From a virus, in IMG/VR virus record IMGVR_UViG_3300020172_002521, positions 1 through 52,277 of that record: 52,277 bases of DNA; one strand, given 5' to 3'. Positions 1 through 52,277 of this stretch are shown here, piece after piece. Made by a program: the position numbers and the translations under genes. Numbering within the stretch: position 1 is the stretch's first letter; every line of letters begins with the position of its first letter. Under the pieces are notes generated by a model. The model worked only from the letters and a program-made list of their open reading frames with translations. It was not told where the DNA came from and made no database searches.

Positions 1-42
1 CCTGTCCGTATTCGTCAATTTTCATATCTTGAGTATAACAGA

Positions 43-294
43 TTAATTTACATTAATCAAGTCATCAAGATTGCCATTGGTTCTTTTTGCAGTACTTTGT
101 AGTGCTAGTTGACTACGTTTACTCATTTCTGTTTTATACATTTCTAAAGAAATCAGTATTTGTGGTATTACCTGTGTCATTCCTGTTCGAGCAGCAATAT
201 GGTATTTACGACTTAGATCATTTATACGCTGATCTAACTCTGCATCTTTTAGAGTTGACGGATCCGATAATAATGGATTATACAAATGGCCCAC
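43..294 (-). CDS. Small conserved phage protein of unknown function (83 aa)
   Basis: Encodes 83 residues starting at a GTG codon (292-294) that overlaps the 3' end of the upstream structural gene (stop 278-280) by 17 bp, so the two are probably translationally coupled. The protein is predicted mostly helical (residues 15-60) and soluble, with no signal peptide or membrane segment. Small proteins of this look (motif NPLLSD near the start, then a DAEL helix) sit beside fibre genes in T4-like marine phages. A structural or assembly role is inferred from position only; I do not recognise a biochemical function. Confidence 0.7.
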   Translation of the reverse strand: MGHLYNPLLSDPSTLKDAELDQRINDLSRKYHIAARTGMTQVIPQILISLEMYKTEMSKRSQLALQSTAKRTNGNLDDLINVN

Positions 295-841
295 CGAGAT
301 ATTTTAAGAAAACGTTTGACCCATTATCTGGACTCCACACATCAAAGAATATTGAGCTAGTATTCATAGCAGTGGTTAGTGTATAAGTTGAAGTACTGGT
401 ATCTCTTTTTACACCACTAAAGGCAACAGTGCTGGTAGTATTAGTATTGGCATTGGCTACTTCTAATCTAACATTTGCATATTTGTTAGCACCGGGCCAA
501 TTAGCAAAACTCACAGTGGCATTACCGTTCACTTGTAATTGTTGATAGGATCCTAATAATAAGTCTACAGTAACATCCCCGCTCACTGATCCTTCATTAT
601 TAATAATATAACCTTCTGCTTGTAATGTTGGTTTATAAATTACATTTCTATTAAAGTCATTTATAGCGTCAGTAGTCTTAACTGAACCCTGTAGTAAGTT
701 GCTGATTTCACCAGCTGCAACATTTAAAGAATTTTTAATGTTGGAAAAATTATCTCTAAATCCCTGTGTGTCGTTGTCCACTCCGGGATATGGATAGGTT
801 GTATTAATATTGTTACTGTAGGTTGTTAAGGTACTTGACAT
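278..841 (-). CDS. Virion structural protein, fibre/baseplate-associated (187 aa)
   Basis: A 187-residue protein whose N-terminal third has the pattern YPYPGVDNDTQGFRDNF (about residues 16-32) followed by a helix. This pattern recurs at the N-termini of T4-like cyanophage and pelagiphage structural proteins. The C-terminal two thirds is Thr/Ser/Asn-rich beta structure of the sort found in fibres. A late-promoter core (GATAAATA, minus strand, 864-871) lies about 25 bp upstream of the ATG, with AGAGAG as a weak ribosome binding site, so it is probably expressed late. The family link is from memory of the motif; the exact position in the particle is not known. Confidence 0.75.
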   Translation of the reverse strand: MSSTLTTYSNNINTTYPYPGVDNDTQGFRDNFSNIKNSLNVAAGEISNLLQGSVKTTDAINDFNRNVIYKPTLQAEGYIINNEGSVSGDVTVDLLLGSYQQLQVNGNATVSFANWPGANKYANVRLEVANANTNTTSTVAFSGVKRDTSTSTYTLTTAMNTSSIFFDVWSPDNGSNVFLKYLGGPFV

Positions 842-863
842 AAAGAATCTCTCTAATAGTAGA

Positions 864-871
864 TATTTATC
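864..871 (-). promoter_or_regulatory. T4-type late promoter core for the 187-aa structural gene
   Basis: The minus strand reads GATAAATA, one mismatch from the T4 late consensus TATAAATA, about 23 bp before the ATG at 841. It lies inside the last codons of the upstream protease gene. Confidence 0.55.
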
Positions 872-2447
872 CGCGAATTACTAGGGGGTCTGGTAAAATA
901 AACGGTTGCACTAATGCTTTGGCTGGCCCTCCTAGCAGACTTCCAAAGTTAGTGTAGCCACTGCCTCCGTAATATGCTTCGTTTACTAACCATGTTGATG
1001 CAGTGCCTGTAGTCCAATTACGTACCTGCTCCGGAGTCATCCACGGACGAGCCTGTAATAAGCAGGCTAATACACCAGCAACTTGAGGGCAGGCTTGACT
1101 AGTTCCAGAAACTTTATTTAGATAGTAAGTGTAGGTGCCTAAACTTCTAGTATCGGCTACTGCGGCAGTGGCATACGAATTATTAGAGTACGCACCCATA
1201 ATGTAATCTCCAGGAGCCCAAATATCAACTCGAGGCCCTGCACAACTAAAATTACGTTTGTGTTCTGGATTAATATTAGTATTTGCAACGCTGGCAATAC
1301 AGCCCACAGTAATAACATTAGATGTTCCTGCAGGAGTACTACCTCTATGATAGTAGTCGCTAAAGCCTAGATAGTCAGTCCAATAATTACTGTAATCACT
1401 ACCGCCAACAGTGTCTATTTTATGACGATCATTTCCCGCAGCCGCAACTATAACAATACCTGCACTAATACAACTAGCTATTTCTGCATCTAATGCTGAA
1501 TATCGATAACCGTGTAAACCTATACCGCCTTGCGGTACTCCTATAGTTCCGTAGGCAGCTGTGGTTGTAGAAACAGTGTAGGTTGTACCTCTATATCTAA
1601 TTGCAGCAACAGTGGTATAGAAATTAATAAATCCAAAACTACAGTTTACTATAGTGGGACGTTTATAACCTGTGACTGGGTCTACGGCTTTAGCTTCGTG
1701 AAATGCACGTAGACTCTGCCATACTTCAAAATCGTCAAGCATACTTAATTCTCTGCCATCCGTTATATCGTAATAAGGCCCCGCAGTACCATCTCCTACA
1801 CTGCGTAATGAATATATCTGTGCACCACTTGCCCAACCACAGGTATTCCCCGCAGCAATACTAGCACAATTGCTACCGTGTCCATCACAGTCACCTAAAA
1901 ATCCTCCAGTTGGTACTGAGGCAATGTAACCATATTGTGTCCAATCGTGATCAACTACTCTGCTACCACCAGTGCCATCTGCGTTGACTGCAAACTCGGG
2001 GTGATTAGGTTCGACACCGGTGTCAATAACAACAAAGTCAACTCCTGTACCATCTAAGTTGTATGGAAATGTACCAGTTATTGATGACAGTGTTCCAAAA
2101 ATATTTGATGTAGCAGTAGAACGAATCAACCCCCAATTTTTATGAGTAGAAGATATTGTACCTGATTGTTTGTCATATACACCGGATCTTATACCGTAGT
2201 GTATTTTTTCAACACCACGTTCTTTAGGATCTCTATGTACATGATTAATTCGTAGATCGGATATCAGTGCGTCTGCTTCTTGTTCAGTAAGCATTACAGT
2301 AGCATTGTACTCACTGCCTGGCATTGGATTTAATATTTCCACACTGCGATCAGGTATAGATTCATCGCCCAATTCGGACTGTAATTCGTTTAAGATTTCC
2401 TGCTTATAGTCAGGATGATCAACTACAACATAAAATTTATGCAACAT
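867..2447 (-). CDS. Subtilisin-like serine protease (S8 family), virion-associated
   Basis: A 526-residue protein with the full subtilase catalytic set: Asp142 in VVIDTGVEPNHPEF, His190 in GHGSNCASIAAG, oxyanion Asn339 in AAAGND and Ser450 in GTSQACPQVAGV. The N-terminal ~120 residues may act as a propeptide (they include ILNPMPG and a region like an I9 inhibitor). There is no signal peptide, so it is not exported by the Sec route. It lies within the fibre genes and reads in the same direction, 8 bp downstream of a collagen-like fibre gene, so it is likely packaged or used to mature or shed fibres, or to cut host surface protein. Peptidase function is secure from the motifs; substrate and location are inference. 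Confidence 0.93.
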   Translation of the reverse strand: MLHKFYVVVDHPDYKQEILNELQSELGDESIPDRSVEILNPMPGSEYNATVMLTEQEADALISDLRINHVHRDPKERGVEKIHYGIRSGVYDKQSGTISSTHKNWGLIRSTATSNIFGTLSSITGTFPYNLDGTGVDFVVIDTGVEPNHPEFAVNADGTGGSRVVDHDWTQYGYIASVPTGGFLGDCDGHGSNCASIAAGNTCGWASGAQIYSLRSVGDGTAGPYYDITDGRELSMLDDFEVWQSLRAFHEAKAVDPVTGYKRPTIVNCSFGFINFYTTVAAIRYRGTTYTVSTTTAAYGTIGVPQGGIGLHGYRYSALDAEIASCISAGIVIVAAAGNDRHKIDTVGGSDYSNYWTDYLGFSDYYHRGSTPAGTSNVITVGCIASVANTNINPEHKRNFSCAGPRVDIWAPGDYIMGAYSNNSYATAAVADTRSLGTYTYYLNKVSGTSQACPQVAGVLACLLQARPWMTPEQVRNWTTGTASTWLVNEAYYGGSGYTNFGSLLGGPAKALVQPFILPDPLVIRG

Positions 2448-2455
2448 AAATCACC

Positions 2456-3382
2456 TTATGCTATGCTGGTTCGATCAGTACAGAGTCTCCAATTTGTTCC
2501 ATCATAGAAACAAGGTTGTGCTCCTCCTGCGGCATCTATGACATACAACATAGCACCTCGTTGTGTGGTAGCACCTAATGCTGATAGCTGTGCAGTTGTG
2601 GCAGTGGTTAATACAAAAGGTTTATTAACTGTGATTTGACCAGCTGCACGAAAATTTAAATCGTTACCTGATTCGATTGTCACAGCACCTACTGTTCCTA
2701 CAGTTAGTGTAGAAACATATAATGTCTGTACAGTATAGGTGTTACCAACTAATACTGCGGCACCTGTGGCACCTGGGCCGCCTGTAGCACCAGTAGCACC
2801 TGTTGATCCTAATCCGCTAGGTCCTGTAGCACCTGTTGAACCATTAGTTCCATTGGCGCCAGTAGCACCCGTTGGTCCTAGTCCCCCCGGTAACCCTGTA
2901 GCACCTGCACTACCTTGAGGCCCAGTTGAACCTGTTGCGCCTCGTCCAGTAGCACCTGTTGCTCCTGTAGCGCCTGTTCCGCTAGGACCAGTAGCACCCG
3001 TTGATCCTATTGGACCTCCGCTAGGACCTGTAGAACCAGTTAGTCCTGTTGCACCTGTAGAACCTGCACCCGCAGGACCTGTAGAACCAGTAGCACCATC
3101 TGTTCCATTAGCACCTGTAGCACCGGCACCTGTAGCACCAGTTTGTCCAGTGGCACCTGTAGAGCCTAGACCTCCTGTTTGCCCAGTAGCACCAGCAGCA
3201 CCTGTAGCACCTTGGGGACCAGTAGCACCACCTGGACTGCCAGAAGGTCCTGTAGCACCAGTTGATCCCAAAGGCAACGGTCCAGCTAGCCAAGCAGTTG
3301 AAGAACTGTTGTATACCCATAGGTGTCCACTATAGGAATAGACTTGACCGTTGGTTGCTGTTGTTGGAAAATTTATTGACAT
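2456..3382 (-). CDS. Collagen-like tail fibre protein (308 aa)
   Basis: Three parts are visible: an N-terminal ~40-residue beta module (starts [17 protein letters not shown]), a long run of Gly-X-Y triplets rich in GATG/GSTG (about residues 40-205), and a C-terminal ~95-residue tip ending in a [12 protein letters not shown]-type motif often seen at the end of phage fibres. Gly-X-Y runs form trimeric collagen-like shafts in phage fibres. A late promoter core (AATAAATA at 3387-3394) stands just before the ATG. The shaft assignment is strong; receptor binding by the tip is inferred. Confidence 0.9.
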
Positions 3383-3386
3383 GGTG

Positions 3387-3394
3387 TATTTATT
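3387..3394 (-). promoter_or_regulatory. T4-type late promoter core for the 308-aa fibre gene
   Basis: The minus strand reads AATAAATA four bases before the ATG at 3382. This is so close that initiation from it would give a leaderless or almost leaderless fibre mRNA, so it could equally be a chance match. Confidence 0.35.
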
Positions 3395-3406
3395 TTAGTA
3401 TTTGCC

Positions 3407-3619
3407 TTAAGAAAATACGTTAATTTTTACCGGAATTGGTACTTCTTTAATTGTTTGATCCACTGGATCATAATACCACTGATCAGCTATAACTTCATCA
3501 GCACACTCAGTCCAGTATAATGGATTAGCTACACCAAATATATTTTCAGTCGGCTCAACCTGAGCAATACGGTATCCGTTTTGAACTAGTTCATTTGGAC
3601 AAATTAATGCCTTCTTCAT
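3407..3619 (-). CDS. Small protein between fibre genes, unknown function (70 aa)
   Basis: Encodes 70 residues with a clear AGGAGTG-type ribosome binding site just upstream. It begins MKKALICPNELVQNG and has conserved-looking aromatic and acidic patches (YWTECADE, QWYYDPVDQ). It lies between two collagen-like fibre genes, 12 bp downstream of one. Position suggests a fibre chaperone or a small tip or connector protein, but I cannot assign it to a family. Confidence 0.7.
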   Translation of the reverse strand: MKKALICPNELVQNGYRIAQVEPTENIFGVANPLYWTECADEVIADQWYYDPVDQTIKEVPIPVKINVFS

Positions 3620-3631
3620 TTACACTCCTAA

Positions 3632-6600
3632 TTAATATTCAATGATAACAACACCGGCAGCACCAGAAGTACCGGCTAAGCCGGTCCCTCCCCCTCCCCC
3701 TCCACCATACGCTTTTCCACTAACGGCAACTTTACTGGAATTAGAAAGAATACTTGCTCCACTTGAACTGGTAAGTCCACCGTCATTCTGACCGGTAGAG
3801 ATTCCATCTCCGCCAGGAAAATTCAAATCTCCTCCTGTTCCAGCACCACCGGCACCACCAGCAGCACTACCACTACCAGTAACGCCCCCTCCTCCACCCG
3901 TTGCTGACGTAGTTGAAATTGATTGAGATCCAGAGGCAACAGAAGATGTGCCGCCTGTGCCGCCGTTGCCGCCAGAGGAACCAGCGGTGCCTCCTGCACC
4001 AACTGTAATATTTAATGTTGAACCAATTGTGAGTCCTGTGTATATCTTGATTGCAGCGCCACCACCACCTCCCGGACCACCGTGGTCTAGGTCATTGGTG
4101 CCCCCACCGCCACCGCCACCACCAACAACTGTAACTTTGATTTTAGTTGCTGGTATTGAATATGAGGCATCAGTAGATGTTAACACAACTATATTAAGTC
4201 CAGGTCCCTGAGCGCCTGTTGCACCAACTCCGCCTGTTGCACCAACATTACCTTGAGCGCCAGTTGCACCAGTAGGACCAGTAGCACCAGTAACCGATGC
4301 ACTGCTTCCGTCAACAGTAATTGCACCTGCTGCTGTAACACTTAGTCCTTTACCACCGATAAAAATTGTTGAAGTACCTACATATAAACTACGCCATTGT
4401 GTTGAACTTGTTCCAAGGTCGTATGTTAAATTTGCACCTGGTACAATATGACCGCCAGCATAAATGTCACCACCAATACCAACACCACCGGCAACCTGTA
4501 GGGCACCAGTTATGGTTGATGTTGCTAAAGTAGTATTAGTAATTGTAAAAATTGTGCTAACAGGATTAGTAATAACGCCAGTGGCCCCGACAGCTCCGTT
4601 ATCTCCAGTTCTAAAAAATTGTACAGCTAGTTGTACGGCGTTGGAATGTATGGTTCCGCTGACATAGGTCACATTCAACTGCACCCATCCCGCGTTGTCC
4701 ACAATGCTGTTAACAGCAAATATGCCATTAGAGCTAGAATTATTAAGATTGTTTTTTACTAGTAGATAGCCTTTGATGGCAGCAGTTGAATCGCCCCATG
4801 TGTTTATATAACCGCTGATATCACTGGCAGCGGCTGTACTATCATCTATAGCAATGGCTGTAACACTGTTAATTGTGGTATTGTTATATCTTAACGTACC
4901 CAATCCAGGATCACTCATAGCAGTGTTGGTGCTGAAAGTGTATCTATATCCTCCGAGATCTCCTTGCGAACCAGCAGTGCCAGTAGCGCCAGTTGCACCT
5001 GTTGAGCCTATTGGACCAGTAGCGCCAGTAGCACCTGTTGATCCAGTAGCACCTATATTACCAGTAGCACCTGTTGAGCCTTCAGGACCAGTAGCGCCAG
5101 TAGCACCTGTTGATCCAGTAGCACCTATACCTGTTGCACCTGTCGAACCTGCCGGCCCCCCACTTGGTCCTGTGGCTCCTTGAGCACCAGTTGCACCTGG
5201 GTCACCTTGGAGACCTTGTGGACCTACTGGGCCAAGCATGAATAATGTCCAATTAGTATAAGTTCCACTACCGCTTGAAAAAACACTGTCCATCACAAAA
5301 GTAGTACCACTATAACTAGTAACAGTACCAAAGTTAAATCCTTGATCAACACCAAATCCGTCAAGAGCTCGCATACTCACAGTCATACCTGGAATATACA
5401 TTGATTCACTGGCATTTAAATTAACTATATAGGTTAATGTACCTACACTGAGTGTATTTGATGATGTTGATGTTAGTCTATAGCCGATTCCTGTTGCACC
5501 TGTTGATCCAGTTGCTCCAGCACCTGTGCTACCTTGAGGTCCAGTAGCACCTGTTGCTCCTGTGGCACCAACGTCCCCTATAGGTCCTGTTGCACCAGTT
5601 GAACCATTAAAGCCAGTAGCACCGGTGCCACCTCTAGCACCAGTACTGCCAATTGCACCAGTAGCACCTATATTTCCTTGGGGGCCGGTTGCACCAGTAC
5701 TACCTGTAGCACCAGTGGTGCCCATAAATCCAGTAGCGCCTGTTGCACCAGTAGAACCGATGTTTCCAGTAGCACCAGTAGCGCCAGTAGCGCCAGTAGC
5801 GCCAATTGGCCCAGTAGCACCAGTTGCTCCAGTAGCACCTGTACTGCCTATTTCGCCAGTGTCACCTTTGTCACCTGTTCTGGCAAATGTGATAACAATG
5901 TCAGAATTATTATCTAATAAATTTACACCTGATAGATAACTTATTGGTACAGTATAGTAGCTACCACTTAAACTATGACTACCAACAATAGCAAATATTG
6001 CATAGATTTCTTCGTTTACTTTATCTTTTACGGAAAAATGACCTTTAATTGCACTAGTCGAATCATCAATTGTGTTTAAAAAACTAGTAGCCACAACTGA
6101 ATTATAATCGGTGTTGTGGATGTACAGCTCGGTAGAGAATGCAAGAGATAAATTATTAAATTTAAAACGTCCAGTAGTTGGATCAGAATTAACTGTGCTA
6201 GTACTAAACAGATAGTTAAATGCAGCACCACCAAAATTTCCCTGTTCACCTTGAATACCAGTAGCACCGGTTGATCCTGTGTACCCAATAGCACCACCGG
6301 GCGCGGCTGCTACCCAAACACTACCGTTAAAAGTTAATAGTTGTCCGCTATACTCAATATCTAACCACATGTCGCCTGCGGCAGGAGTTGTGGGTCTAAC
6401 TGTTGATATTACTGCTGTCAGTCTAGGACCAGTGCTACCAGTTGCACCTGACAGTCCATTAAATCCTCTAGGACCAGTAGCACCAGTAGCACCGTCTGTG
6501 TTAACACTGATAACACCGTTGCCGTCTATGTCTACGCCTGGACCAATAATAACACCGCCCAGTGTACTAGTAGTAGCCGTGCTTAACGGTACAGTAACAC

Positions 6601-6829
6601 TTAGTACTCCTTCAGTTATTGTTAAACCTTCACCAACAATAACACCACCAGAACTAGTGTTAGTAGCAGTTACAATGTTTACCGTTGTAAGATTGTTAAT
6701 AACAAATTCGCCAATTTGATCAACAGTGGCATATTTGGTCACAGTAGGAACTATGCCTGTGTCAACTACAGGAAAAATTATTGCCCCTGTTACTGTGTTT
6801 AATGCTGGTAGGTTTGTTATTGCACTCAT
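3632..6829 (-). CDS. Large collagen-like tail fibre with glycine-rich C-terminal tip (1065 aa)
   Basis: The N-terminal 45 residues ([15 protein letters not shown]...) match the N-terminus of the upstream fibre ([10 protein letters not shown]...), suggesting a shared attachment module. Then come several blocks of GATG/GSTG collagen-like triplets separated by beta domains (two of them related: one around residues 195-320, another around 640-760), and a C-terminal ~110 residues extremely rich in glycine ([16 protein letters not shown]) ending VVIIEY. Such Gly-rich tips occur in T4-like host-recognition adhesins. I chose the ATG at 6827-6829 because it forms an ATGA overlap with the upstream stop and aligns with the paralogue; an in-frame ATG at 6841 also exists. 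Tip function is inference. Confidence 0.88.
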
Positions 6830-8661
6830 CGAATCATACACTCCACTAGTCCAGGGCCGCCATTTTCAAGGGCTATTGCAAAAGGTTCACGACCGTTATC
6901 AACTGTAGCACCTTGTCCAACTGGCCACGGCCACAATGCATCACCTTTCTTAACCGGTGAACTTACTAAAACTGGTACTCGTCCACGCAAGGCAATAGCC
7001 TGTCCTTCAGATTCAGAATTCATTAGATAAGCAGGCTTCTCAGATATAACTCCTGCAACATAGCAGTTATGGTCTGTAACAGCAGTAATTTCTGCTGACC
7101 CACCAATGGTCATAACAGTGCCAGTAGGATATGTTTGATCTGTTAGATATTTTTCTGCTAAGTCGGCATAGGTAGCTACATTAGTAGTAGCGTAAATAAT
7201 ATTAGCATAAACATCATTAGCGTGTATATCAGTGACCCAAAAATCTCCGCTAACACCAAGACCACCGGTTACTACAACTGCTCCTAGAGTTTTAGCAGTC
7301 GATGCTGTTGCATTAGTAACCTGTAAAACATCGGTAAATGGATTTGCAACAGCACCTGTCGCCCCTGGTGGCCCTTGGATACCTGTAGCACCAGTTGACC
7401 CTAACGGTCCTGTAGCACCGGTGGCACCAGTAGCACCTTCTGGGCCTTGAATACCAGTAGCACCAGTTGATCCTGGTAAATTTTGAGGTCCGGTTGCACC
7501 TGCGGGTCCGGTAGCTCCTATCGGACCACTTGCTCCTGTAGAACCAAAAGTTCCTTGCGGACCAGTTGCCCCTGTAGCACCAATTCCACCTGTAGCACCT
7601 GGATCACCTTGCGGTCCAGTTACTGACGCACCCGTAGCACCAATAGGCCCAGTACTGCCTGTGGCCCCTGTTCCTCCCTGAGCTCCCATACCTGTAGCAC
7701 CTGTAGCACCGTTTGGTCCGGTGGCACCAGTTGCACCTGTAGCACCCGTTCCACCACTCGGCCCTGTAGCACCAGTTGCACCTGGTCCACCAGTAGCACC
7801 AGTAGCACCAGTAGAACCCGTTGCACCTAATGCGGCGGCAGTTCCAGCTGGTCCTTGAGCACCAGTTGCACCTTGCTCACCTTGGTTACCTGTTGCGCCT
7901 TGTGGACCTGTAGCACCTGTTGATCCTTGCCCTTGCGGACCTGTGGCACCCGGACCACCAGTAGCGCCAGTAGCACCATCACCGCCGATAGGTCCAGTAG
8001 CACCTGTTGACCCTAACGGTCCAGTAGCACCTGTTGATCCAGTAGCACCTGTTGATCCTGTAGCACCTATAGGACCGGTTGCACCTGTTGCACCTGTTGA
8101 TCCCGTAGCACCTGTTGATCCTGTAGAACCAATAGGACCAGTTGCACCGCCTGGATCACCTGGAATACCGGTTGCACCTACAGGTCCGGTAGAACCAGTT
8201 GATCCTTCAATTCCTGTTGCACCAGTTGATCCTTCAATTCCGGTAGCACCTGTGCCACCTTGAGCAGCAGCAGTTCCTGGAATTCCCTGAGGACCTGTAG
8301 AACCGGTTGATCCTTGTAGACCTGTAGCACCTGTGCCACCTTGAGCAGCAGCAGTTCCTGGAATACCTGTAGCACCAATTGGGCCAGTAGCACCAGTAGC
8401 ACCAGTACTGCCAATTGCTCCAGTACTTCCCTTGGGCCCGCTTGCACCTGTAGCACCTGTTCCGCCTGGATTTCCAGTTGCGCCTTGTGGCCCAAGTGCG
8501 CCTTGAGGACCTGTGGCGCCTGTGGCTACTTCTCCGGCAAAGTGTGTAGAAAGCTCACCTACAGTTGTAAAAAAAGTTCTAGAAGCATCTGCTACTGGTA
8601 AAAAAATAGCATTGGTCAAAGAATTTTGAGGTAACGGAGGTAAATTGCTTATTGTGCTCAT
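6826..8661 (-). CDS. Collagen-like tail fibre with YADLAEKY-type C-terminal domain (611 aa)
   Basis: Residues 1-45 form an N-terminal module shared with the downstream fibre. Residues ~45-430 are an almost unbroken collagen-like shaft ([22 protein letters not shown] variants). The C-terminal ~165 residues contain [47 protein letters not shown] and VKKGD. The same string of motifs ends the 2087-residue fibre upstream, so the two share a C-terminal domain, perhaps an intramolecular chaperone or trimerisation unit (the resemblance to the peptidase_G2-type autocleaving domain is from memory and unproven). Its stop overlaps the next start as ATGA. Confidence 0.88.
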
Positions 8662-8664
8662 ATT

Positions 8665-11418
8665 TTATTCAACTAAAAGTTCATTTCCGTTTTCGTCAGT
8701 AATGATAACACCGTCTGGTCCAGCAAGTACGTTTAATGGACGAGCAGCTACATTGTTCTTATCTGTGTTCATAATTGGGAACTTGAGATATTTATCGCCG
8801 CTATAATCAAAGGTTTGATCTATGATTAGTCGATCAACTTCAAAGTCTAAAACTTTAAAATCAAAACCACTTAGTTGTATTCGACGCATTGTTTCAAAAC
8901 CGTAGTTAGGTTTAACATAACAAATTGGCATGGCCTTAATAAAGCCCAACGGTGAACCAGTTTCTTGTTGAATAGTTCTCATAAATCTTGGTCTAAGATA
9001 TTCGTCAACTTTAATAGTCTCTCCATAAACAGAGATACCTTCTAAACTATTTTGCCAGTTAACTACGCTGTCAGTGTACACATCAACTAGTTGCTGATTA
9101 ATTAAGAAACTAATACTGTCTGGACTTTTACCTAAAATATTTAGGTTACTATCAATAATATCTAGATAAACAATATCGTAGACATGATTCCCCTGTTCAT
9201 CTTCAGCTGGCAGATACTTTACATCACCAAAATAAAATCTTTTATTATAAAAATAATATTGTAGACCAATGATATATTCTGCAAGATTCAATCTTTCGAT
9301 TCCGTGTTCGAGCATCATTTTAATTTCTGTCTGTAGGCCAAATGCAGGATCAGAAGGTCTATACAAAGTTTTATAGTCAAATATATCAGTGTTATAGATG
9401 AATTCTCTATAGGTTCTTCTCTTGCTTCTATGCATGAATGGTCTTACATAAATGCTACTAAAAGGTGTTCTGCTATTATCGCCAATATAAATTTTAAATT
9501 CTTGATCAATAGTAGCCAGCCTGTAGGCATTTGTAGCTTCTGCGGTAAACGTATAAGTTCGATCCAACGTAGTTGACCCACCGTCTATTGAGAAATTGTC
9601 TAAATCTAAATCAATATCAGTCAATCCACCGTAAGGAATTTTACCTACTATACTGCCGTCTGATTTAAATTCGAGCCCGCTGGGTAAATCACCATCTACT
9701 AATTTATACTGTATACCTAAGTCTGGATAGTTAAGATGTTCGGCTTTAATACTAAGTTCACTTTGATAACCTGTTTTAATTATACCAACTGTTGATGTAG
9801 TGAGCCATTCGAGATCGGTATTGACACTACCTTGTAACCTTAATTGAAACACTCGATCACTTTTGTTAGTATCTCCAGTTACTCTATCAGTTTTTACAAC
9901 TCTAATTGTAAATTTATAGTCTATACTATATGCAGGAATGTAGGGGATTTGCCCGTACAGGTCTCCTGTTTGCGGATTAAGTTTAAAGCCCGACGGTTTA
10001 GTAACAGCACTACCAAAGAAGAAAATGCTGTTATTAGGTATATCATCAAGAAGATCGGTACGATATACAATACTATCACCAACTTGTTCTGGGCTGTGTT
10101 TGAACCCAATTGCACAGTAATCAATGTTACCTTCGACTGAGGTAATAGTGTATGTAGTAGTGAATACTGTATCAATATAACTGTCTAGTCTAAATTGTTG
10201 TCCTGCGGTAGGTAAACTGGTTAAGTTTTTAACGTGTATTGTCGAAGTTCCAGTTCTATTGTACTTGGGGTAAAAACTCACAAACTCCCAACCAGTTCCA
10301 ATCCAAATATAACTTCTTGTTTCATTTAAAAACGTTTCATCTTCTCGAACAGTAAACACATCACCTTCGGCAGCATTAAAAGGCAAGTCAACATAATTTA
10401 ATACTGAACCTCGAATATTATAGTTAGTACCATATGGTCCTACTTCTAATTCACTGTCTGCAAATGCTTTTATTTCTGGATTGACGCTTAGAGTGTCCCA
10501 TTCCCAACGTGAAGAGCCTAGCTCAGGAAATGGTTCATATGTCTTAAGTGTAATTATCTGATAGTTACCGGCGCGACGAATACCTAGATTAGCAGGACTT
10601 AACCATATTGGTGCATAAAGATAACTGTTACCTGCTTGAAAACATCCTGCGTCTGCACTAATGTAACTAGTATCGCCTCTTAGACTGTTAACATCAACGA
10701 CCTGCATTTTAAACATCTTACGTGTGCTGTTAAATCCGTCAGTGGCAGTAACATAAAATTGATATATTTTTTTAATATAAGTAGGTTTAGTTGTTATATT
10801 ATTAATTATAACAGCACCATCATAAGGATATTTGTCATATTTTTCATTGTCATACCCTGCACTTGATGCTGTATCACTACCTTCAATTACTGTGATCTCG
10901 TCAATAGTTCCAGTTATTCTACCATCTTCGTCAAGTGTTAATCCTTTGGGCAGTTGACCGTCACCTTCTGCAATATAGTAACGTAGTTTCATATTTTCAA
11001 ACAACACGTTGGGTATTGCTGCCATTTGATAGTCAATAATATGTTTGTTTACTGCAAAACATTCTCCGCTAGTACCTACGTGTAGGAATCCACTAGGTGT
11101 TAACCATAAGGGAGCAACGCCGCCAACTGTGTCAAGTATAAATGTTCGGTCACTTACTCCACTGTCATTTTTAGCACGTAGAACAAATGTTGATGTTACA
11201 GGTGCTGGTACTGAAGTAGGATTACCAGTGATGTAACCAATTGTTGAAGTTGTAGTAGCACTGGTTTCTGTAAGCAGGACCATTCCGTCAGGAAGACTAC
11301 CTGATATAATTGAGAACTGACTATCAGTGCCACTTACAGCAAATGGAACATCAGCTGGTGTTCGTTCTGTAAGTGTTGCTAAAAATCCTGCTTTGGTTAA
11401 CCATTGTGGTGTCGCCAT
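8665..11418 (-). CDS. Virion protein with repeated Ig-like (He_PIG-type) domains (917 aa)
   Basis: At least four repeats carry the putative-Ig (He_PIG) signature 'SG-LP-G-hydrophobic ... G-I-G': SGSLPDGMVL (N-terminus), GDGQLPKGLTLDEDGRITG, a GFKLNPQTGDLYGQIPY unit and GDLPSGLEFKSDGSIVGKIPY. The C-terminal ~230 residues are not repetitive and include a region of aromatic-rich beta strands and a DENGNELLVE end. The start codon overlaps the upstream stop as TAATG, so it is co-translated with the 2087-residue fibre. Such proteins are part of the baseplate/fibre apparatus in T4-like marine phages. A role in binding carbohydrate or in fibre attachment is inferred. Confidence 0.8.
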   Translation of the reverse strand: MATPQWLTKAGFLATLTERTPADVPFAVSGTDSQFSIISGSLPDGMVLLTETSATTTSTIGYITGNPTSVPAPVTSTFVLRAKNDSGVSDRTFILDTVGGVAPLWLTPSGFLHVGTSGECFAVNKHIIDYQMAAIPNVLFENMKLRYYIAEGDGQLPKGLTLDEDGRITGTIDEITVIEGSDTASSAGYDNEKYDKYPYDGAVIINNITTKPTYIKKIYQFYVTATDGFNSTRKMFKMQVVDVNSLRGDTSYISADAGCFQAGNSYLYAPIWLSPANLGIRRAGNYQIITLKTYEPFPELGSSRWEWDTLSVNPEIKAFADSELEVGPYGTNYNIRGSVLNYVDLPFNAAEGDVFTVREDETFLNETRSYIWIGTGWEFVSFYPKYNRTGTSTIHVKNLTSLPTAGQQFRLDSYIDTVFTTTYTITSVEGNIDYCAIGFKHSPEQVGDSIVYRTDLLDDIPNNSIFFFGSAVTKPSGFKLNPQTGDLYGQIPYIPAYSIDYKFTIRVVKTDRVTGDTNKSDRVFQLRLQGSVNTDLEWLTTSTVGIIKTGYQSELSIKAEHLNYPDLGIQYKLVDGDLPSGLEFKSDGSIVGKIPYGGLTDIDLDLDNFSIDGGSTTLDRTYTFTAEATNAYRLATIDQEFKIYIGDNSRTPFSSIYVRPFMHRSKRRTYREFIYNTDIFDYKTLYRPSDPAFGLQTEIKMMLEHGIERLNLAEYIIGLQYYFYNKRFYFGDVKYLPAEDEQGNHVYDIVYLDIIDSNLNILGKSPDSISFLINQQLVDVYTDSVVNWQNSLEGISVYGETIKVDEYLRPRFMRTIQQETGSPLGFIKAMPICYVKPNYGFETMRRIQLSGFDFKVLDFEVDRLIIDQTFDYSGDKYLKFPIMNTDKNNVAARPLNVLAGPDGVIITDENGNELLVE

Positions 11419-14400
11419 TAAATTCTTCCTACTACAACTTCGATAACACCTACTGTTTGGCTGTCATAATTTTCAAGCGCCTTGCCAATTACAGATCCTA
11501 ATGCAGGATTCTTTTCTGCTGTAGCAACGCCTGGTGCACCGCTGGATACCAACATGTCACCTTTCTTAATCTTGCCTACAACTTTACACGGCACACGACC
11601 TACAAGAGCAATGTAAATACCACCGTCTTGCTCACTGTTCATCATGTAGGCAGGATTTGTAGAAACAACACCAGCAATTCTTCTGTCCATAAAATCTCTA
11701 GCAGCAGTAACTTCTTTATCGCCGCCGAATATCATAACAGTACCAGGTGCATGGTGTGCATCGGGCATGTATTTTTCTGCCAAGTCAGCGTATTGTGCCT
11801 GTACAGCAGTTCCGCCAAATACGCCGCCTGCATCTCTAAATACAATGGTGTTAGCGGCATTTGTACTTGTTGCGTTAGAAGTAACGGTAAATGTTTGACC
11901 TTCACCAGAAGTACTTCCACTTATACCAAATCCGCTAGTAGCACCTGTGGCTACATAATCACCTGTGGTGTCAGTTCCTAGTCCAACACTGTTAGCAGCA
12001 ATAGTTAACGCGGTACTGACACTAGCACTTCCGTCTAATGAGAATGAACCAGTTACATCGCCTGTAAATGATATTGTTCTAGCAGTATCAAATGCTAACG
12101 CTCTTGATGCAGTACCAACAAAGTTATTAGCATAGATGTTAGTATATGCCTTGCTAGTATCACCTATTCTATATGTGCCGTTAGTTCTCGGTTCTAGGAT
12201 CTGTGTAACCAATGTACCCACCATCATGTCACCACTGGTGTTTACGTAGTTAACATTACCCCATTCTTTAGTAACAGCATCTTGCGGATTAACTGGGTCT
12301 CCCATGTTAGTAACACGGTAAGTTCCCATCTTGATATTTGCTTTCATATCAAGAACGCCACCTAGATCTAAGAAACCGCTGCCTAGCAGCTGAACACCTG
12401 CTACTGTATTATTTTTATTAAGTCCTAATCGATTATTAACATAGCTCTGGATAGCACGTTCTGTTGGAACAGCATTGTTACTGTTTCCGCCCATAGTACC
12501 ATCTACTGAGAATTTCTGTATCAGTGTTTGACCACGTTTAAAGCTAATACCGTCAACATTGGTCAACGCTACCGGCGCACTAATACTTACAGTACCACGT
12601 CCTTGATCAACACTAAAGAATTCTCCAACTCTAAAATTACCATCTTGGTCAGTGGTTGCATAATAAACACGACCTTTACCAACCTGTTGTACTTCTAAAG
12701 CACTGTCTACTGGATTATTTGGAGGACCGTACAAATCATTTGGATATTTACTATCGGCATAACCACCTGTACCAACGTTTAAGAAATCGTGTCCTGTAAC
12801 ACGCATAGTTGATATTCTTGAAGTTACTTGACCTGATTGATTGGCGGTGATACCGGCCTTTAACTCAGTTTGAAGAATGTCATTTGATATAGAGCCGCCG
12901 TCACTTAGACGTTCGACAGTTAGTTCTCCCCAGTCATTGTTAGTGGTTAATGCATTGCTATAACCTGTAATTTTATACATTACACCTTCATGACCAAATG
13001 TATAGTACCATCCGTTACTAAGTCCCGATGATATTCTAGCTTGACTTGTAACATCTAAATCAACAATTTTAATTTTTGTAGCACCTGTTACACCAACTGG
13101 GTAAGCTGTAGCTGTGGCCGCGCCCGAAGCAAAAGTAATATTACGAACACTGGTTCCTGAATATCCAGAACCCTGATTACTTAATACCACATGAGTTATA
13201 ACACCGGAACTGTTGGTAACACCATATCCTACTGCCTGTGTACCAGAGAATGTTAAACCAACACCACTGGTCCATGTCCATGCTTTGTTAACTCTAACTA
13301 CTGTTTTAGCTGAGTTAACCCAAGTAACGTAAGTTGGAACTCCATTAGGATCACCGCCACCTGATGTTAATGTAACTCTACTACCCGGCATAATTGTATT
13401 ATAACCAGCACTTAGATATATAAGATCAGTATTTGCTACAGTTACTGAAACAGTACCTGTACCAGCAGTGCTTGGTGCAGGAATAACAGCAGCCACAGTC
13501 GAACTTGGAGTATAACCACTGCCACCGCTGGTAACTGTGATATTTCCCAAGCCTTGTCTAAATTGTTCATTTTCAGTGTACGGACTTATGATGATATAAT
13601 TGTAAGGGCTATCACCTTCTGCAAGAGCAGTATCTGCACCAAGATCACTATAACTTAAAATACGATAAACGTATGTAGGATCTTCAGTGTACGTTAATAC
13701 TGTACTAGGACGAGATAGTGTAGATGCATTAAGATCCAATAGTGTTTGATTAAAATATGTTCTAATTGTAACAGGTAGCCCATCTTCGACAGCAGCGACT
13801 AGGCCACTACCGGCACCGTCGTCAATAGATAAACTATAAACACTGCTATCAGATTCGTCTTGTTGTGCTGATCTAATAAGATATATTTGAACAGTACCGC
13901 TGTGATTAACTTCAATTTGGCTCTGTGCAGTTGGAGGATATGTCAGCCCATCTACGTACAATGTAAAATCATTTATAAAATTAGTGTAAGTTCCTATTGC
14001 ATTTACAGTAGCTATCTGACTCATAGGAAATTTATTTCTAATACTAATAGGCACTTCTAAAGGATCGCTTCCTTCAGCCTTTAAGCCATTTAGACCATTT
14101 GATGTAGAGCCGGCAATACTACGACATTGAGCACCATTAAGAGCGTAGTACGCACTATAACAATAGTATGTAAACATACTAACGTTTTCAACAAGTCCTC
14201 CATTAGTACAGAAAATTCCGTAGCCAAGGTCGTTGATTTGTGTAAAGTCGTTGGCCAACATACTTCGATTACCGGCAGTTATCAGCGTAATGTCTGATGG
14301 TAAAGGATTATCGCCAGTGACATTAAAACCTGGTTTAACATTTAGAGTATAAGTAAGACCTGTACCAAAGGTTACGGGAGGGTCAGACAAATATCCGCCA

Positions 14401-17400
14401 CCTCCGTTGTTAATTGTTATTCCTGTTATTTTACCAAATCCGTCGACGGTTGAAACAACACCTGTTGCTGTACTAACAGGTCCTGATGGAAAGTTAATTG
14501 CTGTACCTACTGCATAGCCTAGGCCACCGTCAATAATTGTATAAGCGGTAACTGACCCTGTTGAACTTAGTGTCCAACTTAGTCTTGCACCACCAATAAC
14601 AATAGTAGGTGCTCCTATTGATATATTGGTATATGTTCCGTTAGTATATCCTGAACCTGGGAATAAAACATTAAGAGATGTAACAGTACCTAAATGATTA
14701 ATCACAGCAGTACCTGTAGAAGTTAACCCTCCGCTTTGTGTTGGAGCACTAAATCTAACAGCAACAGTTTGAGTGGAGCCTGTCATAAATCCAGTGGCAC
14801 TGATTGCAGAAACGTTGGCAATACCTCCCGGACGTAATGGATTAATATTTAAACCACCAGTACCATTAGTGCCGTCCCATTCACTGATAAAACTAACTTC
14901 GTAGGTAATTCCTTTGTTTACAAAGAAGCAAGGTGTTTGTGGTCTAATGTATCCTTCGCCTGGGATAATAGACGGACGCCCCATACTACCAGTGGTAATA
15001 GCACTGATTTTAGTAGGATATCCCTGTGTACTAGTTGTAATGTATGCAGGTATAACTTTAGTATTTCCTGCAAATCCGTCAATAAACATACCACCACTAA
15101 ATACCTGTCTGTTATAACTCTTTGAAAAACTCGAACAGGTTTGTGTATACGGCGATTTAGCCAAGATTTGACCATCTGGATCTAAAACTTTCATAAATCC
15201 ACCATGGCCCTGGGCACTAACGTAACGATTTAATGTGGCGTCATTCATCAATAAAACGTCCATTTGGTCGTTATATTTTGGAGGATTAAAGTCCGGGTCG
15301 TTGTTAACAATTCTATAACAAGCTCTTGTTAGATCATAAAGCACGTTGCCTGCAACAAGTTCAGTAGTTAATGTTAGATCATATACTTGAGTCTCGCTAG
15401 ATCTAATAGGAGCAACTGCAATATTATTAATGATAGACTGCCCGATTTGATTTATGTAACCAATTGCGGCCACAACCTCAGTAGTCTGTCCTACAGGTAC
15501 ATCATAACTATCACCTGCATTGATTGTTCGATTATTGCCACCTGCACGTAGATCATACACTACTGAGTCAATAACAAAATCTAAATCAGTGTCATACTTA
15601 ACGGTGTCAAATACTGTAGATATGTATGTTGCTGTAAGATATGCTATACATTCTGCTTTAATAAATTCTTTATTTGATTCGAGTAAAATAGCAGCATTGT
15701 TAATACCACCGTAATTTGTAATTGTGGTTAGGGTATCAACAGGTCTTAGAGGATCTCTAACATAATGATATGCATAGTTTACAGGATTATATAAATGCCA
15801 ATCGGCACTGGCAATAACAGCGCCTGCTGAATAATTACCTACTTCTTTTCTGTATTCGCTGTTTTGGGCCAGTGCAACTGAGAATGTAGGACCATTTACA
15901 GCTTTAACTTCACCAATAGCATTGACAGAGCCACTAGTCTGAAACACTTTGCCGATCCATGCACTTGGTGCAGTACCTATAGCAAGAGTAATAGTTACAA
16001 CACCGGTTATACTATTATTATTTACAGCATCAATAGTAATAGAACTACCAGCACTATTATAATCTGTTGCGGTATTTATAGGAGCAGTGATGATGCCGTC
16101 GGTCTGTGTATCTCTAAAGAAATATGTATTTGCCCACTTTGACGAACTAATACTAGGCAAACGAGTACCAACTAACGGAGCTGGTTTAATAATACTACGT
16201 CTAAATTCATCTCCGCGTAAAGATACGTTTTCGGAAACTTTAATTGGATATTGATCGTCGTGCTCGCCAGATTCGATCATAATCGAACATTGATTTTTGT
16301 TTTGTCGTTGACCCCATTGTAATTCTTCACCTAGTTCGTAGTCAGCAGTAAACACATGCCATTTGTCAAAGTCAATGGTGTCGTCTGTAGGAGGTAGTTG
16401 ACCGTTACTAAAATCAACGGTAATAGTATCGACTACATTTAATGATGCATCATAGGTGGTATTAATAGCAGCGATAGTACCATAACCAATAACATTGTAA
16501 CTAGCATCTGAAATAAGGAATTTATAACCAATCCAGAAATCAGGAATGTCAATAGTTTCTCCAACACCAAATGTAAATTCAACACTAGTATCTAAGATGT
16601 TGTCGGGAGTGGCAGTTATTCTGTAGGGTTTGGCGTAGTCATATGGACTAATATCGTAATACTCGTAGCCGTTTATTGGATCTAATACAATTGATTCAAT
16701 TAGTCCAACTGCTTCGCTACGTGCTCCAATTAAATAATTTCCTGGAAAAATACTACGATTGATAAAAGGATCAGTTCCGATATTAATAGAACTAGCATCT
16801 AAGCTAACACGCAACTGTATACCGAACGAGCTTGCCGGCAATACAGAACTTGTTGTGATTGATGTTACAGTTGATCTATAAAGACCTTCGGCATGTGTAA
16901 TAGTCTTTTGATAAGGACCTAAAACAACCTCACTGGCATCAATAAATTGTTGTGCCGCCCGTGCAGCTCTATTAACTGTTTTAAACGCATAGGCAAAATT
17001 TCTACCTCTCTTGTAGGTAGGAATATTAAATCTGTTATCGTCGCCGTCCATTGAAACATAAAAGTTTGTTCGACTAGCAAAGCCGCTGGTTTCGACTAAG
17101 TCATCAACATAGGTCTTGTTTACAAGGTGTGTAGGCTCAACAGGAACTGACGATAATTCAATATTATCACGTAGTACACTCTTTTGATTATAAGGAATTT
17201 CAAAACTACTTGTGGTGTCATACTCTGTAACACCGTCTCTATTTAGAAAGTTTTCGTAGACCCATTTTCTACTAACAGCATCACCATCAAACACTGGTGG
17301 TGGCATATTAATTACATTATAAAGATCTCGGGCATCCAAATCACCGCCTAGTTGTGGACTTGTGTCTGATACTAGCTTACTTGATGTATTAATAATTCTA

Positions 17401-17681
17401 ATTTCAGTTGAACTTGATACAGTGTCAATGCTCATACCTGTACCAGCAACTAGGATTTTATTAACAAATTTTGTACCTAAAGCATTAACCTGCATAATAG
17501 CATTTGGTGTTAATGAGCCCGGTGCTTCTTTTAATCTTAAAAAGCTGAATCCTGCACCGTAGCCTAATAGCGTGTAGATGTCGTTAAAGTTGGAATTTAC
17601 TTTCTGAAAAGCAACATATACGCTGTCGCCTGTGCCGTCATTTGGTTGACTTCCGATGTTAATAAGTTGTTGAGTAGCCAT
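11418..17681 (-). CDS. Giant tail fibre/baseplate-attached structural protein (2087 aa)
   Basis: The longest gene of the window. The N-terminus MATQQLINIGSQPNDGTGD, followed by VAFQKVNSNFNDIY, is typical of long fibre-like structural proteins in T4-like cyanophages. The middle is beta-rich with many Ser/Thr/Gly strands and several 'SGGSGYT/NGGGGY' turns. The C-terminal ~130 residues hold the motif series [54 protein letters not shown], shared with the 611-residue fibre. Upstream is a strong AGAGGAAAAC ribosome binding site and a late promoter core inside a hairpin (17698-17716). The virion role is well supported; the exact location is not. Confidence 0.85.
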   Translation of the reverse strand: MATQQLINIGSQPNDGTGDSVYVAFQKVNSNFNDIYTLLGYGAGFSFLRLKEAPGSLTPNAIMQVNALGTKFVNKILVAGTGMSIDTVSSSTEIRIINTSSKLVSDTSPQLGGDLDARDLYNVINMPPPVFDGDAVSRKWVYENFLNRDGVTEYDTTSSFEIPYNQKSVLRDNIELSSVPVEPTHLVNKTYVDDLVETSGFASRTNFYVSMDGDDNRFNIPTYKRGRNFAYAFKTVNRAARAAQQFIDASEVVLGPYQKTITHAEGLYRSTVTSITTSSVLPASSFGIQLRVSLDASSINIGTDPFINRSIFPGNYLIGARSEAVGLIESIVLDPINGYEYYDISPYDYAKPYRITATPDNILDTSVEFTFGVGETIDIPDFWIGYKFLISDASYNVIGYGTIAAINTTYDASLNVVDTITVDFSNGQLPPTDDTIDFDKWHVFTADYELGEELQWGQRQNKNQCSIMIESGEHDDQYPIKVSENVSLRGDEFRRSIIKPAPLVGTRLPSISSSKWANTYFFRDTQTDGIITAPINTATDYNSAGSSITIDAVNNNSITGVVTITLAIGTAPSAWIGKVFQTSGSVNAIGEVKAVNGPTFSVALAQNSEYRKEVGNYSAGAVIASADWHLYNPVNYAYHYVRDPLRPVDTLTTITNYGGINNAAILLESNKEFIKAECIAYLTATYISTVFDTVKYDTDLDFVIDSVVYDLRAGGNNRTINAGDSYDVPVGQTTEVVAAIGYINQIGQSIINNIAVAPIRSSETQVYDLTLTTELVAGNVLYDLTRACYRIVNNDPDFNPPKYNDQMDVLLMNDATLNRYVSAQGHGGFMKVLDPDGQILAKSPYTQTCSSFSKSYNRQVFSGGMFIDGFAGNTKVIPAYITTSTQGYPTKISAITTGSMGRPSIIPGEGYIRPQTPCFFVNKGITYEVSFISEWDGTNGTGGLNINPLRPGGIANVSAISATGFMTGSTQTVAVRFSAPTQSGGLTSTGTAVINHLGTVTSLNVLFPGSGYTNGTYTNISIGAPTIVIGGARLSWTLSSTGSVTAYTIIDGGLGYAVGTAINFPSGPVSTATGVVSTVDGFGKITGITINNGGGGYLSDPPVTFGTGLTYTLNVKPGFNVTGDNPLPSDITLITAGNRSMLANDFTQINDLGYGIFCTNGGLVENVSMFTYYCYSAYYALNGAQCRSIAGSTSNGLNGLKAEGSDPLEVPISIRNKFPMSQIATVNAIGTYTNFINDFTLYVDGLTYPPTAQSQIEVNHSGTVQIYLIRSAQQDESDSSVYSLSIDDGAGSGLVAAVEDGLPVTIRTYFNQTLLDLNASTLSRPSTVLTYTEDPTYVYRILSYSDLGADTALAEGDSPYNYIIISPYTENEQFRQGLGNITVTSGGSGYTPSSTVAAVIPAPSTAGTGTVSVTVANTDLIYLSAGYNTIMPGSRVTLTSGGGDPNGVPTYVTWVNSAKTVVRVNKAWTWTSGVGLTFSGTQAVGYGVTNSSGVITHVVLSNQGSGYSGTSVRNITFASGAATATAYPVGVTGATKIKIVDLDVTSQARISSGLSNGWYYTFGHEGVMYKITGYSNALTTNNDWGELTVERLSDGGSISNDILQTELKAGITANQSGQVTSRISTMRVTGHDFLNVGTGGYADSKYPNDLYGPPNNPVDSALEVQQVGKGRVYYATTDQDGNFRVGEFFSVDQGRGTVSISAPVALTNVDGISFKRGQTLIQKFSVDGTMGGNSNNAVPTERAIQSYVNNRLGLNKNNTVAGVQLLGSGFLDLGGVLDMKANIKMGTYRVTNMGDPVNPQDAVTKEWGNVNYVNTSGDMMVGTLVTQILEPRTNGTYRIGDTSKAYTNIYANNFVGTASRALAFDTARTISFTGDVTGSFSLDGSASVSTALTIAANSVGLGTDTTGDYVATGATSGFGISGSTSGEGQTFTVTSNATSTNAANTIVFRDAGGVFGGTAVQAQYADLAEKYMPDAHHAPGTVMIFGGDKEVTAARDFMDRRIAGVVSTNPAYMMNSEQDGGIYIALVGRVPCKVVGKIKKGDMLVSSGAPGVATAEKNPALGSVIGKALENYDSQTVGVIEVVVGRI

Positions 17682-17697
17682 GTTTTCCTCTGTACTA

Positions 17698-17716
17698 TAC
17701 CATATTTATTATGGTA
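17698..17716 (-). promoter_or_regulatory. Late promoter core inside a small hairpin, upstream of the giant fibre gene
   Basis: A perfect 7-bp inverted repeat (TACCATA at 17698-17704, TATGGTA at 17710-17716) encloses a 5-base loop. The minus strand across it reads AATAAATA (17703-17710), one mismatch from the T4 late promoter consensus, about 22 bp upstream of the ATG at 17681. Confidence 0.5.
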
Positions 17717-17754
17717 AAAATCTGCCAAATTTTTGCAGGTAGTATTCTAACAAG

Positions 17755-17762
17755 TATTTATT
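17755..17762 (-). promoter_or_regulatory. Second late promoter-like core upstream of the giant fibre gene
   Basis: The minus strand reads AATAAATA about 75 bp upstream of the ATG at 17681. It may be a tandem late promoter or a chance match in AT-rich DNA. Confidence 0.35.
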
Positions 17763-17856
17763 TTAAGTTAGTCAAAGCACGTAGAATGTTTTTTTGCCAC
17801 CCCATTAACATAGCATTAAATAAAGGGTATTCATACTTACTTGCAAGGAGATTAAA

Positions 17857-18198
17857 ATGGGATATATTTTATTAATGGTTGTCGCAGTAGCAGTAATCTA
17901 CATGGTTTTTAGAGAAAAGAAACCAACGGACTCTGTTGATGGCAATAAAGAATGGCCTTTTGGCAATAAGGTCGCTGATGGAAAGATCCATGTTAAAACT
18001 AGTGATGTTACTTCTACAGCAGCAGAGGCTGTAACCACAGTGGTAGAGAACAAGGTTGACCCAGTTGCGGTTGCACTTGATCTAGAACCAATGGAAATCA
18101 GCGGCGCTACAACTGCTAAGAAGCCACGTAAACCACGTGAGCCTAAAGTGGCAGTTAAAGAGCCGGCAGCAAAGAAAACTGCTAAAAAGGCAAAATAA
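17857..18198 (+). CDS. Membrane-anchored protein with Lys/Pro-rich basic tail (113 aa)
   Basis: The only plus-strand gene in the first 38 kb, with a good ribosome binding site (AAGGAG, 7 bp before the ATG). Residues 2-18 form one hydrophobic segment (ILLMVVAVAVIYMVF), followed by a soluble region and a C-terminal tail rich in Lys, Pro and Ala (KKPRKPREPK, AAKKTAKKAK), like histone-type basic tails. The layout suggests an inner-membrane anchor with a cytoplasmic, possibly nucleic-acid-binding tail. I do not recognise a family. It ends in a strong terminator at 18201-18220. Confidence 0.75.
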   Translation: MGYILLMVVAVAVIYMVFREKKPTDSVDGNKEWPFGNKVADGKIHVKTSDVTSTAAEAVTTVVENKVDPVAVALDLEPMEISGATTAKKPRKPREPKVAVKEPAAKKTAKKAK

Positions 18199-18200
18199 TA

Positions 18201-18224
18201 AAAGGGCTTTTAAGCCCTTTTTAA
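18201..18224. terminator. Bidirectional rho-independent terminator
   Basis: A 9-bp stem AAAGGGCTT / AAGCCCTTT (18201-18209 with 18212-18220) with a 2-base loop is followed by T-rich sequence on the plus strand and preceded by A-rich sequence that gives a U tract on the minus strand. It separates two convergent genes, and the minus-strand gene's stop codon lies within it. Confidence 0.85.
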
Positions 18225-18479
18225 TTGGAATATTAAATGTTCGAGCTTACTATGCCAGCGAGTTTCGATGGCAGCAAACCCCGGACCCGTCCATATAGCA
18301 CGACCACAATAAGCATATTGTAACCAAATAATTTTTTTACTTATGTCACATCTGTGAGGCAATACAGCAAATTTCATTGACCATTGAGATCGATTATAAA
18401 ATGCTTGGTCCGCTTCTTCCGCACTTTGAGTCGAGTATCCTAGACTAGATCTGTGGTCGTTGTAGTTGCTGCCAAACAT
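18210..18479 (-). CDS. Conserved phage protein of unknown function (89 aa)
   Basis: An 89-residue soluble protein whose start codon overlaps the uvdE stop as TAATG, so it is co-translated with the UV endonuclease. It is rich in aromatic residues (WLQYAYCGRAIWTGPGF) and contains Cys-His pairs (PHRCD). I do not recognise a family. A supporting role in DNA repair is possible from its position but unproven. Confidence 0.65.
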   Translation of the reverse strand: MFGSNYNDHRSSLGYSTQSAEEADQAFYNRSQWSMKFAVLPHRCDISKKIIWLQYAYCGRAIWTGPGFAAIETRWHSKLEHLIFQLKRA

Positions 18480-19492
18480 TATTTTGATTGTTCGTAAAGT
18501 GCAAAACTAGCAAGATTCTTAGCCTTGCTTTCGCACATAATGTCTGCCCATTCTCTATGAGTCAATGCCCACTGGTTAACGGACTCATTCCAATAGAAGT
18601 TACTATGTGCTCTGAGCTTGGATTTTTTGTAGCCTTCTACAAGCAAAGACTCCAAAACAGGGCGACTTCTAGGGTCATGATCGACAAGTACATCTTCACG
18701 GCTAACACTGTAATGTATAACAGGACGGACACCGCGCCAGCTATCAATAACCCTTTTAATACGATCATCGTTGGCTTCAATATATTCTCCTGTGTTGATC
18801 CAATGGTGATGGATGTCTAACACCAAAGCAAGATCTTTTTCAAGTTCTAAACTAGAGTCAAGTCCCCAAGAAATCTCGTCATTCTCGATAGTAATACAGT
18901 TTCGTGCTTCGGGCGATAATTTCTTAAGTGCGGCCTTAATCCCAGCAGGGCCTTGTTTACCGGAGATATGTACATTAATCTTAAAGTCTTGAAATGTCTT
19001 GCCATAGCCCATCCACCGAGCCATGTCGGTATGGTACTCAAATTCTTCAATACTACGTTCTACAATTCCGGGATTCTCGCTAGCCAGTACGGTAAATTGA
19101 CCCGGATGCATACTAAGACGCACATTTTGTTCACGTGCAATACGACCTATTTCAGCAAAGTGAAGCTCGCAATAACTTCTAACACTGGGTTGCGTCCAAA
19201 AATAACTATAATCGCACTGAGTATACACAGGCAAAATATCGCTGCTAATCCTAACCATTCGGAGATTGTCATCAAGTGTGCCTACTCTTTCTACAAGTTT
19301 ACGGGTTGATTCAATGTTTTGGACCATTAAGTCCCAGAGTTTTTGTTCTGCTACTTCTCGAGTCTGCCGCTTTAGCCAAGCAACAGTGGTGCTACCAGTG
19401 TTATATTGTTTACAGTCATCTTTCTGTGTAATACCGTTAATTTGGCTAGGACCGTCAATCCACTTACAGGCAAAACCAATACGTTTGATCAT
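18479..19492 (-). CDS. uvdE: UV damage endonuclease (UvdE/UVSE family)
   Basis: A 337-residue TIM-barrel endonuclease that nicks DNA on the 5' side of UV photoproducts, using metal ions. Family landmarks are in order: RIGFACKWID at the N-terminus, MHPGQFTVLAS (mid-protein), NVHISGK, ITIENDE, LVLDIHHHWINTGEY, IHYSVSRED and a C-terminal LRAHSNFYW ... EWADIM(C)ESKAKN segment. The His/Glu/Asp metal ligands of UvdE lie in these motifs. Length is normal for the family. It starts with ATGA overlapping the stop of a small AbrB-like gene. Likely role: alternative excision repair of phage DNA under sunlight, functionally equivalent to T4 DenV. Confidence 0.95.
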   Translation of the reverse strand: MIKRIGFACKWIDGPSQINGITQKDDCKQYNTGSTTVAWLKRQTREVAEQKLWDLMVQNIESTRKLVERVGTLDDNLRMVRISSDILPVYTQCDYSYFWTQPSVRSYCELHFAEIGRIAREQNVRLSMHPGQFTVLASENPGIVERSIEEFEYHTDMARWMGYGKTFQDFKINVHISGKQGPAGIKAALKKLSPEARNCITIENDEISWGLDSSLELEKDLALVLDIHHHWINTGEYIEANDDRIKRVIDSWRGVRPVIHYSVSREDVLVDHDPRSRPVLESLLVEGYKKSKLRAHSNFYWNESVNQWALTHREWADIMCESKAKNLASFALYEQSK

Positions 19493-19665
19493 TTTTTAGC
19501 TTTCTGTAAAATCCACGAACCATCTTTGCTATCAATCCATTCCAGTGTGTCACCTTCGACCCAACCTGTTTGTTTAAGGAAGTCTTCGGGAAAAGGTAGA
19601 ATAAGATCACCATTGTCTGGGTCCTCTTCTAAAGTAATTGTCCACGTACTGGTATTTTGCTTCAT
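19489..19665 (-). CDS. Small AbrB/SpoVT-like protein (58 aa)
   Basis: Reading the minus strand from the ATG at 19665 gives 58 residues, MKQNTSTWTITLEEDP then NGDLILPFPEDFLKQTGW and VEGDTLEWIDSKDGSW, ending in TGA that overlaps the uvdE start as ATGA. The spacing 'D-x-G-D-L-(I/L)-LPFP-x-(D/E)' followed by 'GW-x-EGD-x-L-x-W' is the swapped-hairpin AbrB/MazE-type fold common in short phage proteins. It could bind DNA or act as a small partner protein. Its coupling to uvdE is direct from the sequence; the function is inference. Confidence 0.8.
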   Translation of the reverse strand: MKQNTSTWTITLEEDPDNGDLILPFPEDFLKQTGWVEGDTLEWIDSKDGSWILQKAKK

Positions 19666-19673
19666 AACTTATT

Positions 19674-20612
19674 TTACATGATTTTTCTAAAATAGTCAAT
19701 GGTTTTTTCCAAACCTTCTTCAAGCTCAATTTTTGGTTCCCACTTTAACATACCTTTGGCTTCATTAATATTTGGTCTACGTTGTTTTGGATCATCTTTA
19801 GGTAACGGCATTTGAAGTATTGTGCTTTTAGATCCGGTTAGTTCGATTACCTTTTCTGCTAATTCAAAAATAGTAAACTCGCCGGGATTGCCCAAATTCA
19901 CTGGCCCGATGTATTCGTCATCTGCATGATTCATCATGGCCATCATTCCGTTGATTAGATCATCCACATAACAGAAACTACGAGTCTGTTGCCCACTGCC
20001 GTAAACTGTAATGTTTTTGCCTTGTAATGCCTGTACAATAAAGTTACTAACAACTCTGCCGTCGCCATTTGCTAGTCTAGGACCGTAGGTATTAAAGATA
20101 CGTACAATCTTAGCTCTAACATTGTGGACGCGATAGTAGTCCATGAATAGAGTTTCTGCGGCACGTTTGCCTTCATCGTAGCAACTGCGTATGCCAATTG
20201 GATTTACGTTACCCCAGTAATCTTCAGTTTGTGGATGCACAATAGGATCACCATAAATTTCACTAGTACTAGCCTGTAAAATTTTTGCACCAGTACGTTT
20301 GGCCAGTCCTAATAGGTTATAAGCACCTAGCACACTAGTTTTCATTGTTTGAATAGGATCATACTGATAGTGGAATGGACTAGCAGGACAGGCTAAGTTA
20401 TAAATTTCATCCACTTCGACGTACAGTGGAAAACAAACATCTTGACGTAGCACTTCAAAATTTGGATTAGGTAGTAGATGTTCGATGTTCTTTTTACTGC
20501 CTGTAAAATAATTATCTACACAAAGAACATGATGTCCTTCTGCAACTAATCTATCGCAGAGGTGGCTACCTAAAAAACCAGCACCGCCGGTTACTAATAT
20601 TTTCTTAATCAT
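19674..20612 (-). CDS. NAD-dependent epimerase/decarboxylase, UDP-glucuronate decarboxylase (UDP-xylose synthase)-like
   Basis: A 312-residue extended short-chain dehydrogenase. It has the NAD-binding [12 protein letters not shown] at the N-terminus, [20 protein letters not shown], the catalytic region [19 protein letters not shown] (Tyr-x3-Lys) and RIFNTYGPR. The 'ACPASP' and '[14 protein letters not shown]' strings are specific to the UXS group, which turns UDP-glucuronate into UDP-xylose. It would supply an activated sugar to the glycosyltransferases at 30.6-37.7 kb or to sugar decoration of phage or host. Its start overlaps a 48-residue gene. Family membership is firm; the exact sugar product is inferred from the motifs. 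Confidence 0.9.
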
Positions 20613-20751
20613 TGTTTTCCTTTTTGGGTTCTACTATCCCGTATTGATTATACAGCCAATGTATAAATGTTTCAAGGTCTTTACTTGGGTACGGATATGC
20701 TCGATAGGCTATGGTCACACGTTCTAACCAATCCTTGTCAGTCATGTTCAT
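20605..20751 (-). CDS. Tiny conserved phage protein (48 aa)
   Basis: Reads from ATG at 20751, which overlaps the stop of the PTPS-like gene as ATGA, to TAA at 20605-20607, which overlaps the epimerase start. It starts [16 protein letters not shown] and is aromatic-rich and acidic/basic balanced ([16 protein letters not shown]). No family recognised. The perfect coupling on both sides and the codon pattern support it as a real gene. Confidence 0.65.
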
Positions 20752-21254
20752 GCAAACAGATCCTCATTCCATTCACGGTGACCTTCACGGAACGCCATGT
20801 TACTTTGTGTCTCACGCACTTCTACTCTGTAGCACCAAAGTCTTTCTGCTTCACCAGGCCCCCACATTTCTGGAATATACACCCCATTAACATATTTGTA
20901 GAGCATGTCGCTAAGGCCTTCGCAACCTAATTTGGGTAGAACAACTATCTTAGCCATTTTCTTTTCTTGTAGCAGTTGATATGTTTCCATTTCTGGATCA
21001 TCAGCGGCTACAATAAGTGTATGATCAAATTGGTCTTCTAGTGTTTTCTTTAACTCTTTTAATCCGCCGTAGTCTGCCGACCAGTTACGAACATCTAAGT
21101 CATTGGTTCCAAAAAAGAACTTCATTGAAAAACTATATCCGTGAATTAGGTTACAGTGACTATCAGCTCGCCATTGTCGATATGCACAGGGAAATGCATC
21201 GTGGTATTCTTTAGTGCTGGTGTACTTGTATAGTACTGGTTGAAGATTTGCCAT
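20748..21254 (-). CDS. Divergent 6-pyruvoyl-tetrahydropterin synthase/QueD-like protein
   Basis: A 168-residue T-fold protein. It matches the QueD/PTPS pattern: CNLIHGYSFSMKFFF (around residues 34-48; Cys34 is at the catalytic Cys position), DYGGLKELKKTLEDQFDHTL (Asp77-His78 equals the catalytic Asp-His pair) and a C-terminal VEVRET substrate-binding strand. However the zinc triad is not kept: the first ligand His is Tyr25 (CAYRQW instead of AAHRL) and the third is Tyr40 (HGY instead of HGH). Activity in queuosine or 7-deazaguanine synthesis is therefore doubtful, and this may be a phage subfamily with another role. It has its own sigma70 promoter (21345-21373) with a palindrome over the -10. 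Confidence 0.8.
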   Translation of the reverse strand: MANLQPVLYKYTSTKEYHDAFPCAYRQWRADSHCNLIHGYSFSMKFFFGTNDLDVRNWSADYGGLKELKKTLEDQFDHTLIVAADDPEMETYQLLQEKKMAKIVVLPKLGCEGLSDMLYKYVNGVYIPEMWGPGEAERLWCYRVEVRETQSNMAFREGHREWNEDLFA

Positions 21255-21335
21255 CTCTAGTCTCCTTTAATAAAAGTAGCAAGTTTGACGACATGCAGAA
21301 TATTTAAAGTGGGATGAATGACGTAAAAGACCACT

Positions 21336-21373
21336 GTGTCTTATAGTATAAGACACATATTTACTATTGTCAA
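21336..21373 (-). promoter_or_regulatory. Sigma70 promoter with palindromic operator over the -10
   Basis: On the minus strand TTGACA (21368-21373), 17-bp spacer, TATACT (21345-21350). A perfect 10-bp inverted repeat with a 1-base centre (arms GTGTCTTATA 21336-21345 and TATAAGACAC 21347-21356) covers the -10, as expected for a repressor site. It drives the PTPS-like/48-aa/epimerase/AbrB/uvdE operon. The RBS is AAAGGAGA before the ATG at 21254. Confidence 0.75.
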
Positions 21374-21377
21374 GTGA

Positions 21378-22457
21378 TTAAGGACTGATTTGTCCAAATG
21401 TCTTCCAGGTACCCGGAGTTCCGCTTCTTACGCAGACCCAACCAACGTAGCCTGTAGGCAACGGACTATTGTTCCAAACTATGTCACCTTGAACATAAGT
21501 ACCTTGTGTTGGTGGTTCAATTCCTCGAGCATGTAACTTACCAGCTACACGCATATTACCACCAACTTCGAAATCTTCTGTAGGATTCTTAACATTAACA
21601 GACAACTTACCGTATGCACGGATAACTGTACTATCACGAAGTTCTTGTCCTAGAGTAATATGACCTTGTTCACTTACGCTAATTCGAACTTGGTCGTCTG
21701 TGATTAAATCTAAAGGTTTGGTATTAAAAGTACCAATTCGACCTCTAGAGTTTTTATCAACATCGATAACTATTTCTACATTATTAGGATAATCGTAGAC
21801 TGTGAATAATGCAGTGGGTTGGTCCTGTCCTAGGCTGAAACGATTGTTACTAGGATCAAACCAAACATGATCATTCCAATTTACACGACCACTAACATTT
21901 AATTCTCTTAACGTGCCTAGAGTTTTTAAATTAGAATTTACAATGCTACTACCTAGAGATTCTAAATTTAGAACACTAGTTCCGCCAATCATAAAATCTC
22001 TACCCTGTGCAATTTCAAAACTTTCTGTACTAAAGAAACGGTCCGGTCCAGCCATTAGTACCAATTGTTTATTGTATGGCTCTCCAGGCCAAAGAAGACC
22101 TGTACCTATGTTAGTTCCAGATTCGCCTAGAGCAAATTCTAGATATTGTTTTTCGTATACTTGATTGGTAATTAATTCTGTAGTACGAACAAAGCCAGCA
22201 TCTAATACACCGTAAATTTTAACATTACCGCGGATAGTGGTATCGCCTTCTACAGTCTTTACACTGATAGATTTGACAGTAATTTTGTCATCTTCAACTA
22301 ACAGTGTTTGTTTGGTGCTGGAATCTTTAATACCAGTGCTGGCAAAATTGGTAATTGTGCCGCCGTCGATCAAATCTCCACTTAGATCGTTTTCATTAAG
22401 CAGTAAGCTACCGCGTGGAATATCTTGTAAGTTACCTGCATCAAATGTTTTTACCAT
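21378..22457 (-). CDS. Fibre-like virion structural protein (359 aa)
   Basis: A 359-residue protein with the look of a T4-like phage fibre or neck-whisker protein: an N-terminal MVKTFDAGNL segment, repeated beta strands of the type 'GNVKIYGVLDAG', 'NPTEDFEVGGNMRVAGKL' and a C-terminal GYVGWVCVRSGTPGTWKTFG, which resembles the tip of many tail fibres. No signal peptide or enzymatic motif. It stands apart from the main fibre block, downstream of clpP and behind a hairpin that carries a late promoter core, consistent with late expression. Confidence 0.75.
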   Translation of the reverse strand: MVKTFDAGNLQDIPRGSLLLNENDLSGDLIDGGTITNFASTGIKDSSTKQTLLVEDDKITVKSISVKTVEGDTTIRGNVKIYGVLDAGFVRTTELITNQVYEKQYLEFALGESGTNIGTGLLWPGEPYNKQLVLMAGPDRFFSTESFEIAQGRDFMIGGTSVLNLESLGSSIVNSNLKTLGTLRELNVSGRVNWNDHVWFDPSNNRFSLGQDQPTALFTVYDYPNNVEIVIDVDKNSRGRIGTFNTKPLDLITDDQVRISVSEQGHITLGQELRDSTVIRAYGKLSVNVKNPTEDFEVGGNMRVAGKLHARGIEPPTQGTYVQGDIVWNNSPLPTGYVGWVCVRSGTPGTWKTFGQISP

Positions 22458-22480
22458 GGTTTTGTTCCGTAAATGAGAAG

Positions 22481-22516
22481 CCCTTGTGTGCTTTTCTTAT
22501 ATTTAGCACACAAGGG
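22481..22516 (-). promoter_or_regulatory. Stem-loop carrying a late promoter core (PeSL-like)
   Basis: A perfect 11-bp stem (CCCTTGTGTGC 22481-22491 with GCACACAAGGG 22506-22516) has a 14-base loop. On the minus strand the loop begins TAAATATAAG, i.e. the core of the T4 late promoter. There is no U tract after the stem on either strand, so it is not a standard terminator. It lies between clpP and the 359-residue structural gene and reads towards the latter. It resembles the promoter-in-a-stem-loop cassettes reported in T4-type phages. Confidence 0.55.
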
Positions 22517-22536
22517 CGTCTACGATGCAGGAACAA

Positions 22537-23127
22537 TTATTCGGGTCGTTTATCTACAATTTGATCAATTAATCCGTATTCAAGTGCTTCTGTAGCATCC
22601 ATAAAGAAATCACGTTCCATATCAGCACTTAATTGTTCAAAAGTTTTACCTTTACTGTTGTGATTTACATAGATCTGAGTCAATTCACGCTTCATTTTCA
22701 GTATCTCTTTGACCTGAATTTCCATGTCTGTAGCCTGTCCGCGAGCACCACCGCTGGGTTGATGAATCATATGTCGGGCATAGGGCAACATATAGCGTTT
22801 ACCCTTAGTACCGGCTTGTGCCAGTAAACTGCCCATTGAGCAGGCCTGACCCATAACATAAGTGCAGATATCTGGTTTGATAAACTGCATGGTATCATAA
22901 ATGCTCATACCTGCGGTTACAACACCGCCTGGGCTGTTAATATAAAAATGAATGTCTTTTTCACTGTCTTGACTCTCCAAATGTAGCAACTGTGCTACAA
23001 TTAGGTTGGCAGAATGGTCATCGACACCACCATTAAGAAACACAATACGTTCATTGAGCAATCGACTGAAAATGTCGAAGGCACGTTCACCTGTACTTGT
23101 TTTTTCAATTACCATTGGTACTAACAT
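22537..23127 (-). CDS. clpP: ATP-dependent Clp protease proteolytic subunit ClpP
   Basis: A 196-residue serine peptidase of normal ClpP length. The catalytic triad is intact: Ser97 in GQACSMGS, His122 in [11 protein letters not shown], and Asp173 in [18 protein letters not shown]. The N-terminal strand and [20 protein letters not shown] are typical. In bacteria ClpP forms a 14-mer chamber fed by ClpX or ClpA. No phage unfoldase gene is in this window, so the subunit would have to work with host ClpX/ClpA or a phage ATPase elsewhere. It follows an unknown 118-residue gene by 11 bp in one operon. A role in capsid maturation or host takeover is inferred. Confidence 0.97.
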
Positions 23128-23138
23128 TTTTTTCCTTT

Positions 23139-23495
23139 TTAAGTTTTAATTCTTTCGGGTATTTTACTATCTTTAATAGTTTTCAGTAAAATACGATTGC
23201 GTTCGTCTTGTTCTTTGCGAGCACGTTTCTTTTCATCGCTTAGTCGTAGCATCATATCGTATTCACGGGCCCATCGTACACCGTGTAGCCAAGTTTCCAA
23301 CCCTTCTAAGGTACCAACAAACAATTCAGCATCGCGACTGTAAATAGGCAAGCTATCGGCATCCTTTGGTACAAGACTGAGGCTTTGTTCTTGACGTTCC
23401 CAATCTCCGTGTTTGGGCTGTTTAAATTTAAATCCGAGTTTATCAACTTCGACTTCAAGTCTACGAACTCTTTGAATTGTGTTCCAACCAGCCAT
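23139..23495 (-). CDS. Unknown phage protein, charged C-terminus (118 aa)
   Basis: A 118-residue soluble protein, first gene of the clpP operon. Its N-terminus forms a coiled-coil-like helix ([18 protein letters not shown]), its middle contains a W/H-rich patch ([19 protein letters not shown]), and its C-terminus is strongly basic ([14 protein letters not shown]). No family recognised. Adjacency to clpP hints at an adaptor or partner, which is speculation. Confidence 0.65.
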
Positions 23496-23514
23496 TATGA
23501 TCTTTCTAAAAGTT

Positions 23515-23555
23515 AATGTTAAATTATTTTAACATTGTTTATGGCATCTTGTCAA
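23515..23555 (-). promoter_or_regulatory. Sigma70 promoter of the clpP operon with palindrome over the -10
   Basis: The minus strand carries TTGACA (23550-23555), 18-bp spacer, TAAAAT (23526-23531). A perfect inverted repeat with 9-bp arms (AATGTTAAA 23515-23523, TTTAACATT 23528-23536) overlaps the -10 and would suit a dimeric repressor. Confidence 0.65.
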
Positions 23556-23556
23556 C

Positions 23557-23694
23557 TTATATGAGTAAATTATTAATAACATCTATAGCCGTACGTACTA
23601 GGTCTACATCTATTCTCATTCTTTGAGAAATTTCTAAAGGGTTAAGACCACGTTCTAATAATTCTCTAACTTGGTTTATTATGGTAACTTTCAT
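23557..23694 (-). CDS. Tiny helix-turn-helix-like protein (45 aa)
   Basis: Reads ATG at 23694 to TAA at 23557: residues begin MKVTIINQVRELLERGLNP and continue LEISQRMRIDVDLVRTAIDV. The helix-'GLNPLEISQRM'-turn-helix pattern resembles a DNA-binding helix-turn-helix of the resolvase/sigma-region-4 kind. AAAGGTG stands 8 bp before the start. A 12-bp palindrome, TATAACGTTATA (23713-23724), sits upstream and could be its own operator. The gene assignment is fairly good, the regulatory role is inferred. Confidence 0.65.
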   Translation of the reverse strand: MKVTIINQVRELLERGLNPLEISQRMRIDVDLVRTAIDVINNLLI

Positions 23695-23712
23695 GATAGC
23701 ACCTTTATACTA

Positions 23713-23724
23713 TATAACGTTATA
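23713..23724. promoter_or_regulatory. Palindrome upstream of the small HTH gene (possible operator)
   Basis: TATAACGTTATA is a perfect 12-bp palindrome about 20 bp in front of the 45-residue HTH-like gene, next to a TATAGT -10-like hexamer on the minus strand. Confidence 0.4.
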
Positions 23725-23738
23725 GCCCTGGCATTGGA

Positions 23739-23975
23739 CTAATACATTTGTCCATTCACACTCTGTTCTGGACGATTTACATTGACCTTAGCCTGTACAC
23801 AAGTACCTTCAATAGTTCCAATTTTTGCTCGACTTTTTTTGGCTATTTTGATTATCTGTTCTCGCTGTTCTATTACAACCTGTTGACATTCTGCTTCGGA
23901 TAAAAAATACCAATCCTTTTGCATAAACTCACAATTGGCATTCAAACACACCCATAATACAGGTATAAAAATCAT
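23739..23975 (-). CDS. Small possibly exported protein with Cys (78 aa)
   Basis: A 78-residue protein whose first 17 residues (MIFIPVLWVCLNANCEF) are hydrophobic and could serve as a signal peptide or membrane anchor, followed by a mostly helical basic body (QREQIIKIAKKSRAK). It has four Cys, which would fit a disulfide-bonded periplasmic protein. Short proteins with this layout occur in T4-like marine phages, but I cannot name a function. It lies 9 bp after a small C-tail-anchored membrane protein in the same operon. Confidence 0.6.
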   Translation of the reverse strand: MIFIPVLWVCLNANCEFMQKDWYFLSEAECQQVVIEQREQIIKIAKKSRAKIGTIEGTCVQAKVNVNRPEQSVNGQMY

Positions 23976-23984
23976 ATAATTTCC

Positions 23985-24248
23985 TTAACTAAACACAAAC
24001 ATCCAAGACAAAACTAAAATATCTAACATTAGTAAAGTCATGATTACAATCAATGCATCTAGTATAAAGACACCAGGGGGCTTCGGAATATGATGTTTTG
24101 TCCGACCACGTCCTAGAGGTTTTACTGTGGCTGCACCTAAATGCAAATCTTTAGCTGGTATAACCATGTTTAGCTCGGGTGCAGGTATTGGCTCGTCAGG
24201 CATGTCCGGTAAATCAAGGTTATCTAAATCGTCAACCGGCTTGTTCAT
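23985..24248 (-). CDS. C-terminally anchored membrane protein (87 aa)
   Basis: An 87-residue protein with an acidic Pro/Asp-rich N-terminal region (LDNLDLPDMPDEPIPAPE), a basic stretch (GRGRTKHHIPKPPG) and one strong hydrophobic segment at the C-terminus (about residues 60-87: VFILDALIVIMTLLMLDILV). That arrangement gives a tail-anchored inner-membrane protein with its N-terminus in the cytoplasm. The start overlaps the upstream stop as ATGA. Function unknown. Confidence 0.65.
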   Translation of the reverse strand: MNKPVDDLDNLDLPDMPDEPIPAPELNMVIPAKDLHLGAATVKPLGRGRTKHHIPKPPGVFILDALIVIMTLLMLDILVLSWMFVFS

Positions 24249-25417
24249 TTGAATACCTTCAAAATCATAATGTCTGCGTTCATACGTCCATTAAGCATAG
24301 TCTCGGTGGCTTTGATCTTTTGGAACCAAGTTTCAATACGCTTCTGAGTATTTTGTTCTTTGAATTCTTTTAACTGTACATCTGGTTTACGCAGAGTCTT
24401 TTGGAAACTCTTTTCAGTAAAGTCAATGATACTGGTACCTTTAACATTTAAACCAGCACTGGTTTTACTAATGTAGACACCAATTTTACGAGTCTTGCTG
24501 TTGTAAACTACAGCACCCTGTGCGCCAATTAAACCAGCGGCAGGCACAGACACCACACCCAATTTATCGTCAATAGTTTTGAACTTCAACTTCTTAACCA
24601 ATTCCTCTGCAGGTTTAGCCTTCTTAGCACGTGGCTTCTTAAGTACTTTAGCTTCCTGCGTAATCTGCTCACAAGCAGCCATAATACTTTCGTAGAAGTC
24701 AATTAATTTTTTGACATTCTTGCGAGGTTGATGTTTGTAACCTTCACGTAGTTGTTCGTCGGCATTGCCGCTAGCAAGCTCATGAAGTTCGTCCATACTA
24801 CGTTGATAGAAGCTCTTAATATAACGAGCCTGTGCGGCTTTGGCACCTTTACCACGCAACAGACTGACCATTTTAAATGCCTTTGGATCAAATGCTTCTG
24901 CATCAATAATCCAGTTATCAATAGCCAAATCAATTTCTTCAGTCATCTGTCCTGCTTGCTCACGGATACGATCTTGAATGTTATAGACCTGTGCAGGAGT
25001 TTTAATAACTTTGGTTTCTTTTTCTTCAGCAACTTCATCGTTCTTGCCTTGTGCAGTAACATCGGAAATTTCTTTGCGTAACCAATCTGCAGAGTTACGT
25101 CCTTTATTAAATCCAGGATGGGATTCAGGCATACCTTTGATTAAGCAGGCTGCAATAGCACCCATGGTCAAACCGCAACGGCTATCGGCAGTTTGTTTAA
25201 ATGATTGGATATCGTTTTTATTGTAACCGTTACGGCCCATCCAATCAATAACTTTGGGCTTGAGTTCTTTACCGCTGGATTCCAAACGGTAGTATTTTAA
25301 TGCTTCGCGAAAGTATGCAGTAAACTTCTCGCCGTCCCAGGATTCTGCACCATCCCATTTTGGACTATAGTCACGCTTTTGATTATTTCTTGCTGTTGTT
25401 AGTGCTTTAGTGGCCAT
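24245..25417 (-). CDS. Large conserved phage protein of unknown function (390 aa)
   Basis: A 390-residue, mostly helical, basic protein. It starts MATKALTTARNNQKRDYSPK and has conserved-looking aromatic/charged blocks (KWDGAESWDGEKFTAYF, CGLTMGAIAACLIKGMP), a Lys/Pro/Ala linker around residue 265 (KVLKKPRAKKAKPAEEL) and a beta-rich C-terminal domain with VVSVPAAGLIGAQGAVVYN. The basic linker suggests nucleic-acid contact. No family recognised. It is the first gene behind a fully consensus sigma70 promoter, with GGAG 7 bp before the ATG, so strong early expression is likely. Confidence 0.75.
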   Translation of the reverse strand: MATKALTTARNNQKRDYSPKWDGAESWDGEKFTAYFREALKYYRLESSGKELKPKVIDWMGRNGYNKNDIQSFKQTADSRCGLTMGAIAACLIKGMPESHPGFNKGRNSADWLRKEISDVTAQGKNDEVAEEKETKVIKTPAQVYNIQDRIREQAGQMTEEIDLAIDNWIIDAEAFDPKAFKMVSLLRGKGAKAAQARYIKSFYQRSMDELHELASGNADEQLREGYKHQPRKNVKKLIDFYESIMAACEQITQEAKVLKKPRAKKAKPAEELVKKLKFKTIDDKLGVVSVPAAGLIGAQGAVVYNSKTRKIGVYISKTSAGLNVKGTSIIDFTEKSFQKTLRKPDVQLKEFKEQNTQKRIETWFQKIKATETMLNGRMNADIMILKVFK

Positions 25418-25448
25418 TATTGCTCCAATGTGCTGTTTCTATGTATTA

Positions 25449-25477
25449 ATTATACAGCTTTTTTGGACTGTTGTCAA
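25449..25477 (-). promoter_or_regulatory. Consensus sigma70 promoter (TTGACA-17-TATAAT)
   Basis: On the minus strand TTGACA (25472-25477), exactly 17 bp, TATAAT (25449-25454). Just downstream the sequence continues TAATACATAG, a block shared with the promoters at 27932 and 50894. Drives the 390-residue gene and the operon down to about 23.7 kb. Confidence 0.85.
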
Positions 25478-25494
25478 GAGTCGGTTTTACCAAT

Positions 25495-26052
25495 TTACTC
25501 ATTATCGGGCCATTCTATAGGAACCCAACCCAATTTTTTCAAATCTTCTCGGATTTCGTCAGTGACTGTGCCTTCTGGAACGTAACCAGTGCTAGCTGCC
25601 CATTCTTTGGGATCGGTATCGTAATCTGATAGTCCGCCCATTCCACTGCAATACCAATCTATATAATCGCCTTTGACCTGCATATCGGCAATGATACCAC
25701 CGCTGTGGCGCCAACTGCAACTCCACCGTTCCTCTTTAAGGATAGGCATTACATCTAATTTTTGGAACTGCATGTTACACATGGCCGCATAGAGATTTTG
25801 GGCATACTTATCGCTGTTGCGAACTTTATCCAACATCCATTGGGTTGTACGTAGATCGTACTCCATGTTGTTTTTCTTCCAATCTTCGGTCAGTTCTTGT
25901 GCCATAATTTCTCTGTACCATTTATTATATACATCAATTGATTGTTGGGCATCAATTTTACTCTTTTCAGAACTTTCTGGATTAGCCAGTATTTCTAGAT
26001 GCCTAGTAAGTTGGAAATTTCCACGCTCAGGACTCTTACTAATTTCGGTCAT
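25495..26052 (-). CDS. Unknown phage protein (185 aa)
   Basis: A 185-residue soluble protein: N-terminal helical half (LTRHLEILANPESSEKSK, then WYREIMAQELTEDWKK) and a C-terminal half with Trp/Cys-rich strands (ERWSCSWRHSGGIIADM, DYIDWYCSGMGGLSDYD) that end in a PEGTVTDEIREDLKKLGW helix. The C-terminal WVPIEWPD signature recurs in small phage proteins whose function is unknown. The start overlaps the upstream stop as ATGA. Confidence 0.65.
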   Translation of the reverse strand: MTEISKSPERGNFQLTRHLEILANPESSEKSKIDAQQSIDVYNKWYREIMAQELTEDWKKNNMEYDLRTTQWMLDKVRNSDKYAQNLYAAMCNMQFQKLDVMPILKEERWSCSWRHSGGIIADMQVKGDYIDWYCSGMGGLSDYDTDPKEWAASTGYVPEGTVTDEIREDLKKLGWVPIEWPDNE

Positions 26053-26264
26053 TTACAAGTTTCTAGATATTCATGTAATCGTTTTACTGCTTCGTCAAAA
26101 TCCACTGCTAGCACTTTGGCTTCTAGTGTCTTTCCGACTATTTCAATATCAAACGGAACAACACCATTGAATCGAAAATCTTCAGGCAATTCTGTAACTA
26201 CTATAAATTCGCTTAAATTTTTTGCTCTAAAAATTAAATTGTTTGCTTTTTCTACTGAGTTCAT
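26049..26264 (-). CDS. Small unknown phage protein (71 aa)
   Basis: Encodes 71 residues with ATGA-type overlaps at both ends, tying it to its neighbours in one translational unit. The predicted fold is short alpha/beta (NLIFRAKNLSEFIVV, FDIEIVGKTLEAKVLAVD) ending in a helix (VKRLHEYLETCK). No family recognised. Confidence 0.6.
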   Translation of the reverse strand: MNSVEKANNLIFRAKNLSEFIVVTELPEDFRFNGVVPFDIEIVGKTLEAKVLAVDFDEAVKRLHEYLETCK

Positions 26265-26644
26265 TGTTCCTCCAAACTTAGTGGACCGTGAAACCAGGTT
26301 TCTGTATCAGTTTGACTCCATCCTTCACTTTCCCAAGCATCGTATGCATCTTCGTCCCAAAGTTCGTCCATGCGTTCACGTTCTTCGTCATCCATGTCTT
26401 TAGGATATTCTACCTCGGCCCAGCAACCGTCATCTAAACTATCAAGTTCGAAATCATAGCCACTATCAAATACACTAAGACCTTCTGGATTTTCTAAATT
26501 GATATCAGGCTTCTCATCGCTTTCGCAATAGACTTTGCCCCAACGAAAACCTGTTTTGCGTTTGATAGTTTTGCCGTCTTTGGTCCAAAACTCAATTTCT
26601 TCAACGCTTTTCTTTTCAATAGTTGTAAGAACCCATGTTGCCAT
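26261..26644 (-). CDS. Acidic unknown phage protein (127 aa)
   Basis: A 127-residue strongly acidic protein (DMDDEERERMDELWDEDAYD, residues ~80-100) with an N-terminal beta segment (ATWVLTTIEKKSVEEIEFW) and many Trp near its C-terminus (DAWESEGWSQTDTETWFHG). Very acidic phage proteins sometimes mimic DNA or modulate host enzymes; nothing specific supports that here. Start preceded by AAGGAG. Confidence 0.6.
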   Translation of the reverse strand: MATWVLTTIEKKSVEEIEFWTKDGKTIKRKTGFRWGKVYCESDEKPDINLENPEGLSVFDSGYDFELDSLDDGCWAEVEYPKDMDDEERERMDELWDEDAYDAWESEGWSQTDTETWFHGPLSLEEQ

Positions 26645-26654
26645 GATTTACTCC

Positions 26655-26846
26655 TTAGTTGTCCAATTCCATCGAGGTCCACTCTTTGACCACTGCCATC
26701 ATTTCTTCTTCAGTGCCGCAGAGAATCTTTGCAGTTTTCCAATCGTTCTCACTATCACGGCCGCCGACTTCTACCATGAAGCCATTGTCGTAACGATTAA
26801 CTGTAATTGATTCGTTTACTTTTGCTAGTTTCTTTAATTTTACCAT
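26655..26846 (-). CDS. Small unknown phage protein (63 aa)
   Basis: A 63-residue soluble protein that starts after a strong AAAGGAGAAAG ribosome binding site. It has a beta-hairpin-like middle (SITVNRYDNGFMVEVGG) and a C-terminal helix (GTEEEMMAVVKEWTSME). No family recognised. Confidence 0.6.
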   Translation of the reverse strand: MVKLKKLAKVNESITVNRYDNGFMVEVGGRDSENDWKTAKILCGTEEEMMAVVKEWTSMELDN

Positions 26847-26858
26847 TTGCTTTCTCCT

Positions 26859-27068
26859 TTAAATTCTATCACTTAATAATATCCTGCACATAAATGCATC
26901 ACGCTTGTCTTTGAACGTGAAGGTCATAAAGTCAGTACTTGGGGTATAAACAAACCTGTGTCCAGGTAATCCAAATACCCCTAGTACCATAGCACAGGTT
27001 TCGTTCCACCATTGGTCTCCCCGACTAGGAGTCCAATCTACAATAACTTCGTTGTCGCTGGGGCTCAT
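26859..27068 (-). CDS. Small unknown phage protein (69 aa; 71 aa from the upstream ATG)
   Basis: I chose the ATG at 27066-27068, which overlaps the upstream stop as ATGA; another in-frame ATG lies at 27074. It encodes an aromatic-rich short protein (DWTPSRGDQWWNETCAMVLG, FVYTPSTDFMTFTFKDKRD). The ending 'TFKDKRDAFMC' recalls the FKYKRDAEKFLT end of the 102-residue protein at 28237-28545, so these may be distant relatives. Function unknown. Confidence 0.55.
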   Translation of the reverse strand: MSPSDNEVIVDWTPSRGDQWWNETCAMVLGVFGLPGHRFVYTPSTDFMTFTFKDKRDAFMCRILLSDRI

Positions 27069-27913
27069 GTCCATAAACTATTGCGAACTTTGATAAGACG
27101 GATCATCATAGCTTCATCTTCTTTAGCGTAATCTGCTTCTATTTTTTGCAATAGTTTATGTGCTTTATTGCTCATCTTTTTAAGTTCGGGAGTTTTATCA
27201 GCATTTAAACTGCCCCAAAGACTTCCGCCGTTGGCCTCGCGACTAGCATCGCAATAAGCACTCCAGCCACTTGCGTCATGTGGGTCTGGACGATTACGAT
27301 AGGTAACAGTCCACCATGTGTACAAGTCTAAAATTTCCTGTGCCCCAATTGCCTGCGGTGTTGGCTTTCCGTATTTAGGATCATCAGCACCAATCCATTC
27401 GTCATCATATTTGAGATTACGTTGCCATTCTAGGTTATCAAGACCTGCTTGCGGGCAACGCCATGTGCGTATACGCCACCAGCCCGCAGCCCACCAAGGC
27501 ATATTATACTTGGCACGTTTTTCTTCGCCTTCCCAAACTAGGTGCCACCATGCAAGTTCGATTTCAACAAAGTCCACAAGCTCATTAAACAAGCATGGCA
27601 AAAACCTATTGCCCACGTCACTCCAACTACCGGGACTGATATCGCGAGGGTGGGCAGTAAGAGCATGAGACTTAGTAATCCACCGATTGTTGACATAATA
27701 TTTGATATCATAAAGTTTCCTTACAGGCCAAGTTACAAAGTCTTGTAGATGTCCGAGACCTTCTTCAGCAATCCACCAACGGATAGGAAAGTCTCGTTTG
27801 GCACGAGTTTCCCATTCCTGCCATTGCTCGCTAGTACCTACTTTGAGTTTAGTAGTACCGCGAATCCAATCTGCAAATTTACTGCAACTCCAATAGTGTG
27901 TATGCTGTGCCAT
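27065..27913 (-). CDS. Trp-rich unknown phage protein (282 aa)
   Basis: A 282-residue soluble protein unusually rich in Trp (about two dozen), with stretches such as WSCSKFADWIRGT, FPIRWWIAEEGLGHLQDF, MPWWAAGWWRIRTWRCPQAG and LDLYTWWTVTYRNRPDP. The C-terminus is a charged helix (KLLQKIEADYAKEDEAMMIR). Proteins of this look occur in large environmental phages without an assigned role. It stands first behind a fully consensus sigma70 promoter with AGGAG before the ATG, so it is probably an early gene. Confidence 0.7.
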   Translation of the reverse strand: MAQHTHYWSCSKFADWIRGTTKLKVGTSEQWQEWETRAKRDFPIRWWIAEEGLGHLQDFVTWPVRKLYDIKYYVNNRWITKSHALTAHPRDISPGSWSDVGNRFLPCLFNELVDFVEIELAWWHLVWEGEEKRAKYNMPWWAAGWWRIRTWRCPQAGLDNLEWQRNLKYDDEWIGADDPKYGKPTPQAIGAQEILDLYTWWTVTYRNRPDPHDASGWSAYCDASREANGGSLWGSLNADKTPELKKMSNKAHKLLQKIEADYAKEDEAMMIRLIKVRNSLWT

Positions 27914-27931
27914 GTTATCTCCTATGTACTT

Positions 27932-27960
27932 ATTATACAGTTAAATCTTAACTTTGTCAA
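27932..27960 (-). promoter_or_regulatory. Consensus sigma70 promoter (TTGACA-17-TATAAT)
   Basis: Minus strand TTGACA (27955-27960), 17 bp, TATAAT (27932-27937), followed by AAGTACATAG, the same downstream block as at 25449 and 50894. It overlaps the 3' end of the upstream gene and drives the Trp-rich 282-residue gene. Confidence 0.85.
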
Positions 27961-28249
27961 ATCTCAAATAATACTCACTGAGCTTTTTCTTTTCCAATTC
28001 GGCAATGATAACAAATTGCCATCCCCAACTAACGGCATCAACGTTTTTTTGCCAAATTGGTGTTTCGATAGCATGTTCTAATATAAATTTGCCCGCATCG
28101 CTATCTTGCCATTCACTCAAAGGCTGAGCTGCATACAAGTCTGGATCTTCTACGTCGCCCATTCGAAATGTATGAACAACTACTTTATGTATTTCTTTTA
28201 CTATGCGTTGACCATCTTCGTCAACGTATTCGTATCTTACCTTCCCCAT
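27941..28249 (-). CDS. Small unknown phage protein (102 aa)
   Basis: A 102-residue protein with an N-terminal beta hairpin (VRYEYVDEDGQRIVKEI), the motif MGDVEDPDLYAAQPLSEWQD and a C-terminal AELEKKKLSEYYLRF. The 'G-D-x-E-D-P-x-L-x-A-x-x-P-L-x-x-W-x-x-S-x-x-G-x-F' pattern is one I associate with a small protein family widespread in T4-like marine phages, function unknown. It overlaps the upstream gene by 13 bp. Confidence 0.65.
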   Translation of the reverse strand: MGKVRYEYVDEDGQRIVKEIHKVVVHTFRMGDVEDPDLYAAQPLSEWQDSDAGKFILEHAIETPIWQKNVDAVSWGWQFVIIAELEKKKLSEYYLRFDKVKI

Positions 28250-28545
28250 ACCAAATAATATACCGTTAAAAATTTTTCAGCATCTCGTTTATATTTGAAT
28301 GTCCAAATATTCCATGCTTGTCTTGAGCAATTTTCCTGCCCTTCTAATTTTTCAGTTATCCATTTAACCTGTTCATCTAAGCCGGAACTAGGGTAATAAT
28401 TACCTGCATCGTCTTGTGATGAATAATCTTCAAAGACGGTCAAGTTCCATTTCTTACTCTTGGATTTTACAATTACCGCGTTAATCTTAACTTGATGCGA
28501 CTTAGCCCAACCTGTCATTACCTGTTCAAGAGTTGATGTTGTCAT
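28237..28545 (-). CDS. Small unknown phage protein (102 aa)
   Basis: A 102-residue soluble protein (start MTTSTLEQVMTGWAKSHQ) with a central acidic/aromatic loop (FEDYSSQDDAGNYYPSSG) and a C-terminal FKYKRDAEKFLTVYYLVWG. It overlaps both neighbours by 13-20 bp. Function unknown. Confidence 0.6.
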   Translation of the reverse strand: MTTSTLEQVMTGWAKSHQVKINAVIVKSKSKKWNLTVFEDYSSQDDAGNYYPSSGLDEQVKWITEKLEGQENCSRQAWNIWTFKYKRDAEKFLTVYYLVWGR

Positions 28546-29047
28546 TCTTTTTACGCTTTGTAAATGTTCGTTTTTTGCTGGGATGTTTTCCTGCAGGACG
28601 GGGGTTTAAATTAAAAGGTTGATGCTTTTCACGTTCTGCACGTTCCAAGGCAGCGTGTATTTGTTCCGGAGTTGGGTCGTCAATAGAGCCCATACCATCA
28701 TGTCCGTCACTGTCAAAATTGTCATTGTATAGTACAGGATCTATTGTGCCGTCAGGTAATGTAATGCCAATCTTTTTCAGCATACGTTTTGCCTGAGAAA
28801 CTTTTTCTTTGTGATACCTGAATAAATTAATAGGACCTTGAGCATCTGGACTAATTTGATCAAAGTCTCGTACTTCATAAACATCATCAATACCAGTTTT
28901 AATTTCTACAACGTATAGTTCGTGACCAAGACGATGATTTTCTTTTAAATGGTCTAAGGTAATAATTTCAACTACACGACCTTCAGTAAGTGTCCGTTCA
29001 CCGATGTGAATCCAAACTTTGTCTTTTATGTTATATTCTTTTTTCAT
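28526..29047 (-). CDS. Unknown phage protein with basic C-terminus (173 aa)
   Basis: A 173-residue protein. The N-terminal ~75 residues form an SH3/KOW-like beta barrel pattern (IKDKVWIHIGERTLTEGRVV ... ELYVVEIKTGIDDVYEVRDF). A helix follows, and then an acidic linker (DNFDSDGHDGMGSIDDP). The C-terminus is strongly basic (HPSKKRTFTKRKKNDN), suggesting contact with nucleic acid. It starts ATGA with the DUF3307-like gene. No family assignment. Confidence 0.62.
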   Translation of the reverse strand: MKKEYNIKDKVWIHIGERTLTEGRVVEIITLDHLKENHRLGHELYVVEIKTGIDDVYEVRDFDQISPDAQGPINLFRYHKEKVSQAKRMLKKIGITLPDGTIDPVLYNDNFDSDGHDGMGSIDDPTPEQIHAALERAEREKHQPFNLNPRPAGKHPSKKRTFTKRKKNDNINS

Positions 29048-29403
29048 AATATTAGTAAGGCATAGATAATGCCTATATATGTTAGTTGGTGAAGCATTTG
29101 ATCAAATCCTAGATGATGCCAAAACTTTTTGTTAGTGATATCTTTCTCGCCGTATCGCATTTTAATAAAGTCGATATGATAGTGAATTACAAAGTCAACA
29201 AATGCTAGTATTATTGCCCATTCGATAGGAGTAAACAGCATCAGTATAACTACGCTGGCAAATCCGTGCCATAGACTGTGCTCAAGTCCGTCATTGTGTC
29301 CGTAATGACCTTTATATTTGATCATATCGTCAGTTTGATAAACAAAGTCAATTAACCAATGTTTAATCTGTAGCAGGACCAGTAGTATCAGTATTTCAAT
29401 CAT
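29044..29403 (-). CDS. DUF3307-like inner-membrane protein (119 aa)
   Basis: A 119-residue hydrophobic protein with about three to four membrane segments and conserved His residues: LILLVLLQIKHWLIDFVYQ near the N-terminus, GHYGHNDGLEHSLWHG, and FWHHLGFDQMLHQLTYIGI near the C-terminus. The 'Q-x-KHW-x-x-D-F' and 'D-Q-x-x-H-x-x-T' motifs are those of DUF3307 proteins, found in bacteria and phages. Function unknown. Start overlaps galE's stop as ATGA, and the stop overlaps the next start the same way. Confidence 0.8.
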   Translation of the reverse strand: MIEILILLVLLQIKHWLIDFVYQTDDMIKYKGHYGHNDGLEHSLWHGFASVVILMLFTPIEWAIILAFVDFVIHYHIDFIKMRYGEKDITNKKFWHHLGFDQMLHQLTYIGIIYALLIL

Positions 29404-30389
29404 AGACTTTTATAAAGATCGCTAGAATACCAGCGAATAGCATCTTTGACTATTGACCGGGAATCGCTCATCTTCGGCTCCCATCCTAACACTGTTTTGG
29501 CTTTGGTAATATCTGCATAGTTGATAGGAATGTCACCGGGCCTGCGTGATCCAATTTTGATCAACAGTGCTTCGTCCATTTGATCTTGATATTCGTTGAC
29601 TATTTCTAATACACTTTTACCGGCCCCTGCACCAATATTAAATTGGTCAGTTTTGCCATCTGCTTCAAGATATTTCAAAGCATTAACATGTGCGGCTGCA
29701 ATATCCCAGACATGAGTAAAGTCACGAACAGCACTGCCGTCTGGAGTAGTATAGTCAACACCATTAATTGTGAAGTCATTACCGGTATCATATGCTTTTT
29801 GTATACTAGGAATAAGATGAGTGGGACGTTCTCTAAATTCACCCAATGTGCCGTCTGGCCAAGCACCACTGGCATTAAAATATCTCAAACTAACTGATTT
29901 GATTCCGTAGGCAATTTCTGCATCACGTAGCATATATTCTGCAGTCAGTTTACTAGCACCATAACTGGTTGCAGGATTTTTTGAGTAATGCTCTTTAGTA
30001 GGCAGTTGACTAGGATCAATTTCACCATATACACTGGAAGTAGATGAAAATATAATTTTTCCAATACCTTCCCAATTAGCAAATTGTATAATCTGCCTTG
30101 TTCCATTAATGTTGTTATCGTAATAAGTTAGCGGATGAGTTACACTAGGGCCCACTTCTGAACTAGCGGCTAAATGTATAATAGCTGAAATTCTATGTTT
30201 AAGAGCAATAGCATTTAGTATGTTAGCATCCCGAATATCGCCTTGATACGCACGACATTCTGGATGTGCCCATAATCTGCTATCGGCACGGAGGTCAACA
30301 ACCACAGGCTGATAACCATGTTCAATTAACATTCTGACTACATGGCTACCTACGTAACCACTGCCACCTGTAACTAAAACTTGAGTCAA
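29400..30389 (-). CDS. galE: UDP-glucose 4-epimerase GalE
   Basis: A 329-residue extended short-chain dehydrogenase interconverting UDP-glucose and UDP-galactose (or N-acetyl forms). NAD-binding GGSGYVGSHVVR, HLAASSEVGPSV, FSSTSSVYGE (Ser), catalytic SYGASKLTAEYML (Tyr-x3-Lys) and the GalE-specific LRYFNASGAWPDGTLGE are all present. It appears to start at TTG (30387-30389), overlapping the upstream stop as TTGA with AGAGG 10 bp before it; a TTG start may lower expression. It would feed the glycosyltransferases downstream and upstream. Confidence 0.93.
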   Translation of the reverse strand: MTQVLVTGGSGYVGSHVVRMLIEHGYQPVVVDLRADSRLWAHPECRAYQGDIRDANILNAIALKHRISAIIHLAASSEVGPSVTHPLTYYDNNINGTRQIIQFANWEGIGKIIFSSTSSVYGEIDPSQLPTKEHYSKNPATSYGASKLTAEYMLRDAEIAYGIKSVSLRYFNASGAWPDGTLGEFRERPTHLIPSIQKAYDTGNDFTINGVDYTTPDGSAVRDFTHVWDIAAAHVNALKYLEADGKTDQFNIGAGAGKSVLEIVNEYQDQMDEALLIKIGSRRPGDIPINYADITKAKTVLGWEPKMSDSRSIVKDAIRWYSSDLYKSL

Positions 30390-30544
30390 CTTACTTTGGC
30401 CTCTTTGGCTTCTAGCAATTCTTTGACGAATTTTAGAGCTTTGCGAGTAGTGTCATAGACATATTCTCGTTCATCATTTTCTTCATCACGAAGTACAATG
30501 ATGATGCCATTTTCTACTTTACGCAATTCAATACTTTCGAACAT
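30386..30544 (-). CDS. Small phage protein (52 aa)
   Basis: Reads ATG at 30544 to TGA at 30386: starts MFESIELRKVENGIIIVLRD, then a DEENDEREYVYDTTRKALKF segment and a short Lys/Glu helix. The beta-hairpin plus helix resembles small 'YVF-type' proteins repeated in T4-like marine phages. It is directly coupled to galE. Function unknown. Confidence 0.7.
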   Translation of the reverse strand: MFESIELRKVENGIIIVLRDEENDEREYVYDTTRKALKFVKELLEAKEAKVS

Positions 30545-30558
30545 GGTTCGCCTTTCGG

Positions 30559-31269
30559 TTATTTTGGAACACTTAAATTATAGTTAAAGTGGAAGATACC
30601 AATGTGTGCAACTTCACGACTTAACTCCTGATCACACCAAACTTCATAACCTGCTTTCTGAGCCTGCTGGCAGAAGAAAATATCTTCACCAATTTCTAGA
30701 TTTAACTCTGGAATGTACTCTTGCAGATAATGAGGTTGGGGAATTTTTTCATATACTGAACGATGTACCATAACCAAACCGTGCGGTAGTACGTCAATTA
30801 ACTCCATTGGAGGGCTATCGTCTCTAGTTTCAAACTCTGTAAACTTTCCACTAGTTCCTCTCATACCTGTAAAGTTAGGGTTAGGAAAACGGCGTCTACG
30901 ATAGTTAGCACCAACAATTGGCTTGTTGCGTTTTAGTAAACGGATTGGAGCATCAATCGGAAACTTCATATCACTATCGACCCAAAAGATGTAATCAAAA
31001 TCACTCTTCATAAAGATGTCTACTAGATTACGTCGAGCAATAGTGATAACTGATCCAATGTTAAATGCACAGTTGATCTTAATACCGTTGGCGACCATAT
31101 TAGCAGCCGCCATGGCTAGATGCTGTGCAAATTCTGCATTGACCATTTCCATTGCTGGGACAGCGATCATCACTGAAGGTGATTTGCCCTGTGGCTGTTG
31201 TACTTGGGGTGCAGCCGCCGCAGGTTTATTTTGAGCAGGCCGCACATTGAACTTTGGTTTGTTTTTCAT
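30559..31269 (-). CDS. Glycosyltransferase, GT-A fold (236 aa)
   Basis: After a ~30-residue Pro/Ala/Gln-rich leader (QNKPAAAAPQVQQPQGK) comes a GT-A type domain: VMIAVPAMEMVNAEF, ARRNLVDIFMKSDFDYIFWV, then Asp-Ser-Asp (DSDMKFP, the DxD metal site), VGANYRRR, and near the end IGEDIFFCQQAQKAGYEVW followed by HIG. This is the layout of family-2-like transferases found in phages. The donor sugar cannot be told. A strong AAAAGGA ribosome binding site precedes the ATG. Confidence 0.85.
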   Translation of the reverse strand: MKNKPKFNVRPAQNKPAAAAPQVQQPQGKSPSVMIAVPAMEMVNAEFAQHLAMAAANMVANGIKINCAFNIGSVITIARRNLVDIFMKSDFDYIFWVDSDMKFPIDAPIRLLKRNKPIVGANYRRRRFPNPNFTGMRGTSGKFTEFETRDDSPPMELIDVLPHGLVMVHRSVYEKIPQPHYLQEYIPELNLEIGEDIFFCQQAQKAGYEVWCDQELSREVAHIGIFHFNYNLSVPK

Positions 31270-31331
31270 AGGTTCCTTTTATTCTATTCTTGTAATTATC
31301 TTATTATAGCTATGGATAACAGCGTTCTTGA

Positions 31332-31928
31332 TTATCGTTGAGTCTGTTGTAGAACTTCTGAGGCAGTTTCGTCCAAAGACTTACCTCCAACTCGTCCTTG
31401 CAGTTTTACCTGCTTGCTTTGATCGTAAAGGTCTGCCATGGCTTTGACATCTTCTTTAGTGATCTTCAGCATAACAAATGCACGATAGTTATTCAATTCT
31501 GGATTGTAGATAACCATTTTCTTTTCAACACCGTAGGTGCGAACAACACTTTCGGCAATCAAATTAACAATTACATCTTGTGCTTGGGAGTTAGCAGAAG
31601 GACGATCAACAGGACCACGTTCGTCTAAACGCATAGTAGTACGATTATTCATTTCACCGTTAACACGGTCAGCAATTTTAGCTTTGGCTTTGAGCGTGGC
31701 CTTTTTCATAGCCATTTCCATACTAGGGCTCACGTCTTCTGCAACAGCATAATACATACCTTCTCGATCCCAGGGCTTGTACCATGCCTTTTGTTGAGTA
31801 CCAACATCGTCATGTTCGAGATACCAAGTAGGTACAGTCTTTTTCTCAATATTTTCTGTCTGCACAGTGGTCATTGACGAACAGGCAGTCAGTGCTAGGA
31901 TAGCAGTAACTAGGGCAATTTTTTTCAT
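31332..31928 (-). CDS. Lipoprotein, LPP20-like (198 aa)
   Basis: A 198-residue protein with a type II signal peptide: positive N-terminus, hydrophobic core, and lipobox LTAC (Cys ~16: MKKIALVTAILALTACSS). The mature part has PTWYLE, MYYAVAEDVSPSMEMAMKKA and VRTYGVEKKMVIYNPELN, the pattern of LPP20-like lipoproteins, which sit in the outer membrane. A phage lipoprotein could block superinfection or alter the envelope. The start overlaps the tiny membrane protein's stop as ATGA. Confidence 0.82.
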   Translation of the reverse strand: MKKIALVTAILALTACSSMTTVQTENIEKKTVPTWYLEHDDVGTQQKAWYKPWDREGMYYAVAEDVSPSMEMAMKKATLKAKAKIADRVNGEMNNRTTMRLDERGPVDRPSANSQAQDVIVNLIAESVVRTYGVEKKMVIYNPELNNYRAFVMLKITKEDVKAMADLYDQSKQVKLQGRVGGKSLDETASEVLQQTQR

Positions 31929-32053
31929 TTTGTGGTCTCCTGAATAATAACTTTGGTTTGATCTACAGCACGGTCACCAATTTTAGCAACTCCTGAAAAT
32001 CCGATAGTAGAGACAGCAATACCAAAAATTGTGCCTATAATAAAGTTTGTCAT
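31925..32053 (-). CDS. Tiny single-span membrane protein (42 aa)
   Basis: Reads ATG at 32053 to TGA at 31925. It begins with a hydrophobic segment, NFIIGTIFGIAVSTIGFSG, followed by a short polar tail (AKIGDRAVDQTKVII). AGAGAGGAAAAC stands just before the ATG. Similar tiny proteins are common in T4-like marine phages. It is translationally coupled to the LPP20-like lipoprotein, so it may work with it at the membrane. Confidence 0.75.
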   Translation of the reverse strand: MTNFIIGTIFGIAVSTIGFSGVAKIGDRAVDQTKVIIQETTK

Positions 32054-32070
32054 GTTTTCCTCTCTGTGTA

Positions 32071-32646
32071 TTAAAACTTGTCAACAATGATCCATTTGTC
32101 TGGACCGTACCTGCAAACAATACCATTGAACTGTTTGATGTCCTTGCCATTCCAAGCAGTTTCTAAATACCATTTACATTCTTCACCTTTGTGATAAAAG
32201 GTAGGCTTTGCTGGATTAAGACGCAGACGTTTTAAATCGTCTAATATTGTTCCAACCTTTGGATTCAATATTGGTCTGTCTTTTTCCTCTGGCTCCTTAC
32301 AGATCACCACACTAGTATTAGCTATTGTACTTGAATTCAAGCCTGTGAGCAAATTTTTCTTTGCCAAATCTACAGCGGCGGAACAGGCTTTGGCAGGAGT
32401 GTAGTCACCATCCCAAATAAATTCACCTCTAGCAGGATACCATTTGTTACTAGTAAACCCTTCTAAGGTCACTGTACATTTTTGTTGGTTCTTACCAAAT
32501 GGTGTTACTTCTGCTTGAATATTTCGGATATCGGCAACCACACCTATTTCTTTAGAAACAATATGTTCCTTCATAATACATTCTTGAGCAGAAACACTCA
32601 GTACTGCTAACGATGTTATTAATGGGATTAATTTTAAGGTCTGCAT
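32071..32646 (-). CDS. Exported Cys-containing protein (191 aa)
   Basis: A 191-residue protein with an N-terminal signal peptide (hydrophobic ITSLAVLSVSA then a cut before QE). The mature part has six Cys (ECIMKEH, QKCTVTLEGF, AKACSAAVDLAKK, VVICKEPEE, GEECKWYLETAW, GIVCRYGPDKW) and would be a disulfide-bonded periplasmic or surface protein. I recognise no domain. It overlaps a lipoprotein gene upstream by 13 bp in the exported-protein block. Confidence 0.72.
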   Translation of the reverse strand: MQTLKLIPLITSLAVLSVSAQECIMKEHIVSKEIGVVADIRNIQAEVTPFGKNQQKCTVTLEGFTSNKWYPARGEFIWDGDYTPAKACSAAVDLAKKNLLTGLNSSTIANTSVVICKEPEEKDRPILNPKVGTILDDLKRLRLNPAKPTFYHKGEECKWYLETAWNGKDIKQFNGIVCRYGPDKWIIVDKF

Positions 32647-32972
32647 TGGTAGTAAATTTCTTTAATGTTTACGTCAATTAGATAATCAACTTTACCAGTT
32701 ACAATATCTTTGTTTTTGCTATGATTTGATGAAAACCCGCCAAATATTGTTTTTTGGTAGAGGGCATCTCGTCGTTCATAGATAGTAGGACGCATGTCTC
32801 TTAGATAATTTAATTGCTGTTCTGCAATTGAACAGTCAATCTTAAAACTAGCCAAATCATCATTTTTCATAACAATCCGCTGTGTACTACCGCAACCAAC
32901 TAGACTAGTTAGTATTAGCACAGGTAGTACGTATTTCCCACATCTTTTGTTTAATTGAATCGATGTTTTCAT
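32634..32972 (-). CDS. Lipoprotein of unknown function (112 aa)
   Basis: I start it at the ATG at 32972, which gives MKTSIQLNKRCGKYVLPVLI with a lipobox LVGC (SLVGCGST); a longer in-frame start at 32999 would put ten extra residues before the signal. The mature part is helical with CSIAEQQLNYLRDMRP and ends ...YYQCRP. Its first ~68 bp lie inside the 3' end of the upstream lipoprotein gene in another frame. Function unknown; outer- or inner-membrane attachment by lipid is expected. Confidence 0.7.
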   Translation of the reverse strand: MKTSIQLNKRCGKYVLPVLILTSLVGCGSTQRIVMKNDDLASFKIDCSIAEQQLNYLRDMRPTIYERRDALYQKTIFGGFSSNHSKNKDIVTGKVDYLIDVNIKEIYYQCRP

Positions 32973-33156
32973 TGTACAATCTTGGAAATTGATCGGCATA
33001 GGCTAGCTGGTCTTCTAACCAAGCAGTAATGCGTTTCTTGTTAAAACAATCCACAGGAATATTTTGCACTTCATATGGGGTGAGTACTCTATAATCGGCT
33101 GATGTTGCACAGCCAGTTATAAGAATAAGAAATGATAGACAAAGTGTTTTAATCAT
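32905..33156 (-). CDS. Lipoprotein with leaderless start (83 aa)
   Basis: Begins at the ATG at 33156: MIKTLCLSFLILITGCATS, a textbook lipoprotein signal (lipobox ITGC). An in-frame ATG at 33174 overlaps the -10 of its own promoter and cannot be in the transcript. The -10 (TATACT) ends only 6 bp before the ATG, so the mRNA should start at or next to the start codon (leaderless). The mature part has two short helices and Cys residues (VDCFNKK, TTCANTN). Function unknown; probably anchored in the envelope with its overlapping neighbour. Confidence 0.75.
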   Translation of the reverse strand: MIKTLCLSFLILITGCATSADYRVLTPYEVQNIPVDCFNKKRITAWLEDQLAYADQFPRLYNENIDSIKQKMWEIRTTCANTN

Positions 33157-33191
33157 GCTATAAGTATACAGCATGATACTGGTTTTGTCAA
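33152..33191 (-). promoter_or_regulatory. Sigma70 promoter of the lipoprotein operon with inverted repeat
   Basis: Minus strand TTGACA (33186-33191), 17-bp spacer, TATACT (33163-33168). A perfect 8-bp inverted repeat (ATCATGCT 33152-33159, AGCATGAT 33170-33177) spans the -10 and the start codon. It could be an operator or a hairpin at the very 5' end of the mRNA. Confidence 0.78.
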
Positions 33192-33207
33192 GACCCGGAT
33201 TTACCGA

Positions 33208-33927
33208 TTATTTGGAAAGATTGCCCAAATTTTTGTAGACTTTTTTGATTAGTCTTTTGAGTACAGGATGGTTAACATCTTTGGAAAAGGCATTAACATA
33301 GGCCCATAAGTTTATGCTGTCGTCAATTGATATTTCTTTGAGTTTGTGCAGCTTTTCTATGACCATTGAATACTCGTGTCTATCCAAAAGTTCGTTTGCT
33401 ATGTTATAGGCATAGGCGTTGATCTCGTCTAGCGAGCTTAGATAGAAACGATTTTCTTCATCTTGTTCCATTTCTTCCGGAGCATACTCAATTTTTTCAA
33501 CTTCTAAAAAATCTCTAGCACGATATTGGCTCATATGTATAACTTCATGACTTAGAGTGTCGGCAATTCTTCTGACAATAAGATTAAATGTTTCGTTGTC
33601 AATAATCATAACATCCTGCATGGGATTGGTTATGAGATATATTTCAATTGGAATATCTCCACCTTCGTCTAGCCCGCCGTCATAGTAACCATTTAAATCT
33701 AAATCATTTTGATCTACCTGACTTGCTTCTGCATGTTTAACATCTACGTTAAATCTTTGACCAATAAAGACTCCGAGGTCTTGTACAAGTTCGTCAACAC
33801 TGTAAAAATGATCTACAATCTGTGGACGCAATTCTTCTAGGATTTCTAATATTTCTTTTCTAGTAGGAACAACTACTGGCTTATCTAGTTTTGGGCAACA
33901 ATTAAATCTTTTAATTTTTTTTCTCAT
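33208..33927 (-). CDS. Zinc metalloprotease-like protein, paralogue A (239 aa)
   Basis: Starts at the ATG at 33927, which overlaps the upstream stop as ATGA. It holds SHEVIHMSQYRARDF (HExxH zinc-binding/catalytic motif, about residue 110-115) and, some 45 residues later, LDEINAYAYNIANELLD, whose Glu could be the third zinc ligand of a gluzincin. The N-terminus is basic (RKKIKRFNCCPKLDK). It is a tandem paralogue of the next upstream gene. Peptidase activity is predicted from the motif only; substrate unknown. Confidence 0.75.
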   Translation of the reverse strand: MRKKIKRFNCCPKLDKPVVVPTRKEILEILEELRPQIVDHFYSVDELVQDLGVFIGQRFNVDVKHAEASQVDQNDLDLNGYYDGGLDEGGDIPIEIYLITNPMQDVMIIDNETFNLIVRRIADTLSHEVIHMSQYRARDFLEVEKIEYAPEEMEQDEENRFYLSSLDEINAYAYNIANELLDRHEYSMVIEKLHKLKEISIDDSINLWAYVNAFSKDVNHPVLKRLIKKVYKNLGNLSK

Positions 33928-34661
33928 TTCTTTAACCAATCAGTTGTTTTATAAGGCTTGCCTATTTCTTTAGCGTTAGGCATGTAGTTAATTATTTTCT
34001 TCTTTAATCTTTTAATAACAATGTGATCATGATCATGATCAAATGCACGTAGGTATGATATAAAAGGATTATCGGCTTTCTTTTTATTTGATAGATCTGA
34101 ACTAAGATATTTGATAATTTTTTTCTGATCATTATGAAATTTATCAAGTAACTGACAAGCAATGTTGAAACTATAAGCATCTATTTCGTCAGGATGTCCT
34201 AGATAATTTTGTTCTGATCTTTGTCTGCCTGCTTGGGCTGTACTTAGATATCCGGGGATATCTATAAATCCTCTTCTACGATACTGTCGTGTATGTATAA
34301 TTTCGTGAAGCAGAGTATCTGCAAAACTAGCACACATTTTTTTAAAATCAGATTTTTGTATTTTGATAGATTTTGCACCTACATTAAAATGTAGGGTTAA
34401 TGTAATTGCTTTGAGATTTTTTCTATCCGGTCTCCCGTCATACAACCCGCCAATCCAAACACAGTTAGCGTCTGTAGTAGGACCGTATGAAGAACGTATA
34501 TGTATTGGAATTTGAAAGAACCGTATTATTTTTCTAATAATAGAAGTATAATTTTTAGGAGTTAAATTTTTTTGAATAACCATCGGACCTGCAAGGCTTA
34601 CCATCTCTATAACTAGATGCCTACTTAATTCAGACCAATCGTAGTGTTGTGCTTTGGTCAC
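33924..34661 (-). CDS. Zinc metalloprotease-like protein, paralogue B (245 aa)
   Basis: A 245-residue protein that starts at GTG (34659-34661) after AGAGGA. It carries LHEIIHTRQYRRRGF (HExxH) and HPDEIDAYSFNIACQLLD, matching both motifs of the downstream paralogue in order and spacing. 'DTL-HE-IH--QYR-R-F ... DEI-AY--NIA--LLD' is the shared signature. The N-terminal ~90 residues differ more. There is no signal peptide, so both would act in the cytoplasm or in the particle. Confidence 0.75.
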   Translation of the reverse strand: MTKAQHYDWSELSRHLVIEMVSLAGPMVIQKNLTPKNYTSIIRKIIRFFQIPIHIRSSYGPTTDANCVWIGGLYDGRPDRKNLKAITLTLHFNVGAKSIKIQKSDFKKMCASFADTLLHEIIHTRQYRRRGFIDIPGYLSTAQAGRQRSEQNYLGHPDEIDAYSFNIACQLLDKFHNDQKKIIKYLSSDLSNKKKADNPFISYLRAFDHDHDHIVIKRLKKKIINYMPNAKEIGKPYKTTDWLKK

Positions 34662-34703
34662 AGCGTTCCTCTGTTTTATGTAATTATCTAGAAAAAATCT
34701 CCT

Positions 34704-34721
34704 ATTAACTACACAGTTAAT
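34704..34721. repeat. Inverted repeat between metalloprotease and glycosyltransferase genes
   Basis: A perfect 7-bp inverted repeat, ATTAACT and AGTTAAT, with a 4-base ACAC centre, directly at the end of the glycosyltransferase gene and upstream of paralogue B. It may be a short hairpin or operator; no U tract follows. Confidence 0.35.
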
Positions 34722-35659
34722 TATGATAAAATATCTACCCAGCGATCAATAACATATTTCCAATCATAACTTTGTGCGTGATTCTGTATTTCCAAGCATC
34801 TTTGACGATATTTTTCAGGATTAGACTTGTAGTAGCTTAGTATTTCTACTGTGCGTTCTAAAAATTCTTTTTCTTCCGTAGGTACAGCATACCCGCCTTT
34901 ATCGCCAATTCTTTGATGCCAGTGCCCAACTGCGGTACTAATTACTAGTTTTCCGGCAGCACCGCCCTCCATAACTGGAAGACCGGCCCCTTCTTCTGTG
35001 CTAGCCGCAACTACAGCATCAATCATTGTATAAAATCCAGGCATGGTTACAAAACTATGATGGTAAGGCTGTGCTACCCTGAATTCAAGTCCGGCACGAT
35101 CTACTGCTTCTTTTACCAGCCAACCACGTTTGTGATACTTGGGCTGTGCTAGACTTGACTGTACCATATCTGGGCTAAATTCTTCTTTAGGATGAAACGA
35201 TCCAGTATAGCCTACAACCTTTAGGCTATTATTTGGTTTACTATAAAATGTGTTGCAATTGATAGCAACCGGAGTAAGTTCTGCAGGACGCTGAATTCCT
35301 AGTTCTTTACTAAGGTCAACAAGCCACTGACTGACACAGGCATAACGATAGAACTTATCAAAATCTTCGTATCCGTGGAAATGAATAAGTTCAGTCATGT
35401 CTAATTTAGCATGACTAATAATCACACACTGTTCTGGTTTAACAGTTCCGTAGTTGTAACCAAGGAATCGCCAACCGTGCGGAGTAGTTACAAATAAATC
35501 AGTGGTCTCATTCAGTTCTAACATTTCTTCTTTGGTATAACTAGTATTCCAGGGAAGTAGCTGACAATTGAATCCGTAGCCCCATAGGTACTTAAATAAT
35601 TCGTAATGTACTGTGCCAAATGCCCAGTTGGGCTCAAAGTAAAAAACTACTCGTTTCAT
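34721..35659 (-). CDS. Glycosyltransferase, GT4-like (312 aa)
   Basis: A 312-residue GT-B fold enzyme. The N-terminal domain starts [20 protein letters not shown]. The C-terminal nucleotide-sugar domain has [14 protein letters not shown] and the family-4 signature [19 protein letters not shown] (E-x7-E type), followed by STAVGHW. Shorter than a typical 350-400-residue GT4. It overlaps the upstream glycosyltransferase's stop as ATGA, so the pair is made together. Donor and acceptor cannot be inferred. Confidence 0.87.
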
Positions 35660-36810
35660 AGTGAAAGTCCGGGATGTGATCGTGCCAGCCAGTTCATATT
35701 TTCACGTTCTGGATGTCTTTCATACCAACCCTTGCCGCTATAAACATCGTAGACCATTTGAAAGTATTCTTCATACATAGGTGCTACGCGGTCGAGACTA
35801 AAGTTTTCTCCAAACCTGCGACAGTTAGCAGGATCAATTTTGTGAATATTCTCAGCAGCCCATATGAACTGATCAAAGGTTCTACAACGATAACCAGTAA
35901 CTCCTTGTATGTTATTTTCACTGAACGATCCCCAGTCAGTGGTAATAGTTGGAGTTCCGCTTAATAACATTTCGACTTGAACGCCACCAAATGGTTCTGT
36001 GTACAAACTAGGTGCAAATGCTCCTTTGGCACGACTCATTAGTCGTTTACGAGTAGGAACATCGGCATATCCAATGAACTCAACATGATCGGGGGTCTTA
36101 GCATAACCCATAGATGCTAGATTGTTCTGTCCAGCAATCTTAAGTTTAGCACCAATTTCTCTTGTTGCTTCAATGGCAATATGTGTGCCCTTACCTTCAT
36201 AGACACGACCTAAGAATAAGAAATAATCTTCTTTTTCTTCTGGTGCAAAGGTGAAGTCATCTAGGTCAAAGTAGTTAGGAATAACTGCATTGTACCAATC
36301 TTGATTACAAGTACCTACACTGTGTAATCCGAAATAGGCATGCATGATCGCATAGCTTTCGAATATTTTCCATCGTGCCCAATGTCCGCCTGCATATCCA
36401 ATACCTGGTTCAACACAGATCATATCTTCGTGAGCATCACAGATAGCACGAACACCTGAACCCCAAAATGGAAGAATAAAATCTTTAGGTTGTTTACGTA
36501 GACCTATTTCGCGAATAGCGTTTTTGTAGAATGTTTGATACGCATGGTCATTAGTATCAAACTTAAAGAAATTACTACGCCAATCATAACTGCCATAGGC
36601 AATTTCTAAATCTTTATTTGTACTAACAGTGACATGTTCGTCACAGACTAGATCACTTTCTTCATGACCGTAATGGATAATGTAGTGCCCACGCTCTTTC
36701 ATCATTTTGCCAAACTTGACTACTTTTTGAGTGTAGGCACAGGCGTTGTACTCTTTGCTTGATACAGTATGGGGTAACCCCAAGATATGGAAACGAAATT
36801 TTTGGCTCAT
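35656..36810 (-). CDS. Glycosyltransferase family 4-like (384 aa)
   Basis: A 384-residue GT-B enzyme. The linker/C-domain start [20 protein letters not shown] (the R-x-x-x-x-K phosphate-binding region), [20 protein letters not shown], and the nucleotide-sugar motif [20 protein letters not shown] (E-x7-E) plus TTDWGSFSE are all typical of GT4. No signal peptide. It lies 1 bp after the GT17-like gene and overlaps the following GT. Probable role: building a glycan on a phage structural protein, DNA or host surface. Confidence 0.92.
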
Positions 36811-36811
36811 A

Positions 36812-37666
36812 TTATTCTGCTGGTAAAAAATCTAACACGTTTTTAGTTGCACCATCAATAATAAAGCTCTGATATTTTTCTAAATTATTAACTACAGTGT
36901 TAGGGAAATAGTCATCAACTTCAACGTACTCGAATTGTTCGTTGTAGTTATTGGGATCAAGTCCTCGTTTGTTCTTTAACATTTCATCTAGGTTAAGATT
37001 TCCTAGGATATAATCGTTGTTAGTTTCGCGGTGTGCAAAACTTTGTATTTTATTTCGGACATGATTTTCATTACCGAAGTAAGAGAAGTGCCAACCTGCG
37101 TGTGGAATACTGCACTGAACTCCGTCATTGTAATCCCAAGGACGCTGCATTAGTCCTACACCCATGTTACGTATATCTTGTGGAGTTCTTAGGAATTTTT
37201 TTCTAACGCCTATAGCACCAATTAGTGTAGTATTAGGCTTGTGCATCATGTAGTTCAATTTAAAATAGAACAGGGGTATTCTAGTAGCCCACAATGAATG
37301 ATCTGACTCACGCATATATTCTAAAGCAGCATCTCGAACTAGTTCATCACAGTCAGAAACAATGATAACATCTTCATCTGTGGCATCAGCTAGACCTCTT
37401 GATAATGCGTTACGTTGAAAGTTTTCTGGAACCCAAGCGTTAGAGTCTGTGGGCATATCTTCTACTTTGATATGAATAATTTTATCAGCGTAGTCTTTGA
37501 ATCGATCCCAGTTCTGTTCTAATACGAATTCTTTAGGAGCACCTTGGTGTGTTGTATTGGCTTCTGCAATAACAAATTTATCTACATGGTTCCAGTGTTC
37601 TTGTAATCGTAATTCTAAAATGTCGAACTCATTATAGAATGTAAAGCAATCGTATATTTTTTTCAT
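36812..37666 (-). CDS. Glycosyltransferase family 17-like (284 aa)
   Basis: Starts at ATG 37666 ([20 protein letters not shown]); an in-frame ATG at 37690 falls inside the tRNA-Thr gene and is rejected. The opening '[15 protein letters not shown]', then [35 protein letters not shown] (metal-binding DCDE) and [10 protein letters not shown] are diagnostic of GT17, the family of beta-1,4-N-acetylglucosaminyltransferase III. GT17 genes are frequent in large aquatic viruses. The substrate in a phage is not known. Confidence 0.92.
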
Positions 37667-37679
37667 AGTATCTTTAAGT

Positions 37680-37753
37680 TGGTGCCCCACGACAGAATCG
37701 AACTGCCATCACAGGATTACAAAACCAGTGTACTGCCATTGTACTAGTAGGGC
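37680..37753 (-). tRNA. tRNA-Thr (anticodon TGT)
   Basis: On the minus strand a 7-bp acceptor stem (GCCCTAC with GTGGGGC), D stem GTAC/GTAC, T arm GGCAG-TTCGATT-CTGTC, discriminator A and encoded CCA. The anticodon loop TTTGTAA gives anticodon TGT (Thr, codon ACA). The anticodon stem (CTGGT/TCCTG) has two U-U mismatches, so it is weaker than normal. It has its own sigma70 promoter 22 bp upstream. Confidence 0.85.
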
Positions 37754-37775
37754 GGCATAATATTTAAGTACAGCT

Positions 37776-37805
37776 ATTATACGCATCGACAAAACTGAAA
37801 GTCAA
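37776..37805 (-). promoter_or_regulatory. Sigma70 promoter for tRNA-Thr and the glycosyltransferase operon
   Basis: Minus strand TTGACT (37800-37805), 18-bp spacer, TATAAT (37776-37781), about 22 bp upstream of the 5' end of the tRNA. The GT17-like gene follows the tRNA directly, so they may share a transcript. Confidence 0.7.
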
Positions 37806-38536
37806 CTCCAGGGACGCATGTGTAGCCAAGTCATTGTACTGGGTCTTGATTCGCAGCAGAGTAGAACTTTATCATAGTCACTAAGATCATCGATTATAAA
37901 GATATAAGGATTTTTGGCACCTTGACGAATTGATTCAACTTGATGGGTGTCTTTAAAACGTGCTATAAGTTTATCAGTTAAACCTTCACGGATACAGTCG
38001 TGGCTTTCAACAATCACTGAAGTTTTAGCCAGTTCTGGAATTTTTTCTAGGTCTAGGAAGTCTTCTTCGTAGCCTTCGCAGTCCATAAAAATAAATGGTC
38101 TGTTGTATTTGCTAAGATAAGACCTAAAGTTTTCAACACTACTGTCAGTACTGAATTGTATTTTGTTTACTTTATTAACCTGTGCATTTTCTCTGGCAAT
38201 ATCAATAGCAGGTTGTTGGACATCAACTAGTACAATCTGTGCATTAGTCCTCATACCAAACCCAATGCCGTAATAGCCTTCGGCACTGCCAATGTTTAGT
38301 ACAAGATCTGGTGCGTGTGCAATTTCGTATTCTATACTATCAAATAGTTCACACTCGTATAGACCTAGTAGTTTGCCTGCACTATCTCCGTCGCCCCAAC
38401 TCCATTTAGGTAAAATTTTCATTCCCTGGAATGGACCTTTGAAAACGTGACCTTTGGTTCTACTCAAAATTAAATTGGTAAGTTCTTCTCGTCTTTTCCA
38501 GGACCATGCTACGTAATTGTTAAATGCTTCGGACAT
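37802..38536 (-). CDS. FkbM-like SAM-dependent methyltransferase (244 aa)
   Basis: A 244-residue Rossmann protein. SAM-binding motif I is LVLNIGSAEGYYGIGFG (about residues 80-96), then IVLVDVQQPAIDIARENA (acidic ribose-binding Asp), FIFMDCEGYEEDFLDLEKI (the DCEG(Y/A)E motif of FkbM-type O-methyltransferases) and VIVESHDC. FkbM enzymes often methylate sugars. Given the neighbouring glycosyltransferases, capping of a glycan chain is a reasonable inference. Its 3' end overlaps the promoter of tRNA-Thr. Confidence 0.85.
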   Translation of the reverse strand: MSEAFNNYVAWSWKRREELTNLILSRTKGHVFKGPFQGMKILPKWSWGDGDSAGKLLGLYECELFDSIEYEIAHAPDLVLNIGSAEGYYGIGFGMRTNAQIVLVDVQQPAIDIARENAQVNKVNKIQFSTDSSVENFRSYLSKYNRPFIFMDCEGYEEDFLDLEKIPELAKTSVIVESHDCIREGLTDKLIARFKDTHQVESIRQGAKNPYIFIIDDLSDYDKVLLCCESRPSTMTWLHMRPWS

Positions 38537-38551
38537 AATATTTTTAAAATT

Positions 38552-38653
38552 TGGTACGGTCGGTAGGCTTCGAACCTACAAAGGCGATGTCTAAGACGCT
38601 GCCCCATCCCCGACCCAATTGGGTGGGAGCTTTGCCACTTTGCTCACGACCGC
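38552..38653 (-). tRNA. tRNA-like gene with extra internal hairpin, probably tRNA-Leu (TAG)
   Basis: 102 nt on the minus strand with a 7-bp acceptor (GCGGTCG/CGACCGT), encoded ACCA, a perfect T arm (GTAGG-TTCGAAG-CCTAC) and a D arm of Leu type (AGC-AAAGTGGCAAA-GCT). The only loop with a proper U33 is CTTAGAC, anticodon TAG (Leu), but its stem (GCGT with A-bulge-CGC) is imperfect. No long variable arm follows it, while an extra hairpin (TCCCACCC-AATT-GGGTCGGGGA) sits between the D arm and the anticodon arm. Either an unusual functional tRNA or a damaged one. Confidence 0.6.
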
Positions 38654-38680
38654 ATATCATTATAACAGGGTAATCGATAA

Positions 38681-38709
38681 TTGTCAAATGTTTCTTTGTT
38701 TGTTATAAG
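38681..38709 (+). promoter_or_regulatory. Sigma70-like promoter for the first ACP gene
   Basis: TTGTCA (38681-38686), 17-bp spacer, TATAAG (38704-38709), 17 bp before the ATG at 38727. Divergent from the tRNA-like gene. Confidence 0.6.
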
Positions 38710-38726
38710 TAGTTATTTAATCTAAG

Positions 38727-38978
38727 ATGACTATGACAAATATTGAACAAAGACTTATTGATATAATTAAAGATTACAGCAAGGTTGACTTTGATGTAGT
38801 TCCTGAAATGGATCTAATTTTTGATCTTGGATTTGACAGTCTTTCCTTTACTGAGTTAATAGTAGCATGTGAAGATGAATTTAAGATCGAAATAGAGATT
38901 GATAATTTATCAATGGAAGCATCTCGAACTATAAAAGGCCTAGCTACTGCTATTGAATCTTTACTTAGTTCGAATTAA
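38727..38978 (+). CDS. Acyl carrier protein 1 (83 aa)
   Basis: An 83-residue acidic four-helix carrier protein. The phosphopantetheine attachment site is Ser38 in GFDSLSFTELIV (D-S-L motif), preceded by the usual helix (EQRLIDIIKDYSKVDF) and followed by VACEDEFKIEIEIDNL. Length is like bacterial AcpP. The holo form would be made by the phage AcpS encoded at 40290-40670. It is the first of two ACPs in this region and converges on the desaturase gene, with an 18-bp overlap at the 3' ends. Confidence 0.93.
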   Translation: MTMTNIEQRLIDIIKDYSKVDFDVVPEMDLIFDLGFDSLSFTELIVACEDEFKIEIEIDNLSMEASRTIKGLATAIESLLSSN

Positions 38979-39752
38979 TTTGATGATCCAAAAGGTGGGA
39001 TCTAACTCCCACCATTTTTTACTATGATTTGAATTCTTCGGGTCAGCATGATGATTGTTATGCCAAGACTCCCCAAACAATACAAACCAAAGCCAAGGTA
39101 AATTTACACTATTATCATTAGTGTTAACATTTCTGTATCCAATATTTTTACAATGTGTTAAGCTAGTCTGCAATGAAAAACTATGAAATGTAATATATGC
39201 AGGTAAAATAATAAAATATAACCAAAGATTAATATCAATTAAGGCAATAATTATATTGCTAGCCCATAATATTTTAATATAGTGATTATGTAAAAATAAA
39301 CAAAATCGATCTTGTAACAAATGAGCAACTGACGTCCAGGTAGCAGTGTAATCTATATTATCTAATTTAAACATCCAGCCTATATAACTATGAAAAAAAC
39401 CGTGATTAGGAGTATGTAAATCTTTATCTGTGTCTGTATACCTATGATGATACCCTCGATGTATCGCTGTCCAAAATAGTGGGCTACCTTGTGCGGCCAT
39501 TGCTCCGAACCATAACATAACAATTTTAATTGGTCCGGATACTTTAAATCCTCTATGACTAGCGTATCGATGGTAACCGGCTGATATTCCTAACATATCT
39601 ATAAAAATAAATCCTAATATTGTATAGATATACCAAAAGGGTATTGGATTCAAAAATAAATTAATAATAGAAAAAGTTCCTAATATTAATAATGGAAGAA
39701 CAGCACCCCATAAATTACTCTGAGATATAATATTTTTAAATATTTTTTTCAT
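38961..39752 (-). CDS. Fatty-acid desaturase, Delta9 acyl type (263 aa)
   Basis: A 263-residue integral membrane di-iron desaturase. The three histidine boxes are intact: HRYASH (61-66), HRGYHHRYTD (98-107) and ESWHNNHH (228-235). Four hydrophobic stretches would cross the membrane. HRYASH-type box 1 and 'HRGYHHRYTDTDKDLH' box 2 place it with the stearoyl-CoA/acyl-lipid Delta9 group. I chose the ATG at 39752, which overlaps the upstream stop as ATGA, rather than one 60 bp upstream. It puts a double bond in a long acyl chain; whether on lipid, CoA or the phage ACP is unknown. Confidence 0.94.
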   Translation of the reverse strand: MKKIFKNIISQSNLWGAVLPLLILGTFSIINLFLNPIPFWYIYTILGFIFIDMLGISAGYHRYASHRGFKVSGPIKIVMLWFGAMAAQGSPLFWTAIHRGYHHRYTDTDKDLHTPNHGFFHSYIGWMFKLDNIDYTATWTSVAHLLQDRFCLFLHNHYIKILWASNIIIALIDINLWLYFIILPAYITFHSFSLQTSLTHCKNIGYRNVNTNDNSVNLPWLWFVLFGESWHNNHHADPKNSNHSKKWWELDPTFWIIKLIRTK

Positions 39753-40300
39753 TTGGTTCTCCAATCCTTTAATAATGATTGATTGCCGTGGTACATAATT
39801 TTTTGCCAACAAGTATCATCATTAATATTATTGCAGGTAAGATATAATTGACTATCGTATTCAAACAATATACCAATATGTTTCATTAAAATATCTTGTG
39901 CAAATTTTTGCCAATTATTATACTGCCTACTCATAAACACTAATTCAGCATTAAGATGCTGATAACAATAATTTAATTGAGTTTCTATCACGTTGCCAAA
40001 CATAATCATTCCATTACGTTTATCTAAAATAGACGAACGTTGATTTTTTATTTTCCAAAGTCTATTAGCTATCCTGAAAGTACTATTTGGCCAACATGGC
40101 CTCTGTAAAATACTACTACCAAAATACGGTTTATGATTCTGATCAAATGTTAATGAAATAGCAGAACATTCTTCAAATGATTCTTTTGAATAATTTTTAT
40201 ATAAATGGTGGGAAGTATCTTGATATTGTTCTTGTCTTAATTGCTCAAACAAGTCGTCTAATTCTTTATTAGTTCCGGCAGTCCAAATTTTAGTGTACAT
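39749..40300 (-). CDS. Unknown protein, possible GNAT-like acyltransferase (183 aa)
   Basis: A 183-residue protein between acpS and the desaturase, overlapping acpS by 11 bp and the desaturase as ATGA. The core AISLTFDQNHKPYFGSSI ... RPCWPNSTFRIANRLWK and a C-terminal QLYLTCNNINDDTCWQKIM segment give an alternating strand/helix pattern like the GNAT superfamily (which includes LuxI-type acyl-ACP-using synthases). Similar 'SSI--R--WP---YRI-NR-WK' proteins occur in T4-like phages. The fold is a guess; no catalytic residue can be named. Confidence 0.55.
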   Translation of the reverse strand: MYTKIWTAGTNKELDDLFEQLRQEQYQDTSHHLYKNYSKESFEECSAISLTFDQNHKPYFGSSILQRPCWPNSTFRIANRLWKIKNQRSSILDKRNGMIMFGNVIETQLNYCYQHLNAELVFMSRQYNNWQKFAQDILMKHIGILFEYDSQLYLTCNNINDDTCWQKIMYHGNQSLLKDWRTK

Positions 40301-40670
40301 ATTCTAATACAGCAGACGAAATCAAATAGTCGCCGTCATGGCTGACGCTGATATGGCATCTAAGGTTCTGCGCCATCTTACCTAGATAATTTATAAAAGA
40401 TGTCTGTGGTTGCCCTAGTGGAGATTTAGAAATTTCTATATTTTTCCAAACAACTATGCCAGCAATCCCAGTACCATAGGATTTAGCCACTGATTCCTTT
40501 ATACTCCAATGTTTGGCTAAGAATATAAATTTTCTAGCATCAATGCAAGAATAGTATTCTGCTAGTTCGTTGGCAGTAAGAATTCGTTTGGCAAAACGTT
40601 CCAATCTATTTGAATTCATAGATTGAAATCTTCTAAGATCAACAATGTCTATACCCGTGCCTTTTATCAT
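40290..40670 (-). CDS. acpS: Holo-[acyl-carrier-protein] synthase AcpS
   Basis: A 126-residue 4'-phosphopantetheinyl transferase of AcpS size. It has GTGIDIVDLRRF (Asp8 for Mg/CoA), FLAKHWSIKESVAKSYGTGI (Glu59, the second metal ligand; K-E-S motif) and HISVSHDGDYLISSAVLE, in the usual order. It moves the phosphopantetheine arm from CoA to the Ser of an ACP, here presumably Ser38 or Ser70 of the two phage ACPs. The ATG follows its -10 by 6 bp, so the mRNA is probably leaderless. It reads opposite to the Rieske-led operon. Confidence 0.95.
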   Translation of the reverse strand: MIKGTGIDIVDLRRFQSMNSNRLERFAKRILTANELAEYYSCIDARKFIFLAKHWSIKESVAKSYGTGIAGIVVWKNIEISKSPLGQPQTSFINYLGKMAQNLRCHISVSHDGDYLISSAVLEYVH

Positions 40671-40676
40671 ACTGTA

Positions 40677-40704
40677 ATTATACTTTTTTATTTTAGTCTG
40701 TCAA
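40677..40704 (-). promoter_or_regulatory. Sigma70 promoter of acpS giving a leaderless mRNA
   Basis: Minus strand TTGACA (40699-40704), 16-bp spacer, consensus TATAAT (40677-40682), then TACAGT and the ATG. Transcription should begin at or within a base or two of the start codon. Confidence 0.8.
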
Positions 40705-40742
40705 GATCCTGGTAAATATGCATCGCACTTCAAGGACCCGAT

Positions 40743-41564
40743 ATGTTTTTAGGACACCGTACAGATTTAGAAAATGGACAGATAAAATCATTAGATATTT
40801 TAGACGGCAAAAAAGTTTTGCTCAATGACAACGGAAGTTATAAACTAGGTAGTAATATTTGCCCCCACCAAAATAGTAGAATTGTTTCTGGAACTGCTAC
40901 AGAACTACGATGCCAGTATCACGGTTGGTCGTGGAATAATGACGGCAGTCCTCGAGATTCTGGATCCAGTAAAATGTGTAATGAAGCAAGACTTCATATG
41001 AAACCTGTACACGAATATAAAGGATTACTGTTTGCTGATGATATTGATCTATCAGTGTTGGACGATATATCTTTTGAAGATTTAGAGTTAGATGAATTTA
41101 GAGTCAATAGTTTAAATGCAGATCCAAAAATTAGTATGGATATCTTTTTAGATGTCGATCATATTCCTGTAGTGCATAACGGCGTCTACGACCTATTAGG
41201 CATTGAAGGCGAAGCAAATGTATCTTGGGACTTTAGAGACTGGGGTAGTGTACAGACTGTTACAGACGAGAAGAATAATAAAATTGCCCTTTGGATAGCG
41301 GTGTATCCTTATACTATGATTGAATGGCAATTAGGAGCATTATTTGTCAGTCAATGCTTTGACGATAACAAAATAGCAGTTTGGAAATACAAAGATAAAA
41401 CAGACTCTGATGAAAATTATAAAGTTAATTCTGATATGTGGGAAACAGCATTTGCACAAGATGTCATGCAAGCGGAACAAATGGTTAGATTCCCTACAAC
41501 AATCTACTTGGAAGACGCAAAGAAACACTACAGAGAGTGGCTGACTAATGCAATTAGTAGATAA
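40743..41564 (+). CDS. Rieske non-heme iron oxygenase (273 aa)
   Basis: A 273-residue protein with a complete Rieske [2Fe-2S] site: Cys40-x-His42 in ICPHQN and Cys57-x2-His60 in RCQYHGW. The catalytic mononuclear iron site follows the D-x2-H-x4-H rule: Asp137, His140, His145 in LDVDHIPVVHNG. The third carboxylate could be in YLEDAKKHY near the C-terminus. It is shorter than ring-hydroxylating alpha subunits (about 340-450). It likely oxidises the acyl product; electrons must come from host or another phage reductase, as none is encoded here. First gene of the plus-strand operon, with AAGGACC before the ATG. Confidence 0.93.
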   Translation: MFLGHRTDLENGQIKSLDILDGKKVLLNDNGSYKLGSNICPHQNSRIVSGTATELRCQYHGWSWNNDGSPRDSGSSKMCNEARLHMKPVHEYKGLLFADDIDLSVLDDISFEDLELDEFRVNSLNADPKISMDIFLDVDHIPVVHNGVYDLLGIEGEANVSWDFRDWGSVQTVTDEKNNKIALWIAVYPYTMIEWQLGALFVSQCFDDNKIAVWKYKDKTDSDENYKVNSDMWETAFAQDVMQAEQMVRFPTTIYLEDAKKHYREWLTNAISR

Positions 41565-42447
41565 CAATTATCTTAGAAGTTGGGGCAATGGACCTACCTG
41601 GACTGTGGAGATTGATCCACCACGCAGACCTGTAAGAAGTTATTATGAAGAAACACTAATTGCCGCAGAGATGCTATGGGAACGTAAACAGGGCAAACTT
41701 CAACTCTGCTATAGCGGCGGGCTTGACAGCGAATATGTACTCAGCATACTTTTAAAATTTGGTATGACTGTAGAAGTAGTGATCATGCGTACACAATACA
41801 ACCATCATGAGACACAATATGCTTTTAAATTCTGTGAAGCTAAAAATATCACTCCTACAGTTGTAGATTTAGACTATGATAAATTTGTCGAGTCTGGTCA
41901 AATGTTATCCATTGCAGAATCAATTAAATGTGCAGCATATCAAATTCCCTGTAACATGTGGTTAGCTAGTCAACTCGACGGCACTGTAATAACAGGCAAT
42001 GATCCACCTCATTTAAAATTAAATCCCAAAGATAATTTATGGTATCTCGATGAAGAAGAAGTTATACATAGTCAGTTAACTTATTGGAAAAAAAATAGCC
42101 TAGAAGGAACACCATTTTTTCTAAGTTATACTCCAGAACAAATGTTAGCTTTTCTTATTGATCCTACAATTGAAAAATTAGCCAATCATGAGTTTCCTGG
42201 GAGGCTAGGAACTAATTCATCAAAGGTTCATGTGTTTAACAGAGGAACCGGATTTAATCTAGAACAACGAGTAAAGCAGCACGGCTACGAACATGTAGAA
42301 ACAAGTTCGATATTTCAACATCCAGATATGCAGACAGTTATGTCATACAAAAATAAATGGCTAGGAACGTCAGATCATCAATATCATAAAGTTGTAAAAA
42401 CTTTATCTTCCGGGTTGACTTCTACAGCAACAACATCTATAATGTAA
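41548..42447 (+). CDS. PP-loop ATP pyrophosphatase (asparagine synthase/ExsB-like, 299 aa)
   Basis: A 299-residue protein with the PP-loop SGGLDSEYVLS (about residue 56-66), which binds ATP and releases pyrophosphate while adenylating a carboxylate or similar group. Next come VEVVIMRTQYNHHETQYA and a conserved-looking VITGNDPPHL. There is no glutaminase domain, so an ammonia or amine donor must come from elsewhere. The fold is that of the C-terminal domain of asparagine/beta-lactam synthetases. Overlap with the Rieske gene is 17 bp. Inferred role: amide bond formation on the acyl product; a thiolation role is also possible. Confidence 0.82.
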   Translation: MQLVDNNYLRSWGNGPTWTVEIDPPRRPVRSYYEETLIAAEMLWERKQGKLQLCYSGGLDSEYVLSILLKFGMTVEVVIMRTQYNHHETQYAFKFCEAKNITPTVVDLDYDKFVESGQMLSIAESIKCAAYQIPCNMWLASQLDGTVITGNDPPHLKLNPKDNLWYLDEEEVIHSQLTYWKKNSLEGTPFFLSYTPEQMLAFLIDPTIEKLANHEFPGRLGTNSSKVHVFNRGTGFNLEQRVKQHGYEHVETSSIFQHPDMQTVMSYKNKWLGTSDHQYHKVVKTLSSGLTSTATTSIM

Positions 42448-42449
42448 CT

Positions 42450-43010
42450 ATGGCAAAAAACTTTATATACTTAGATTGCCCAAATCAGGAAATTATAGCT
42501 AAAAAATCTTTAGAGTACCTTAGTACAACAAAATGGCTATCGACTGTTGCTCATTGGCGTGGACCAATTAACGGTAGCGAGTTAACACAGTTATTAGACA
42601 ATGTTCCTGAATTGGTCGAATGGCTCGATAGCCTACATCTGCAGCCTGCCCAATTTTGGATAATAGGATATTTTGCTACATCTAGCATACATCTCGATTC
42701 TGGTATTCCATATCCTAGAATAAATTTTCCTTTAATTAATACTGTAGGAACAGCCATAACAGAATTTTATGATATAAAGAATATGGAAAAAATTGAACAT
42801 AAAGATTGGGGAGTACCGTTTTGGTATTTAAAATATAATCCAGCCGATGCGGTAATGATCGATTCCTACGAATTAACGCAACCAGTTGTATTCAATCCAG
42901 ATATTCCACATCGAGTAAGGTTCGATACACCAATGTCTCCGGCAAATCCGAGATTGGCTTTCTCTATGTATTTTTATAATCCGCCATACCACATGCTAGG
43001 CCTAGAATGA
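42450..43010 (+). CDS. Fe(II)/2OG dioxygenase-like protein (186 aa)
   Basis: A 186-residue jelly-roll protein. SSIHLDSG supplies His-x-Asp, NPDIPHRVRF the distal His, and PRLAFSMYF the Arg expected to bind 2-oxoglutarate. The layout matches Asp/Asn-hydroxylase-like phage oxygenases. It lies between the PP-loop gene (2 bp gap) and fabZ (ATGA overlap), firmly inside the acyl operon. A tailoring hydroxylation is inferred. The same layout recurs in the protein at 50952-51542. Confidence 0.8.
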   Translation: MAKNFIYLDCPNQEIIAKKSLEYLSTTKWLSTVAHWRGPINGSELTQLLDNVPELVEWLDSLHLQPAQFWIIGYFATSSIHLDSGIPYPRINFPLINTVGTAITEFYDIKNMEKIEHKDWGVPFWYLKYNPADAVMIDSYELTQPVVFNPDIPHRVRFDTPMSPANPRLAFSMYFYNPPYHMLGLE

Positions 43011-43471
43011 AACCATTATCATCGCAAGATATTTTATCAATACTTCCACACCGTTATCCGTTTCTAATGATAGATCGAGTATTAGACTACGATGCAACAA
43101 CTATAACAGCGGTTAAAAACTTTACCATCAACGAACCCTATGTACAAGGACATTTTCCAGGTAACCACATTATGCCAGGAGTTATGATGGTTGAAGCCAT
43201 GGCACAGGCCAGTACTATTTTAGCATTCAAATATGTTGAGGACGTAATGCCTTCGGAAGATTTTTTCAAGTATATGGCCAAAGGTGCCGGAATACTATTT
43301 GTGGGTGCAGACCAGGTTAGATTTAAAAAGGTGGTATTACCCGGAGAGCAACTGATAATTTACTCTACGCTGACGAGAAATGCTAGAAATATTTTTGAGT
43401 TTGATGCTCGAATTGAAGTAGATGGAATAATTGTCACCGAAGGCAAACTAAAAGCACTCGGCGGAGTCTAA
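43007..43471 (+). CDS. fabZ: 3-hydroxyacyl-ACP dehydratase FabZ
   Basis: A 154-residue hot-dog fold enzyme. LPHRYPFLMIDRV near the N-terminus, catalytic His49 in GHFPGNHIMPGVMMVEAMAQ and Glu63 in the same block are exactly those of FabZ. It removes water from 3-hydroxyacyl-ACP to give trans-2-enoyl-ACP. Normal FabZ length (~145-155). The start overlaps the oxygenase stop as ATGA. It needs a ketoreductase upstream in the pathway, which this window lacks. Confidence 0.96.
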   Translation: MKPLSSQDILSILPHRYPFLMIDRVLDYDATTITAVKNFTINEPYVQGHFPGNHIMPGVMMVEAMAQASTILAFKYVEDVMPSEDFFKYMAKGAGILFVGADQVRFKKVVLPGEQLIIYSTLTRNARNIFEFDARIEVDGIIVTEGKLKALGGV

Positions 43472-43528
43472 GTCCACGTCTGTTATCAGTAAGCTAACGT
43501 TTATTTAAATAATTATATAGGAGATACT

Positions 43529-43906
43529 ATGAGTACCGAAAATTGGACACCCCGTTCTGAAGAAGAAGTTGAGCGTAGATTTATTGAAATGATCAACGTT
43601 TATCTCAAACTAGAGTTAGAATACCCACTTCCTCCAGAGATGAATATTAAAGATTTGAAAATTGTTAATAATAACGAGATTCAAAATCTTCCACCAGAGC
43701 TGTTTGAATTAGAAAAGAAAAATCTTGAAATTGATAGCATCGACATTCTTGAACTAGTAATTCAAGTTGAAGAAGAATTTGGCGTGGTTATTGACGATCA
43801 AGAAATTCCAAAGTTACTAGCATGGAAAGACTTGATTGGATATATTACAGATAGTCAAGAACCACCAAAACAAAAAACATCACCATCGACTACACCTGCC
43901 CCATGA
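43529..43906 (+). CDS. Acyl carrier protein 2 with N-terminal extension (125 aa)
   Basis: A 125-residue carrier protein. The phosphopantetheine site is Ser70 in LEIDSIDILELVIQ (D-S-I), followed by VEEEFGVVIDDQEIP. Compared with ACP1 it has about 30 extra residues at the front (STENWTPRSEEEVERR) and a Pro/Thr tail (PPKQKTSPSTTPAP). ATAGGAGA precedes the ATG, and a TTAAATA late-like core lies ~25 bp upstream. It overlaps the ketoacyl synthase start as ATGA, which suggests the two work as a pair. Confidence 0.9.
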   Translation: MSTENWTPRSEEEVERRFIEMINVYLKLELEYPLPPEMNIKDLKIVNNNEIQNLPPELFELEKKNLEIDSIDILELVIQVEEEFGVVIDDQEIPKLLAWKDLIGYITDSQEPPKQKTSPSTTPAP

Positions 43907-45078
43907 AAGATATCTATATAGTCGACTATCGGGTGCATGATTCTCTTGGAAACAATGTAGCATCTAACTACGAAAATATGCCCTTGTCAAAAGGTCCGCA
44001 GACAATAACTAGATATAATATTAACGATTATCCTTACATTTTAAGCACTAAAGGATTCCAGGCCGAATATATGGAGAATGGCCACTTATCGTACAAGACA
44101 GCAGTAAACATTACCAACGAATATCTCGAGAACTATAATAATGATTTATTCAAGGATAGTGTAGTGAGTGTTGGATCTTTTGCAATTAACTCTGCGATAA
44201 GAGAAGATTTTTATAAGTCTATGGATGATCATAAAAATCGTTACAGTCCTAGTAGATTATTTTCTAACAATCACGACTTATTGTCTGCATTAATATCTGG
44301 AAAAACAAAATCAGAAAACATGAATGTTAGTGTAAACGCTGCTTGCTCTAGCAGTATGTTTAATCTACATTTTGCATCAATGTTAATACAAACTGGCCAG
44401 ACAAACTCTGCTCTTGTTGGTGCAATAGATCATTCATTAAATCCTACTCTGCAATATTATTGGCAGTCATCAAGTGCATTATCAAATGCAGGCGGCGGAA
44501 CATCAAAACCTTTTGATAAGAATCGAGACGGGTTTTTACAAGGCGAAGGCGGTACCATTTGGTTTATCTGTGATGAAGAAACACTGGTAAAATATAATCT
44601 TAAACCAAAGGCAAAATTAAGATCAATTGCCAGCGGTGCTAAATTGACTAGTATGACTGCTCATGATAGAACTTGTGAAAATCAGTTAAAGATTATTAAC
44701 CAAGCATTGAAGCAGGCTAACTTAACTCCAAAAGATATTGCATTTTTTAATGCACATGCTACTAGTACACTAGTAGGCGACGATATTGAATTAGATGTCT
44801 TTCAACGTGCATTTGAAGGTGTAGATATTCCTATTGTTGGGTTTAAAGGTTACATAGGGCATACTATGAGTGCCTGCGGGTTAATTGAAGCAGCCTACGG
44901 AATAGAAGCAGTTAAGAACGGATACTTACAACCAAACTTTTCTTTAGACAATCCCCTTAGTGATGATCCTAGACTAATTACTAAGAAGACTGATTTAAAA
45001 GGAAATATCTTTATGAAAGCAAGTTTTGGCTTTGGTGGTCGAACTTCTATTGCTATCATAGAGTCATTAGAAGGATAA
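43903..45078 (+). CDS. Beta-ketoacyl-ACP synthase (KAS/FabF-like, 391 aa)
   Basis: A thiolase-fold condensing enzyme. Active site: Cys148 in VNAACSSSMF, His285 in FFNAHATSTLVGDD, Lys315 and His320 in GFKGYIGHTMSACG. PFDKNRDGFLQGEGG and a C-terminal KASFGFGGRTS (KS 'N-FGFGG-N' variant) are also present. The Cys-His-His set is that of decarboxylating KAS I/II, so it should extend acyl-ACP with malonyl-ACP. Slightly short (391 vs ~410) and with an unusual N-terminus (MKDIYIVDYRVHDSLGNN), so it is a divergent family member. Paired with ACP2 by ATGA overlap. Confidence 0.94.
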   Translation: MKDIYIVDYRVHDSLGNNVASNYENMPLSKGPQTITRYNINDYPYILSTKGFQAEYMENGHLSYKTAVNITNEYLENYNNDLFKDSVVSVGSFAINSAIREDFYKSMDDHKNRYSPSRLFSNNHDLLSALISGKTKSENMNVSVNAACSSSMFNLHFASMLIQTGQTNSALVGAIDHSLNPTLQYYWQSSSALSNAGGGTSKPFDKNRDGFLQGEGGTIWFICDEETLVKYNLKPKAKLRSIASGAKLTSMTAHDRTCENQLKIINQALKQANLTPKDIAFFNAHATSTLVGDDIELDVFQRAFEGVDIPIVGFKGYIGHTMSACGLIEAAYGIEAVKNGYLQPNFSLDNPLSDDPRLITKKTDLKGNIFMKASFGFGGRTSIAIIESLEG

Positions 45079-45081
45079 AAA

Positions 45082-45906
45082 ATGCCAGATAAAAGAGTTG
45101 TAGAACTTGTTAGGAATACAGTTGGCAGAAATAGCTGGGCCAACGAGCAAAGGACGGCTTATCAACATTTTGATCCTCAATACAATTTTCCAGATTGGTA
45201 CCTTAAAGAAATACATAGGATGAATAAAAAATATCGTCCTATCCGATGGATTCCTTTAGATGTTCCAAAATTTGAAATTGACATGGCAGAATTTATGGAC
45301 ATTTGGGATCGAGAAAATATTGATATACTTAGGACAGGTACTGATGCAGCAGAACCGTGGCCAAAGGAAGCCCATCCATTAGGCAAGGCCAGTAATTGGT
45401 ATAACCCACAATTTAAGGGACTTGATTTTTATACCTATAATAAAGATAATTTCCTAGAAACAAAATGTATGGGCTGGTCAGCGAAATTATACGAACATCC
45501 GTTGTTCACACCTATTATTGAACAAATTAAAGATACTCTTCCTTTCCAAATAGTTAGCCATTTGTATATATGGGAAAGTGTACGTGAAGTTTATCCACAT
45601 CGAGATGACGATTATTTTTGGGATATGCCAACTATGTTTCGTATTATGCTCAATGATGAAAACACACAACCGACATTATATGTTTGCGATGTAGATCACG
45701 GAGATCTACATTATATTGATCCTCCTCCCGAGACTAATACATTTGCATGGTCAAACGGTTCTCAGATTCACGGTAGTGATTTTCACGGAAAGAGAAAACA
45801 AATAATATGTATCAATGGAGTTTTCCATCCTAAAAAATACGAAGAATTAATGGATCGGAGTATTGAGAAATATCAAAACAAACTCAATTACAAATTAGAA
45901 ATGTAA
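45082..45906 (+). CDS. Fe(II)/2OG dioxygenase-like protein (274 aa)
   Basis: A 274-residue protein with a C-terminal jelly-roll region: EVYPHRDDDYFWDMPTMF gives His-x-Asp, and GSQIHGSDFHGKRKQIICIN gives the distal His and Arg/Lys region. The N-terminal ~120 residues contain WTPL-like aromatic segments (RPIRWIPLDVPKFEIDM, AEPWPKEAHPLGKASNWY) of unknown role. It starts 3 bp after the ketoacyl synthase gene, so it ends the acyl operon. Most likely a tailoring hydroxylase. Fold assignment is from motif spacing only. Confidence 0.72.
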   Translation: MPDKRVVELVRNTVGRNSWANEQRTAYQHFDPQYNFPDWYLKEIHRMNKKYRPIRWIPLDVPKFEIDMAEFMDIWDRENIDILRTGTDAAEPWPKEAHPLGKASNWYNPQFKGLDFYTYNKDNFLETKCMGWSAKLYEHPLFTPIIEQIKDTLPFQIVSHLYIWESVREVYPHRDDDYFWDMPTMFRIMLNDENTQPTLYVCDVDHGDLHYIDPPPETNTFAWSNGSQIHGSDFHGKRKQIICINGVFHPKKYEELMDRSIEKYQNKLNYKLEM

Positions 45907-46239
45907 AAATTGATCAGTGTCGACAAACTGAATTTTAACTCCAGTTTCTTTACTTAATGATTGAATCATTTCCCATAAATTTACAGTCTGTAGATCGGTT
46001 GCATATACATCAAAATTTTCTTTACTGTCAAATACAACCTGACTGATAATTTTTGCAGTATTTTTATATTCAATTAATGTATGAGAGTTGTATAAAAATC
46101 CTGGCCGTTCGGCTAGTTGAGATCTAATTGTGGCATACATAGGATTATGATACAAAGCATCGGCCCAAGCTCTCAATTTTGGACCAGGCCGTTGTTCTGT
46201 TTGATCAACAATAGTAGTAGTAGATACCCTTGCGTACAT
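45895..46239 (-). CDS. Small dimeric-barrel-like protein (114 aa)
   Basis: Starts at ATG 46239 (MYARVSTTTIVDQTEQRPGP) with AAAGGA upstream; a longer in-frame start lacks a site. The strand/helix pattern ending in QVVFDSKENFDVYATD, then a helix and VKIQFVD resembles antibiotic-biosynthesis-monooxygenase (ABM) type alpha/beta barrels of ~100 residues. The two plus-strand genes at 46314 and 47295 have a similar pattern and size. A GTAAATA late-like core is upstream (46266-46272). ABM folds include polyketide cyclases and monooxygenases, but no catalytic residue is evident here. Confidence 0.6.
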   Translation of the reverse strand: MYARVSTTTIVDQTEQRPGPKLRAWADALYHNPMYATIRSQLAERPGFLYNSHTLIEYKNTAKIISQVVFDSKENFDVYATDLQTVNLWEMIQSLSKETGVKIQFVDTDQFLHF

Positions 46240-46313
46240 TTTAAATTCCTTTGTTTCAGATATTTTATTTACTATTAACAAAAACGATAATTACTAAAAA
46301 AGGACGGCATACA

Positions 46314-46652
46314 ATGTATACCAGAAAATATCGATTAGTCTGTACAGAAGGACCTAAGATGAAAAGATTTAAAGTAGTAACTACACAAAATCTTTCATTC
46401 AGTCAAATGATGAGGAGATATAACATCCCTACATCCGGACTGGTTAATGTAGTCGACGACCACTTTGATGACGAACGTTGGGAAATTACTTCAGAGTGGG
46501 AAAGTAAAGAAGCATTTGAAAAATCACAACAGCATCCTTATAGAAAAATGTTTTGGACACGCTTTGAATTAGAGTGTCACCGACACGGTATTAGATTTTT
46601 TATTACTGATGGTGATACCGGCGAGGAGACTGAACCATTCTCATTCGACTAA
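46314..46652 (+). CDS. Small dimeric-barrel-like protein (112 aa)
   Basis: Starts at ATG 46314 after AAAGGACGGC (MYTRKYRLVCTEGPKMK). The WEITSEWESKEAFEKSQQHP segment (strand, 'S-K-E-A-F' helix) followed by FWTRFELECHRHGIRFFI matches the ABM-like layout of the divergent gene at 45895. It overlaps the following minus-strand gene by 12 bp at the 3' ends. Probably a paralogue of its neighbour. Function unknown. Confidence 0.6.
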   Translation: MYTRKYRLVCTEGPKMKRFKVVTTQNLSFSQMMRRYNIPTSGLVNVVDDHFDDERWEITSEWESKEAFEKSQQHPYRKMFWTRFELECHRHGIRFFITDGDTGEETEPFSFD

Positions 46653-47243
46653 TACTCCCATTCGTATAGATATCGGAATAGGCCATGTACGATCAGTTAA
46701 TAATTTTTGTTGGTATTCGTATTTTGGTTCTTCTCCGGGAGAGAGATTACAATCCGTTGTAAATCGATATCTTGAAACTCTATAACCTTGTCTGCCCATC
46801 CATGCAAATAATCTTTCCCCAAAACCAGCAGATTTTAATGTATTATCTTGTCGGTTTTCATAAACAACAAAAAATCTACTAAGTTTCCTATTAATTTCCA
46901 TTTCGTCAAATAACATTTGATCCCACTGCCTAAACGCTTTAGCACCTTCAACAGTGTACATTTTGTCATGATGACCGTCACTGATCCAATATCCCCAGGA
47001 CCAGCTAGGAGATCCCGAAAACTCTTTGCAAATTAGAGCTCCAAATAATTTTCCGTTGACAAATATTCCAGGAACATAATATAACGGATCTTTAAAATAA
47101 TTTGGAATAATTTTTTCCATTTCATTATTAATAGTATATTTTAGTTGATCATCTGTGTAACCGTTAAATGTATATGGTCGAGACTTCATTAACTGTAATA
47201 ATTGTTCGCAATCGTTTATATTAAGAGTTCTATTTTCTATCAT
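46641..47243 (-). CDS. GNAT-like unknown protein (200 aa)
   Basis: Starts at ATG 47243 (MIENRTLNINDCEQLLQLMK). The order of strands (YVPGIFVNGKLFGALICKEF, SWGYWISD), a helix (AFRQWDQMLFDEMEINR), then SRFFVVYENRQDNTLKSAG and GYRVSRYRFTTDC is like GNAT N-acyltransferases, as in a family spread through T4-like marine phages. No acetyl-CoA loop (Q/R-x-x-G-x-A) can be seen clearly, so activity is uncertain. Divergent from the gene at 47295. Confidence 0.55.
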   Translation of the reverse strand: MIENRTLNINDCEQLLQLMKSRPYTFNGYTDDQLKYTINNEMEKIIPNYFKDPLYYVPGIFVNGKLFGALICKEFSGSPSWSWGYWISDGHHDKMYTVEGAKAFRQWDQMLFDEMEINRKLSRFFVVYENRQDNTLKSAGFGERLFAWMGRQGYRVSRYRFTTDCNLSPGEEPKYEYQQKLLTDRTWPIPISIRMGVLVE

Positions 47244-47269
47244 AAATCTATTTACATATTTTCTAGGTT

Positions 47270-47277
47270 TATAAATA
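47270..47277 (+). promoter_or_regulatory. Exact T4 late promoter core TATAAATA
   Basis: Perfect TATAAATA, 17 bp before the ATG at 47295, with AAGGAT between. It would drive late expression of the 120-aa barrel-like protein and the 398-aa fusion. Confidence 0.7.
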
Positions 47278-47294
47278 TTAAAAAGGATTGTATC

Positions 47295-47657
47295 ATGAAA
47301 AAAATAATTATGACATTTGAAATGAAAAATCAAGAAGTGCTTGGAATTATGTATAATTCAGTTGACGTACACGCATTAGATACTGAATGTTTATCCGAAA
47401 TTGAAACTGAGTATTATGCTACACAAGACTATCATCGATTCGAAGGACATTGGTTTTTTGAAGATGATGCAGCATACGAGACTTGGTACGAACAACACGG
47501 AGCACTTAGAGACGAGCATCTTGCATCTCTTTTGGAATACCTTGAAGTAAACGAAGTAACTGTGAAAACTTATTCTGAGATTGAAAATTCTCGTATGCCA
47601 GGTGCATTACCATTCGATCAGTACGTTGGACTTCCTAATTTAATGCGAATGAGATGA
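47295..47657 (+). CDS. Small dimeric-barrel-like protein (120 aa)
   Basis: Starts at ATG 47295 (MKKIIMTFEMKNQEVLGIMY); AAAAGGATTG precedes it. FEGHWFFEDDAAYETWYEQH then a helix and EVNEVTVKTYSE give the same strand-helix-strand pattern as the genes at 45895 and 46314, so it may be a third ABM-like member. It is followed, with ATGA overlap, by the 398-aa fusion whose N-terminus has the same pattern. Function unknown. Confidence 0.6.
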   Translation: MKKIIMTFEMKNQEVLGIMYNSVDVHALDTECLSEIETEYYATQDYHRFEGHWFFEDDAAYETWYEQHGALRDEHLASLLEYLEVNEVTVKTYSEIENSRMPGALPFDQYVGLPNLMRMR

Positions 47658-48850
47658 TATTAGTAACTGATGATTTTTCTGAATCTTGGCAGAAAGAAAA
47701 AATAAATCAGAATTTTTATATTGTATACAATTTAGCTAGAACTGAAGTTCCTAGAACTGCATATAATATCAGCGATGTAATCTATCTATATTCGTTGTTA
47801 TTGAAAGAACCAGGTATTGTTAATATCGAATACCACGAGTCTAACGATAAACTATTTCAAGAAATACGAGTTATATGGTGGAATAAAAAATATTACCAAG
47901 ACTGGGCCAACACTCATAGTGATCAATATAAAAACTTAACAGATTATTTTGATCAATATAAAATACAACATAACATTGAATATGAACGTATTACTTCTGA
48001 TGAAGGATATGTTAGTGAGTTTCCTTATATCGAATATCCTAAAAAGAACGAGTTAGTTAGTTGGACGTTAATTGATTTTTATAAAGAGTATGTAATAAAA
48101 AATATTATTCCTTTAGGCGTATATAGGGGCGTGTATTTAGGTAACGGTGATTTTGACGATCCTAAAAAGCAGCCGGGAACTCTCTCAGGAGCTAGATTCA
48201 TGAAAGAAAGAACTAGCAGTATAGTGCGGAATCCAGAGAACAGAAATAAAAATATAAAAAACTTTCCCTGCAAGGCCCTGTCATACACGATCGATCATGC
48301 TGTTCAAGTAGCGATGTATGATGCTCCTATAGTTTATAAAAGATTTAGTAAACTTGTAACTGATGTAGAAAAATTTGCAGAAACATATATATCAGAGTGT
48401 ACTCAGTCTGCGGTTAATTTTGGCCACAGCTCATTAGGATCACAAATACTTACACATACACACCAGTTATCTAATGATAAAAGACTAACATTAACAATAG
48501 CAGTTAGACTCACATTTCACGATAAACCTGTAACATATAAATTTTGGAATCCTATTGACGATCTTGATCCAAATTTAGACAAATATTACGGATCGTCTGA
48601 TCTTGTAGCAGAGTACATAGACAATCAAACACCAATAGAAATACAATCAGAATATCGATCGAGTGTGTTGGTGTTTAACGGAAGTTATACCCCACATACT
48701 GTAGAATTTAATAATGATATCTATATGTACTTTGCCTACGATAATGTAGTATTCAAGCCTGATGCTTTAGAAAAGATAAAGCAACAAAGCGAAAGGTCTG
48801 CTTTCACAGACCTCGAAGAAGAAAAACATCTATACTTCTTTAACTTTTAA
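47654..48850 (+). CDS. Barrel-like domain fused to a 2OG-oxygenase-like domain (398 aa)
   Basis: A 398-residue protein. The N-terminal ~110 residues (IVNIEYHESNDKLFQEIR, VIWWNKKYYQDWANTHSDQ) match the ABM-like pattern of the preceding small gene. The C-terminal ~150 residues look like a jelly-roll oxygenase: ILTHTHQLSNDKRLTLTIAV, then FNGSYTPHTVEFNND for the distal His. Unlike classic 2OG enzymes it shows His-x-His in place of His-x-Asp. A two-domain tailoring enzyme is inferred; motifs are only suggestive. Confidence 0.6.
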   Translation: MILVTDDFSESWQKEKINQNFYIVYNLARTEVPRTAYNISDVIYLYSLLLKEPGIVNIEYHESNDKLFQEIRVIWWNKKYYQDWANTHSDQYKNLTDYFDQYKIQHNIEYERITSDEGYVSEFPYIEYPKKNELVSWTLIDFYKEYVIKNIIPLGVYRGVYLGNGDFDDPKKQPGTLSGARFMKERTSSIVRNPENRNKNIKNFPCKALSYTIDHAVQVAMYDAPIVYKRFSKLVTDVEKFAETYISECTQSAVNFGHSSLGSQILTHTHQLSNDKRLTLTIAVRLTFHDKPVTYKFWNPIDDLDPNLDKYYGSSDLVAEYIDNQTPIEIQSEYRSSVLVFNGSYTPHTVEFNNDIYMYFAYDNVVFKPDALEKIKQQSERSAFTDLEEEKHLYFFNF

Positions 48851-49017
48851 TCGTTGTCTTTTGGACGTTTTTCTTTATGGCGGACATTTCCAAACAACTC
48901 TGCCTGGATCATAATACGTTTTTGAATGCCTCTTTGTTGAGGATCGACAATAGTAGCCAATTCTCTCTTAATATTTTTACTCATTTTGTAATTAGGTCCT
49001 GGTTTGATATATGACAT
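48847..49017 (-). CDS. Small basic phage protein (56 aa)
   Basis: Reads ATG at 49017 to TAA at 48847 (convergent overlap of 4 bp with the fusion gene). It starts MSYIKPGPNYKMSKNIKREL and ends NVRHKEKRPKDND; Lys/Arg-rich and helical, which suits nucleic-acid binding. AAAAGGAAAAAT precedes the ATG. No family recognised. Confidence 0.65.
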   Translation of the reverse strand: MSYIKPGPNYKMSKNIKRELATIVDPQQRGIQKRIMIQAELFGNVRHKEKRPKDND

Positions 49018-49037
49018 TATTTTTCCTTTTATTAAAT

Positions 49038-49112
49038 TGGTCCGGCGTAGAGGAATCGAACCTCTATTGACGGCTTAGAAGGCCGCTGTATTATCCGTTA
49101 TACTAACGCCAG
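49038..49112 (-). tRNA. tRNA-Arg (anticodon TCT)
   Basis: 75 nt on the minus strand: acceptor CTGGCGT/ACGCCGG, D stem GTAT/ATAC, anticodon arm GCGGC-CTTCTAA-GCCGT (anticodon TCT, codon AGA), T arm AGAGG-TTCGATT-CCTCT, discriminator A and encoded CCA. A normal cloverleaf. Confidence 0.95.
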
Positions 49113-49161
49113 TTATATATATTATACTTGAGATTCCTATTTATTGCAAGATATTTTAGTC

Positions 49162-49189
49162 AAAAAAATAGCACCCGGAGGTGCTATTT
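49162..49189 (-). terminator. Rho-independent terminator of the DUF2828 gene
   Basis: A perfect 10-bp stem (AAATAGCACC 49166-49175 with GGTGCTATTT 49180-49189), 4-base loop, followed on the minus strand by a run of seven T. It lies 14 bp after the stop codon. Confidence 0.92.
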
Positions 49190-49202
49190 AAAACTCTCGT
49201 TT

Positions 49203-50612
49203 TTAGATATCGTAGCGTGGGACCATTATAGTCTTAAGCATGATGCCTTCTGGAGTGAACTGATCCAAATCAGCGGCTAGCAAGCTAGTCATGATTGATG
49301 GACTAAATCCACTTACCAATGCGGCACCACTCTTGTCAGCGGCCACAGGCACATTGTCTGAACTGTTTAGGTTCCAGAAAACAATCTGTGGCATGTTGTA
49401 GCCAGCGGCTTCGAACTTACGTCCGATCATTTCCATTGCGTTATCGTCGAAACGGGCGCATTGGTCAAACTGCATGTCTGACAAGATCAACAACATCTTT
49501 GGCATGTCGCTTTCTGGGACTGATCCCTTAACTGCAACGTCTAGGATTTTACTCATAGCCGCATGTAAGTTAGTGCTCATTTCCCAGTTGCTCTTAGACA
49601 TTTGGGTTACCTTGTCAACAATGTTACCCTTTAGAGTAACAAGTTCTGGCTTGCTAGAGAAAGTTAAGAATGTGTCCTTGAACACGCCCTTGTTCTTGTC
49701 TGCTAGATACAAGCCCAGGCTAACTGCTACGTCCAAACAACGAACGCCGGTGTTCTTACCTGCGGCGCAGGTCATAGAACCACTTACGTCAACTAGAGGT
49801 AGGATACTTGCGTCACCTACGTAGTTTGGCAGAGCGTCCCATTGTGCAATGACATGATCTGCTTCAGTCTTGTCAAACTTCACATATGAGTGTGCAATAC
49901 CCTTCAACACATCGTGTGGGTAAATTGCCGAAGCATTTACCTTAACAGTTGGGTCCTTGGCAACCAACTTAGCTACATACTCAGCGAACGCTGGGCTGTG
50001 ACGGTTGAATGCCTTCTTGTATTGGCGAGCCGCTACAGAAGGAACGTGTGAGAAGTTAATGTTGTCCCAGTCGTTGGCACACATTTGTGTTTCAACAACC
50101 TTGGTAAGACCAACTAAACTCTTACGGTATTGCTTTGGAGTCATTCCGAAGAATGTTCGGATTTCTGCGGCAATTGGTCCCTTGCGAGGAGTCCACTTTG
50201 CAGCCAATCCATTACTTTCACGAAGGGCATTACCCAACATTGTGTAAGCGGCTGACTTCAACTGCTTTGTTTCAAAGATAAAGATGTCGTCCCAACGTCC
50301 AACTTCTGGAACCTTGGCCAATAGACTCAAAGCTGCCTTTGGGTCACGCTTTTCTAGATGTACTAGAATATCGCGGAACAGTTGACGTTCACCTGCACCA
50401 CCACGGACATCACGTGCCCATTGTGCGATGCGTAGTGCTAGGTCAGAGTTTTCCACATAGGCGGCAGTGAAGTCGCCTGTGATGTCCTTACCACGGCTTG
50501 CACCGATCTTGTAGAACAGGTCAACTGTAGCCTTAGCTGTTGACTTACGAGCCTTCATGCCGTTGGCAGTACGGGCTTCTTGATTTGCTACTGCTGTTAC
50601 AAATGCGTTCAT
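49203..50612 (-). CDS. DUF2828/TROVE-like von Willebrand factor A protein (469 aa)
   Basis: The N-terminal ~265 residues follow the DUF2828 pattern: TANGMKARKSTAKATVDLF, then helices with VPEVGRWDDI, AAKWTPRKG, QYRKSLVGLTKVVETQM and FSHVPSVAARQYKKAF. The C-terminal vWA domain has an intact metal (MIDAS) site: DVSGSM (275-280), a Thr in STNLHAAM and Asp in ILSDMQFD, then QIVFWNLN. DUF2828 is related to the TROVE/Ro60 fold that binds small RNAs, so RNA binding or protein scaffolding is possible. Base composition looks richer in GC than in neighbours. It has a near-consensus sigma70 promoter far upstream and its own terminator. Confidence 0.88.
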   Translation of the reverse strand: MNAFVTAVANQEARTANGMKARKSTAKATVDLFYKIGASRGKDITGDFTAAYVENSDLALRIAQWARDVRGGAGERQLFRDILVHLEKRDPKAALSLLAKVPEVGRWDDIFIFETKQLKSAAYTMLGNALRESNGLAAKWTPRKGPIAAEIRTFFGMTPKQYRKSLVGLTKVVETQMCANDWDNINFSHVPSVAARQYKKAFNRHSPAFAEYVAKLVAKDPTVKVNASAIYPHDVLKGIAHSYVKFDKTEADHVIAQWDALPNYVGDASILPLVDVSGSMTCAAGKNTGVRCLDVAVSLGLYLADKNKGVFKDTFLTFSSKPELVTLKGNIVDKVTQMSKSNWEMSTNLHAAMSKILDVAVKGSVPESDMPKMLLILSDMQFDQCARFDDNAMEMIGRKFEAAGYNMPQIVFWNLNSSDNVPVAADKSGAALVSGFSPSIMTSLLAADLDQFTPEGIMLKTIMVPRYDI

Positions 50613-50645
50613 TTGTGTTTCCTTTCAGGTTATGTTTTTTTTCAG

Positions 50646-50809
50646 TTATGGTTGAAATTGTGTTGCTGTTAATAACCTATTAACTTTAACAGGATCGTTG
50701 TTGACTGCTTTTATTTTACACAGGCCATCACTCTGTGCTCGTTGGGCTATTTCAATAGCTACCTTCAACGCTAGGCAGTTTTACGTGCTTTGCTCCAATA
50801 GGCTACCAT
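50646..50809 (-). pseudogene. Small leader gene split by a -1 frame change (54 aa if joined)
   Basis: From an ATG at 50809 (GGA ~8 bp upstream) frame 1 reads MVAYWSKARKTA then TAG at 50771-50773. Re-reading the last C of the GCC codon just before that stop (a -1 step) opens 42 further codons to TAA at 50646-50648: LALKVAIEIAQRAQSDG, then LCKIKAVNNDPVKVNRLL and TATQFQP. The codons are mostly purine-first and the join gives one continuous helix, as if one C was lost from a CCC run. It may be a real frameshift mutation, programmed slippage, or a base-calling or assembly error. It sits 33 bp upstream of the DUF2828 gene on the same transcript. Confidence 0.45.
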
Positions 50810-50893
50810 AGTGATCCAACCTTCATAGTTGATTATGAATTGCTGTACCGATCCTAAAACTTCTTAGCTTGCATTTCTGCTTGCTATGTATCT

Positions 50894-50922
50894 ATTGTAT
50901 AGTAAAAACTGCTGGCTGTCAA
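50894..50922 (-). promoter_or_regulatory. Near-consensus sigma70 promoter of the DUF2828 operon
   Basis: Minus strand TTGACA (50917-50922), 17-bp spacer, TACAAT (50894-50899), followed by AGATACATAG, which matches the downstream block of the promoters at 25449 and 27932. An inverted repeat AAAAACTG (50904-50911) / CAGTTTTT (50923-50930) brackets the -35. The leader before the DUF2828 ATG is about 275 nt and holds only the split small gene. Confidence 0.82.
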
Positions 50923-50951
50923 CAGTTTTTTGGACTTTTTTATCCAAATAT

Positions 50952-51542
50952 TCAAAACTCTAGAGGAGTTTTAAATCGAACACTGATCATAATTCTAGCC
51001 TCATCTGTGGTGTTAAAAACACTATGTGGGACCTGAGTATTAAAAAAAGCTGCCTTGGTTAAAAAAAATCTTTCAACTTCTTCAGTTTGATCACTGTCAT
51101 AATAGTAAAATGGATCACCGTGGTCTTGATAGATTACTTTTGGCTCACAATCCTGATCTTTTAATTTGTAAAAAATACTTGGTATTTTATCGCAATTATA
51201 AATTGGGATATTTAAGGCATAAGGATTGTCCTTCATATCCCAGTCAATATGTGTCGGTAATTTATCATGAGGTGCTACAACAATCATAGCAATGTAATAT
51301 ATATCGGTCCAAGGTTTAATGCTTTGAACTGCTTGTACTAATGGTTTACATAATGCAAATTGTTTTTCAGGTAACGATTTAAACACTGTGTATTTTTTTA
51401 CATCGTCGGGGACATATTCCAAAATAATTCTTGAGATATCTTCAAGATATGGTAAATCAATAAATTTATACCTAGGCCGATCAGATATAGGCATAATCTT
51501 ATGAGTTGATTTTAATTTGTTAATATTTGAAATAGCTACCAT
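50952..51542 (-). CDS. Fe(II)/2OG dioxygenase-like protein (196 aa)
   Basis: A 196-residue jelly-roll protein. PTHIDWDMKDNPYALNIPIY gives His-x-Asp, FFNTQVPHSVFNTTDEAR the distal His, and RIMISVRF the 2OG-binding Arg. This is the same layout as the oxygenase at 42450-43010, so the two are probably paralogues. Substrate unknown; phage oxygenases of this kind may modify proteins, nucleic acid or a small molecule. It stands in its own unit, with tRNA genes upstream. Confidence 0.75.
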   Translation of the reverse strand: MVAISNINKLKSTHKIMPISDRPRYKFIDLPYLEDISRIILEYVPDDVKKYTVFKSLPEKQFALCKPLVQAVQSIKPWTDIYYIAMIVVAPHDKLPTHIDWDMKDNPYALNIPIYNCDKIPSIFYKLKDQDCEPKVIYQDHGDPFYYYDSDQTEEVERFFLTKAAFFNTQVPHSVFNTTDEARIMISVRFKTPLEF

Positions 51543-51580
51543 TGTATTCTTTATAATGACATATTATTTACTTTTTGTAA

Positions 51581-51655
51581 TGGCCGGGCTTGCAGGAATC
51601 GAACCCACACCGCTTGTTTCGAAGACAAGCATGATATCCATTTCACCAAAGCCCG
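51581..51655 (-). tRNA. tRNA-Arg (anticodon TCG)
   Basis: 75 nt: acceptor CGGGCTT/AAGCCCG, anticodon arm CTTGT-CTTCGAA-ACAAG (anticodon TCG, codon CGA), T arm GTGGG-TTCGATT-CCTGC, discriminator G and encoded CCA. Confidence 0.93.
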
Positions 51656-51678
51656 TTAGTATTTGCAAATAGCAAATA

Positions 51679-51752
51679 TGGTGCTCTTACCGAGAATTGA
51701 ACTCAGGATTCAGTCTTACCAAGACTGTGTTATACCACTTAACTATAAGAGC
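51679..51752 (-). tRNA. tRNA-Thr (anticodon GGT)
   Basis: 74 nt: acceptor GCTCTTA/TAAGAGC, D stem GTTA/TAAC, anticodon arm CAGTC-TTGGTAA-GACTG (anticodon GGT, codons ACC/ACU), T arm CTGAG-TTCAATT-CTCGG, discriminator A and encoded CCA. It lies 5 bp downstream of the phosphoesterase gene. Confidence 0.94.
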
Positions 51753-51757
51753 ACAGG

Positions 51758-52277
51758 TCACATTGTAGGACCGTTGCCGTTCTTGAAGCCCACTGTGCCA
51801 CCTTCTGCTTCGATGCACTTTATTGCATCTTCAAACAAAATGGGAGTAAAATCAGTTTGCTCAACACAGGCACACCAATATCGAGTATCGATCTCGTTGC
51901 TGTACAAGGTTTCACCGGTACGTGCATCAACACCTCGGGCTCGCTTTACACGGCTAGCGTGTAAGTGTCCGTGGATGTTAGTACCAAAGCGACCCAACGA
52001 TGCTTCATGCACAGGGATATGACTCAAGATCATTCCGTTCATAACATGATATGCACGTAACTCTCTAAAATATTTTCCATACTCTACGTCAGGAAAGATA
52101 TCGTGGTTACCGCGGATCAATACTTTGTCTCCGTTCAAGCGAGCTAACGTGGGCAAGGCTCTACGGTTAATAACCACATCACCTAAGTGATAGACCTTGT
52201 CGTTAGGACGTACACGTTCGTTCCAGCGGCGTACCATTTCTTCGTCCATTTCTTCTGGGCTATCCCAGGGCCGTAAC
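51758..52277 (-). CDS. Calcineurin-like metallophosphoesterase (5' end beyond the window)
   Basis: The frame stays open past the ATG at 52249 to the window edge (…LRPWDSPEE before MDEEMVRRWNERV), and that extra stretch matches the family's 'RPF-S-EEM-E' segment, so the gene starts outside. Visible metal-site motifs are VYHLGDVV (GD), IRGNHDIFP (GNHD), MILSHIPVHE and NIHGHLHASR (GHxH). The missing N-terminal SDTHFGH-type motif would lie in the unseen part. It is a two-metal phosphatase or phosphodiesterase common in large phages; substrate unknown. Confidence 0.9.
   Translation of the reverse strand, partial: LRPWDSPEEMDEEMVRRWNERVRPNDKVYHLGDVVINRRALPTLARLNGDKVLIRGNHDIFPDVEYGKYFRELRAYHVMNGMILSHIPVHEASLGRFGTNIHGHLHASRVKRARGVDARTGETLYSNEIDTRYWCACVEQTDFTPILFEDAIKCIEAEGGTVGFKNGNGPTM

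Follow-up and report, generated by a model that had tools for sequence, protein, structure and literature searches.

The locus described here, within a 52,277-nucleotide stretch of viral DNA (the window; IMG/VR record IMGVR_UViG_3300020172_002521), is strongly supported as a phage-encoded acyl biosynthetic cluster by a gene order common to independent contigs, by intact active sites and by purifying selection. The conserved set of approximately 15 genes occurs in large T4-like viruses of bacteria and resembles an assembly line for a fatty-acid-derived molecule, which its enzymes would presumably build, join and oxidise. We consider it probable, at roughly 60%, that this ACP-based cluster makes a modified acyl-amide, either a lipid or a small molecule, through the steps proposed below. 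Gene identities, active sites, two protein folds, linkage and selection were all computed.

Gene content and extent of the cluster

Every open reading frame named in a preliminary description of this DNA was found where that description had placed it (Table 1), and the close packing that it reported was borne out, with overlaps of 17, 4 and 4 bp and gaps of 2, 3 and 57 bp. The extent that it gave, 38727-45906, proved too small. The 3' part reaches approximately 48,850 and adds ABM-like, GNAT-like and 398-aa proteins; this extension and the HYP183 gene had both been overlooked. The G+C content of the cluster is 0.347 against 0.403 in the remaining window, a difference on which alone we place no weight. 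A glycosyltransferase block adjoins the cluster at 34-38 kb, and a QueD-like gene lies at 20748-21254 of the window.

Table 1 Features of the cluster, in window coordinates
Feature	Coordinates	Strand	Basis or distribution
ACP1, acyl carrier protein	38727..38978	+	Pfam PP-binding 1e-11; phosphopantetheine site D37-S38
Desaturase, membrane fatty-acid desaturase-like	38961..39812	-	Pfam FA_desaturase 1.3e-14; three His boxes
HYP183, 183-aa GNAT-fold protein, putative acyl(-ACP) N-acyltransferase	39749..40300	-	AlphaFold and fold searches
AcpS, holo-ACP synthase	40290..40670	-	Pfam ACPS 3.3e-17
Rieske non-haem iron oxygenase-like	40743..41564	+	Pfam Rieske 2.1e-12
PP-loop ATP pyrophosphatase (N-type), putative amide-/adenylate-forming	41548..42447	+	SGGxDSE motif
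2OG_A, putative Fe(II)/2-oxoglutarate oxygenase, Asp_Arg_Hydrox-like	42450..43010	+	HxD...H family motif
FabZ, 3-hydroxyacyl-ACP dehydratase	43007..43471	+	Pfam FabA 3.8e-28
ACP2, acyl carrier protein with N-terminal extension	43529..43906	+	Pfam PP-binding; site D69-S70
KAS, beta-ketoacyl synthase	43903..45078	+	Pfam 2.5e-19 and 8.4e-18
2OG_B, putative Fe(II)/2-oxoglutarate oxygenase	45082..45906	+	HxD...H family motif
hyp128, small, ABM-like by eye	45895..46236	-	all core contigs
hyp133, dimeric alpha/beta-barrel (ABM-like)	46314..46652	+	fold searches; all core contigs
GNAT-like protein	46641..47243	-	all core contigs
hyp151, small, ABM-like by eye	47295..47657	+	profile relatives in several core contigs
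398-aa protein	47654..48850	+	C-terminal HxH...H pattern, oxygenase resemblance

The intact catalytic sites attributed to the carrier, loading and elongation enzymes are retained throughout their families. The phosphopantetheine sites of ACP1 and ACP2 are kept in 15/15 and 10/10 distinct phage members, the metal ligands D8 and E59 of AcpS in 14/14 distinct members (as is K58), the residues C148, H285, K315 and H320 of KAS in 14/14, and H49 and E63 of FabZ in 10/10. AcpS passes the curated model TIGR00516 (86.9 bits, cut-off 59.8), and FabZ passes NF000582 (151.4 bits, cut-off 113) while scoring slightly below the cut-off of TIGR01750 (145.3 against 155.15); ACP2 barely reaches the cut-off for Pfam PP-binding at 20.8 bits. 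Profile comparison identifies KAS as a ketosynthase, yet not as a FabF equivalog, with 147 bits against TIGR03150 falling far below the cut-off of 494; its 124 bits against the AmcF model are likewise under cut-off. In a tree built by a quick method, KAS falls in a phage-only clade with a core clade of nine members (support 100), and the joining of L126, L127 and L170 to that core clade is unsafe because long branches meet in this tree. Each contig has a single KAS match, and no second KS-like subunit lacking the Cys (chain length factor) was found.

Among the open reading frames of the window cluster, none was recognised as a ketoreductase, an enoyl reductase or a malonyl transferase, which leaves an incomplete type II fatty-acid synthase. 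The SDR matches of the window are partial and lie at nucleotide-sugar epimerase genes at 20.5 and 30.3 kb. The lack of a ketoreductase noted previously thus holds for the window cluster but not for the whole family, since the relatives L003 and L007 carry an SDR within the block; by sequence, L141 has an SDR as well.

Among the remaining enzymes, the profile of the Rieske protein matches ring-hydroxylating oxygenases (1.4e-7) and also SxtDIOX/SxtT. The protein had been called a complete Rieske oxygenase, and C40, H42, C57, H60, H140 and D240 are indeed kept in 15/15 members, whereas H145 is kept in 9/15. Two 2OG-type oxygenases had also been proposed; the HxD...H family motif agrees with this, although neither protein itself has a Pfam match. 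Within the 2OG family (n=40), H81 is present in all members and D83/H154 in at least 90%, and the match to Asp_Arg_Hydrox is weak (3/40 members, best 0.0059). We regard both assignments as putative and at the level of a motif. 2OG_B is present in all core contigs and is duplicated in many.

The protein called a PP-loop ATPase in the preliminary description belongs to the N-type ATP pyrophosphatase superfamily, given its conserved SGGxDS motif and its profile similarity. A 26-member profile matches NH3-dependent NAD synthetase (3p52) at E 3.6e-8, and the protein is an NAD-synthetase-like member of the superfamily and not NAD synthetase itself. QueC is resembled by 16/26 members, and the window protein alone matches Pfam QueC at 0.00098, under cut-off. 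Such a resemblance would suit a modification system in which the PP-loop, GNAT, Rieske and 2OG enzymes act on nucleic acids, glycans or proteins (phage DNA, tRNA, or glycans built by the neighbouring glycosyltransferases), with the attached group coming from the acyl genes, and the QueD-like gene and the glycosyltransferase block are also in its favour. We judge this improbable. The zinc motif CxxCxxC expected of QueC occurs in 0/63 PP-loop members, which rules out that identity; PP-loop and Rieske genes accompany HYP183 and the desaturase in many contigs; and we know of no DNA or tRNA modification route that includes membrane desaturases or ACP, KAS and FabZ.

The desaturase was correctly credited with three His boxes, which are kept in 83/84 relatives. 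It matches the NCBIfam DesA family at 1.1e-14, under cut-off, and if it started at an alternative in-frame ATG at 39752, its gene would overlap the one upstream by 4 bp. A same-strand desaturase overlaps or adjoins 36/50 HYP183 genes. By sequence, HYP183 has no match in the PDB, and its strongly diverged family of 27 members has no match to the Pfam GNAT, PF13444 (OlsB/FeeM) or PF00765 (autoinducer-synthase) models. Its AlphaFold model (pLDDT 88.8, pTM 0.86) retrieves GNATs in Foldseek at E 2e-5 and GNAT-fold structures by VIA at Z 11.8-9.4. LasI (Z 10.5, 154 aligned, 4.6 A) and FeeM (Z 10.1, 146 aligned, 4.2 A) tie with many acetyltransferases in these comparisons, and the fold match does not tell enzymes that use acyl-ACP apart from those that use acetyl-CoA. 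The model predicts a GNAT acyltransferase fold for HYP183, and the protein may use acyl-ACP.

Structure also provided the assignment of hyp133, which has no significant match by sequence. Its AlphaFold model (pLDDT 87.9) matches ABM in Foldseek at E 2.8e-5 and ABM, EthD, SnoaB and ActVA-Orf6 by VIA at Z 8.3-8.0 (3.1 A over 89 residues at Z 8.3), and is predicted, at fold level, to be an ABM/DABB ferredoxin-like dimeric barrel. The best member of the GNAT-like family reaches Acetyltransf_3 at 0.0062, under cut-off. The 398-aa protein has no Pfam or PDB match, and its H268/H270/H348 are kept (A10).

Conservation among phage contigs

The gene order recurs in related contigs. Nine distinct IMG/VR contigs have FabZ, ACP2 and KAS side by side in one shared order and invariably carry AcpS, HYP183, 2OG_B, hyp128, hyp133 and the GNAT-like protein, and the KAS of these relatives is 55-94% identical to that of the window where measured. 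One contig of 364,554 bases holds the block together with a T4-type capsid gene (Gp23); with the block in nine contigs, this one included, a chimeric assembly with bacterial DNA is ruled out. A bacterial origin of the whole cluster was likewise rejected, as a genome scan with KAS returned generic bacterial ketosynthases only (best 32% identity over 242 residues). A DNA-level search for relatives gave no match. Deposited phages contain no relatives of the PP-loop protein or HYP183, and their KAS and FabZ matches are below 60% identity; several of these KAS/FabZ records, under Listeria, Enterococcus, Staphylococcus and Salmonella names, resemble bacterial contigs. UbiB and TctC genes in relatives of the cluster hint at ubiquinone-using Proteobacteria as hosts.

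Between the window and its nearest relative, dN/dS is 0.02-0.05 for KAS, FabZ, ACP2, PP-loop and hyp133, values that indicate strong purifying selection. In comparison with L002, ACP1, desaturase and HYP183 are 51-52% identical, whereas KAS, FabZ and ACP2 are 94-98% and a neighbouring methyltransferase 95% identical, so the former three appear to vary jointly as one cassette. Around the core, Rieske, UbiB, SDR and radical SAM genes are gained or missing between loci, and such variable tailoring genes beside conserved elongation genes suggest product diversification among the clusters. The same variation could also mean that independent auxiliary metabolic genes have gathered loosely in a variable region and share no common pathway, and oxygenases do accumulate within phage variable regions. 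This appears highly improbable in view of the core order kept in nine contigs with overlapping genes, the purifying selection, and the exclusive co-occurrence of FabZ, ACP2 and KAS (among the fetched loci, FabZ and ACP2 occur only within this set).

Proposed pathway and possible membrane-lipid remodelling

In the pathway that we favour, AcpS would place phosphopantetheine on the phage ACPs and KAS would condense host malonyl units onto ACP2. Reduction by host FabG/FabI-type enzymes, or by a phage SDR in some relatives, and dehydration by phage FabZ would then yield a phage-specified acyl chain, to be modified by the desaturase. HYP183 would take the acyl group off ACP1 and join it to an amine, as FeeM, OlsB and LuxI-type enzymes do, and the PP-loop, Rieske and 2OG enzymes with the ABM-like proteins would amidate and oxidise the resulting N-acyl compound, whose plausible target is the membrane, signalling or competitors. 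Two findings, the GNAT fold of HYP183 and the PP-loop profile match to the amide-forming NAD synthetase, raise the plausibility of the acyl-amide product proposed in the preliminary description; that product is what we infer, as are the order of steps, the amine, the benefit and the reliance of HYP183 on acyl-ACP.

The desaturase could instead act on membrane lipids outside the cluster pathway. More broadly, the genes might remodel host or virion-associated lipids during infection, through chain length, unsaturation, hydroxylation or aminolipids, and release no diffusible product. Desaturases of the FA_desaturase family are many, up to several per locus, and Asp_Arg_Hydrox-type oxygenases (OlsC/LpxO) hydroxylate lipids. 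OlsB-type GNAT N-acyltransferases (PF13444) form bacterial aminolipids (PMC11631085), and cyanophage desaturases are already known, as cited in PMC8224337. We nevertheless hold remodelling to be unlikely: Rieske, PP-loop (often multicopy), ABM-like and repeated 2OG genes exceed known remodelling, and a second O-acyltransferase (OlsA/PlsC-like) was not recognised in the cluster.

Relation to known systems and biological meaning

The cluster has several partial counterparts. In bacterial type II fatty-acid synthesis (FabF/FabB, FabZ, ACP, AcpS), the catalytic residues are identical; the phage cluster differs in its own KAS clade, in a KAS below the fabF cut-off, in lacking reductases and FabD, and in its tailoring genes. 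Highly reducing or non-canonical type II PKS (aryl polyenes, PMC8358021; cispentacin, PMC10698177) share a small stand-alone KS, a FabZ-like dehydratase, an ACP and tailoring enzymes, but the cluster is phage-borne and, unlike type II PKS with a KS-chain length factor, its contigs hold one KAS match each, and no such partner was seen. A GNAT fold near ACP and AcpS genes recalls the acyl-ACP N-acyltransferase pathways for FeeM N-acyl amino acids, OlsB aminolipids and LuxI-type signals (PMC11631085), to whose families HYP183 has no detectable sequence similarity. The fabG-acpP-fabF set of a Rhodobacteraceae prophage also places fatty-acid synthesis genes in phage-assigned DNA, but has FabG and the host fab operon order, and the accessible text of its report (PMC8224337) does not describe AcpS, FabZ or tailoring genes alongside. 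In the T4-like Pelagibacter phage Mosig (MT647606; locus L042), a desaturase gene lies next to genes for an Asp_Arg_Hydrox protein and an N-acetyltransferase, but that desaturase is 27% identical, and ACP, KAS, FabZ and AcpS are not annotated there.

No earlier account of such a phage gene set was found in the open-licence PMC literature; as far as this literature shows, gene sets of this kind are known in bacteria and new as a set in viruses, phages having so far been known for single lipid or ACP genes. We tentatively suggest, as a possibility somewhat short of even, that T4-like jumbo phages possess a diversifying family of natural-product clusters of their own, built on acyl-ACP. Their ketosynthases would form a phage-specific clade and their GNAT acyltransferases a new family, and the N-acyl compounds that they make would serve in phage-host or phage-phage conflict. 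If so, this would be a class of secondary metabolism evolved by viruses, with no bacterial counterpart cluster. Possible roles in the membrane, in signalling, in competitor exclusion or in defence evasion could be tested through expression of the compact cluster. If the cluster makes a molecule, that would turn bacterial viruses into a source of dedicated natural products, and those products would represent new chemistry.

Gene content and phage setting

Every open reading frame of the preliminary description was recovered in the window with the overlaps and gaps it reported, and Pfam matches at or above the curated cut-offs support the acyl carrier proteins (ACP1 and ACP2), desaturase, holo-ACP synthase (AcpS), Rieske oxygenase, dehydratase (FabZ) and beta-ketoacyl synthase (KAS). 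Together, these agreements establish that the observation was correct. Two calls required family-level support, which was obtained: the PP-loop ATP pyrophosphatase, whose QueC match falls below the Pfam cut-off, and the two putative Fe(II)/2-oxoglutarate oxygenases (2OG_A and 2OG_B), which individually lack a Pfam match.

Viral contigs, which are collected as fragments, were scanned with five families (KAS, PP-loop, ACP2, 2OG_B and HYP183, a 183-residue protein missing from the preliminary list), and many were fetched. FabZ, ACP2 and KAS are adjacent and in the same order on nine distinct contigs: the window, L002, L003, L006, L007, L010, L028, L030 and L147/L151, the last two being identical over the compared stretch and counted as one. 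KAS identity to the window is 94% in L002, which our contig-grouping script merges with the window through a common exact 80-mer, and 55-65% in L003, L006, L007, L010, L028 and L030. AcpS, HYP183, the desaturase, 2OG_B, the small proteins hyp128 and hyp133 and a separate GNAT-like gene are present in all nine (the left part of the L006 set was read from L131, the same contig). The PP-loop gene was seen in all except L007, and gene maps place the Rieske gene in the window, L003, L010 and L147. Short-chain dehydrogenases (SDRs) occur in L003 and L007, and radical SAM proteins, by Pfam, in L003.

A chimeric assembly with bacterial DNA had been raised as an alternative source of the block. The 364,554-base record of L147 encodes KAS together with Gp23, the major capsid protein of the T4 type (8e-100), and the window itself encodes collagen-like tail fibres and a head maturation protease; chimerism is therefore excluded. 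The L147 capsid protein is nearest, among deposited phages, to those of Sinorhizobium phage Phosso (72.6%) and Vibrio phage 2.275.O (70.1%), with 67.8% identity to the CBB/GAP32 jumbo phages.

Features in the window and related contigs
Contig	Position	Feature	Remark
Window	20748-21254	QueD-like 6-pyruvoyl-tetrahydropterin synthase	
Window	29400-37690	Nucleotide-sugar epimerase, glycosyltransferases (groups 1 and 17), methyltransferase	Adjoins cluster; suggests a phage-made glycan
Window	37680, 49038, 51581, 51679	tRNA genes Thr(tgt), Arg(tct), Arg(tcg), Thr(ggt)	
Window	39749-40300 (-)	HYP183	
Window	46641-47243	GNAT-like gene	
Window	49203-50612	DUF2828/DUF7788 RNA-binding-like protein	Flanks cluster; several related contigs 82-89% identical
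L006	14833-16218	ABC1/UbiB protein (7.6e-74)	Inside or beside block; similar proteins, judged by sequence, in L010, L028, L030, L147; atypical kinase family tied to ubiquinone synthesis
L007	4690-5560	IscU (NifU_N) and IscA-type iron-sulphur assembly genes	Adjoin cluster; could support its iron enzymes
L021	5095-10879	Several tandem PP-loop paralogues	With Rieske gene, HYP183, desaturase
L028	16703-17623	TctC-like periplasmic binding protein (Pfam)	Near cluster; possible host hint
L127	11818-12699	TctC-like periplasmic binding protein (by eye)	Near cluster; possible host hint
L147	234139-235314	KAS	
L153	9980-11155	Double-length single HYP183 frame	Probable fusion
L154	9971-11149	Double-length single HYP183 frame	Probable fusion
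L170	9173-11237	Separate phage KAS between ClpS-like and haem-oxygenase-like genes (by eye)	Apart from PP-loop/HYP183 module of same contig

Active sites and ancestry

The active sites described as intact are kept in all distinct phage members: C148/H285/K315/H320 of KAS, H49/E63 of FabZ, D37-S38 of ACP1, D69-S70 of ACP2 and D8/K58/E59 of AcpS. The three His boxes of the desaturase are present in 83 of 84 relatives. For the Rieske oxygenase, reported as complete, the Rieske ligands, H140 and D240 were found in 15 of 15 members but H145 in only nine. The PP-loop family conserves the SGGxDS motif, and its profile matches NH3-dependent NAD synthetase (3.6e-8), an amide-forming enzyme class; identity with QueC was rejected, as the QueC zinc motif occurs in none of 63 members. 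The 2OG family retains HxD...H with weak Asp_Arg_Hydrox matches, a motif-level assignment. Modelling of hyp133 predicts an ABM-like dimeric barrel (AlphaFold pLDDT 87.9, Foldseek 2.8e-5, Z 8.3), a fold found in quinone-forming monooxygenases, polyketide cyclases and many other proteins.

A KAS profile run against 84,980 bacterial and archaeal genomes returned generic ketosynthases only among the best 80 matches listed, the closest sharing 32% identity over 242 residues, and the KAS of the nine phages group as a single clade (support 100) on a long stem in a quick tree. The cluster was therefore not copied recently from any bacterial cluster sampled.

A predicted acyltransferase beside the desaturase

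Pfam and PDB sequence searches with HYP183 gave no convincing relative. An AlphaFold model built from seven phage sequences is confident (pLDDT 88.8, pTM 0.86), and Foldseek places GNAT acyltransferases at the top of its matches to it (E from 2.1e-5). VIA-align ranked 1xeb best (Z 11.8, 141 aligned, 3.8 A), with LasI (Z 10.5, 154 aligned, 4.6 A) and FeeM (Z 10.1, 146 aligned, 4.2 A) close below and interspersed with ordinary acetyltransferases. The model thus points to a GNAT fold, the structural matches establishing fold and not substrate. HYP183 occurs in 32 contig groups, 30 of which have a desaturase on the same stretch; for 36 of 50 HYP183 genes (near-copies counted) a same-strand desaturase lies within 250 bases, mostly overlapping. 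Two tandem HYP183 genes were observed in L148, L149, L159 and L163.

Proposed route and possible product diversification

The enzymes, sites, folds, linkage and selection are established by computation, and the reaction route is inferred. AcpS would activate the ACPs, KAS and FabZ would build an acyl chain with reductases from the host, and the desaturase would modify it; HYP183, assigned by fold, may then move the chain onto an amine, with finishing by the PP-loop, Rieske, 2OG and ABM-like proteins, the last two assigned by motif or fold. The nearest working analogies are FeeM/OlsB/LuxI-type N-acylation from acyl-ACP (PMC11631085) and type II PKS systems of the small, stand-alone kind (PMC8358021, PMC10698177). 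An earlier phage case, fabG-acpP-fabF in Rhodobacteraceae prophages, lacks the present gene set as far as its report describes it (PMC8224337), as do the single phage desaturases known previously.

Many contigs carry HYP183, the desaturase and PP-loop, often with Rieske and 2OG genes, but lack KAS, FabZ and ACP2; the 354,959-base record of L161 holds ACP1 and AcpS and gave no KAS match. Because so many contigs have the module without those three genes, KAS-FabZ-ACP2 looks like an add-on making a dedicated acyl chain for the acyltransferase-desaturase module.

Comparison of the window with L002 (NG86) gave dN/dS values of 0.04 for KAS, 0.02 for FabZ, 0.03 for ACP2, 0.05 for PP-loop and 0.02 for hyp133, which are rough, synonymous sites being near saturation in several genes. 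ACP1, the desaturase and HYP183 are just 51-52% identical between the two, against 95% for the adjoining methyltransferase and 94% for KAS. The Rieske gene is absent from L002, where 2OG_A and 2OG_B are both present in duplicate. The elongation genes are thus stable while the ACP1-desaturase-acyltransferase and oxygenase genes vary, a pattern that would be expected under product diversification.
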